Positions 1 through 44,016 of a stretch of 44,016 bases of DNA are shown in pieces (position 1 is the first letter of the stretch; every line of letters begins with the position of its first letter). The notes beneath the pieces were generated by a model that saw only the letters and a list, made by a program, of their open reading frames with translations, ran no database searches and was not told where the DNA came from. A program made the position numbers and the translations under genes. Source of the stretch: an uncultured Clostridia bacterium (lineage in GTDB: Bacteria; Bacillota; Clostridia; Christensenellales; UBA1242); assembly GCA_944383915.1 (NCBI GenBank), contig CALWRJ010000020.1, positions 1-44,016 of the forward strand, in the 5' to 3' direction.

Positions 1-1188
1 CACCCTAATAGAGAATCTATTGAGAGTCAATTGACAGCGACTAGAAAAGGGCTTATCGACTCTGCATTCGAGGATTTAAATGATATTGCTTTATCTTTAA
101 GTCCAATTTCCGAAGGAACAAATGATGCAAGTTGGCAACAAGGTGCAAAAGATTTTATTTTAGGAACAATGCTTGCGATGCTAGAAGATTCTGCTGATCC
201 ACGACTTGGAATGACAGCGGAAAAATATAATTTCTTTAACTTATATCGTATTTGTAATGTAAGGGATATGACTGATAACCAAGAAAAACAATTTGGCTCG
301 CTTCAAAGATATTTTGAAGGTCGTGGTAAAATGTCTAACGCATCGACCCTTGCTGGACCTATTGTAAACAATGCACCGGGAACTACCCGCTCTTATTTTG
401 GTTTAGTATCAAACGCAACAAATGTTTTTGCTGATAGTGGCGTATGTTTTGCGACAAGTGCAGATGAAATGGATTTTGAACACTTTGCGGACAAACCAAA
501 CGCTCTTTTTATCAAAGTTCCTGACGAAAAAGAGACTCGTCACCCTATCGCACAATTATGTGTATTGCAAATGTACAAAACTCTTGTTGAAACAGCAAGT
601 CGCAGTCCTAGTTTATCGCTTCCACGCCATGTTTACTTTATACTAGACGAGTTTGCAAATATGCCAAAAATTCCTCGTTTTGAGTCTATTGTAACTGTCG
701 GTCGTAGCCGTGGTATTGCATTAATGCTCGTTGTGCAAAGTTACCGACAAGTTGAAATTAAATATGGAGAAGCGGCTGCCGATGTTATTAAATCAAACTG
801 TAACGTGCATGTTTATCTAGGTACTGAGGATATGAAAACAAAAGAGGAATTTAGCGCACGCTGTGGTCAAACAAGTGTGGAGGCAAAATCTACAAGTGAA
901 AGTAAAGCAAAACAAGACACTACGAAATCTGTAAACATTCAACGCGTGAGTCGTGCTTTGATTACTCCTGATGAATTAGGTTATTTAAAACCTGGTGAAA
1001 TGATAGTTTCAATGTTTAAAGAAAAGGCATTAAAGAGTGAATTTACTTTTGCTTATAAGGCTAACAATATTTATAATATGAAGCCACTTGGCGAAGATTA
1101 TGTTTTGCCACGCTTCTTAAATGAAGAGGCTGTTTACTACGACATTAGACAGCGCAACAAAATAGTTTTAGGAAATGATTTATTATAA
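1..1188 (+). CDS. VirD4/TraG-type type IV secretion coupling protein, 3' part (5' truncated by window)
   Basis: The reading frame is open from the first base, so the gene begins upstream of the window; the TTG at 31 is not a convincing start. The encoded fragment is the C-terminal ATPase half of a conjugation coupling protein, a membrane-attached hexameric ATPase that brings relaxase-bound DNA to a type IV secretion channel. The Walker B region ILDEFANMPKIP (bases 643-678) is followed by the family's VGRSRGIALMLVVQS stretch and the IKSNCNVHVYLGT segment of the TraM-recognition/TraG C-terminal fold. The Walker A motif and N-terminal membrane helices must lie left of the window. A strong terminator follows, so it is the last gene of its transcript. 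The family assignment is firm. Whether it belongs to an integrative conjugative element or a plasmid cannot be seen from here. Confidence 0.93.
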   Translation, partial: HPNRESIESQLTATRKGLIDSAFEDLNDIALSLSPISEGTNDASWQQGAKDFILGTMLAMLEDSADPRLGMTAEKYNFFNLYRICNVRDMTDNQEKQFGSLQRYFEGRGKMSNASTLAGPIVNNAPGTTRSYFGLVSNATNVFADSGVCFATSADEMDFEHFADKPNALFIKVPDEKETRHPIAQLCVLQMYKTLVETASRSPSLSLPRHVYFILDEFANMPKIPRFESIVTVGRSRGIALMLVVQSYRQVEIKYGEAAADVIKSNCNVHVYLGTEDMKTKEEFSARCGQTSVEAKSTSESKAKQDTTKSVNIQRVSRALITPDELGYLKPGEMIVSMFKEKALKSEFTFAYKANNIYNMKPLGEDYVLPRFLNEEAVYYDIRQRNKIVLGNDLL

Positions 1189-1192
1189 TTTA

Positions 1193-1220
1193 AAAAAAGC
1201 AGGATTTTACCTGCTTTTTT
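1193..1220 (+). terminator. Intrinsic terminator after the coupling-protein gene
   Basis: A perfect hairpin with arms AAAAAAGCAGG (1193-1203) and CCTGCTTTTTT (1210-1220) and a 6-base loop ends in a T-run, starting 5 bases after the TAA stop at 1186-1188. Confidence 0.85.
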
Positions 1221-1300
1221 GATTAAAAATTGCCCCTATAAATTTTCATTTATTTTATAAAATACAAATTGATATAAAATTAGATAATTTACGCATTTTT

Positions 1301-1330
1301 TTGACAAAATTATAAAAAATAAACAATAAT
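1301..1330 (+). promoter_or_regulatory. Candidate promoter of the 2784-residue surface protein gene
   Basis: TTGACA (1301-1306) and AATAAT (1325-1330) are separated by 18 bases. This would give a leader of about 150 bases containing the inverted repeat at 1346-1380. A second TATAAT lies closer to the gene (1431-1436) but lacks a recognisable -35. The start codon at 1490 is preceded by a G-run (1473-1477) that probably serves as ribosome-binding site, with an unusually long 12-base gap. The gene-free stretch 1189-1489 otherwise holds only the upstream terminator and AT-rich sequence. Confidence 0.4.
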
Positions 1331-1345
1331 GCAGTATAATTTAGA

Positions 1346-1380
1346 AATATGTCAATTTAAATTAAAAAAATTGTCATATT
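1346..1380. repeat. Inverted repeat upstream of the first giant surface gene
   Basis: Two 13-base arms, AATATGTCAATTT (1346-1358) and AAATTGTCATATT (1368-1380), are inverted copies with one mismatch, separated by 9 bases. The site lies just downstream of the candidate -10 element, so it could be an operator or a 5' leader hairpin. There is no T-run directly after it. Confidence 0.6.
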
Positions 1381-1489
1381 ATGGCTATTTCATTTGTTTT
1401 TTTTAAGGCAATTTGCTAAAATATTTATTGTATAATTTAAATTAAAACTTCTATTAAAATGGGCACAAAAAAGGGGGAATAAAATTATT

Positions 1490-4400
1490 ATGCAAAAAAG
1501 AAAATTTAGTAATATCTCATTACTAACCTTATTAAGCCTTACTATAATTCTTTTAGTAAGTTTATTTGGTTTTACTTTTTTGATTAAATCTAAAAATGCG
1601 AATGCAGTAGTCACACCTACAATTTATATACAAAAAGTATTTTTACCTGACGCGATGGCTGATGATGATTCGTTTAGCCCTACAGAAATAAGGCATATTC
1701 AAAGTTCTGCTGTCGATATTAGCAATGGTCAATTTGTTATGTTAAACACTTCCCAATCGACTATGGCTGATGATGATAATGTTGAACAAGTCGGCAGAGA
1801 AGCAATATTTATCTATTTTGGTGGGCCATCTGGTTCTAATGGAATTAACTTTACAAATGTTAATATATCATTTAATGGGCAACTTATTCAAGACAACTTT
1901 ATAAGCGAAGGTGAATATGGCGATATGCTAGAAACTATTCTTTATGTTCACGGACTTACGCCTACTGAAGTTGCTGAGGACAATTTAAATGACGATTACA
2001 TAACTCGTTACGAAACAGGCTCGACTAGCGAAGTTGTAAATCCTGAAGGACGCTATGATATAAATATTCCGTATATGGATGTTTCAACAGGCGTAAAAGA
2101 TACTTTCACTTTCACATTTTATCTTACGACACAAAAGACATATTCTATCCCCCTAGAAATGCCTTCCTTTAACGATACCGAAAAATTTACTCTTGAAAAT
2201 CAAGAAAACAGTGTATTGCATTACTTCAATTTTAACAACTTCTATACTACAATTTATGACGAAAATTTATCGCTCACAACACGCGCAAACAAAGATGAAT
2301 TATATTATCCACAATTATATTACAACCCCGAAAAGTACCAAATTTCATATACTCGCACTCTTTACAACTATGTAGAAACTGTAAACCTTAATTTTACTGC
2401 CCGATATGCAAATAACACTGAATATGGAGAATTAATCGTTACAACTACAACTAATACAGGTTTAAGTAATTCTCGTACATACCGAATTGAAAAGGGCGCG
2501 CAAAATTATACGCTTAGGATACAATTTGATGAAGTTGGTGATTATGTAATAAATAAAACAGCAAGGCTTAGAACGGGCGACCCACAAAACAACAATGGTA
2601 TTGCTGACTATGCCCTAGCCTCTGGCGAAGTTATTTCATCAAACGAACAATTGTTAAAGAGCGAACAATTAATTATAAATGGTTACACAGCAAAATATGC
2701 TGATTCGCGTTCAACTTCTGCTCCTTTATACAATAACACTTATGCATATAGCGCAATGAGTCAAGTAATTTCTACTACTCCAAGTGTTGTTTATGCCCAC
2801 GATTTCTTAACAACAAGCACTGAAACAACTTACATTTCCACCTCTGACCCAACACCAATAGAAAGTGTTTATACAGCTGATTATAGTTTCTTAAATACAA
2901 ATACAAGCGAAAATAATAGCGTAATAACTGGTACTAACTTAACAACAAATGATGTTAATGTTGCTGGTGTTAGAGAAAATATTTTCCAAGACAAAAGCAA
3001 TGGTGGTGTATTTAATTTAAATTCACAAAAAGTTATCCATGCTAGCACTAATATGCCTCCTGTCCTATTTGAATTTTACGGAAATCTTTTAGCTACAAAT
3101 TCAAGTTGGTATGCTTATCGTGATTCTCTTGGCAATATCACCATTTCTAATTATACAAGAAATTTACAATTTCAAAATGCTGGTACTTATATCGTTTACT
3201 TAACATACGAAAATTTAGTATATGAATCAGGGAATGCAAATAACGGTAGAACTTATCAATATGCGCACCAAATATTCTATTTTGAAATTACTAACACTAC
3301 TCCAAAAATAGAAATAAACGCTAAATCTACCCCTGACACCCCTGGTATTATGGACGAAACTGCAACAGTTATAAATATGGGAGATTATACTAATAAATAT
3401 GTCTATGCATCATGGCAAGCAGTAGGTCCTTTTGATGCAGAAATAACTGCTAGATACTATGTTTACGATTATAATAACAATTTAATAAGACAGGGCTCTA
3501 TTGATGCTCTTGTTTACCAACAAAATAGTGTTGGAGATTATTTCGTTGTTTCCTCTAATACACCGACTATGCTTTATGGTGGTCAAATTTCTTTGAATGG
3601 TCGTGCTGGTATTGATGGAAATTATTACATTCAAGTTTTCCGCGAGGACTCACCCGAGGCTTTTGTAAACCATCACTTTATAATAGATACTGCTCCTATT
3701 AGCGGGATAAGCGCGTTAGAAATTGAAGGTAGACACATTGCAGCAGATGAAAATGGAAATGCGGTTGTAATTTCAAGCTTGACTGATAGCCCAAGTGACT
3801 TTAATTTAACAACAAATAGCGCGTTCGCTTGGACTTGGAATGATAAAGAAAGCGGTGCTGAAATTACTGCTAAATATGTTTATTCTAGTATTCAAACTGA
3901 CAGCAACTTTTCTCTAACTTCTGACTATATCACAACAATGCAAGGAATGGCGGAATCAAAACAGAATGTATTAATGCCAACAAATGCGACTTTTGGTGGA
4001 TTTACGCCAGCAATAGATTATCGAAAAGTTGATGCAAGCAATGTTTTTGCCGAACTTCCTACATCTCAAATTATTTCTAATCCTCAATTTGCGGTATTAT
4101 TACTTACAGATGCGGCAGGAAATACGGCTATATTTGTAACAATTTTAGATGATACAGAAACTCAAATATTACAAGATCCTGCGCAATCGTCATATGTGAA
4201 TATTATTACAGATGATACTAACTTCTATTGGGGTACTCATAAATCTATATCTATAAATCAATTATCTAGCTCTACTAATGAGATAAACGACATTCTAGAC
4301 TTTTTAGGAAACGATTTTAACTGGACAATCTCAAATCAAACATTTACTTCAAATGATATAGTCAAAAATGCTTTAACAAATGTAATAAGTGCTAACAATA

Positions 4401-7400
4401 TAATAACACCTATTGATAATGTAGAATTCTCAATATCTGATGGAACTACAGAAAGTGTTACCCCCTACATTGACACAGACGGAACACCAAGAAATTGGTG
4501 GGCAACTATATCAGTAAACCAAAAACCAAATTCTACCACAACATACCAAACTCAAATTCGTCCAGAAGGCAATCAAGATAGCCTAAACCACGGTATTCAT
4601 GAATTTGAAAATGATAGTTCTCTTACATACACAATTAGAGTTTACGATACGAACGGGAATTATAATGGAATATTTAATGTAGATGTAAACCTTGACCGCT
4701 CACAAGGTACTCTTAGAAGTTATGATTCGTTTGAACCGAGCATTGATGGACCTGTTTTAGTTGAAAGTGTGCGCACGGAAGATGAAGTTACTGATAGTCA
4801 AGTTGTGCCTAATAATTATTCAACTAACCGCCGTTATGTAACATTTAGTTGGACAGTCGCTGGCGAGTATTTTGCAATTGATAGTATCGAACTTCGTTTC
4901 TATCCCTTCTCATATAATAAAGATAACGAAAATTATCCATATTCAAATACATATACTTCTGTAATGTTATTTGACGGAAGTTATGACGACATATTTACTG
5001 TACTTGGTAGCGGAGTTGTCGAGGATACACATTATCAAACAAATATTTTAATGCCACTTGATTATGTTCAAGAATATAGTGGCGCAGCAAGTTCTGCTGG
5101 TATGTATCAAATTATTCGTACCTACACTTCAAGTTTTGACGAAAATTCAGCCGAGGCTGGCGGAGATACTCTAGAAAGGACTTACACATTCTATGTAGAC
5201 CGCAACCCTATTATCCCTACAGACACAACTAATTATGGAAGTGATATTTCTATTGGTTTTGGTTATAATGTAGGCGATTATGTTGATTATCCTGATTATG
5301 GCGGTGTAACATTTAATCAATTTAGTCGCACATCAAATAATGATGTATTTAGAGATGCTCTAACATACGATTCCACAAATGACCCCGCTCGCGAACCACA
5401 AAATATCGTAATTGACAGTAACATTTTGCCTGCAAGTATAAATATGAGCACTTGGAAAGATGAATCAGGTAATAGCATTTATGACAAATACTATTTTCCA
5501 CAAGATGAAAGTTTGTCTGTTGAAGAAGCGCAAAATGCTTTAAATACTATTTTTGAATCTTACGCAAATAGTTCGCGAGTACAAGTAGTAGTGCAAACAT
5601 TTATTCGTTCTAATACTGGTATTTATAATTTCTATAGTCAGCGTTTCTATTCAAATGTATACAGAAATAATGCAAGTGGGGCTTATGATTGCTATTCACT
5701 TGATGATTTAAAATATGCGTTTACTAATGTTGGAAAATATCGTGTAATTTTGTTTGATTTAGCAAATGTAACTGGTATTATGAATGGAGATGCGACATAT
5801 TTTGAAAGTCTTACTTATGGTAACGATTTAATCGACCTATCCCCTAACTATACTATATTTAATTTTGAACTTACAGGTATAAGCCCGAGTTTCAATTTCC
5901 AAAGTGGTGACTCGTCATTTACTAATGTCGAAGTTAGTCAATCGATAACAAATGACGAGAAAGTCCGTATACAATGGTCTGACCCAACGGATACATATGA
6001 AGCACAACTTGCATTTAATGATGTCCTAGTATATAAGACTATTTATACCAAAAATAATCCCAAAATTGATGCAGATGGCAACGAAGGAATAGGTACATCT
6101 ACAAGTTTTGAATTCTCTAATCCAATTTTATTAACTTGCGATGCTGATGAATACGAACAATTACTTGCTGACGATGATGAAATCGAAGGCGTAACATTTA
6201 TATATAGACAAACCCAAGCAGAACTTGATAGTTTATTAAATGAAGCAATTGATTCAACAAATCTACAAGATGCAATATTTTATAAAATGAGATTAAACGG
6301 CGTATATAATTACTACATCTTGCTTCCACGCGCTGAATATGAAAATCAAAATATTTATCAAGATAAATTAGTTGATGTCGAGTATACTGTTAATGTGCAT
6401 TATATCGCATATGATCCTAATGATTATCTCGCTCCTAATATGTCTAATCAAACAATTTACTATGAGACAACTCGTGCTTTATATGTTGATAACACTGCCC
6501 CTTATCAAAATCTAGTAAATTTGATTGAGAATGATGTTTATCTAAATTCTCTTAACACGAGCGGAAATAACTTTACGCAATATCTAATTGATAATATTGA
6601 TAACGATAATGTACGATTTTTAAAATCATATGCTTTCGCAGTATCAAGTTTTACTCTAGACTATTTAAATGATTACGAATCGGGACTTGAATATTATTAT
6701 TTCAAACATGATAGTTACACTGGTGATTATTTGCAACAAACTGTTGTAGAAGGTCAACCTGGTTATGATGAAAATGCGGTTAATAAATTCTCGCCTACTA
6801 GTTCAAATTATCTAACCGCAGTATATCGTGGCGGAGTAAACAATGCACAAGGTACTACACTAACAGAACCTGGTTATTATGATATTATTGAACAAGATAC
6901 AGCAGGAAATATGCGTGTATACACTATATTTGTTACTGGTGGAGACCGCACAATGCATGCAAGCATTAATGATGATGTAATCGACTTTTACACCACAAAC
7001 GATGGCACTCTTGTTTACTACAATAATCAAGAATATTATCCAGGTACTAACGATTTAATAGAATTTAACAGCGATAGTTTTGTTATGGATAGCATAGAAA
7101 GCAGTGACCTTTGGACTACATTTACTATTCGTAATTTAATGGGACAACAAGAAAGAGAAACATACTATTATGCACCAGACAACACTTTGGTAAATTTACC
7201 AACATTTAGCGGAAACACAATTAGTGATATTGATATAATAATTGAAAATATCAACACATTTATTCGTGAAACTGCTCTCGCCTACTCCAACTCACAAGGA
7301 TGTAGAATTGTACTTACAATTAATGATAGATTAAATCGTGATAATGATATCGTTATTTATATAAACACGCCTGGTGCTATGATTATAGGAAATGAAGATG

Positions 7401-9844
7401 CTTTCTTAAATCTAATTACCGTAAATCAAGATAATACTTTTACTATTAGGCTTCCAGATACAAGTAACACGCCTTCAACTTGGTTTGAAGCATTTAGAGT
7501 ATACCGTGATGGAAGTTTGCAATCATACGATTCATTATTAAATCCACTTCCAAAGTCAGCAAATGATATAGACCAAGATTCAGTAACAAATGGTTATACA
7601 TTTAGACTTACAAATAATGTTATTTATCAGTTTGAATTTGTAGATAACTTTGGTAGAACTTCTCGTTATTCATATCCAACTGATACAAGTATCATTAGAG
7701 AGTTAACTTATACAGGCGGAACACTTGATTATGCTTATAATAACGAATTATATACATTTACATCAAATGATGTAGTGTTTAGATACCAATCAAGTTCATT
7801 ACGAATCAACCTAAGTATTACTGACCTTTATACAGGAGTTGTGCTTTATACAAACACAAATCAAGATGGTACAGTTAGTGAATTGCCTACTGACTCACAA
7901 TATTTCACACTTACATTAGACGGTTTAACTCTAGGAATAACCAATTTAAGATTTATAGCGACTCAAGGAATTAATTATATCGTTAATATTGCAGTTGATA
8001 ATTACACTGATACAGCAACAGAATATGAGTTTGTTTTGTATACACACTTCCCTACAGTTTCTGTTACCGATACAGCAGGCTCACCTTTAGTAAACGATGT
8101 AACTTCTCGCCCGGTTATGATTTCTTGGGCTGATACATCAGCACTATTTAATCCTTATGTAACACTCGTTTATCCAAATGGAAGTAGCCAAACTATCACT
8201 TCCCCTACAACCGTTACGGAGGAAGGTGTATATAGCGTTTGCTTATATAATTCCATGGGTCAATATTTAAATGGAACTCAAGTATTTACAATTAGGTCTT
8301 ATGAAGTTACGATTTATGGTGTTTATCAACTTGATTCCCAAGGTAATTTAACACAACTTACCGCTCACTCTGTTCCTTATAATTACTATACAAACACAAC
8401 TGCAGGTGTAATTACGATGCCACAGTATTTCTATCTAAGTTCTGATACCAACTGGGATAGAAATATTGAAATAGTATATAATGAGGATAAAGGATTAAAT
8501 TATAGAATTATAGATGAGTTTGGTAATACAAGAATTTATAATGTATATGGTTCTACATCTCATGTGATAAGCACATATTTTGCGGTTACTCGCATACCTA
8601 GCGCAAATATTTCCTCTGCTACAAGCTTCCGTATAAATGGCGAAGCACCAACCTCAAATTCGAGAAATATTTATAGGAGACTTACAGACACTGAAAACGC
8701 TACAGCAACTCTAACATGGGAAACCACCTACTATGATAGCAGTATTACTGAAGCGGGCGTAACAAATACCTATGCAGAATTTTACACTCTAGAATTATGG
8801 TATAATAATGTGTTTGTTGGTACGTTTACAAATGGAAACATACTTTTAACACAATCAGGCATTTACACTATTCGAATTTATGATGCTGTTGGACAAAATC
8901 AATATTTTGGCGCAAATTATACCGAGTTTACATTAAACTTACTTAATGAAGTTGTTTATTATGTAAACAATCTTGCTCCAATACAATATGCAACATTTTC
9001 AAGTGATGTAGATTTATATATTCCAATGACTTTCTCTGGCGATTTAAGTCAATATGACTCGCTGGAAGTTACAATAATGCGCAATAACGCAGAATACACA
9101 TTATCTGGCAATAACGGGCATTACATTTTTACTGAACCTGGAGTATATACAGTTACAATGCGCGGTTCGATTAGATCAGTGGTTGGTACAAATTCCGCAG
9201 ATTTGGTTTCAACTTATCAGTTTACCGTACTATCTCCTAACGAAGCGCTAACAAGTTATGAATTTACTGCTATGACAGGTTATGAAATAATTTCTGTAAT
9301 TCGCTCAGGACAAGATATAACAAATGAAGTTAGAGGTTCGGCAAATAGAATTTATTCTGTTTACATCGACCAAGAGAACTTTGGTGTTGGGCGCTACACA
9401 ATTACTGTTAGATATGCAGGTACGGGCTATAATCCTAGTCAAGACTATACATTCGATTTTTGGATAAATAACGAAGTACCGAGTATAAATAGTTCGCGTG
9501 ATTGGGGCTCTTCTAGTACTTCTGGCTTTACTATAACTATTAACCCTGCAAGTATTTACGAACGCGTTGGAGACTGCTACCTTGTAATAAATGGCGAAAT
9601 TGTATATACAATAAATAGTGAAACTGGAACAAATATTGATCCTCAAAACTTTAACTATAACGATTCTGGAGTGTATATTGTCCAAATTCAATCAGCAAGC
9701 GGAAATATTCTTTCTAGTCATCGCCTAACAATAAATGTCCCACTAAACACGGCTGCGATAATTTTGATAGTTGTAGCGTGTGTAGTTGTGGTTGGATTAA
9801 TAATTACATTCATTATTATGCGTACACGAATGAAAGTTCGTTAG
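1490..9844 (+). CDS. Giant secreted surface protein (2784 aa) with Ig-like repeats and C-terminal membrane anchor
   Basis: The N-terminus is a signal peptide: basic residues, a hydrophobic stretch (about residues 11-32) and an ANA-V cleavage site near residue 39. The C-terminus has one membrane helix (about 2753-2777) followed by RTRMKVR, so the protein should stand outside the cell with a short cytoplasmic tail. No LPXTG sorting signal is present. The body is rich in Asn, Thr, Ser, Tyr and Asp. It contains recurring beta-strand units of the form GxYxVxxxxxxG followed by a FTI-like strand, for example near residues 565, 1793, 2244, 2456, 2549 and 2725, as in bacterial Ig-like adhesins. An MADDD pentapeptide occurs twice near the N-terminus. 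No enzyme motif was recognised. An adhesin or stalk role is inferred from architecture only. It ends in TAG and is followed by a strong terminator, so it is probably monocistronic. Confidence 0.85.
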   Translation: MQKRKFSNISLLTLLSLTIILLVSLFGFTFLIKSKNANAVVTPTIYIQKVFLPDAMADDDSFSPTEIRHIQSSAVDISNGQFVMLNTSQSTMADDDNVEQVGREAIFIYFGGPSGSNGINFTNVNISFNGQLIQDNFISEGEYGDMLETILYVHGLTPTEVAEDNLNDDYITRYETGSTSEVVNPEGRYDINIPYMDVSTGVKDTFTFTFYLTTQKTYSIPLEMPSFNDTEKFTLENQENSVLHYFNFNNFYTTIYDENLSLTTRANKDELYYPQLYYNPEKYQISYTRTLYNYVETVNLNFTARYANNTEYGELIVTTTTNTGLSNSRTYRIEKGAQNYTLRIQFDEVGDYVINKTARLRTGDPQNNNGIADYALASGEVISSNEQLLKSEQLIINGYTAKYADSRSTSAPLYNNTYAYSAMSQVISTTPSVVYAHDFLTTSTETTYISTSDPTPIESVYTADYSFLNTNTSENNSVITGTNLTTNDVNVAGVRENIFQDKSNGGVFNLNSQKVIHASTNMPPVLFEFYGNLLATNSSWYAYRDSLGNITISNYTRNLQFQNAGTYIVYLTYENLVYESGNANNGRTYQYAHQIFYFEITNTTPKIEINAKSTPDTPGIMDETATVINMGDYTNKYVYASWQAVGPFDAEITARYYVYDYNNNLIRQGSIDALVYQQNSVGDYFVVSSNTPTMLYGGQISLNGRAGIDGNYYIQVFREDSPEAFVNHHFIIDTAPISGISALEIEGRHIAADENGNAVVISSLTDSPSDFNLTTNSAFAWTWNDKESGAEITAKYVYSSIQTDSNFSLTSDYITTMQGMAESKQNVLMPTNATFGGFTPAIDYRKVDASNVFAELPTSQIISNPQFAVLLLTDAAGNTAIFVTILDDTETQILQDPAQSSYVNIITDDTNFYWGTHKSISINQLSSSTNEINDILDFLGNDFNWTISNQTFTSNDIVKNALTNVISANNIITPIDNVEFSISDGTTESVTPYIDTDGTPRNWWATISVNQKPNSTTTYQTQIRPEGNQDSLNHGIHEFENDSSLTYTIRVYDTNGNYNGIFNVDVNLDRSQGTLRSYDSFEPSIDGPVLVESVRTEDEVTDSQVVPNNYSTNRRYVTFSWTVAGEYFAIDSIELRFYPFSYNKDNENYPYSNTYTSVMLFDGSYDDIFTVLGSGVVEDTHYQTNILMPLDYVQEYSGAASSAGMYQIIRTYTSSFDENSAEAGGDTLERTYTFYVDRNPIIPTDTTNYGSDISIGFGYNVGDYVDYPDYGGVTFNQFSRTSNNDVFRDALTYDSTNDPAREPQNIVIDSNILPASINMSTWKDESGNSIYDKYYFPQDESLSVEEAQNALNTIFESYANSSRVQVVVQTFIRSNTGIYNFYSQRFYSNVYRNNASGAYDCYSLDDLKYAFTNVGKYRVILFDLANVTGIMNGDATYFESLTYGNDLIDLSPNYTIFNFELTGISPSFNFQSGDSSFTNVEVSQSITNDEKVRIQWSDPTDTYEAQLAFNDVLVYKTIYTKNNPKIDADGNEGIGTSTSFEFSNPILLTCDADEYEQLLADDDEIEGVTFIYRQTQAELDSLLNEAIDSTNLQDAIFYKMRLNGVYNYYILLPRAEYENQNIYQDKLVDVEYTVNVHYIAYDPNDYLAPNMSNQTIYYETTRALYVDNTAPYQNLVNLIENDVYLNSLNTSGNNFTQYLIDNIDNDNVRFLKSYAFAVSSFTLDYLNDYESGLEYYYFKHDSYTGDYLQQTVVEGQPGYDENAVNKFSPTSSNYLTAVYRGGVNNAQGTTLTEPGYYDIIEQDTAGNMRVYTIFVTGGDRTMHASINDDVIDFYTTNDGTLVYYNNQEYYPGTNDLIEFNSDSFVMDSIESSDLWTTFTIRNLMGQQERETYYYAPDNTLVNLPTFSGNTISDIDIIIENINTFIRETALAYSNSQGCRIVLTINDRLNRDNDIVIYINTPGAMIIGNEDAFLNLITVNQDNTFTIRLPDTSNTPSTWFEAFRVYRDGSLQSYDSLLNPLPKSANDIDQDSVTNGYTFRLTNNVIYQFEFVDNFGRTSRYSYPTDTSIIRELTYTGGTLDYAYNNELYTFTSNDVVFRYQSSSLRINLSITDLYTGVVLYTNTNQDGTVSELPTDSQYFTLTLDGLTLGITNLRFIATQGINYIVNIAVDNYTDTATEYEFVLYTHFPTVSVTDTAGSPLVNDVTSRPVMISWADTSALFNPYVTLVYPNGSSQTITSPTTVTEEGVYSVCLYNSMGQYLNGTQVFTIRSYEVTIYGVYQLDSQGNLTQLTAHSVPYNYYTNTTAGVITMPQYFYLSSDTNWDRNIEIVYNEDKGLNYRIIDEFGNTRIYNVYGSTSHVISTYFAVTRIPSANISSATSFRINGEAPTSNSRNIYRRLTDTENATATLTWETTYYDSSITEAGVTNTYAEFYTLELWYNNVFVGTFTNGNILLTQSGIYTIRIYDAVGQNQYFGANYTEFTLNLLNEVVYYVNNLAPIQYATFSSDVDLYIPMTFSGDLSQYDSLEVTIMRNNAEYTLSGNNGHYIFTEPGVYTVTMRGSIRSVVGTNSADLVSTYQFTVLSPNEALTSYEFTAMTGYEIISVIRSGQDITNEVRGSANRIYSVYIDQENFGVGRYTITVRYAGTGYNPSQDYTFDFWINNEVPSINSSRDWGSSSTSGFTITINPASIYERVGDCYLVINGEIVYTINSETGTNIDPQNFNYNDSGVYIVQIQSASGNILSSHRLTINVPLNTAAIILIVVACVVVVGLIITFIIMRTRMKVR

Positions 9845-9912
9845 AAAATCAAGATTTGTTTAATATTCTAAAAATTGTAGACATAAAAGAGAATTATCAG
9901 TTTCTCCCCTAT

Positions 9913-9948
9913 ACAAGCACTAGTTAATATACTAGTGCTTGTTTTTTT
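9913..9948 (+). terminator. Intrinsic terminator after the 2784-residue surface protein gene
   Basis: A perfect 12-bp stem ACAAGCACTAGT (9913-9924) / ACTAGTGCTTGT (9931-9942) with a 6-base loop is followed by a run of T to 9948. It lies 68 bases after the stop codon. Confidence 0.93.
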
Positions 9949-10023
9949 ATCTTTATTTAATTTAATTCTTTCTTTTAAAAATTGATTAAATTAAAAAAGT
10001 CAAGCATTTTATTTTATGATTAA

Positions 10024-10083
10024 TGTAAAGATTTTTGTAATTTTGTAGATTTTTGTAATTATTTGTAAAGATTTTAAAAAATT
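10024..10083. repeat. Three 20-bp-spaced direct repeats upstream of the Rho-like gene
   Basis: Copies of TGTAAAGATTTT begin at 10024 and 10064, and a one-base-shorter version, TGTAGATTTT, begins at 10044. Each repeat start is exactly 20 bases from the next, close to two helical turns. TGTAATT follows the first two copies. The array ends about 12 bases before the candidate -35 element. This is a layout expected of a cooperative protein-binding site, though AT-rich drift could also give it. Confidence 0.6.
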
Positions 10084-10094
10084 TTCAAATTAAT

Positions 10095-10123
10095 TTTACT
10101 TTTACAATTTGTTATGCTACAAT
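10095..10123 (+). promoter_or_regulatory. Promoter of the Rho-like gene (extended -10)
   Basis: TGCTACAAT (10115-10123) is an extended -10 element (TGn plus TACAAT). TTTACT (10095-10100), 17 bases upstream, is a weak -35. The start ATG at 10146 is preceded by GAGGAA (10135-10140). The gene-free stretch 9845-10145 holds only the terminator, the 20-bp repeats and this promoter. Confidence 0.6.
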
Positions 10124-10145
10124 AGTTAGCAAGTGAGGAATATAC

Positions 10146-11369
10146 ATGAACGACAAATACAAAATTAATGTTGAAAAATTAAAAGCGCTAAACTTATATC
10201 AACTTCGTGAAGTAGGCTCTAAAATAGGAGTTCGAAATCCCACACAATTAAAAGCAGATGAATTACGCCAAGCAATAGTTGATGTGGTATCAGGAAAAGT
10301 TAAGCCTTATTTAAAAGTAAAGAGTGGCAGACCGCACAAAAAGGAATTAATTCCGGATACAGAATGGAACAAAGTTATTGGTTATGATTCAGCAGCCTTT
10401 AACGATGACAGCGCACTATTTTCAATAGAAGGAAGCCAATTAAAGCAAGCGCGTGACAATATTTATGTAGGTTTTGTAAAAGAATTAAATAATAAAATGT
10501 ATTTTTTCGCTGATTCTTTTCAAAAAATACGAATGAGCAATTTTGCTGTAGTTTCAGAGACTGCGTTAAATTACAATATGCTTCGTAGCGGTGACAAAGT
10601 AAAATGTGGTATACTTTTTCAAGAAAAAACGCCAATAGTTTTAGAAATTTATGAAATAAATGGAAAAGACCCTTGTGCAATAAGACAAATATTTGACTGT
10701 ATGCAAAACGAATTTACTCAAGAGCAAATTAATTTTTCCCTACCGCAGTTAAATTTTATAAATGAGAATTGTCCATTTTCAATTGGTCAACGAATGATGA
10801 TAACAGGCGAAAATACTTCAGGTCAAACTTATTTATGTAATAGTATCGCAAAAGACTTAGACTCAAAATTTAAAGTAGTATATTTTTCTGTTTGTAAACG
10901 ACCAGAGGAAAAAATTTCTCTATCAAACGATTGCGAATATTATTTTACTTCGTTTGAAGCACTTCCCCGCGATATTAACTTTTATTTTGAAATAATTCCA
11001 GATCGAGTTAGACGACTTTGCGAATTAGGGTGTAATGTAATTTTAATTATTGATGATATAATTACGCTTATGCTTAATTTACGCGATTTACTCATCGAAA
11101 AAAGCAATAATGCTGAAATGTACTACGATGAAATTTTGCAAAATTTTAAAAATTTATTTTCTTATAGTAAAAATACAAAAAACGGAAGTTTAAGTATAAT
11201 ATGTTCTGCCTACACGGACTGTCATATACAAAAATTCAATGAGTATTCAATTATACTTGACAGACTTTGTAACTGCCACATCAAATTAAATAAGATGGAT
11301 TACATAAAAGGTAAAAAAGATTTTTTTGACCCGCAAAATACCTACACAGAAGTTATTAGACAAGTTTAA
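10146..11369 (+). CDS. Degenerate Rho-like protein (transcription termination factor paralogue, probably ATPase-dead)
   Basis: The 407 residues follow the Rho plan. There is a Rho_N-type helical domain (about 8-50, LKALNLYQLREVGSKIGV). A basic GRPHKK insertion, AT-hook-like, lies at about 61-66. An S1-like RNA-binding segment ends in RSGDKVKCGI and then EINGKDP, matching Rho's RTGD and VNxxxPE landmarks. A RecA-like core with IGQRMMITG completes it. Key catalytic positions are altered. The P-loop is G221-ENTSGQT, where Rho has PPKAGKT, so both lysines are lost. Rho's DERPEE is CKRPEE (250-255), so the catalytic Glu is Lys. The Walker B Asp is kept (ILIIDD, D303), as is GSLSIICSAYTD, which matches Rho's GSLTIIATALID. 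The end is short of canonical Rho. ATP-driven translocation is therefore unlikely. It may bind RNA or poison or modulate true Rho; this is inference. It has its own promoter and faces the giant lipoprotein gene across a shared terminator. Confidence 0.82.
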   Translation: MNDKYKINVEKLKALNLYQLREVGSKIGVRNPTQLKADELRQAIVDVVSGKVKPYLKVKSGRPHKKELIPDTEWNKVIGYDSAAFNDDSALFSIEGSQLKQARDNIYVGFVKELNNKMYFFADSFQKIRMSNFAVVSETALNYNMLRSGDKVKCGILFQEKTPIVLEIYEINGKDPCAIRQIFDCMQNEFTQEQINFSLPQLNFINENCPFSIGQRMMITGENTSGQTYLCNSIAKDLDSKFKVVYFSVCKRPEEKISLSNDCEYYFTSFEALPRDINFYFEIIPDRVRRLCELGCNVILIIDDIITLMLNLRDLLIEKSNNAEMYYDEILQNFKNLFSYSKNTKNGSLSIICSAYTDCHIQKFNEYSIILDRLCNCHIKLNKMDYIKGKKDFFDPQNTYTEVIRQV

Positions 11370-11410
11370 AATATTATAAATAGATTGACTCTAATTTTAT
11401 TTAAAAAACA

Positions 11411-11447
11411 AAAAAGATATATCTAGTGGTTTTAGATATATCTTTTT
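11411..11447. terminator. Bidirectional terminator between convergent genes
   Basis: A perfect 15-bp stem, AAAAAGATATATCTA (11411-11425) with its complement at 11433-11447, has a 7-base loop and A/T tails on both sides. It can serve both the Rho-like gene (plus) and the giant lipoprotein gene (minus), whose stop codon starts 4 bases further on. Confidence 0.92.
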
Positions 11448-11450
11448 ATT

Positions 11451-14400
11451 TTAGTAGTCAAATATGTCTTCTGAAACAATACTTGCACCTACTCTTTCTT
11501 GCTTGTCAATTGGAGTTACATCAGTTAGGTATAAAGTATAAGCATTCATTTCTGCCCCACCTCTATTGCGAGACCATGCAGATGTTATCCAATCAGAATA
11601 GCAACCTGCTCCAATTGCTGTTGTTCTTAATTCGGTAATTGAAATTACAGCACAAGCATCAGTTGGCTCAAGTCTAGTAGGATCATTTGTGTAAGGTCCT
11701 AACCATACAGCAAGCCAACTTGTAGCATCAAATGCGCCTTCTAATGTGTTTCCTATCATACCCATATTTTCGTAATTTCCAGCGCCTGAATAATTAGTAT
11801 CTTGACTGCTTGGAGTAAATACAAATGCATAAGTTCTATAAGTATTAAACTTTAAAGCATTTCCAATTAGTCCACCTACATAAGAGCCCGCAGAAGCAAC
11901 ATTTATACGCGCCCCATAGACATAGCAGTTTTCTATACTATGGCCGTTTCCAACTTCGGCATTAGCAAGGCCTACTAAGCCACCCACTGAAGTATTACGA
12001 TAATTGTTATTAGTTGTATTTTGAGTTACATTAATAGAACTCATCGAGAAACTATTATGAATTGTTGCTGTACTTGTACTATCTTGACTTGTGCTTGTTC
12101 CAAGTAAGCCAACCAATCCACCGATATAACCATCAAAGGCGTTTATATCAAGTTCTGCCCAGCTGTTTTCAATAGCACCGCCATTTTGTCCAATTAGTCC
12201 ACCAATGCGAGAATTTGGTAATGAATTTAAAGTAATTTCTCCTAGTCCTTGTACTGCACAATTTGAAATTGTACCGCTATTAGTGCCAGCAAGTCCACCA
12301 AAATAAATTTGTGCTGTGCGCGAAGTTATGCCAGATTCAATAAGAACAATTCCAAGTCTCCTTACTGTTGTTCTTGATGATATTTGTCTAAATAGACTAG
12401 CATAAATTGTTCCACTGCTTGTTGTTGGCTCATACAAACTATTAACTAATATAATGTTGCCGTTACCATTAAATTCATTTGCTTGAATTGTGCCACTTGA
12501 AGTACTCGAAATTGTTGAACTTGATACAATAACATCACGAATTAGTGTAAAGTACCTGCCTGTTGCGTTAGATTGTGTAAGTCTAACTAACTCTGCTCCT
12601 TCTCGAATTTTATATGGATTACTTTGAGTACCATCACCTGTATTAAAGTCAATATAAATATTATTTAGTACAGGATAGCCATAGTTTTGAGTATTATCCC
12701 CTATAGACCAAATGAAATCAACAAAATTGTTAGATTCATTGTTTATAATACTGTTAATTTGAGAAGCACTCATCATTTCACTAGTTGTTAACGCAATGTT
12801 ATAATAATTATTTGATTGTTCTAGATTAATATTTCCACTTACATCACTATTTACAACTATTCCAATATTCAAGCCATTAAATTCACCAAAAGCAAAACCA
12901 ATATGAGTGGTATTTCTGTTGAATACTGCAATATTGCTATTTGCGAAACTTGCCGAAGCATAACTATTTTCAACCGAACCAGCAAATCCACCAACATAAG
13001 AATTATTATTTGAGTTATTTACAAATATTCTACCTTCGCTAATAGAATTTGATAGAATAGCGTTAGTCATATCGCCCGCAATACCGCCTAGATTTATATT
13101 TCCACCATTTGTGTAAATATCGATATTGCTTAAAACCCCTGTTATGCTTCCATTATTTACACCAACTAGCCCACCAAAATTGATTGTGTTGCTACCTGTA
13201 ATATTAATGTAAATGTATGATGTGGCAGAATTTCTTAAACCTGTGAAATTATTTTGATAATTTTGGACAAGATTTGCAAAATCGCTAGCAAGCGCATTTG
13301 CTGTATTTTCTGCTTCACGACCTATTACACTACTGCCATAAATAGCACCATTATTTACGCCAGCAATTCCACCAAAATCAAACGAAGCATTTGCATTAAT
13401 CGTTGTTGCACCAAATTCTACATTAATACCTGAAACAACAACATTTCGCGGTATTTCTGTAAATATTCCCGTAACATTGCTTCCTGATGCGGTTAAATCT
13501 GCAAGCGATATTGTAATGCCATTACCTACTATTTTTCGAGCATTTGCTATTTCAATATTAGGTATTTCTGCTATTGTTATAGTTGAAGTGTTGAAGTAAA
13601 TTACTTTATTAGGCGTTGTTTCATCACCTAACTGACCTTGAAGCATATTGAGATTTTCTACAAATACAGGTACATTTGCGCTTCCTAATTGTAAATCTAA
13701 ATAATCGCCAATAACAGTTGGGTACATAAATGAAATTTGTGTCGTATTTCCATCATCATCTGTCTGCGTTAAATAAGTGAAGTTACTTAAAATATTTGTA
13801 TTATTATTTGTAAAACTTGAAGCATCGAGCATTTCTAGTGCCGTTAAATTTGTTCCAAATAAATCAAGTAAGCCACTTAATTCTGCTGAATAATAACTGT
13901 AAACTACGCGCGCACTAGCATTATCATTTATACCACGAATAGCTCGAATACTTGAATTGTTTGAATTTGTAGGCATATGAGTTTGAATTGATGTAATCGA
14001 TACACAATAACCAACATCGGTATTTGTTACACCAACAATACCACCAGCGTACACTGTCAAAGCATTTTCAGCATCAACAAATATTGTACCATTTGAAAGC
14101 GAGTCATAAACAGATAATTGTGAATTTCCTACAATTCCACCAATTCTCGTATAGCTATCACTAGAAATATGATTTGCAATATTTATACTACCTGTAAACG
14201 CGCTACTTGAAATTCTCAAAATACTATTAGGAGTAGTTAATTCGGTATAAGAACCATTATTTAACCTACCTTGTGTAGCACTACCAATAAGTCCACCAAT
14301 GTATAAATTATTAGTTGCGGTATCTATAGATAAATCTCCACTAGAATGCATCGCTGTTAGTACTAGCCTTGGCTGACCAACAGGCACAACAGTTGCATTA

Positions 14401-17400
14401 GACATATTAAGTCTATTTTGCGCAAAACCGTAGATTCCGCCACCATAAATTGTAGTATTAGTATCAGCCGTATGAGTAATAGACCCTGTGAAGTTTGCTC
14501 CATTTGTTACATATCCACTAAATTGCATTGATGAGTTTGTACCTGTAAATTGTTGATTATTAACTATGCTACCAGCAATACCACCAAGGTAAATTTTACC
14601 ACCAGCCATATTTGAATTTAAATCAATATAACTTTCAACGCTACTTACATTTGTGTTATACAAACTACCTGCGACACCACCTAGGTAAACGCTTTGAGCA
14701 TTAGAAGCATTTTCTCTGTTAGTCGTAATATTGCCATCGACACTAAATGTTACTAATTGAGTAGCACCTTCAGTACGACCTATTACTCCACCTACATACA
14801 TATTTGCCGTATTTCTATGAGCAGTAACCGAAATATTTGATGTAAGACTAGCACCCTCATCTATTGAAACACTTCGAACGCTTAGTAGTCCACTTGTAGT
14901 TCCAAGCAAGCCACCTATGTTTAAAGTATAATTATTGCCTGAATTGTATGAAATACCAATTTGTCCAAATTCTGTGCCGTAAATTGTATTTGATACAGTA
15001 CCACTACCAAACAAAGCACCCATTGAAACTGAGTTGTTTGGACTTACAAAACCGCCTGTTCCGTCAGTGTTTGTGTTAGCAGTTTCAATATTTCCATTCA
15101 CTACAACATTTGTGTATGTACAGTTTTGAGAAGTACCTGTTACAAGGGAAACATTATCAAGATTATTAACTATTGTGTTATTGCCTTCTGTAAACTCAAT
15201 TGAAATGTTTTCAAAACTTGAACCATTGCTTTCACGAGCAAGTAGACCAAAGTTTGTAATTGTGTGATGTGTCATATCAATTGTGAAATCAAAGACAAAA
15301 TCAATATTTATAACTCTAAAACTTTCTGTATAGCCAAATAATGACCAGAATGCTTGAGCCACATTTGTATTTGAAATTGTACCGAAGTTTGTAAAAGTAA
15401 TTGTTGCGGAACGAGTCGTGCTTTGTCCTGAAACTTCAATCGGCACAGCACCCTCTAACCTACCACTTACTACATCGTTACCTTCAACAGCTGAGTACAA
15501 GCCATTTTGTAAAATATGAGTGTACCAATCATTTCCTGTTATAGTTAAATCTGTTACGATTCGTCCATAACTATTTGTATTTGTATCTGTTAAGAAGTTA
15601 AAGAAGTCTTCTACAGAATCAATTTCAGAAACTGTCGCAGAGTAATTTGCTTTAAGTATTGGGAATCTTTGTGATACGCGAGACGAATCAAGCGTCCAAA
15701 CGGTATCACTGAAATCAGCAAACGGGTCATTTATAGTACTTGTAGCACAAGTTATAAAGTCGGTTGCGCGAACAGATAAAATTGCTTGTTTATTGCCTAT
15801 TGTATCAAGAGAATTACCTGCAATGCTACTTACTGCCCTTATAGATTGTGCAGGTGTGCCTAGACTATATTCTCCTGACACTTCCCTACCACTTATGAAT
15901 GGAGCAACTGAATCAGTACCACTCATACTGTATCCAACATAACCAACTACGCTACCAAAGTATGCGTCCTCGCTATTAATTTTACTAATTAAAGTATTAT
16001 CACTTGAATCGTAATTGTTAACGGCAACGACAAGGACATCAGTATAATTTGCATATATTGGAGCGCCGACAATCATACCAACAGCACCGCCTAATATAGT
16101 TCCGCCATTAATTGCGCCTGTAGTGTAAACTTGGTACATTGTGGCACTAAATTTCAATTCTCCTGCTACTTGAATATTTCCGCCTACATAACTATAATTA
16201 AACATTTCGTCAATTGGCTCGTATTCATAGATATAACTATCACCTAGTGATAAGTTTCGTAAATAATTTAATGTAGTATCACTGCTCGTACTTGCAAAAC
16301 TATCTGGAGAATTTATTGCCATACCAACTAGCCCACCAACAATGTATGCTTGACCTGAGTATACAGCAACACGCGAATAACTATATTCAATAGCTCCAGC
16401 AATATTTAGTCCAACTAAGCCACCAACCGCTGTTGATGTTTCGGTATTTTCAAATAACTGTGTATAACCAATATAATTTCTAGCATTATCTGTTGAATTT
16501 ATACTGCTATCTAAAGTCATTTGCTCTTGCAAAGGAATTCCTACAAATGATGAAATAATGTGTCCTCGATTTTCTCCAACTAAACCGCCTGCAAAGTTAG
16601 AACCGCGAATCCTTGGTGTATAATTATTTGAAGTATCAACGATAAAGTTTAGACCTTTCGCTTCAGAGTCTTGACTAAGTAAACCAACTATTCCACCAGC
16701 GATTTCGCCATAAATATCAGTATTACCTGAAACTTGCAAGTTTTGAACACGAGAATTATTTTCTGCATCCTCTTCGTAACTTAAATCTATTACACCAACA
16801 AGTCCGCCAGCATATGAATAATCAGCATAATGAGCGTTTTGTGCGCTATTGTAGTAAATATATTGCCCAGACGAAAGTGTCGCACTGATTGAGTTTACTG
16901 AAATACTACCTGTTATATTTCTAACTTCACTATTTCCGTAAATAAATCCAGCCAATGCTCCTGTCATATTTAAACCAGTAATTGATGTAGTCGTTGTAGT
17001 ACCAGAGATATTAATATTTTCTATATAAGAATCTGCTATACTTCCAGCAAGCACACCCATATGTCTAGCGCGAGTGGTAATTTCACCATCTACAACTAAG
17101 TTTAAATTTGTTACTACAGCATCTTCTAAACTGTTAAATACACCAAAATCATTTATTGAAGTTGTAACAGTACTTGTTTGACGATAACTTAAATTACTCA
17201 AATTGTAGCCATTACCAAGCAGTTTGCCTTTAAATAATGTTTCTGTCGCAGTTGAATGCATTGATGAGCCAAAATCTATATCCGCCCCCAAAGCAACATA
17301 CAAATCTCTGTTATTTCCAAATACATATCTAGCGCCACCACTTGTGTAGTTTGGATTACTTTCCATAAATTCTGAACGAATTAATCCACTTGTATCTGAA

Positions 17401-20400
17401 TAGTTGAAAATATTTTGCCAATCTTCAAGACTTGCTATTAGAATAGGATTTACATCAGAACCACGGCGACAAGAAGCATCGTAAGTGTAGTCTGTAGTAC
17501 GATGTGAAAGGTAAACTTTATCAGCAAATCTTAACTGTGGTCCAAGATATAATCTATTCATATCCATATACCAAGTGCTATATTCATTACCTGAAATTGC
17601 AAAGCCTTCAAACGCAGTCCCTGTAGCATTTCCCCACTCATTTGCGGAAATTGCAGTCGCTGGGTCACTTCCATCTGTATAGATATTATCATTGCTATAA
17701 TAGAATGAATTTTCTATGCTTGCTGTTTCATCATTTTGAATATTACCTTCAGCATCAACACCGACAAATATACCATTTATTAAGCCCGAACTATTAATCT
17801 TACTCATAGAATAACTGTATTTTATGCTACCTGAGCCTGTGTTTTCATAGACAAAGCCACCCATAGCATTAGAACTTGATAACGGTAAATTCGTATAACT
17901 ATTTGTAATACTTCCAGCATTTGAATGAACAAGACCACCGATTGTACCATATGCAATTATCCCACCAAGTTCCGCCTGTGCGTTCTCACCTAATTGACCA
18001 ATTGCGTAACTCGATTCAATTCGTCCAACATTTGTTTGTTCTGCAACTAACCCACCTGTACGAGAACCATTGCGGTTAGTTGAGGTATAAATAGACATAC
18101 TGTAGTTTACAACTGTACCATTTGCAAAGTAACTATTTGAGATAACTCCTGTATTTTGTCCAACTAGTCCACCAACATTACCTGAAGCAAATATATTTAA
18201 GCCTTGCAAAGCATAAGTTCTATTAATTGTATCATATCCCAAAACATTCTCGGTATCTATCCTACCAACGCGACTATTTGTAATATAACCGTTATTTTGT
18301 CCAACTAGTCCGCCAATATATGTTGTAACTTGTCTTGATGACGAACTTAAATCAGTCATAATGAATGTCGAAGCAAGTGTCTTGTAACTTGGATCAGCAT
18401 CATTTAAAATTCTATTAAATACAGTAGTTGCAAATGAGAAGTCTGAATTGTTACTCGTAGGACGATTTCCGTCTGGTGAATTGTATATAGTGCGCCACGC
18501 TTCCTTGCTTTGTGTGACCACAACATCACAGTTATAAATTGTTCCACCATCATTTATGCCTGCGATAAAACCAAAATTAACAGTAGATGCATTTTGTAAA
18601 TTAACAAAAATATTGTATGAAACATCTATAATTAGATTTTTAAGAACTGTACCTTCTTGAAGAGTACTAAATAGTCCATAATTTGCTGTATCACTTGTGT
18701 TTTGAGCAAAACTACGAATAGTAATTGTATATCCATTACCATCCAGTGACGCAATGGCTGTGTCAATAGGAGTCCAATTATCAAGTACGATATTAGTTGT
18801 AAGCATATAATCAACGCCAGCCGTCATACTACGGAATTTTTCAACAGAATCAATTATATCAGGAGCATCGTCCGAAGTGTTATTAATTATATCAACGCTA
18901 AAATCTTGCTCAAATAATTTTTGATACGATGTTAAAATATTTTCTGGAGCAACATTATTTAACTCATTATTAAGCATAAATTCATAAATATTAAGTGCAA
19001 CATTGTAAACATAATTACCTGTAAAACTCAATCTAAATGGCAAGCCTGTAACAAGTGTTTTACCTTGAATTAGGTAATAAGATTGCCCTTCTGTCATTGT
19101 TGTATAACTTATTATAAAGTCAGGATAAGTCAGTGCTGATTGTACCGCCGAATAACCATTTCCATCATTATAATACCAAACACCACCTTGTCCATCGCCT
19201 AATTCATTGACAATACTTAGTTTAGCGTTTGCTTTTGCGTGAATTTCATCAAGCGCTTGATTGAATTGTGATATATCACTACCACCAACATAATATTGAT
19301 AGTCTGTTAACGATGGTTCTATTAGTGTCCAATTTGCTTGTAGAATTGTATGAGTGCGAATACTTGCATTAAAAGAACCGTCTTCAGCGCCTTCAGTATA
19401 AACGCTTTGTACTGCAAAATCAACAATATATATTGTATATTGTAATACTAACGGATTTAATCTACCACCTGTAGCAGTTGTTGATTCAATTGTTACAGTT
19501 ACGGTTATTTCACCATTAGGTGGTGTAGCCCCAATTCCTACATAGAAAGGTAAATCTACGCTAACAATTTCACGAGCGCCAACTCCATATGATGTGCGAA
19601 TATTTCTATCAAATGTACTAAATTGAATGCCTGTTTGGTCGCTCCCATAACTTGCACTTAAAGTTAGTGTACTATTAAATAATTCACCATTTAAATGGAA
19701 ATTAGCTACCGTTCCTTTTGCAATCGCATCACCGTTAATAGAATCAAGCGTTAATGTTGCGTTAGGAGCAAAAGTCGTAATAAGAGTTGTATAAACTGGT
19801 TGGAATACATAATTACTTTCTCCTTCTCTCATAGCGACAGCGCTTATAGTAAATTGCACACCTTCTACTAGATTTGAGCCAACTAAAGTCGAAACAAATA
19901 TTACACCATTAAAGTATGCATTTCCACTAGCATCATAACCTGTAATTTTATTTACGATTAGAGCGCCGTTTGTATCATATCTGGCTTCAATGCGTCTATA
20001 GTTCCCATTTTGTAGAACTAATTGTTGCATTTGTATACTTTGATTTTGGCTTGTAGTACTATTTAATAATAAATAATCAAAATATGAAAATTCGTAGGTA
20101 ACTTCGACTCTCAAAACGCCTTGTGTGCCTGGTGAAATTAGATTACTTGCAACTTCACCATTATCCATTGACGAAGTCCCATAAGTAAAGTGCGCTAAAT
20201 CAATTCTGGAAATTGGTGAAGGCGTGAATGTAATTGTGAAATCATAGTTATCATATAAACCACTTTCATCACTTACATCAATACTAATTTCATAAGTAAC
20301 ATTTGAAGTTATATTTTTAATGCTATCATCTAGTTCTAGTAAGTAGTTTTGCGTTACGCTTTGCGCACCTTCAACTCTATCTTTAACAGTTAGGACTTCA

Positions 20401-23400
20401 CTATAATCATCAAGCACTACATTATCGCGTGTTACTTGAATATTTGAAATAATTACATTTTCTGGATTATCTGAAATTACATTAAGCACGAGATTGTGTT
20501 GTTCCCAACTCTCTGCTATCGCGCTTGTAGAATTAAAACCTGCTTCAATAATACCATAGTAAACACTCACGAAAAAGTTTTTAGGTGTTAGATAATTTTC
20601 AAGGCTATAATTAATTTTTGAACCTGCAAATTCAAGCACGAAATATGGACAAGCAATCATTTCAAGCCCGTTTGGATATATATCAGTAGTAGCAACTAAG
20701 CCCGCTAGTAAGTTAGGTTGTCCATACGGAACATAAACACTTGTTCCACTATAATCATAACCGCTAAACCCAAAATAACTTGTATCCGATGTTGTGTATC
20801 TTATACCAAACGAATCATTGTAGGCATTTTGTCTAGTAAATGATTGTACAAGTAATTCCCCGCTACCTTGTTTAATAGACAACGAATTTGCGCCTTCTAG
20901 TGTAATCGAACTGTCTTGGTCATCTAATATATCAAAACTAGAGAATCCGCCTAAAATGTTTATTGTAACAGTAAATGAGGCGCTAACATCTAGTAAAGAT
21001 TGAAATGTTATATTGACAACACCAGTATTTCTAAATATGATATAAGCATCAATTAAGTTTAAATTATCTTGAACAACTTCAGCAATTAAGTTGTTTGATG
21101 AAGTAACAGACAAACTCCAACTTGCAGGATCTAGAAGTGGAAGCACTTCGATATCAAATAAACCATTAGGAGTCGAAGTTTCACTTGTGTTGTGAATTGC
21201 AATTCGTCTTTCCCCATCTACTAAATCAATATTTTCAAGTACTACAACACTTCCTAAATCGTTGTAGTTAAAGTATGTAGGAAGCAAGTCGCCATCTTGT
21301 TGAAGTGTTGTAGGAGTAACGCTAATGTTATTAATTGCTTGATTGTATAACCAACCACGGTCATAGTCATAAAGAAGTGGTAAATCACCATTTACGCCTT
21401 GCATTGTATTTGAATCGTAAGCAACCCAAACTTGAGTACCACTAGCATCACCAAAACCCCAACCTATGTAAGCGCTATTTCCAAAACCGTTGCTACCAGC
21501 AACCATATCGTCATCAGAAACACCAACTTCGGTAATATTATCTCTATCAGGTATTTCTGCTGTAGTGTCAGCAAGATAATAAGTATCAACAACATTGCCA
21601 CCAGATGTGTTTGTACCAATTAAATTGCGGTAAGTTTGATTGTCAATAGTATTTGTTATTACAACATGAGCATAGCAGGTACTTACATATTCATTATTAT
21701 TTACACCTTGCACTTGATATACACCTATTAACTCACCTGTTTTTGTTGTATCAGCATTATTGGTGATAATATAACCATTAGAGTAAGCATACTGAAGCCT
21801 TGATTGAGATAAATCAACCCCTTCATAAATTTGCATCTGACCAATAAGTCCGCCACCGACTCCTTCATTAGTTGCATCAATTTGAACACAGTTAGAAGCA
21901 AATGAGTTTGTAATTACACTATTTAAAGCGTAACCAATAAGTCCGCCAACATAATTTTTACCAATTACATCACCGTTGAAAGTACCAGAATCTAGTGCTG
22001 TAAATTCTTGGCTTATATATCCCATTGAATATGAGTAAGTAATATTTCCATTTACGCTATATCCAATCAAACCGCCAACATATCTATTACCATAAGCGAG
22101 TGCTTGATTAACTCCTGATAAAGTTGTATCCTCATAATTTTCAGCACGAGCGAAATTCACAGTACCAGCATTATATCCAACTAGTCCGCCGACATAGTCA
22201 TTACCTTGCGTCTTAACTCCTGCAAGTACTCTATATTCTACATTATCAGCAAAATAACCAATTGTGGCATTGTTATAACCTGTTAAACCACCCACATTGT
22301 TATAATTTGTTGCAGTCACTTGTCCCATAATATTTTGATTGTAGATTGTACCTGCTTGAGTAAGGCCTACCAAGCCACCAACTGCGCTTGCGTCATTATC
22401 TATTGAATCATCGCGAACGGCTGTTAGACGGACACGGCTAGTAACCGAGTCACCACTCTGACCTATTACATTTGTATTTGCAGAGCCATTAAATACACCA
22501 ACAAGTCCACCAAGATATAAGACACTAGCACCTAAATCTGTACGAATAGCAACATTTACATAACTTGCGCTAATCGTTCCGCCAAGTCTACCTGCAATAC
22601 CACCAATGCTTATTTCGTAGTCAGCATCTTCCTTACCATTTACTAAAACATTGCTTGTTAAACTTGAAAAGTTATTAATTCTTACAGCAACATTATTAAT
22701 TTCACCATCTACGACACCAGCAAGAAGTCCAAGATTTATTTCATTAATAGTTGGGTTTGTCGCAGTAATATTTGCTAAATCAAACATTGACCTTTCACTA
22801 AACACAAAGTCAATATTGCTTATATTACCACTTACCCTACCAAACAAACCACCTAAAATTTGAGTTTCATTAGTAACGAAGGTATTGTTTAAATTTATTC
22901 CTAAAATAGAGTTTTTATTTCCATTAGAACTATAATTATATGATTCAATATTACCACTGAAATCAGAACCAAATTCATTTCCTATTGGCAATTCATTTGC
23001 ATAATTTGAAATATCGATAGACTGCATTAAGACATAGTTTTTCGTAAGCGCTTCGCTTGATGAACCTATTGCCATAAACTCTTCGGCTGTGTATATTGAA
23101 TACGGATTTAACTCACCGTCTTCAACAATTACCCAAATATCTACATGATAAATATCATTTAAATCTATATTTTCTCTATTTATGCGGTCAAGTGGATAAA
23201 TTCTAATAACGGCATAACCTGCATTTTGGGCAATTATTCTATTTGGTTGATTTGCATCAAAGCGGACAACTGCATCTTCGATTGCTCCCGTATAAAGTGA
23301 AGTTGCAACTACTGTGCCGTCTACATTTTGCGCTTCGTAAAGAGCAAAACCTATATCACTATTAAAGGCATTATTTGGTAATACTTGAGTATTTATTGTA

Positions 23401-26400
23401 AACGAAGTGCGCTGACTCGTACCTATATCATTAAGACGAACACCTTCTACATTATTATAATTTGTCACTTCGATGCTTTCTACCATTTCTGGAACGCGAA
23501 TTATTACTCTACATCTTGCCACCCTACTTTCTTGACCATACTCAAATACCCTTGCTGTCACATAAACCGTATAACTTGATAAAGAATAATCTACTAAATT
23601 AGCAGTTATTGTTGCGCTCAAACCATTTGTAGTGATAGACAATAATTCTGGGTTATCTACTACCCAATCGATACTACTGTTTTGATAAACAGTTGCATCC
23701 GTGTTTGTATAAATTGATAATGTTGTAGTTGCTAAATTTTGCTGATTAATATTTAAACTATTAATATCATAAAGTTCTACTGTTAGGTTAGTATTGTTAT
23801 TAGTTCCATTCCAATAAAATAATGTTACAGGATTATAGATATTAATTTCAAGATTACGCGTACTGCTTACTGTAGCCCACACACCTTGTGAGTAAGTCCT
23901 ATATGTAAAAGTAACTGTTATTATTACTGGAGTATTTGTTACATTGCGTGCATAAAAACTAAATGAGTTATTATCATCAAGAGGTGCAAGGCTAATATAT
24001 TCGCCAGCCGAATCGGTAGAGCCTATTGTAATAGTAAGAGAATTTGTAGAAATATCCGTAGGGTTCGTTACGATATTTATATTATATCTATTATTTCTCT
24101 TTACCGTTAAACTCGTAACACCAGCATCAATTAAATTATCTAACGGATTTACATAATCAGCATCATTCCATTCATCAACAGCAATGTTTGAATTATTGTA
24201 ACTATGGTCGCTAGTTATATAAAATGCTGTCGGTATAACATAAACATAGACAGGAATTTCTATAAACACACCACTTTCTGCTGTAATTGTTATCGTAGTA
24301 TTCCCTTCCTTTAAGCCGTTTACTGTGTATGTATAACCTGTTTTAATAAAGGAAATTACGCTATCATCACCTATAACTTCATCAAATGTTGGAGAACCAA
24401 CATTTTCTCCTAAACTTGTGTAATAAGATAATGAAAATTCCGTTGTTTGCCCTAATCCTACTTCTACTACATCTACACTTGGAGTAATTGATTGAACACC
24501 CGCTACTAAAGTAAAAGTAATTGTATTTTGCACCAAAGGCAAGTCTGAATCATAAGAATTTGCGATTATAGCAAGAGTTACAGTTTGAGTTATCATATTA
24601 TTTTCAGCATCAACTGAAACATAAAAACTTGTTCCGTTTAATAATCTTTCTCCGTAAATATATTGACCATTCCCTGTTGTACCTAGATCATTTACATAAC
24701 TGCGTGCATTTACATAAATATTTAAGCCACTTATCTTTTGCGATAAATTTTCAGTAGAACCATCAACCGCAATCACTTTAATAATATAACTACGATCACG
24801 AGCCTCTTCTGGAGAAACAGTTACATCAACTTGCTCCCCTAAAATATTTTGATAATAATTTTGTAAGATAGCGTCATTAATAGGATTTGCACTTGCCGAA
24901 ATGTTTGGCCCTGATAAAATTACATTTTGCGCGATTCTAATAACTTCAGCATCAAAAGTTCGACTAAAACTTATGTAAACTTCTTGTGTTACAGGGTCAA
25001 TTATATCAACATAAACATAAACTTGCACCATTCCACTTTCAAAGCAAGTTAGAGTAAACCTATTTTGGTCATTTGGAGTGCTTGGAACCAATACACTATT
25101 ATCCGAAGTCGCAACTCTCAACCTATAATTAGGATTACGAGTATCATCGTTTACTATGTAATAAGTCCCTGTATTCATTTCCTCAGTATTAATAGCAAAT
25201 TTTAGGCTAGTTACTTCACCAACTGATTGAACTTTTATAGCACTACTATTTGAATCATCATACACAAGAATAATCATATTTCCTTGTGAATTATCAGCAA
25301 ATGTTACAGATACTTGAACTACACCTGTATTTTGAACATTATTTAACATCAAAATACCGCTTTGAATAGTAGCACTTAAAGCATTTGCCCCATATCCACC
25401 ATCCCACATTGGATTAGAAGAATCAATTAAACTAAAACTTGAATTTTGAAATATGGTATTAAGATTTAAAGTTTGTTGCGAAACAGGCATTACTTGCACA
25501 AGATTTGAATCTGTTTTATCGTGCACCACGACATAAGCATAAAAAGTGCGGTCCGCTAAAGTAACTCCAATTTGTACAACACCATTTCGCACGCCGTTAG
25601 CTAAAATCAAAGTACTTGTGTCAACACTTAAAGTAGCCCCATTTATAGTTGAAGCGCTGTAATTATTATTCCAACCAACATCAGTTGGTGATAAAATTCT
25701 AAATGTTGCATCACTTACACCAAACATATCATCAAGCGGAACTCGTCTTTCTGTACCATATAGATGTATCATATCTGATGTAATTTCGCTATAAACTAAA
25801 ACATTAAATGCACAATGTACGCCATTTGCCATAGATGCTTCGACTTGAACTATTCCACATTCGGCGTCTTGAGAAACTGTTAGTATATTATTTTCAATAC
25901 TAACCCCATTTAAAATGGAATCGCCGTAGGCACTGTTCCACAACTCGTTATCAGGTGTTAATAGCGAAAAAGTTGCCTCATCAGGATAAACTCTATCATC
26001 AAAACCAATTAAATTATTTGTAATTAAAGGCAAACTTGAGCCTGTTTGAACAGAAATATTTTGCTCTAGAAAATGCATAGATTCTGGTTCTTTATAAACG
26101 GTGACCGAAATATCTTCGCTATAAACTGTACTTAATTCAGTAGATACAACTCGTAAAGTCGTAGTACCTGCATTTAAAGCTCTAATTTGAATGGTAGACT
26201 CAGAACCGTTTACACTTATTACCTGCGCTTCTGCAATGGTATTATCTTTATACTCAAAGTGTACATTAGGTGTCATTTCACTACTCAAACCCTCAACATT
26301 TGCAGTAATTGTAATAGTGCTTAAATCAACTTCTGTGCCTGTATCATCAAATTCAGTCCTGTCAAGATACAATTCAACTACATTAGTTGACACAGTAACT

Positions 26401-26492
26401 CGTAAATTTTGATAAATATCACCACAGCCGGCAAGTCCTAAAAATGATGTACAAATTACCAATAATAATAGTGCAAAATACTTACTTTTCAT
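11451..26492 (-). CDS. Giant GLUG-repeat lipoprotein (5013 aa)
   Basis: The N-terminus is a lipoprotein signal with lipobox LAGC (Cys23), so the protein is predicted to be lipid-anchored to the outer face of the membrane. In order it carries a Big_2-like segment, three tandem ~90-residue units (about 170-425), more Ig-like beta domains to about 1120, a first GLUG module (about 1130-1650), a second Ig-like region (about 1710-2540), and five further GLUG modules to the end. GLUG motifs (GGLVGxNxGxIxNSY type) are abundant. They are known from IgA-peptidase N-termini and bacterial adhesins, and probably form beta-helices here. No HExxH protease motif was seen and there is no C-terminal anchor. 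The ribosome-binding site is AGGGAAAAG just before the ATG. A role in adhesion or polysaccharide binding is inferred. The uninterrupted 15-kb frame in such AT-rich DNA indicates strong selection. Confidence 0.9.
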   Translation of the reverse strand: MKSKYFALLLLVICTSFLGLAGCGDIYQNLRVTVSTNVVELYLDRTEFDDTGTEVDLSTITITANVEGLSSEMTPNVHFEYKDNTIAEAQVISVNGSESTIQIRALNAGTTTLRVVSTELSTVYSEDISVTVYKEPESMHFLEQNISVQTGSSLPLITNNLIGFDDRVYPDEATFSLLTPDNELWNSAYGDSILNGVSIENNILTVSQDAECGIVQVEASMANGVHCAFNVLVYSEITSDMIHLYGTERRVPLDDMFGVSDATFRILSPTDVGWNNNYSASTINGATLSVDTSTLILANGVRNGVVQIGVTLADRTFYAYVVVHDKTDSNLVQVMPVSQQTLNLNTIFQNSSFSLIDSSNPMWDGGYGANALSATIQSGILMLNNVQNTGVVQVSVTFADNSQGNMIILVYDDSNSSAIKVQSVGEVTSLKFAINTEEMNTGTYYIVNDDTRNPNYRLRVATSDNSVLVPSTPNDQNRFTLTCFESGMVQVYVYVDIIDPVTQEVYISFSRTFDAEVIRIAQNVILSGPNISASANPINDAILQNYYQNILGEQVDVTVSPEEARDRSYIIKVIAVDGSTENLSQKISGLNIYVNARSYVNDLGTTGNGQYIYGERLLNGTSFYVSVDAENNMITQTVTLAIIANSYDSDLPLVQNTITFTLVAGVQSITPSVDVVEVGLGQTTEFSLSYYTSLGENVGSPTFDEVIGDDSVISFIKTGYTYTVNGLKEGNTTITITAESGVFIEIPVYVYVIPTAFYITSDHSYNNSNIAVDEWNDADYVNPLDNLIDAGVTSLTVKRNNRYNINIVTNPTDISTNSLTITIGSTDSAGEYISLAPLDDNNSFSFYARNVTNTPVIITVTFTYRTYSQGVWATVSSTRNLEINIYNPVTLFYWNGTNNNTNLTVELYDINSLNINQQNLATTTLSIYTNTDATVYQNSSIDWVVDNPELLSITTNGLSATITANLVDYSLSSYTVYVTARVFEYGQESRVARCRVIIRVPEMVESIEVTNYNNVEGVRLNDIGTSQRTSFTINTQVLPNNAFNSDIGFALYEAQNVDGTVVATSLYTGAIEDAVVRFDANQPNRIIAQNAGYAVIRIYPLDRINRENIDLNDIYHVDIWVIVEDGELNPYSIYTAEEFMAIGSSSEALTKNYVLMQSIDISNYANELPIGNEFGSDFSGNIESYNYSSNGNKNSILGINLNNTFVTNETQILGGLFGRVSGNISNIDFVFSERSMFDLANITATNPTINEINLGLLAGVVDGEINNVAVRINNFSSLTSNVLVNGKEDADYEISIGGIAGRLGGTISASYVNVAIRTDLGASVLYLGGLVGVFNGSANTNVIGQSGDSVTSRVRLTAVRDDSIDNDASAVGGLVGLTQAGTIYNQNIMGQVTATNYNNVGGLTGYNNATIGYFADNVEYRVLAGVKTQGNDYVGGLVGYNAGTVNFARAENYEDTTLSGVNQALAYGNRYVGGLIGYSVNGNITYSYSMGYISQEFTALDSGTFNGDVIGKNYVGGLIGYALNSVITNSFASNCVQIDATNEGVGGGLIGQMQIYEGVDLSQSRLQYAYSNGYIITNNADTTKTGELIGVYQVQGVNNNEYVSTCYAHVVITNTIDNQTYRNLIGTNTSGGNVVDTYYLADTTAEIPDRDNITEVGVSDDDMVAGSNGFGNSAYIGWGFGDASGTQVWVAYDSNTMQGVNGDLPLLYDYDRGWLYNQAINNISVTPTTLQQDGDLLPTYFNYNDLGSVVVLENIDLVDGERRIAIHNTSETSTPNGLFDIEVLPLLDPASWSLSVTSSNNLIAEVVQDNLNLIDAYIIFRNTGVVNITFQSLLDVSASFTVTINILGGFSSFDILDDQDSSITLEGANSLSIKQGSGELLVQSFTRQNAYNDSFGIRYTTSDTSYFGFSGYDYSGTSVYVPYGQPNLLAGLVATTDIYPNGLEMIACPYFVLEFAGSKINYSLENYLTPKNFFVSVYYGIIEAGFNSTSAIAESWEQHNLVLNVISDNPENVIISNIQVTRDNVVLDDYSEVLTVKDRVEGAQSVTQNYLLELDDSIKNITSNVTYEISIDVSDESGLYDNYDFTITFTPSPISRIDLAHFTYGTSSMDNGEVASNLISPGTQGVLRVEVTYEFSYFDYLLLNSTTSQNQSIQMQQLVLQNGNYRRIEARYDTNGALIVNKITGYDASGNAYFNGVIFVSTLVGSNLVEGVQFTISAVAMREGESNYVFQPVYTTLITTFAPNATLTLDSINGDAIAKGTVANFHLNGELFNSTLTLSASYGSDQTGIQFSTFDRNIRTSYGVGAREIVSVDLPFYVGIGATPPNGEITVTVTIESTTATGGRLNPLVLQYTIYIVDFAVQSVYTEGAEDGSFNASIRTHTILQANWTLIEPSLTDYQYYVGGSDISQFNQALDEIHAKANAKLSIVNELGDGQGGVWYYNDGNGYSAVQSALTYPDFIISYTTMTEGQSYYLIQGKTLVTGLPFRLSFTGNYVYNVALNIYEFMLNNELNNVAPENILTSYQKLFEQDFSVDIINNTSDDAPDIIDSVEKFRSMTAGVDYMLTTNIVLDNWTPIDTAIASLDGNGYTITIRSFAQNTSDTANYGLFSTLQEGTVLKNLIIDVSYNIFVNLQNASTVNFGFIAGINDGGTIYNCDVVVTQSKEAWRTIYNSPDGNRPTSNNSDFSFATTVFNRILNDADPSYKTLASTFIMTDLSSSSRQVTTYIGGLVGQNNGYITNSRVGRIDTENVLGYDTINRTYALQGLNIFASGNVGGLVGQNTGVISNSYFANGTVVNYSMSIYTSTNRNGSRTGGLVAEQTNVGRIESSYAIGQLGENAQAELGGIIAYGTIGGLVHSNAGSITNSYTNLPLSSSNAMGGFVYENTGSGSIKYSYSMSKINSSGLINGIFVGVDAEGNIQNDETASIENSFYYSNDNIYTDGSDPATAISANEWGNATGTAFEGFAISGNEYSTWYMDMNRLYLGPQLRFADKVYLSHRTTDYTYDASCRRGSDVNPILIASLEDWQNIFNYSDTSGLIRSEFMESNPNYTSGGARYVFGNNRDLYVALGADIDFGSSMHSTATETLFKGKLLGNGYNLSNLSYRQTSTVTTSINDFGVFNSLEDAVVTNLNLVVDGEITTRARHMGVLAGSIADSYIENINISGTTTTTSITGLNMTGALAGFIYGNSEVRNITGSISVNSISATLSSGQYIYYNSAQNAHYADYSYAGGLVGVIDLSYEEDAENNSRVQNLQVSGNTDIYGEIAGGIVGLLSQDSEAKGLNFIVDTSNNYTPRIRGSNFAGGLVGENRGHIISSFVGIPLQEQMTLDSSINSTDNARNYIGYTQLFENTETSTAVGGLVGLNIAGAIEYSYSRVAVYSGQAYIVGGLVGMAINSPDSFASTSSDTTLNYLRNLSLGDSYIYEYEPIDEMFNYSYVGGNIQVAGELKFSATMYQVYTTGAINGGTILGGAVGMIVGAPIYANYTDVLVVAVNNYDSSDNTLISKINSEDAYFGSVVGYVGYSMSGTDSVAPFISGREVSGEYSLGTPAQSIRAVSSIAGNSLDTIGNKQAILSVRATDFITCATSTINDPFADFSDTVWTLDSSRVSQRFPILKANYSATVSEIDSVEDFFNFLTDTNTNSYGRIVTDLTITGNDWYTHILQNGLYSAVEGNDVVSGRLEGAVPIEVSGQSTTRSATITFTNFGTISNTNVAQAFWSLFGYTESFRVINIDFVFDFTIDMTHHTITNFGLLARESNGSSFENISIEFTEGNNTIVNNLDNVSLVTGTSQNCTYTNVVVNGNIETANTNTDGTGGFVSPNNSVSMGALFGSGTVSNTIYGTEFGQIGISYNSGNNYTLNIGGLLGTTSGLLSVRSVSIDEGASLTSNISVTAHRNTANMYVGGVIGRTEGATQLVTFSVDGNITTNRENASNAQSVYLGGVAGSLYNTNVSSVESYIDLNSNMAGGKIYLGGIAGSIVNNQQFTGTNSSMQFSGYVTNGANFTGSITHTADTNTTIYGGGIYGFAQNRLNMSNATVVPVGQPRLVLTAMHSSGDLSIDTATNNLYIGGLIGSATQGRLNNGSYTELTTPNSILRISSSAFTGSINIANHISSDSYTRIGGIVGNSQLSVYDSLSNGTIFVDAENALTVYAGGIVGVTNTDVGYCVSITSIQTHMPTNSNNSSIRAIRGINDNASARVVYSYYSAELSGLLDLFGTNLTALEMLDASSFTNNNTNILSNFTYLTQTDDDGNTTQISFMYPTVIGDYLDLQLGSANVPVFVENLNMLQGQLGDETTPNKVIYFNTSTITIAEIPNIEIANARKIVGNGITISLADLTASGSNVTGIFTEIPRNVVVSGINVEFGATTINANASFDFGGIAGVNNGAIYGSSVIGREAENTANALASDFANLVQNYQNNFTGLRNSATSYIYINITGSNTINFGGLVGVNNGSITGVLSNIDIYTNGGNINLGGIAGDMTNAILSNSISEGRIFVNNSNNNSYVGGFAGSVENSYASASFANSNIAVFNRNTTHIGFAFGEFNGLNIGIVVNSDVSGNINLEQSNNYYNIALTTSEMMSASQINSIINNESNNFVDFIWSIGDNTQNYGYPVLNNIYIDFNTGDGTQSNPYKIREGAELVRLTQSNATGRYFTLIRDVIVSSSTISSTSSGTIQANEFNGNGNIILVNSLYEPTTSSGTIYASLFRQISSRTTVRRLGIVLIESGITSRTAQIYFGGLAGTNSGTISNCAVQGLGEITLNSLPNSRIGGLIGQNGGAIENSWAELDINAFDGYIGGLVGLLGTSTSQDSTSTATIHNSFSMSSINVTQNTTNNNYRNTSVGGLVGLANAEVGNGHSIENCYVYGARINVASAGSYVGGLIGNALKFNTYRTYAFVFTPSSQDTNYSGAGNYENMGMIGNTLEGAFDATSWLAVWLGPYTNDPTRLEPTDACAVISITELRTTAIGAGCYSDWITSAWSRNRGGAEMNAYTLYLTDVTPIDKQERVGASIVSEDIFDY
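11840..23110 (-). repeat. Six GLUG modules, each with a helical header, inside the giant lipoprotein
   Basis: Headers of the form [I/Y]xSxEDFxxL...YxLxxDI precede each GLUG block. They are TAEEFMAI (near 23080), SVEKFRSM (near 18850), SLEDWQNI (near 17430), SVEDFFNF (near 15620), a degenerate ENLNMLQG (near 13650) and EGAELVRL (near 12590). Each is followed by many GG(L/I)xG repeats, visible in the DNA as recurring CCAACTAGTCC(A/G)CC-like strings. Block limits are approximate. Confidence 0.75.
25220..25985 (-). repeat. Three tandem ~90-residue units near the lipoprotein N-terminus
   Basis: Three successive units share the pattern F-x-L/I-L/I ... W-N/D ... Y ... L ... GVVQV.V ... VLVY-like strand. 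Units begin near bases 25980 (TFSLLTPDNELWNSAYG), 25712 (TFRILSPTDVGWNNNY) and 25440 (SFSLIDSSNPMWDGGYG), about 270 bases apart. I do not recognise a named family; an Ig-like fold is likely. Confidence 0.7.
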
Positions 26493-26569
26493 AATATCTT
26501 TTCCCTATTTTTATTTTGTCTTTTTCATCAACATTTATTTACAAATTTTGAAAAAATTCTACATTTTTT

Positions 26570-26599
26570 ATTGTAGTAAAAAATGGCATAAAAAGTCAA
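26570..26599 (-). promoter_or_regulatory. Promoter of the giant lipoprotein gene
   Basis: On the minus strand, TTGACT (26599-26594) and TACAAT (26575-26570) are separated by 18 bases, about 80 bases upstream of the ATG. Two other surface-protein genes in the window have the same 18-base spacing. Confidence 0.7.
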
Positions 26600-26687
26600 A
26601 TAAAATAGCACTAAAATTCAAATTTTAATGACGAAAACAAAATATTTTTAAATTAAAACAAATTTAGACAAATATACCTTAATTTAG

Positions 26688-26716
26688 TTGATAAAAAAAT
26701 AAATAAAAGTTATAAT
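26688..26716 (+). promoter_or_regulatory. Promoter of the enoate-reductase/aconitase-X operon
   Basis: TTGATA (26688-26693), a 17-base spacer and TATAAT (26711-26716) form a near-consensus sigma-A promoter about 36 bases before the start codon. GGAG at 26739-26742 is the ribosome-binding site for the ATG at 26753. The 260-base divergent region 26493-26752 otherwise shows nothing but the opposing promoter. Confidence 0.8.
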
Positions 26717-26752
26717 TTATTTGATTACTAAAAATTATGGAGATATGAAATT

Positions 26753-29008
26753 ATGGTAAATGACAAAGTTTTATTTGATCTTGAAACATCTTTTGGAAAT
26801 TGGTGGGAACACAGTTTTACTACCCCACAAATGACTAAAAATCTTTATCCTTATACTACTATGTTTAGTCCTATCACAGTAAATCACTTAACTATAAAAA
26901 ATAGGCTTGTAATGGGACCTATGGGCAATATTAATATGGCGGAGGAAACTGGGCGTCCTAATCAAAAAATGATTAGTTATCTAACAGAACGTGCTAAAGG
27001 TGGGATTGGACTTATCACAACAGGCTTAATTCCTGTAAGTTATGGAATCGACCCAACAGTAAAAGAACTCGGAGATTTAAGTTACTTTCCGCGCATTGAC
27101 CGTTCCCGTACCGTTTATGCTGGCTGGCGCGAACTTGCAGAAAGCATCCACGCTCACGGCTCAAACATTTTTATTCAATTAACCGCAGGTCTTGGGCGTG
27201 TCGGCAACCCACAATGTTTGCTTACACAATTTAAACTTCCAGTTAGCGCATCGTGGAACCCAAACTTTTATATTCCCCAAATTCCCAGTCGTAGATTGAG
27301 TGGGCACGCTTTAAGTAAACTTGTTAAAAAATTTGGACAAGCATCCGCAGATGCAAAAGCAATGACTTTAGACGGTGTTTATTTACACGGACACGAAGGG
27401 TATTTACTAGAGCAACTCACCAACCCCGCTTTTAACAGGCGTAGTATGGGCAAATACAGCGATTGGCAACGATTTGGTATTGATGTGGTAAAAGAAATTC
27501 GTGCGCGCTGTGGCGACCGCTTCCCTATTATGTATCGTATCGACTTATCTCTTGCACTTAACGCAACTTACCAAGACAAAATGGACAGCGTAAAATCTCT
27601 TAAAAAATTCCGTAACGAACGCACTATTCAACAAACACTTGACTATATGACAAATCTTGTTAAGGCTGGTGTCGATATGTTTGATGTCGATCTCGGTTGT
27701 TATGACAACTGGTGGTTACCGCACCCACCCGCTAGTATGCCTAGTGGTTGCTTTTTAGGTATTTCTGAAATTGTTAAAAACTATTTTAGCGTAAATAAAA
27801 TACTTTCTAATGCTGGTCAACCTGTGCCTGTTGTTGCTGTTGGAAAACTAGGTTACCCCGACCTTGCTGAACAAGCATTGCGTGAGGAAAAGTGTGATAT
27901 GATTATGCTTGCACGCCCCTTACTTGCTGATGCTGACTGGGCAAACAAGGCGTACAAAGGTGAATGTGACAAAATTAGACCATGTATTGGTTGTCACGAA
28001 GCATGTATTCGAGAATTTGTTGAGGGTGGACACCCGCAATGCGCTGTTAACCCACGCACAGCATTTGAGGAAGTATTCTCGCGTGAAATTCCAACTGCTG
28101 AAGAAAAGCAAACTGTCGCTGTTGTCGGTGGCGGTCCTGCAGGTGTTGTTGCAACAAAAGTTTTATTATCGCGTGGTCACAATGTCGTTCTTTTTGAAAA
28201 GGAAAAAGAAATTGGTGGCACACTTCGTGCCGGCGGTGTTCCAAAAATCAAATATGAAATTAACAACTATATGAAATATTTACAGAATGAGATAAAAGAA
28301 CTTGTTAAAAACCCACGCTTTACTCTAAAATTAGGCACTGAAGCAACAATAGATGACCTAAAAGGCAAATTTGATAGTATTGTTGTAGCAACAGGTAGTC
28401 ATATTGTAAAACCTCAAATTAAAGGCGTAGAAAATGAAAATGTTATGACGGTTACCGAGGCTTTACTTGACCAAGAAAGAGTAAAACAGGCACAAAATAT
28501 TGTAGTTGTTGGTGGTGGCGATTCTGGTTGTGAAACTGCTTATTGGGCTTCTATTGAACTAGGAAAAAATGTTCAAATCGTAGAAATGACCGCAAACTTA
28601 ATGGCTGACACTTGTACAGCAAACCGTGGGCATATTTTACACTATTTAGACAAGGCTGGAGTAATCACTCATAATTTAAGTACTGTTACTCAAATTGAAA
28701 AAGATGCAGTATTTATAAAGAAAAATGTTCACTCATCAGTACCTAATCCATACAATACTTGGCAACCAATTTTACCAGAAAATATTAGTAACCCTCTCGC
28801 ACCAAAAATAAGTGAAAGGTATGAAAACAAATTATTACCTGCCGACCTTGTTATTTTAGCGATTGGCACTCGCCCAAGTGATGATTTATACTTTAATCTT
28901 GTAAAAGAGCACGCAGCACCTAATATTTATCGTATTGGTGATGCAATTAAACCTGGCAAAGTATTTGCAGCAACCAAGAGCGCTTACAGAACCGCAAGAG
29001 ATATATAA
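26753..29008 (+). CDS. Old-yellow-enzyme family NAD(P)H:flavin oxidoreductase (2-enoate / 2,4-dienoyl-CoA reductase type)
   Basis: A 751-residue three-part flavoenzyme that in known relatives reduces activated C=C bonds of enoates or dienoyl-CoA. Residues about 38-400 form the FMN TIM barrel (MFSPITVNHLTIKNRLVMGPM; GHEGYLLEQLTNPAFNRR near 210; MIMLARPLLAD). Cysteines 411, 414, 418 and 430 (CIGCHEAC...C) match the 4Fe-4S site of this family. GGGPAG (near 458) and VVVGGGDSG (near 584) are the FAD and NAD(P)H dinucleotide sites. A ~37-residue N-terminal extension (FGNWWEHSF region) makes it longer than typical 640-670-residue members. It heads an operon with the acetyltransferase and aconitase-X genes, suggesting that it reduces an alkene produced by the dehydratase. 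The class is certain; the substrate is unknown. Confidence 0.93.
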   Translation: MVNDKVLFDLETSFGNWWEHSFTTPQMTKNLYPYTTMFSPITVNHLTIKNRLVMGPMGNINMAEETGRPNQKMISYLTERAKGGIGLITTGLIPVSYGIDPTVKELGDLSYFPRIDRSRTVYAGWRELAESIHAHGSNIFIQLTAGLGRVGNPQCLLTQFKLPVSASWNPNFYIPQIPSRRLSGHALSKLVKKFGQASADAKAMTLDGVYLHGHEGYLLEQLTNPAFNRRSMGKYSDWQRFGIDVVKEIRARCGDRFPIMYRIDLSLALNATYQDKMDSVKSLKKFRNERTIQQTLDYMTNLVKAGVDMFDVDLGCYDNWWLPHPPASMPSGCFLGISEIVKNYFSVNKILSNAGQPVPVVAVGKLGYPDLAEQALREEKCDMIMLARPLLADADWANKAYKGECDKIRPCIGCHEACIREFVEGGHPQCAVNPRTAFEEVFSREIPTAEEKQTVAVVGGGPAGVVATKVLLSRGHNVVLFEKEKEIGGTLRAGGVPKIKYEINNYMKYLQNEIKELVKNPRFTLKLGTEATIDDLKGKFDSIVVATGSHIVKPQIKGVENENVMTVTEALLDQERVKQAQNIVVVGGGDSGCETAYWASIELGKNVQIVEMTANLMADTCTANRGHILHYLDKAGVITHNLSTVTQIEKDAVFIKKNVHSSVPNPYNTWQPILPENISNPLAPKISERYENKLLPADLVILAIGTRPSDDLYFNLVKEHAAPNIYRIGDAIKPGKVFAATKSAYRTARDI

Positions 29009-29023
29009 TTTAAAGGCAGATTA

Positions 29024-29241
29024 ATGAGCAGATTTAAAGAAATAATACAAACACGAGCTGAGGACGAGGCTTTAGAAAACACACGCATTAACGCTAGCAG
29101 ATTTTGTCAAAAGTATAATGCTATTAAGACGCAAACTCTGTCAACGGTGCAGGTGCAGTAGTTACAAAAGATATCCCTGCTAATGTAGTAGTTGTTGGCA
29201 ACCCTGCTCGAATTTTAAAAAATATTGATAACAAGGAGTAA
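29024..29241 (+). pseudogene. Remnant of a hexapeptide acetyltransferase gene (large internal deletion plus frame change)
   Basis: An AAAGG site and ATG at 29024 open a 45-codon frame. It begins MSRFKEIIQTRAEDEALENT and reaches FCQKYNAIK, resembling the start of the next gene (ICQKYNKIR), then soon meets TAG at 29159-29161. From about 29138 another frame reads [12 protein letters not shown]...VGNPARILK and ends with TAA at 29239-29241, matching the last ~30 residues of the neighbour ([25 protein letters not shown]). Roughly a hundred middle codons, including the catalytic His and most hexapeptide turns, are gone, with the junction near 29130-29140. This is best read as a decayed tandem paralogue of the intact acetyltransferase. 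The last bases supply the AAGGAG ribosome-binding site of the next gene. Confidence 0.85.
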
Positions 29242-29243
29242 AA

Positions 29244-29795
29244 ATGTTTGACGAAATAAGGCGTGATGGAAAAAACAATGATGTTAGGCATGCTGACCGC
29301 ACACGAGCTTATACGATTTGCCAAAAATACAATAAAATTCGTCCATATAACGAAAAGAAACGGCGTAAAGTACTCGAAAAAATTTTTAAAGAAATTGGTG
29401 AAAATGTAACAGTCAAGGAACCTTTTCACTGCGATTATGGATATAACATTACAATTGGCAACAATGTCGACATAAATTATAATTGCGTGATGCTTGATGA
29501 CACAACAATTACTATCGGCAACGATGTCCGCATTGCACCAAATGTCAACATTTTTACCGTCTATCACCCTCTTGATGCTATTGACCGCAAGAATACCATC
29601 ATTTTAAGTAGACCTATCGTTATTAAAGATAACGCGTGGCTCGGTGGTAACTGTGTAATTATGCCCGGCGTAACCATAGGAAAAAACGCTGTAATTGGAG
29701 CAGGCGCTGTTGTTACAAAAGACATTCCTGACAATGCGGTTGCAGTTGGTGTACCTGCTCGTGTAATCAAAATTTTGTCCGAAAAGAATTCGTAG
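29244..29795 (+). CDS. Maltose O-acetyltransferase-type (NodL/Maa/LacA) hexapeptide acetyltransferase
   Basis: A 183-residue acetyl-CoA-dependent O-acetyltransferase of the left-handed beta-helix family. The N-terminal helical cap (to about 50) is followed by hexapeptide turns (ITIGNNVDINYNCV, ITIGNDVRIAPNV), the catalytic histidine in VYHPLD (H108), WLGGNCVIMPGVTIGKNAVIGAGAVV, and the C-terminal VPARVIK. Length fits the family. Known members acetylate sugars or other hydroxyl acceptors; the acceptor here is unknown. It starts 2 bases after the remnant paralogue, with AAGGAG upstream, and lies within the operon between the flavoenzyme and aconitase X. This hints at acetylation of a pathway intermediate or at simple co-transcription. 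Confidence 0.92.
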   Translation: MFDEIRRDGKNNDVRHADRTRAYTICQKYNKIRPYNEKKRRKVLEKIFKEIGENVTVKEPFHCDYGYNITIGNNVDINYNCVMLDDTTITIGNDVRIAPNVNIFTVYHPLDAIDRKNTIILSRPIVIKDNAWLGGNCVIMPGVTIGKNAVIGAGAVVTKDIPDNAVAVGVPARVIKILSEKNS

Positions 29796-29810
29796 CGGTT
29801 AGACCGCTGC
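29792..29810 (+). other. Small hairpin between acetyltransferase and aconitase-X genes
   Basis: GTAGCGGT (29792-29799) and ACCGCTGC (29803-29810) form a short stem with one G-T pair and a 3-base loop, overlapping the TAG stop. Only three T follow, so it is at best a weak attenuator or an mRNA-stability hairpin. Read-through into the aconitase-X genes is likely. Confidence 0.4.
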
Positions 29811-29846
29811 TTTAACATCCTTCATAAAACAAAAGGAGAAAAATAA

Positions 29847-31121
29847 ATGAAATTAACACAAGACGAACAAAGCATTTTAGATGGTGCTAAAGGCGAAGTT
29901 ATGGCAAAAATTATGCGCACTATGGTTGAAATAGGCAATCTTTTTGGTGCGGAAAGATTTGTAGACATAACGCATGACGGGCACATTGTAACTAGTATGG
30001 GTATTCCCCTACTAAAGCCTCTTTATCGCACTATGCAAGAAATAATTGATGCTGGAATAACAACAAAATTTAAATTCACCGCTGACCCTCGCCCAATAGA
30101 CTATAAAAATGTAAAATGCAATATTCTCGATAAATTAGTTTTCAGTAAAATTATGTACGGAAAACAAAAAGATTATGAGATTCAGTTGAATCAAGTTGGA
30201 TTGCGCGACCCTGACGCGTTTAGTTGTGCTTGTTATTCTAAAGAAATGGGCAATATTCCAAAAAAGAACGATATTTTGTCATGGGCAGAAAGTAGTGCTG
30301 TAGTTTATGCAAACTCTGTCCTAGGAGCTCGTTGCAATCGTAACAGCGGAATGATTGATTTATTTGGTTTAATTTTAGGTAAAGTACCAGAATTTGGACT
30401 TTTGCTAGATGAAAACAGAAAAGCAAATTGGGTTATAGAAGTTAAAACAACTCATATTCCAGAAGCGCAAATTTTAGGTAGCGCTATTGGAATTGCTGTC
30501 GGTGATGGTGTACCATATATAAAAGGACTAGACAAATTTATTGGTCAAAAGTTAGATGAAACAACAACTTCATATTTAAAAGATATGGGAGCAGCAAGCG
30601 CGAGCAATGGTGCTGTTGGACTTTACCACGTAGCAAACCTTACACCAGAAGCCATAGAACTCGGCGAAAAATTAATAAGAACTGATGCTAAAACACTAGT
30701 TATAGATGATGAATATTTACAAAAAACTTATGACAACTACCCTATTCTTTGGAAAAATAAAAATGCACACCCAAATTTATGCTTTATTGGTTGTCCTCAT
30801 TTATCTATGGAGCAACTAAATGATTGGACAGACAAGATTTTTAATAATTTAATTAGAAACGGACGCACAAAAGTAACTTGTCGTACAATCTTATGCACAT
30901 CTCCTGCTATTGCTAAGGAATTTAGAAAAACAACACAATTTTTAAAATTAGAAGCAGCAGGTGCTCGTCTAACTAGCATTTGTCCTTTGATGTATTTAAA
31001 TAATCCACTCACCCACTCACGTCCAATTATGACATGCTCAAATAAATTACGCACATATACAGCAGCACGATTCTATCGTGAACAAGAACTTTTGGATATA
31101 ATAACAGGAAAGGAGAATTAA
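29847..31121 (+). CDS. Aconitase X, large (catalytic) subunit
   Basis: The 424 residues match the aconitase-X catalytic domain (formerly DUF521). Landmarks are SWAESSAVVYANSVLGAR (about 147-165), followed by RNSGMIDLFG, then FIGCPHLS (C316), SICPLMYLNNP (C379) and MTCSNKLRTY (C397). The three cysteines are positioned to bind the family's iron-sulfur cluster. Characterised aconitase-X enzymes are dehydratases: bacterial cis-3-hydroxy-L-proline dehydratase and archaeal mevalonate-5-phosphate dehydratase. The substrate here is not evident. AAAGGAG precedes the ATG at 29847. The small subunit starts one base after this stop, so the two are translationally coupled and should form a heterodimer. 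The preceding flavoenzyme could act on the unsaturated product. Confidence 0.92.
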   Translation: MKLTQDEQSILDGAKGEVMAKIMRTMVEIGNLFGAERFVDITHDGHIVTSMGIPLLKPLYRTMQEIIDAGITTKFKFTADPRPIDYKNVKCNILDKLVFSKIMYGKQKDYEIQLNQVGLRDPDAFSCACYSKEMGNIPKKNDILSWAESSAVVYANSVLGARCNRNSGMIDLFGLILGKVPEFGLLLDENRKANWVIEVKTTHIPEAQILGSAIGIAVGDGVPYIKGLDKFIGQKLDETTTSYLKDMGAASASNGAVGLYHVANLTPEAIELGEKLIRTDAKTLVIDDEYLQKTYDNYPILWKNKNAHPNLCFIGCPHLSMEQLNDWTDKIFNNLIRNGRTKVTCRTILCTSPAIAKEFRKTTQFLKLEAAGARLTSICPLMYLNNPLTHSRPIMTCSNKLRTYTAARFYREQELLDIITGKEN

Positions 31122-31122
31122 T

Positions 31123-31566
31123 ATGCCAAAAACTTTTAAGGGGCGTGTAATCAACGCTGGAGAAATTACAGGTGAAGCGCTTGTTTCACATGTTGGAGTA
31201 AACACATTAGCAACATTCCAAAAAAGTGCATTAAAAGGCGCTAAAGTAATTATCGGTAGTGACCAAAACAACCCCGACATTTATGGTAAAGAAATTACAG
31301 GAAAAATTCTTTGTCTACCGCAAACAATTGGTTCTACAACGGGTGGTATGGTATTGCAAACAGTTTGCTCAATGGGCTCAAACCCAAGTGCTATGTTATT
31401 TAGTGAGGAAATTGATTCTCTTGCTGCAAGTGGAGTTATTTTAGCGAAAATCTGGGAAAATAGTCCAATGATAGCAATCGACAAACTCGGAAAAGAATTT
31501 TTAGATACCGTTAAGACTGGCGATCAGATTACAATACATAACGATGGAACAGTGGAAATAAACTAA
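31123..31566 (+). CDS. Aconitase X, small (swivel) subunit
   Basis: A 147-residue swivel-domain protein (formerly DUF126) that closes over the catalytic subunit's active site. It starts FKGRVINAGEITGEALVSH, typical of the family. It carries the glycine/serine active-site loop IGSTTGGMVL (S71 is the candidate catalytic serine) and ends with MIAIDKLGKEFLDTV. Separate-gene organisation, one base after the large subunit, is one of the known arrangements; others are fused. Its ribosome-binding site AGGAG lies inside the large-subunit gene. No terminator is visible downstream before the next promoter. Confidence 0.92.
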   Translation: MPKTFKGRVINAGEITGEALVSHVGVNTLATFQKSALKGAKVIIGSDQNNPDIYGKEITGKILCLPQTIGSTTGGMVLQTVCSMGSNPSAMLFSEEIDSLAASGVILAKIWENSPMIAIDKLGKEFLDTVKTGDQITIHNDGTVEIN

Positions 31567-31581
31567 ATTTACAATAAATTA

Positions 31582-31610
31582 TTTACAATTAAATAAAAAT
31601 ATGATAATAT
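31582..31610 (+). promoter_or_regulatory. Promoter of the PH-domain gene
   Basis: TTTACA (31582-31587), 17 bases, then TAATAT (31605-31610) preceded by TG-A, an extended -10. AAAGGAGT (31629-31636) is the ribosome-binding site for the ATG at 31642. Confidence 0.6.
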
Positions 31611-31641
31611 GAATACAATAAATATATTAAAGGAGTAAAGA

Positions 31642-32037
31642 ATGTCAAAATCAACTGCTGCAACTAAATATGGTAGCGACTGTGTCGAACTATGGCACGA
31701 CCGTAAACGCTGGTGCGGGCTTCCATTATCTTTTACTCGTTATAGTATTGTAAAGAAACCTGGGAAATGGGTTAAACTAATTGTTGACATTGGTTTATTT
31801 ACAAGTCATATTGAGGAAGTTAATGTATTCCGTATTGATGATACATCTATATTTGAATCATTTACAAACAAGTTTTGGGGCACAGGAACGCTAAAAGTTT
31901 TTTGTAAAGATGCTTCAAACGACCATGTCGATTTGGTTAGAATTAAAAATCCGTCAAAAGTACGAAACTTAATTAACGAACTAATTGAAGACGACCGTAA
32001 ATCTCGTAATGTACAATATGGTGAAATGCAATACTAA
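31642..32037 (+). CDS. Small bacterial PH-domain protein (bPH_2/YdbS-like)
   Basis: A 131-residue soluble protein with no signal peptide or membrane helix. From about residue 30 it shows the bacterial PH-like pattern: FTRYSIVKKPG, GLFTSHIEEVNVFRIDDTSI, WGTGTLKVF, VDLVRIKNPSKVRNLI. This is the same order as the bPH_2 domain of YdbS/YdbT-type proteins, but without their membrane helices. The basic and aromatic N-terminus (HDRKRWCGLPL) is not part of the core domain. Its function is unknown; a lipid-, peptide- or protein-binding role is possible. It has its own promoter and a strong terminator, so it appears to be a stand-alone gene. Confidence 0.8.
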   Translation: MSKSTAATKYGSDCVELWHDRKRWCGLPLSFTRYSIVKKPGKWVKLIVDIGLFTSHIEEVNVFRIDDTSIFESFTNKFWGTGTLKVFCKDASNDHVDLVRIKNPSKVRNLINELIEDDRKSRNVQYGEMQY

Positions 32038-32059
32038 CCTACCCTGGCTCGTAAAAATT

Positions 32060-32092
32060 AAAGAAGTGTAAGACTACTACACTTCTTTTTTT
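32060..32092 (+). terminator. Intrinsic terminator after the PH-domain gene
   Basis: Stem AAAGAAGTGTA (32060-32070) / TACACTTCTTT (32078-32088), 7-base loop, T-run to 32092. Confidence 0.92.
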
Positions 32093-32142
32093 GTTTAATA
32101 TAAACAAATTTAAATAAGAAAAATTTTCTAACTGCTTTTAAT

Positions 32143-32168
32143 AGTCTTTAATGTGTTTAAGACTTTTT
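32143..32168 (+). terminator. Possible second, weak terminator
   Basis: AGTCTTTAA and TTTAAGACT (32143-32164) pair with one mismatch and a 4-base loop, followed by T to 32168. It lies in the convergent gap 32038-32395, which otherwise holds the strong terminator, AT-rich sequence without a credible reading frame, and the palindromic array at its right end. Confidence 0.35.
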
Positions 32169-32356
32169 GCAGATATAAAAATTAGAAATTTTAATACATA
32201 GAATAAAAGGAAATAATAATCAAAATTTAATCAAAAGACAGAAAGTAAAATTAAAAAAGTCATTATAAATTTAAATTTATTAATTTTTTATTATTGTGCA
32301 ATTTTTTTGTATTTTTAAATATTTATATTATAATTGCTATTTTTATGTAATATTAT

Positions 32357-32401
32357 AATACTATGCATAGGTATTATGCTTGCATAGTATTAATACTATG
32401 C
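32357..32401. repeat. Three-arm palindromic array overlapping the SpoVT-like stop codon
   Basis: AATACTATGCA (32357-32367) is followed by TGCATAGTATT (32381-32391), its exact reverse complement. AATACTATGC then follows at once (32392-32401), so 32382-32401 is a perfect 20-bp palindrome. The middle arm can pair with either neighbour, giving two mutually exclusive hairpins. The stop codon of the minus-strand regulator (32398-32396) lies inside the last arm. No T-run follows, so it is not a standard terminator. Confidence 0.8.
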
Positions 32402-32914
32402 GCTAAAATATTCGCTTAAAAAATTAGCAATTTCTTTCCCTATTGCTTTAAAATTTTCCACATTATCAGCGTTAACTATTACACCACCAAGCAAATCACC
32501 ACCTGCAATTATCGGTATAATAATGCTTTGCTTATTCAATATTAAATCATCTGTAAGGTTTAATGTTTCTAGAATAATTTTCTCATTTCTATTGTTCAAA
32601 ATATCCGTGATATTTTTATTTAAATTACCACTTGGCACATCTTTTTCGCCGTTTTTGCATACTACTTTTTCAGTATCTAAAACGAAAATATCGCAGTCAC
32701 GCCCTAGTCTAACTACTCGTATTAATGAATTGATTAAATCTGTTATTTCTCTTAATAAATGAAATTTTCTCATTATTACTTGTTGATTGGAGCAAGCATA
32801 GAACTCCATCAAATCGCCATAATTTATACGCATTGCTTTTCTTACTTCTCTAGGTATTACCACTCTCCCCAACACATCAACATGCCTTAACATTCCTTTC
32901 TTATCATCTGCCAT
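32396..32914 (-). CDS. SpoVT-like AbrB-family transcription regulator
   Basis: The start at 32914 (MADDKKGMLRHVDVLG) is chosen because AAGGAG lies 6 bases upstream; the frame stays open to 33052 but without a ribosome-binding site. The 172-residue protein has an N-terminal AbrB swapped-hairpin DNA-binding domain (DVLGRVVIPREVRKAMRI, about 11-28) and a C-terminal GAF-like domain (FVLDTEKVV; NITDILNNR; IIPIIAGGDLLGGVIV). Domain order and length match SpoVT (178 residues in Bacillus subtilis), a regulator active in late sporulation. This suggests, but does not prove, a spore-forming ancestry. It is monocistronic and convergent with the PH-domain gene. A three-arm palindrome overlaps its 3' end and may be its own binding or processing site. 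Confidence 0.85.
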   Translation of the reverse strand: MADDKKGMLRHVDVLGRVVIPREVRKAMRINYGDLMEFYACSNQQVIMRKFHLLREITDLINSLIRVVRLGRDCDIFVLDTEKVVCKNGEKDVPSGNLNKNITDILNNRNEKIILETLNLTDDLILNKQSIIIPIIAGGDLLGGVIVNADNVENFKAIGKEIANFLSEYFSA

Positions 32915-33277
32915 TATTTTCTCCTTAATGATTTTGTTATTAGTATATATAGATTTATTAAAAGTATACATTTCTAAATTATAATTTTCTAAACTTATTT
33001 TTAACTTCTCTAAATAGAATCTATAGCAATTTAAATTTTTACTTTTATCCATATAACGACAAAATTTTTATTGAAAATTTTTAGTATCAACTAGTGAGTA
33101 ATTATAAAGAGCATTTAATTTAAATTAATAAACTAACCTGTATTTCACTACTTTTTCCTTTACTAATAATAAAAATTTTATTATAATATTTTAGAAAAAT
33201 TAAAAAAACCTATTGACTCTCCCCTTAAGTGTAATGATATTATAGGAGCGTAAATAAGGAAAAGGAGTATTTAAAAA
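32915..33277. other. Divergent intergenic region between SpoVT-like and MerR-type genes
   Basis: This 363-base gap contains the SpoVT-like ribosome-binding site (32921-32926, minus) and the MerR-type promoter (33213-33243, plus). Minus-strand TATAAT boxes at 32983-32978 and 33106-33101 lack convincing -35 partners. No reading frame with a start and ribosome-binding site was found, and no RNA gene is recognisable. Confidence 0.6.
33213..33243 (+). promoter_or_regulatory. MerR-type promoter with 19-bp spacer
   Basis: TTGACT (33213-33218) and TATTAT (33238-33243) are separated by 19 bases. This overlong spacing is characteristic of promoters that MerR proteins activate by untwisting DNA. The spacer contains a dyad centred on CTTAAG (CCCTTAAGTGT). 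AAAGGAG (33260-33266) precedes the ATG at 33278. Autoregulation is the natural reading. Confidence 0.8.
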
Positions 33278-34312
33278 ATGTTAAAAATTGGAGACTTAGC
33301 ACAACTATTTAATGTAACGGTAAAAACACTTCGCTTTTACGAAAATAAAAATTTGCTACAACCTGCCTCGGTTGATGTATACACGGGTTATAGATACTAT
33401 GATGAAAAAAGTGTTAAGCGTTTGAGTGAAATACTTTATTTAAAGAAGTTGGGATTTTCTTTAAAAGAAATTGCTAATTTTGATGAAAATCAAATTGCTT
33501 CAAAAACAAAGCAACTAGAAAATCAAATAAAAGAACTCTATAAAAACATTAAACAACTCAACCTTATTTACAAAAATAAAGAAGGAGAGTTTGTTATGCA
33601 AAACTTTATTAATGACCCACAAGTAATTGGAAAATGGGAACGAATTTGTGTTGTAAATAATAAAGAGGAATTTTTGTCAGGAAAATTTGAGGACCAAAAA
33701 GAAATTTTTAAAATATTTAAAAATATTTACTTTTTAGAAAATGGTCAGGGTTATTGGTGTTTTTCTTATTGGAGTAAAGGAATATTAAAATTTTTTAACA
33801 TTGAAAAGCCTTTCGAGTATGAAATTGAAAACGATTTGATGTTCCTTACCCTTTTTGACAATTACTCAGCAGACCCAGTAGCAATCGCTGTTTATAAAAA
33901 AGTCGACAATAAAGTTTACACTTTAAAAGACATTTCTCAAATTGATAACATTAATTTACCATTTAAAAATGACGGAAAAGCATTAGGATTATGGCAAACA
34001 GTTGATTTTATACCAATAAAAGCAAAATTTATACCAGGTACAAAACAATCAAAATATAACACTCCCCTTTTATCTTTGTCATTTCTACCAAATGGGAAAA
34101 TGATTGTTTCTTGGGCCGACAATTCACTTGGAAATCAAACTTGGACTAAGGGTTATGCTTTATTTTGTAGAGGTGGTCGCGAAGATGTTGCCTGCCACTA
34201 CGACATACAAAATATAGATGGAAAAGATTATATATACCTTGAGTGGAAATCTGGCGACTATACATTTGGAAACAGAATCACACATAAATATGTTTTGGAG
34301 AAAATATCATAA
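33278..34312 (+). CDS. MerR-family regulator with a duplicated C-terminal beta domain
   Basis: Residues 1-70 are a MerR winged helix (IGDLAQLFNVTVKTLRFYENKNLLQP, GYRYYDEKSVKRLSEI), followed by a coiled-coil dimer helix to about 105. The remaining ~240 residues are not the usual GyrI-like effector domain. Instead two related beta-rich units follow, at about 115-215 (VIGKWERICVVNNKEEF ... YWCFSYWSKG) and about 233-344 (ALGLWQTVDFIPIKAKF ... LSFLPNGKM ... WTKGY ... YLEWKSGDYTFGN). The last signature resembles a domain I associate with BlaR1/M56-type sensor proteins, but I am not certain of its name. A 19-bp-spacer promoter upstream indicates autoregulation. The ligand is unknown. It is followed by a shared terminator. 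Confidence 0.85.
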   Translation: MLKIGDLAQLFNVTVKTLRFYENKNLLQPASVDVYTGYRYYDEKSVKRLSEILYLKKLGFSLKEIANFDENQIASKTKQLENQIKELYKNIKQLNLIYKNKEGEFVMQNFINDPQVIGKWERICVVNNKEEFLSGKFEDQKEIFKIFKNIYFLENGQGYWCFSYWSKGILKFFNIEKPFEYEIENDLMFLTLFDNYSADPVAIAVYKKVDNKVYTLKDISQIDNINLPFKNDGKALGLWQTVDFIPIKAKFIPGTKQSKYNTPLLSLSFLPNGKMIVSWADNSLGNQTWTKGYALFCRGGREDVACHYDIQNIDGKDYIYLEWKSGDYTFGNRITHKYVLEKIS

Positions 34313-34432
34313 AAAGTGTTTCGATAAGTATAGCTTAAAAAATCATAAGCTTGAAATTTTCTCAATTGAAGTTGTTACTAAAAAATTATGCTAATTTGAA
34401 ATAGATATACTCTTTACTTTTTACAACATAAC

Positions 34433-34466
34433 AAAAGGACTAACTCTTTAAAAGTTAGCCCTTTTT
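34433..34466. terminator. Bidirectional terminator between MerR-type gene and minus-strand operon
   Basis: Arms AAAAGGACTAACT (34433-34445) and AGTTAGCCCTTTTT (34453-34466) pair with one mismatch, with T-runs on either strand. The gap 34313-34611 holds nothing else but AT-rich sequence and one half of a short direct repeat. Confidence 0.85.
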
Positions 34467-34487
34467 ATTTTTTTAAAAAAGTTTTTA

Positions 34488-34625
34488 TTATGCAATTAAT
34501 TATATATGCACTAAATTCTTTTTTATGATTTACAAATTTATAATACTTTTTATGAAAATGTCGAAAAACAATATTTTATACTAATTTTATTCATTTAGTC
34601 TTAAAAGTTTTTTATGCAATTAATT
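34488..34625. repeat. 14-bp direct repeat around the end of the Sel1-like gene
   Basis: TTATGCAATTAATT occurs at 34488-34501 and 34612-34625. In both places it is preceded by AAAGTTTTT with a small length difference. The second copy contains the stop and last codons of the minus-strand gene, so the first looks like a duplicated gene end. Confidence 0.6.
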
Positions 34626-35229
34626 CTAATAGCCTTGGTAAGACTTTTTTATTTGCTTCAGTTGCATCGTGTGAAAATTTTATAAAATTCTCTTTTTGCT
34701 CTATTGGTTTTTTTGCAACATTAAGTAATTCTATTTTCATTTCATCAATAAGGAGTAAACAATAATTTTGCGCTATAAAATCGCTAATATTTTCGTCATT
34801 TAGTTTGTTTTTCTCAATGATATTTTCCACTTTGTTGCTATCGATTATGAAATCAAACACTGGCTCAAAAAACAATCTTAAACGCTCAATAGAAAGTTTA
34901 CTACCATTGCTAACAGCGATAATTCCCCATTCATGCGCGCGAGTTAGATTTGATTCTAGCAAGTCCTCAATACCGCGTTTATACATATAACAAAGATAAT
35001 CTTGTGCGGGGACAATTCCACCTGCCGCCATTTCTATAATATCAACGATTTTGCGACCATATTGTTGTACAAATACGTCTACGGGCAAAGCGTCCTCTTG
35101 TTGATTTAAGTCCGTAAACTCCTCTTTTATAACATTAAAGAACACTTTTTGATTATCGTAACTAACATCAAACAAATCCTCTTTGTTAAAATCATCTGCT
35201 TTAAAATCAACTAAATTATTATATTTCAT
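34612..35229 (-). CDS. Sel1-like helical protein of unknown function
   Basis: A 205-residue, acidic, soluble protein. Residues about 68-115 resemble one or two Sel1/TPR-like helical repeats: AAGGIVPAQDYLCYMYKRG followed by A-x-EWGIIAVSNGS-x-x-S, close to the AxxGxxxAQxxLxxxYxxG...AxxWxxxAAxxG pattern. The rest is predicted helical with no motif I recognise. Sel1 repeats usually mediate protein-protein contacts. It is the last gene of a tight minus-strand operon, 8 bases after the DUF6320-like membrane protein, with an excellent AGGAGG site. It may therefore be a cytoplasmic partner of that membrane protein or of the acyltransferase, which is inference. Confidence 0.75.
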   Translation of the reverse strand: MKYNNLVDFKADDFNKEDLFDVSYDNQKVFFNVIKEEFTDLNQQEDALPVDVFVQQYGRKIVDIIEMAAGGIVPAQDYLCYMYKRGIEDLLESNLTRAHEWGIIAVSNGSKLSIERLRLFFEPVFDFIIDSNKVENIIEKNKLNDENISDFIAQNYCLLLIDEMKIELLNVAKKPIEQKENFIKFSHDATEANKKVLPRLLELIA

Positions 35230-35237
35230 ATTTCCTC

Positions 35238-35903
35238 CTAAAACCCAAAATCTCGTTTTATCGAGCGAATTGAGCGTTTAAATCTAAACATAAACATCAA
35301 AATTATTTCAGTTATACTTACTAAAAAAGCAACTAATGTAGGCCAAACAACCTCACAATTAAAGCACACTAACAAAATGAATGATATTAACGATAAAAAT
35401 GTTAGCATAAACATAGGTTTAAACATTTCAAAGTTGACATAACCATTGGCGAGAGTAAATATCCCAGAAATTATAGCAAAACCTAGCCAAGTAAACGGAA
35501 TTGCGTACATAACACCCCAGCCCCATGTTTGCGTATATAATTCAAGAAATATCATAAATGCCGTAAGATAAAACACAAGACGCGTTAAAATTTGTGCAAG
35601 CGTAAATTGTTTTTTTATAGGTCTTAATATAAGCACCCAAAGTAATAAAAAACCAATTATAACATAAAGTGACCACGAAATTATATGGTCAGTAAAAAGA
35701 TTGACTGCCATACTTAAAATTACTGCAAGTAGAGATAATTTTTCTAAAATTTTGATTACAGGTTCTCTTTTATCAGGCTCAAAGGAATATTTTGGATAAT
35801 ATAAATTACTACCATCATTTTCGTTGTCAATACTTTTGCCACACAATGGGCAATTTGACTTTGAATCTATTATTTCTACATTACAATGTTCGCAATGTTT
35901 CAT
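35238..35903 (-). CDS. Zinc-ribbon, six-helix membrane protein (DUF6320-like)
   Basis: The 221-residue protein begins with a small zinc ribbon, CEHC (C4, C7) and CPLC (C18, C21), facing the cytoplasm. Six hydrophobic helices follow from about residue 50 to 208 (ILEKLSLLAVILSMAVNLF; WSLYVIIGFLLLWVLIL; LVFYLTAFMIFLELY; AIPFTWLGFAIISGIF; LTFLSLISFILLVCF; FLVSITEIILMFMF). A basic tail ends it. This layout fits the DUF6320 family, which I know as a neighbour of alcohol-acetyltransferase-type genes, as here (9-base gap). It probably forms a membrane complex with that acyltransferase. The biochemical role is unknown. AAGGAGAG precedes the ATG. Confidence 0.8.
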   Translation of the reverse strand: MKHCEHCNVEIIDSKSNCPLCGKSIDNENDGSNLYYPKYSFEPDKREPVIKILEKLSLLAVILSMAVNLFTDHIISWSLYVIIGFLLLWVLILRPIKKQFTLAQILTRLVFYLTAFMIFLELYTQTWGWGVMYAIPFTWLGFAIISGIFTLANGYVNFEMFKPMFMLTFLSLISFILLVCFNCEVVWPTLVAFLVSITEIILMFMFRFKRSIRSIKRDFGF

Positions 35904-35912
35904 ATTCTCTCC

Positions 35913-37292
35913 TTATAAATTTGAAAAAATTTCAACCTTTAAGCCCAGTGAACTTAAAATTCTAAAAAAATCTCGAATTATACGCATTTCAATAAGCCTT
36001 GTACTGAATGTCAAACTGCAATTATTTTGGAATGTGACCGCAGTCATATTTATTCGGTTTAATTTTGTTGCGCCAAGTACTACATTATAATTAATAATTT
36101 TATCTTTTAATTCATCAGGCAACCGGCACACACCAAAATTACTTAACGTACTTGTAAACAATCTTTCGCCCACTCTATTATACACCATTTTTAACACAAA
36201 GTCCTTTAAACCGATAGGAATAATCCTTACAAAAAAATTCTTTTCGCTATTAATATTTGTATTTATACTTTGCTGTAAGTAATCTTTATTAAAATTTTTA
36301 GACTGCTCTTTTACAATTTCGAGTATCATAGGAAAAGTCCCGTTTTCTTTGTTTACAGGTATTTCAATATTTATAAATTGAGAAAAATTTCTCATTGTTT
36401 TTGTCGGGAAAAATCGTCTTAAATTTACGGGTACACTTAATTTAACAGGTTTTTTGATTTGTTTTTTATCTCGCCTTTTTTCATCAATTAACACTTTTAA
36501 ATAAACAGCACTTAAAAATTCATTAACAGTTGCGTTATACTCTTTTGCAATTTTTTTAAGCGAATTGATATCAACAACTCCTGTAACTACCTTTAAAACA
36601 TTTACATTTTCCAAAGGTCCTTTTACGGCAAAAGCCACGCTTTCTTGTCGTGGCTTGCTCTTTCCTTTTGTCGCGTACCGTCTAAATCCATCTTCACTTT
36701 CCTCAATAGACGGCAAATCTCTAACATTTAAATCAAAGTCATTTAAGTGTTCATATTTAACCCCGCATAATTCAAAGTAGCGTACTAATAATGTATTAAA
36801 AAATTGCATAGCACCGCCACCGTCAGCAAGGGAATGAAATGTTTCCATAGAAATCTTGTTATCAAGATATAAAATTCTAAAAATTTGTTGTTTTTTGCCA
36901 AAAACAAAATGCCGACAAGGATAATATTTCTCTATTTCAATTTTGGGTTTATTTTCAAGCACTTGAAAATAGTGCCAAAACATCCCTTCACGCAAAGACA
37001 CATTATAAAATGGATAGCGTTGCAAGGTTTCGTCTAGCGCTTGTTGTAGTAATACTACATCAACTTTATCACGCACAATTGCAGAAATTCTAAAAACAGA
37101 ATTCCATTCAGCCGAACCAATTGCTGGATAGATTAACGCAGCATTATCCAGCCTAAACCAATTTTCACGAAGGTTGCGCTCCTCAATACGCTTTTTCATT
37201 TCAGCCAATTTAGCGCGTTCTTTTGCTTCTTTTTTTATTGTCTTAGTTAAATTTTCTTGATTTTTTTGTTGTTGCTTATCTTTTTTGCTCAA
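35913..37292 (-). CDS. Condensation-fold acyltransferase (alcohol acetyltransferase/PapA-like)
   Basis: A 459-residue enzyme of the CoA-dependent acyltransferase/condensation superfamily. After a ~40-residue charged coiled-coil start come WFRLDNAALIYPAIGSAEWN, LDETLQRYPFYNVSLREG and the active-site motif HSLADGGG (H153, D157), then INSLKKIAKEYNATVNEFLSA and a C-terminal channel segment (TAVTFQNNCSLTFSTR). Family members transfer acyl groups to alcohols or amines; the acceptor is unknown. The start is TTG at 37292: an in-frame TAG lies just upstream and TAGGAG is placed 9-10 bases before it, while no ATG is available nearby. It lies 26 bases downstream of a surface-protein gene and 9 bases upstream of the DUF6320-like gene. 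This suggests a cell-envelope modification unit. Confidence 0.88.
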   Translation of the reverse strand: MSKKDKQQQKNQENLTKTIKKEAKERAKLAEMKKRIEERNLRENWFRLDNAALIYPAIGSAEWNSVFRISAIVRDKVDVVLLQQALDETLQRYPFYNVSLREGMFWHYFQVLENKPKIEIEKYYPCRHFVFGKKQQIFRILYLDNKISMETFHSLADGGGAMQFFNTLLVRYFELCGVKYEHLNDFDLNVRDLPSIEESEDGFRRYATKGKSKPRQESVAFAVKGPLENVNVLKVVTGVVDINSLKKIAKEYNATVNEFLSAVYLKVLIDEKRRDKKQIKKPVKLSVPVNLRRFFPTKTMRNFSQFINIEIPVNKENGTFPMILEIVKEQSKNFNKDYLQQSINTNINSEKNFFVRIIPIGLKDFVLKMVYNRVGERLFTSTLSNFGVCRLPDELKDKIINYNVVLGATKLNRINMTAVTFQNNCSLTFSTRLIEMRIIRDFFRILSSLGLKVEIFSNL

Positions 37293-37318
37293 AATAATAC
37301 GCTCCTATGCTGAAATGT

Positions 37319-40300
37319 TTATAGTTCAACTATTTCCCCATTCTTTACAATTATATTTATAGTAAATGTTGATTCCACTGTTACAGTATCATTTAGATAT
37401 GAACCCCAGTTATTGTTTAATGATGAAGGATCAGACCATAACTCATCCGTCCAATATACGCTTAATGCTAAGTTTATTGAACGGGTAACTGTAATTTTAT
37501 AAACTGTATCTGGTGTATTTGCATCACCATTTTGGATAGTGTATCTATCCGTATTTAGACTTATTTTAAAGTTGTTTACTTGCTGGTTATTATAATTATA
37601 ATCAGATGAAAATACAAAATTAAAGTAATTAGTATCTCCGGCAAAAAGTGAAGCTAAATTCCCAGCACTAGTTGAAACTTCATTTGTATATGTACTTAAA
37701 AACTCATCGGCATATTCATCGTTAACGCTATTTGTTGAGAAGTCAAAAACGCCATTACTATAATTGCTCAAAGAAACCAAGATATAAGTTGCATTTGCTT
37801 GATAGAAATAAATTTCCGTATTATTCGAATCTAATACATAATTTCCGTCCTCATCAGGTGTCGCATTAATACTTTTGTCGTCAAAGAAATGAATATTAGG
37901 GAAACTATATGATATTTGTACAAAATCAGGGATTGCTGTGCTACGCTCATCATTTATACTATACGCCATAAACAACCCAAATCCTGTTGGTAATTCTTTT
38001 CTAAATTGAATAGTAGGAGTGCTTAAAGAAGTATCATCTTGCCTAATATTTTCCACTCTAGCATACTCATTTGCTGTTGTTTGCGAAATTAATTCATTAA
38101 TCACTTGCCTTTTCTTTTCTAATATTGCTTGTCCATTAGTTGTAGATGCGTCAACTCTTAGAGCAATAATTTGGACAATATTCATCTCTCCCAAGCCTAC
38201 ATCGCTGAAATCCCATGTAGTTGTTAAATCAAACGCATAGAAATTAATTGCAGGACTTTCAGTATAACTTGGTTGAAAACCACGATTAGCCCACTCGCTA
38301 GAAGCAGAGTATGTGCATCCAGGCAATACTATTTCACTACCATCATTATTTCTCCAATAAACTCGAGCATAATTTTGATTATTAGTACTATAAGTTTGGA
38401 TTATAGGGTCTACATAAGTAGACAATTCCCAAAACTTAATATTATTATTTTGCGGATCAGTTCTATCGATGTAAGCATTTTCAGTGATAGAAATTGTACT
38501 TACTGGAATATATTCAGCCGATATACAAATATCGTTACGCAAAGAAGTAAATGTTTCTTCACTATTTATAAATAATTCTATATCAAAAATTGCGCTTACA
38601 TCATTTGAGTCTGTCGTATAAATTTCAAAAGTGAAATAACGATTATAATCTGCGCCTTCTCCAACCTCATAGAATTTAATATTGCTAGAATCATTACTTA
38701 CAACCAACTCACCTGCACTTCCAGGTTCTTTCGTAACAATAAAACGAATTTGACCAATTGTATTAGACCAATTATTGTAATCAAAATTATTTCTAGGTAA
38801 TGCTAATGGTGAATTTGGCACAGCATACAATGTGAAAGTATTTGGTTCAGTCCCAATTCTTAAAGGATTTAAAGCGTTATTATTTTCGGATGTAAGCATA
38901 TTTTCTTCTGTAAATTCATCACTTGTGTAAATAGTTAAACTATCAAGAAGTTCTGTAATATTCACAACCAGCGGACTATACTCTCTATATACTATATAAT
39001 GATTTTCCTCCGTTATAGGAGCAAGCCCATTATACCAAACAAAACCTTCTACGGTATCACTTGAAATTTGATTGTAATAACAATCTACAGGTACTCCATC
39101 TTTATCAGTTCTAACTACATATGGAGTTATAGAAATTTGTCCAGCGCCACGCGCTTCAATAAGCGGAAGCCCATTATAATTTAAAAGTTCTCCATTTTCG
39201 TTTACATTTATAATTTGGCTACCTGTTGTATTTACATTATTTTCAGTGTTAACAAAGAACACAATTTTAGTAAAAGTCATATTTTGAGTTGAAAGAGCAT
39301 TATAATCTAACAAAACGCGTACTATTTCATCTGTTGAAATATCATCTGTACCGCCACCGAATTTTGTTATATCAATGTTTAATTGGTTATTTTCTATAGG
39401 ATGATTGGAATCACTGCTCACAAACTCAATACTATCAGGTAAATTATAACCAATATTTAGCAATCTTGAAATAGATTTATTTTCATTACCATTTAAGGTT
39501 ATTGTAATAAATATCTCCTCGTTCACTTCTGCAACACGCAAAGGTTCAATTGTCCAATAATCCATTGTTCCATCGGAGTTTGTATCAGTACCATAAATAT
39601 TTACTGGCGCTTGCCTTAATGGCGTTTCAAGCGTTGAAAAATAAGAAACTTCTATTTCTCCACGAGTAATTTGATTGTCTAGTAAAACAGAATGCTCGTC
39701 CGAGTTAAGCGGTTTCAAAAACAAATCAAGGTTAACTACATTAGGCAACCCTGTATCAACTACTGAAAAACTAAACTGATTAGTATTATCAAATAAAGTT
39801 ACATCAATTTCACTTCTTTCGTCAGCATAATCTTCATTTTGAATAATTATCTCATCTAACTGCACTGGATAAACATTTAGAGAACAAGTTTGTTCTATTG
39901 TAATCAATTCGTTATCTTGATAGCGATTTTCATAAGTAGGAGATACTGTCGCCGTAATATGCGTGAGTATCGGTTCAGTTACTTCTTGTTCACCACTGCT
40001 AACCACTTCATAAGTTATAGTAACTAGGCCACTAGATGCGTTTACACTTGCAATAGTAGCCTCTTCTGGCGAAAATAAAAATTGCTTCGTTATATTAGTA
40101 CCATTCGTATGCGGGTTAAGTGCACGCTCTGGAAAAACTGAATATTGTAGTTGAATACTATCATTAAAAATAAAATTCTCTTGTGTTAAATCTAGCACTT
40201 CGTTTGTAACTGGGTCAAATGCAGTCAATTCAAAAGTTTGAATCGGCACATCAACAAATATTGGCAAGCGTTCGCTATGTAGTGGCACACCATTAACAAC

Positions 40301-40765
40301 CGCTTCCGCAACAAGATAGCAATCGCCACCCACATTATTTGTATAAGTTACACCATTATATATTTCGTCAATAGTTACGGCAGTAATTTCAAAACTTTCA
40401 CCTGTCATAACCGGTCCGTCTGGAAGTTTTATAATATTATTAACCAAACTATTTGCTTCGTCACGCACAGAAAGCGTTATTTCAACGGACGAAGTATTGT
40501 CCTCCATACTTTGAGTGCCGTCTTCATTTGTAACAAGTTCGGCATTTATATCATAAACAGTTAATGTTGCCGTACCGCCATTTTCACTGATTACGACTTG
40601 TTCCGTAGTATCAAATTTTAAGCCTGTTGGGGGTGTGCTGTTAGGATTGAAATAACCAATCGCCAATAAAATTATCAGCCAAATAGCACATACTGAATAT
40701 ATGCCAACAAAAACATAACCAACAATTGTCAGTGCGTTTAATATTTTTGCGCCTTTTTTATTCAT
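37319..40765 (-). CDS. Membrane-anchored surface protein (1148 aa), beta-rich Ig-like repeats
   Basis: An N-terminal signal anchor (about residues 10-38, IVGYVFVGIYSVCAIWLIILLAIGY) follows a short basic tail (MNKKGAK). No clear cleavage site or lipobox is seen, so the protein is probably tethered with its bulk outside. The remaining ~1100 residues are beta-rich, Asn/Thr/Glu-rich segments (for example FDTTEQVVISENGGTATLTV) resembling bacterial Ig-like domains. One unit near 160-260 follows the Big_2 plan (FSPEEATIASVNASSGLVTI). No enzymatic motif was seen. It is first in an operon with the acyltransferase, the DUF6320-like protein and the Sel1-like protein, behind a TTGACA-N18-TATAAT promoter. 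An AAGGGGGC site lies 3 bases before the ATG. Confidence 0.82.
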   Translation of the reverse strand: MNKKGAKILNALTIVGYVFVGIYSVCAIWLIILLAIGYFNPNSTPPTGLKFDTTEQVVISENGGTATLTVYDINAELVTNEDGTQSMEDNTSSVEITLSVRDEANSLVNNIIKLPDGPVMTGESFEITAVTIDEIYNGVTYTNNVGGDCYLVAEAVVNGVPLHSERLPIFVDVPIQTFELTAFDPVTNEVLDLTQENFIFNDSIQLQYSVFPERALNPHTNGTNITKQFLFSPEEATIASVNASSGLVTITYEVVSSGEQEVTEPILTHITATVSPTYENRYQDNELITIEQTCSLNVYPVQLDEIIIQNEDYADERSEIDVTLFDNTNQFSFSVVDTGLPNVVNLDLFLKPLNSDEHSVLLDNQITRGEIEVSYFSTLETPLRQAPVNIYGTDTNSDGTMDYWTIEPLRVAEVNEEIFITITLNGNENKSISRLLNIGYNLPDSIEFVSSDSNHPIENNQLNIDITKFGGGTDDISTDEIVRVLLDYNALSTQNMTFTKIVFFVNTENNVNTTGSQIINVNENGELLNYNGLPLIEARGAGQISITPYVVRTDKDGVPVDCYYNQISSDTVEGFVWYNGLAPITEENHYIVYREYSPLVVNITELLDSLTIYTSDEFTEENMLTSENNNALNPLRIGTEPNTFTLYAVPNSPLALPRNNFDYNNWSNTIGQIRFIVTKEPGSAGELVVSNDSSNIKFYEVGEGADYNRYFTFEIYTTDSNDVSAIFDIELFINSEETFTSLRNDICISAEYIPVSTISITENAYIDRTDPQNNNIKFWELSTYVDPIIQTYSTNNQNYARVYWRNNDGSEIVLPGCTYSASSEWANRGFQPSYTESPAINFYAFDLTTTWDFSDVGLGEMNIVQIIALRVDASTTNGQAILEKKRQVINELISQTTANEYARVENIRQDDTSLSTPTIQFRKELPTGFGLFMAYSINDERSTAIPDFVQISYSFPNIHFFDDKSINATPDEDGNYVLDSNNTEIYFYQANATYILVSLSNYSNGVFDFSTNSVNDEYADEFLSTYTNEVSTSAGNLASLFAGDTNYFNFVFSSDYNYNNQQVNNFKISLNTDRYTIQNGDANTPDTVYKITVTRSINLALSVYWTDELWSDPSSLNNNWGSYLNDTVTVESTFTINIIVKNGEIVEL

Positions 40766-40805
40766 TTTGCCCCCTTATTTTTATTTAGTATAACTCATAT
40801 CACAA

Positions 40806-40835
40806 ATTATATAAAACTTTTATATTGTTTGTCAA
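40806..40835 (-). promoter_or_regulatory. Promoter of the surface-protein/acyltransferase operon
   Basis: On the minus strand, TTGACA (40835-40830), 18 bases, and TATAAT (40811-40806): both boxes are consensus. It lies about 40 bases before the ATG at 40765. It is separate from the preceding lipoprotein gene, which ends at 40863. Confidence 0.85.
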
Positions 40836-40862
40836 AAAATTTTAACTCTTTTTTGTCAAAAG

Positions 40863-42425
40863 TTAAGAAACTAGAATTTCGATTACATCCGAAGTTAAGC
40901 CTTGTCCATTAGTAACAATCATATAGTACTCGCCACTTTTGTATGCCTCTATGTAAATATTCATTTCAATAGAAATATAAAAAACATCATTACCAACTTT
41001 ATTCCCTTCCTTGTCCATTACAACACAGTAAAATTTGTCTGGCACATCATACTTTAAAGCATAATCAATACTTGTATAACTACCAACTTTTAATTCTACA
41101 AAATCGCTTTCTAGCATAACAAAATACGGACTATCAAAATTTATTTGGCGCACTTCAAAGGTTACCGTTTTCTCTACGCCTAAAATATCATCGGCTTTGA
41201 TAGTAATTGAGAAAATTCCACTATTTGATGTGCTAACAAAAATTTGATTATCAACTATATTTGCAGAAATATTATTTGCATCGTACTCGATAGAAAACCT
41301 TGAAGTCGTATTTTCACCCATATCAACAGCAATAGTCAATTCGGCGCATTCGCCTGGACTAACTCCTAATATCAAACTGCTTTCATTTTCAAATTGATTT
41401 GATGAAACAGCAACTTCTATTTCGGTACAAGGCTCGTAAACTTTAATTTTTACCATATTTGAAGTTACTAAATTTTCATAATTTAGCGCAACATCTAATA
41501 AACTCGAACTAAAGTAATCTAAGCCAAAACCCACCGCATAAAAAGGACGATAAAGCGTTTTGCCATCATTAGACAAAATATCGTAACTAGTTTGGTCAAA
41601 CTCAATTATTTGGTCTGTTGTAGTAGTTCCACTTTCACCATCAATAAATGAGATAGTAGAAAAGGAATTTTTCATAGACACATTCGAAGTTATTTCCAAA
41701 ATATATTGCGGGCGAGTATTTTCATCACCACTAAAAAGTTCATAATAAGGATATTCTCCTTCGCTTTCCACTTGCTCTAATGGCTGATAGTTGTTATCAA
41801 GTATGCGAATGTTATAATCGGTAACAATGTCCTCGACTATAATTGTTGCAGTGTCCCAAATGCTACCATAAACTTCCCCCTCGCAACCTGATTTAGCCAC
41901 AACTTTCAATAATCCACTCCCTTCTTGAAGGGGTGTTATCACTCCATTATCGTCAACTGTAAAAATATTTGGTGATTGGGAAATAAACTCAAAGCCCATA
42001 TTATATTCATCGCTAACAGACGGTGTAATCGCAATAGACTCGTCACCATTTAATTTTACCCTATAACTTTCCGCAAGAGTAATTTCCGAAGTGTAAACTG
42101 CTTGCTCAACAATAACATTAACTGTAGCAACCTTGCCCTCGGCTTCAGCAAGCAAAACTGTATTTCCTGCTTTTTTCGGTGTAATAATACCAGTCGAAAC
42201 ATCATATTCAATCACTTCGCTATCATAACTAATCTGGACATTTTCGGGATAATTAGTTACAAGCGGAGCATTCCCTTGAGCACTCTCCAAAGTTCCCATT
42301 TTTAAAGTAATTTGAGAATTGCAACCGAAACTAAGAGAAAGCGGTTCGCTAGGCTCACCACATCCAACAAAAAATATTGAAACCGCCAGCACAAAAGGTG
42401 CTAAAAATAGCAAAGACGCCTTCAT
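40863..42425 (-). CDS. Big_2-type lipoprotein (520 aa)
   Basis: The signal peptide ends in a lipobox-like FFVGC (Cys22), so the mature protein is predicted to be lipid-anchored outside the cell. Two BIG2-type Ig-like domains are clear: about residues 25-108 (VIEYDVSTGIITPKKAGNTV ... VNVIVEQ) and about 112-200 (IFTVDDNGVITPLQEGSG ... ATIIVED). Less regular beta-rich segments continue to the end (VTSNMVKIKVYEP; VTFEVRQI; GLTSDVIEILVS). No catalytic motif is visible; a surface-binding role is inferred. A GGGGG ribosome-binding site is only 4 bases from the ATG. Its promoter has the same 18-base spacing as neighbouring surface genes. Confidence 0.88.
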   Translation of the reverse strand: MKASLLFLAPFVLAVSIFFVGCGEPSEPLSLSFGCNSQITLKMGTLESAQGNAPLVTNYPENVQISYDSEVIEYDVSTGIITPKKAGNTVLLAEAEGKVATVNVIVEQAVYTSEITLAESYRVKLNGDESIAITPSVSDEYNMGFEFISQSPNIFTVDDNGVITPLQEGSGLLKVVAKSGCEGEVYGSIWDTATIIVEDIVTDYNIRILDNNYQPLEQVESEGEYPYYELFSGDENTRPQYILEITSNVSMKNSFSTISFIDGESGTTTTDQIIEFDQTSYDILSNDGKTLYRPFYAVGFGLDYFSSSLLDVALNYENLVTSNMVKIKVYEPCTEIEVAVSSNQFENESSLILGVSPGECAELTIAVDMGENTTSRFSIEYDANNISANIVDNQIFVSTSNSGIFSITIKADDILGVEKTVTFEVRQINFDSPYFVMLESDFVELKVGSYTSIDYALKYDVPDKFYCVVMDKEGNKVGNDVFYISIEMNIYIEAYKSGEYYMIVTNGQGLTSDVIEILVS

Positions 42426-42450
42426 TTTTCCCCCATTCTTTTGTTATTTA

Positions 42451-42480
42451 ATTATATAAAATCAAAAGGAAAAAAGTCAA
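42451..42480 (-). promoter_or_regulatory. Promoter of the Big_2 lipoprotein gene
   Basis: On the minus strand, TTGACT (42480-42475), 18 bases, TATAAT (42456-42451), about 26 bases before the ATG at 42425. Confidence 0.8.
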
Positions 42481-42503
42481 CAAAAATGAACATATATGGA
42501 CAA

Positions 42504-42527
42504 AAAACAACCTTTTTAGGTTGTTTT
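42504..42527 (-). terminator. Intrinsic terminator after the leucine-rich-repeat gene
   Basis: AAAACAACC and GGTTGTTTT arms (42504-42512, 42519-42527) with a 6-base loop. Read on the minus strand, it is followed by a T-run, downstream of the stop at 42585. Confidence 0.85.
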
Positions 42528-42584
42528 ACTCTACTATTTTTAATCTTTTTAGCAAAATAATGCAATTTAAAGACAAATTTTGCA

Positions 42585-44016
42585 TTAAATTACCCCACTG
42601 TTTCCACTATTTGTTTGGTCGTTGGCGGTTGAGTTGGTAGGCACAAAGCGAGCGATTATTAATTTGCTTTCGGCAGTGGAAATTTCTAGGTCGATTGATT
42701 TATCTGTGCTAAATGGTGTTTCAGTATCGGCATAGTACCAGCCAGCAAAGGTGTAACCTGTGTAGCAAAATGCACTTAAATGAATATAACTATCACCTTC
42801 GGTGTATCCGTTAATTCTTGCTTCTCCACCACCTATTGATGCAACCGCAAAGTTTTCTAACAAACTATTTGCAAATACTGCGGTTATAGTTGTGTCTGCG
42901 GTGATATTGTCCACAGTTAATGGGTTTGCTGTACTGGTGGTTATATTTCCTTCACCCCTATCAATTTGCCAGTATGCAAAGGCGTTGCCACCTACGGCTA
43001 ACGCCATAATATTTGATACCGCATCACCGCTTTGTACTTGAATTGTTGTAGAATTGCCTAACACATTGTTTGCAAAAATTTGTCCAAGAGTACTGTCGTT
43101 GGTTTGAATTGTAACAGTTGGTACAACTTCAAATATTGCAGTACAAGTTAAATCTTGCGAAACATTAAATGTCCAAGGGTTTGAAGTATTGTCTGCCTGG
43201 CCGTCTCCATTAGTGTCCCAACCAACAATACGATAACCATTATTAGCGGTGGCTTGTAAAGTGCAACTTGCGCCATTTGTATACCATCCACCACCAGATA
43301 CTGAACCGTAACTTGAATCATAGTTTACCACTATATTATAAGAATTCATTACTCTAAAATTAGTAGTTGTAAATCTAGAACTAAGATTATTAGTTGCATA
43401 ATTTAAGCTTACCTGGTCTTTAAAGTAATAGGTTACATTAGAGTTACCACCTGTAAAAGCAGAAAAACCTATGGATGAAGTTGATGCAATATCGTTGTAA
43501 AAGTATACCGAGGTTAAACTGGCACAACCATTAAACGCATTATTTCCTATGCTAGTGACACCGTCCGGTATCGTTACCGAGATTAAACCAGTACAATAAG
43601 AAAACGCATTATATCCTATGCTTTCAACTCCATTTCCTATTGTTACCGAGGTTAAACCTCTACAACTAAGAAACGCACCATTTCCTATGCTAGTGACACC
43701 GTCCGGTATCGTTATCGAGGTTAAATTGCGACAATTTTCAAACGCACCAGTACCTATGCTAGTGACACTGTTGGGGATTGTTACTGAGGTTAATCCGCTA
43801 CAATAGGCAAACGCAGAACTTCCTATGCTGGTGACACTATAAGTAACACCGCCATATCTAACTGAACTTGGTATTGATGCACTTGTAATAGTTGCACTTG
43901 TTGTGTCGGCTACTGCTACTTCATTAGGATTTTCTGATGTCACTTCATACTCTAAATTTCCAGAAGTAAATGTATCATCTACTGCCGCTCCGGCGGGTTG
44001 CTGTGCGTCCTTTGTT
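42585..44016 (-). CDS. BspA-type leucine-rich-repeat surface protein, 3' part (5' truncated by window)
   Basis: The frame stays open to the right edge, giving upstream residues TSGNLEYEV that fit the family. The GTG at 43943 is therefore internal and the gene starts outside the window. The fragment has four and a half 23-residue LRR_5 repeats ([20 protein letters not shown] type, bases about 43838-43500). Two or three beta-repeat domains of the InlB/Listeria-Bacteroides kind follow: [18 protein letters not shown] ... [20 protein letters not shown] ... [19 protein letters not shown]. It ends with a short polar tail, NSGVI, without a membrane anchor or sorting motif. Such proteins are usually surface adhesins; the signal peptide must lie upstream. 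A terminator follows. Confidence 0.9.
43500..43838 (-). repeat. 69-bp tandem repeats encoding LRR_5 units
   Basis: The DNA repeats with a 69-base period. For example, TTTCCTATGCTAGTGACACC occurs at 43543 and 43681, two periods apart. The near-identity of alternate units suggests recent unequal exchange. Confidence 0.8.

Follow-up and report, generated by a model that had tools for sequence, protein, structure and literature searches.

The single Rho-like gene in the genome of an uncultured Clostridia bacterium (GTDB lineage Christensenellales; UBA1242) very probably encodes a Rho that is ATPase-dead and retained under selection, as judged from its sequence and those of its relatives. With a probability of roughly 0.6, this pseudo-Rho is read here as the product of the vertically inherited sole rho of its lineage, which has turned motor-less, is kept by purifying selection and would act as a passive nucleic-acid-binding factor. 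The passive mechanism itself, in which the N-terminal head would be the nucleic-acid binder, is put forward more tentatively. Rho is known as a motor, and the present case suggests that it can be useful without being one. The gene lies in a window of 44,016 nucleotides, i.e., the whole stretch of DNA that was analysed (contig CALWRJ010000020.1 of assembly GCA_944383915.1, forward strand), and has the following features:

10146..11369, + strand: pseudo-Rho gene, the sole Rho match of the genome; ATG start, open over 407 codons (407 aa)
10170..10289, + strand: Rho_N domain (about residues 9-48; Pfam, and family profile against 3l0o residues 5-50), the best-conserved part in the family
10320..10343, + strand: AT-hook-like KSGRPHKK (residues 59-66), with K59, S60, G61, R62 and P63 invariant in nine genus members (alignment)
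10458..10661, + strand: degraded OB-fold region (about residues 105-172; alignments to PDB Rho)
10806..10829, + strand: degenerate P-loop GENTSGQT (residues 221-228), with SGQ invariant in 9/9 genus members (alignment)
10896..10910, + strand: KRPEE replacing ERPEE, with K251 where Rho has its catalytic Glu (Lys in 9/9 genus members; alignment)
11052..11057, + strand: Asp pair D303 D304 of the Walker B region, invariant in the genus (alignment)
11340..11369, + strand: C-terminal end, with E in the Arg-finger column and then the stop; the C-terminal helical domain is absent (alignment)

Homology to Rho and distribution of the gene

The original prediction that the protein is homologous to Rho along its full length was confirmed by several types of profile comparison. 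The NCBIfam model PRK09376 matches pseudo-Rho over residues 8-358, i.e., past the N-terminal domain (E=3.9e-18, 65.4 bits; curated cut-off 315), and TIGR00767 matches it at E=2.3e-12 (46.5 bits; curated equivalog cut-off 509.45); by neither model does it score as a functional Rho. The Pfam ATP-synthase/Rho core reaches 27.7 bits, just below its cut-off of 29.5, and Pfam Rho_N is weak in pseudo-Rho (E=0.14) and was matched by 17 of 20 host-family members at E up to 1. Among PDB Rho chains, E-values are 6.7e-9 for the single sequence, 1.3e-16 to 6.6e-15 for a profile of nine genus members (other ATPases only about 0.008), and 1.2e-50 for a 20-member family profile against the solved Rho 3l0o, Rho_N included. 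With ten canonical Rhos of the host order, hhalign finds an alignment of 236 columns at a probability of 99.5% (E=4.2e-23), and the RecA fold is traceable. Together, these matches make the fold assignment safe by sequence. The Rho_N - OB - RecA order of the Rho family is present end to end, as are the landmarks RSGDKV, EINGKDP, RPEE and GSLSIICSAYTD. An identity as an F1/T3SS-type RecA ATPase was rejected, since the family profile matches Rho best (1.2e-50) and the best chains of that type, SpaL/MxiB, only at E=2.2e-8.

The gene had been taken for a paralogue, which was not borne out. No canonical rho was matched beside it: pseudo-Rho is the one TIGR00767 match of a 1.18 Mb genome that is 96.8% complete, and the Rho cut-off is not reached in any of the 119 sampled genomes of the host family (weak matches, some of them to other RecA-like ATPases, occur in 106). 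Searching with the pseudo-Rho sequence recovered a relative in 92 of these 119 genomes and in 36 of 42 genera, with open frames in nearly all, and the 20-member family profile recovered one in 22 of the other 27 genomes, three of these matches being weak (G023, G105, G113). By either search, relatives are thus present in 114/119 family genomes, a count that includes a few partial matches; seven of the unmatched family genomes were deduced rather than read by name. Within the host genus, the gene occurs in nine of ten genomes (identity to the other eight copies, 38-55%), and the one genome without it has a completeness of 82%. Sources are given for three relatives: water deer colon, sheep rumen, and roe deer rectum.

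Of 248 genomes sampled from the order, 17 belong to the family; among the remaining 231, the Rho cut-off is exceeded in 144. For Clostridia, the figure is 128 of 156 genomes, a sample that includes six from the family. When the family profile was applied to 18 seemingly Rho-less Clostridia genomes outside the order, 13 had no match at all and the other five had only weak RecA-region matches in frames of 438-515 codons, while all four canonical-Rho genomes included in that search were recovered. This looks like outright loss of Rho in those Clostridia rather than a kept pseudo-Rho. Loss of the rho gene in some lineages is described in the available excerpt of PMC13323073. A phage, plasmid or viral origin of pseudo-Rho was rejected: the phage search gave no match, none of 47 pattern stretches found in viral contigs codes for a relative, and the plasmid collection yielded only two weak matches, at identities of 21.6% and 25.4%, with a rho annotation on one of them.

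Dismantled ATPase site and constraint on the N-terminal head

Landmarks were numbered as in E. coli, where Glu211 is the catalytic Glu and R366 the Arg finger, along with Asp265. The claim that the ATPase site is dismantled proved correct. Canonical Rhos of the host order carry APPKAGKT where pseudo-Rho has GENTSGQT, with both P-loop lysines gone; K251 takes the place of the catalytic Glu, and the Walker B Asp D303 is kept. Across the genus, the P-loop Lys column holds Gln in 9/9 members, so the Walker A pattern GK[ST] with two lysines is absent; the Asp265 column holds Asp in 9/9, the Arg-finger column E, D or N in 9/9, and the Q-loop and R-loop columns a basic residue in 0/9. The stop comes three residues beyond the Arg-finger region, and seven canonical Rhos extend 63-79 residues more. 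Judging from the residues lost, pseudo-Rho would be unable to hydrolyse ATP or to translocate on RNA.

The P-loop Lys, Glu211, Asp265, and Arg366 are all kept in 28/28 canonical Rhos of the order, a set drawn from the 30 best-scoring order loci and not an even sample. Among 84 other family members, in the most divergent of which the alignment columns are uncertain, the P-loop Lys is kept in ten, Glu211 in five, Asp265 in 22, and Arg366 in one; a Walker A pattern occurs in six, at the P-loop itself in three. Three of these 84 sequences are shorter than 300 codons (L118, L134, L138) and some are cut at contig ends. Rows were dropped where a stub frame had been chosen (L026, L044, L075; the L026 match also has an in-frame TAG), where they were second copies of loci (L037, L038, L040-L043, L045-L048, with L051 taken as a copy of L050), and where they lay outside the family (L090, L094, L095, L096, L099); L172 and L173 have no ORF of 200 codons, and L163, L169, and L174 are duplicates.

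Constraint, as read from these alignments, is shifted from the motor to the N-terminal head, i.e., to Rho_N and an AT-hook-like GRP at fixed spacing. Mean pairwise identity in canonical Rhos is 51% for Rho_N, 68% for OB, and 82-84% for RecA, versus 45%, 20%, and 16-19% in the other family members and 63%, 30.5%, and 45-58% in the host genus. Rho_N identity exceeds RecA identity in 4080/4093 family pairs versus 2/378 canonical pairs. Where Rho_N identity is 45-60%, RecA identity is 0.80 in 99 canonical pairs versus 0.17 in 1364 family pairs (genus included), and 0.44 in 11 genus pairs. The best-scoring canonical set favours a high RecA figure, and the inversion within the family is independent of that set. 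The OB fold, which is the primary RNA-binding domain in Rho, has a mean identity of 15.6% between the genus and the canonical consensus; of its aromatics, the F64 column holds F in 7/9 genus members and the F62 column is varied. In canonical Rho, it is the C-terminal ATPase half that is the conserved part, according to an excerpt of PMC4167861.

Directly after Rho_N, GRP is found in 87/93 family proteins, at a spacing of 33-34 residues in 83 of the 87; in 75, K/R lies within two residues on both sides. Further along the family proteins, GRP occurs once in 20651 residues, and in the searched N-terminal stretch it is present in 8/28 canonical Rhos and 0/11 intermediates. As a sequence motif, KSGRPHKK has the GRP core and basic flanks that define AT-hooks. 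According to the part of PMC11354804 at hand, AT-hooks attach to the minor groove of AT-rich sequences and are capable of RNA binding too. The Pfam AT_hook model is not among the matches listed for 20 family members (25 of 57 families listed). From these motifs, the head of pseudo-Rho may bind AT-rich DNA and/or RNA, and the RecA remnant may be a structural or oligomerising scaffold. The site of action would probably be transcribed DNA or the elongation complex, where pseudo-Rho could cause pausing or blockage of transcripts, or shield them, with no release.

Shorter forms of the gene also occur. A 222-codon open frame in one genome, which comprises three contigs and has a completeness rating of 100%, covers Rho_N, hook, and OB and nothing else, and no RecA-like continuation was seen by eye in the three frames of its strand. 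Two genomes with a full-length pseudo-Rho each have, in addition, a stand-alone Rho_N-GRP open frame (L302, 141 codons; L303, 117 codons), and the Rho_N-hook module may thus stand alone. Degenerate Rhos are furthermore found in other families of the order (genus g56 of f15; genera g45 and g105 of f4; f32). It is tentatively proposed that in this family of gut Clostridia the only Rho became a transcription or nucleoid factor that binds DNA/RNA through Rho_N and AT-hook, with the dead RecA ring as a scaffold that is sometimes discarded, and that the same motor loss may have begun independently in those other families.

Selection rather than decay had been predicted, and this holds. In the four closest family pairs, dN/dS is 0.10, 0.09, 0.07, and 0.11, with the part after Rho_N constrained too. 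Of the 22 closest family pairs, a finite dS was obtained for 17, and their dN/dS spans 0.07-0.42. Synonymous sites are saturated even in the closest pair of the host genus (pS 0.77, pN 0.18); the dN/dS figures come from other family pairs. The values near 0.1 argue that pseudo-Rho is not decaying, and gene retention agrees with this. The protein nonetheless evolves fast, with 44% mean identity versus 91% for NusG over 28 matched genus pairs (eight genomes; G006, whose NusG was missed by the script, and G005, with no pseudo-Rho match, were left out).

Gene neighbourhood and genome-wide signs

The gene is flanked by two giant surface-type genes, and the following features were found around it:

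10095..10123, + strand: possible extended -10 promoter TTTACT-17-TACAAT with TG, not above shuffles
9913..9942, + strand: terminator-like hairpin and T-run after the upstream surface gene (one found, 0.5 in shuffles)
1490..9844, + strand: giant surface gene of 2784 aa, upstream; homologue near pseudo-rho in 31/102 distinct loci
11451..26492, - strand: giant lipoprotein-like gene of 5013 aa with GLUG motif, downstream, tail to tail; homologue in 8/102 loci

The gene had been credited with a promoter of its own, for which the evidence fell away: the candidate is one of 13 promoter-like sites, and shuffled sequences give 11.3 +/- 4.0. The 2784-aa protein matches no Pfam family at an E-value of 0.01 or below. 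Neighbours were tabulated in 102 distinct family loci, with flanks mostly of 1.5 kb, so that all counts are lower bounds. The commonest counted neighbour is ypeB, upstream on the same strand in at least 37 loci, followed by the homologue of the 2784-aa gene (downstream on the opposite strand in 23 loci, upstream on the same strand in eight), a SPOCS-domain gene upstream in at least 14, spoIIR upstream in at least 13 (one on the other strand), and greA downstream in at least nine. Giant surface genes on both sides are found in eight distinct loci, those of the host genus. These shared neighbourhoods support vertical inheritance of pseudo-rho. The neighbours differ between genera, and in its stated form the suggestion that pseudo-Rho controls the two giant genes finds no support.

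Several other genes of the window were noted. A SpoVT-like gene lies at 32396-33052; with this gene and the ypeB, spoIIR, and SPOCS genes near pseudo-rho, the family genomes of about 1 Mb look sporulation-related. A fragment of a VirD4/CD1115-like conjugation coupling protein occupies the contig edge (1-1188), large and swivel subunits of aconitase X (29847-31566) lie near a BaiCD-like flavoenzyme (26753-29008), and a BspA-type protein with LRR_5 and InlB-like repeats reaches the right edge (42585-44015).

Purine bias has been put forward as a sign of lost Rho surveillance, an idea taken from the accessible part of PMC13323073. Without GC matching, total purine is 0.555 in the family versus 0.530 and wobble purine 0.483 versus 0.516 in canonical relatives that are much richer in GC. 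With GC matched (0.24-0.42) and each genome represented by a single stretch no longer than 20 kb, wobble purine is 0.483 in 20 family stretches. In 11 class genomes with Rho it is 0.539 (p=0.037), in three such genomes of the order 0.532 (p=0.14), and in five class genomes taken as Rho-less 0.479 (p=0.92); from this last set, three of 20 stretches had been dropped because their ORF sequence was too short. For total purine, the comparison of the family with the class genomes that have Rho gives p=0.10. These p-values are uncorrected and come from many comparisons. One stretch with Rho, L278, has a purine fraction of 0.40 at a GC of 0.235, beyond the matched range, perhaps through poor ORF calling. 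Wobble purine thus agrees weakly with lost Rho surveillance and is suggestive only. The idea that genomes without canonical Rho have more intrinsic terminators was rejected, as terminator-like sites are not commoner in the family (49/291 ORF ends) than in canonical-Rho relatives (66/313; p=0.29, mononucleotide shuffles).

Alternative readings and known systems

The main rival to the passive reading is a nucleotide bound in the host genus. Pseudo-Rho could be a nucleotide-binding switch whose RecA remnant binds a nucleotide such as ATP without hydrolysis, forms rings and acts allosterically on RNA polymerase with no translocation, a reading that is possible but rather unlikely. In the same doubtful scenario, K251 at the Glu position might stand in for the lost P-loop Lys, by analogy with kinases that have a relocated lysine. 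The genus pocket is indeed fixed although emptied: S225, G226, Q227, K251, P253, E254, D303, and D304 are invariant in 9/9 members, and six of nine canonical landmark positions are invariant versus 60/407 overall (p=4.8e-4, the nine having been chosen after viewing the alignment). The last figure counts in favour of the preferred reading, under which the conserved pocket of the genus (SGQT, KRPE, DD) may likewise still bind a nucleotide or other ligand without hydrolysis. The stretch from P-loop to Glu, moreover, has a mean identity of 57.5%, close to the 63% of Rho_N and above the 30.5% of OB, so pocket function may matter there as much as the head.

The switch also finds some support in a FastTree tree of 130 sequences, in which the host genus has a support of 1.0 and deep branches are uncertain. 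The sister genus (L013-L015, L020, L023) has Lys at the Glu position, and three of its proteins (L014, L015, L020) retain a Walker A (GEKGSGKS, GPKGSGKT, and GPKKSGKT). The Glu-to-Lys change therefore seems to have come before the host genus lost its P-loop Lys. A swap of the P-loop Lys to the Glu position in a single event is not supported, as both lysines are present in sister-genus proteins, and is retained only as part of the switch. The P-loop change of the host genus looks independent of the erosion elsewhere in the family. What weighs against a switch is that in most other family members the pocket has eroded without pattern and the gene is still kept, that the 222-codon form has no RecA domain, and that the Arg finger and the basic residues of the Q- and R-loops are gone in the genus.

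A relic under relaxed selection, i.e., an ordinary Rho heading for loss with no function left, is improbable. It would account for the fast evolution relative to NusG, for active-site losses that look independent, and for the other Clostridia genomes that seem to lack Rho outright, as do about 8% of bacterial species according to an excerpt of PMC4499133. It does not fit the low dN/dS of the closest pairs, the presence of mostly open frames in 36 of the 42 sampled genera by single-sequence search, or the fixed AT-hook-like motif and its spacing. A still-active, atypical ATPase and terminator is very unlikely: the RecA fold is traceable and some sister-genus members have a Walker A, but all nine genus members have lost the Lys of Walker A together with the catalytic Glu and the Arg finger, and pseudo-Rho has no C-terminal domain. 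The original prediction had named, as a finding against itself, orthologues that are the only Rho in their genomes and keep ATPase activity through other residues; of this, the Rho searches of genome and family found the first part, while the sequences give no indication of the second. Least credible of all is the proposed dominant-negative paralogue or anti-terminator directed against canonical Rho and dedicated to the flanking surface genes, which the lost catalytic residues and the giant genes on both sides in the host genus had made attractive, and which fails because no canonical Rho to poison was found in the 96.8% complete genome or, above the cut-off, in the 119 family genomes, and because the neighbours differ between genera. 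Of the RNA-bound anti-terminator, what stands is the looser notion of a possible passive nucleic-acid-binding factor.

Under the preferred reading of a motor-less Rho kept as a passive binding factor, many genera have kept the rho gene and lost the motor, a natural experiment in which the Rho protein is uncoupled from its ATPase role. The conservation pattern points to Rho_N as the part that is still of use. If true, this would mean a second, motor-independent Rho function that outlives termination, and the graded series from intact through pocket-only and eroded forms to Rho_N with hook and OB, and Rho_N with hook, would make such functions directly testable. In the literature searched, which holds few subscription journals, no description was found of a sole Rho that is retained although ATPase-dead, and nothing that pairs Rho with Christensenellales.

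Compared with Rho as modelled by TIGR00767 and PRK09376, pseudo-Rho shares the domain order, the end-to-end alignment and the status of sole copy; it differs in having no catalytic residues, Arg finger or C-terminal domain, in scoring far below the cut-offs, and in that its constraint lies in Rho_N and not in RecA. The Rho2 'short form' paralogue (NF041509) is likewise Rho-like without being the usual Rho, but this identity was rejected, as pseudo-Rho reaches only 30 bits against a cut-off of 628 and has no canonical Rho beside it. RHON1 of plant chloroplasts resembles pseudo-Rho in using a Rho_N-type domain without the Rho motor; unlike pseudo-Rho, it is not known as a descendant of Rho that retains part of RecA. 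In Mycobacterium tuberculosis Rho, the N-229 part binds RNA without canonical RNA-binding motifs, as an excerpt of PMC4167861 describes; there it is an N-terminal part with a large insertion in an active ATPase, whereas here a short Rho_N head is under constraint. Lastly, pseudo-Rho shares GRP with K/R flanks, as a motif, with AT-hook proteins, and in this it resembles silencers of the H-NS/Lsr2 type, whose AT-hook-like Q/RGR minor-groove motif is described in the available text of PMC4466236; these are different proteins, and the motif in pseudo-Rho could bind RNA.
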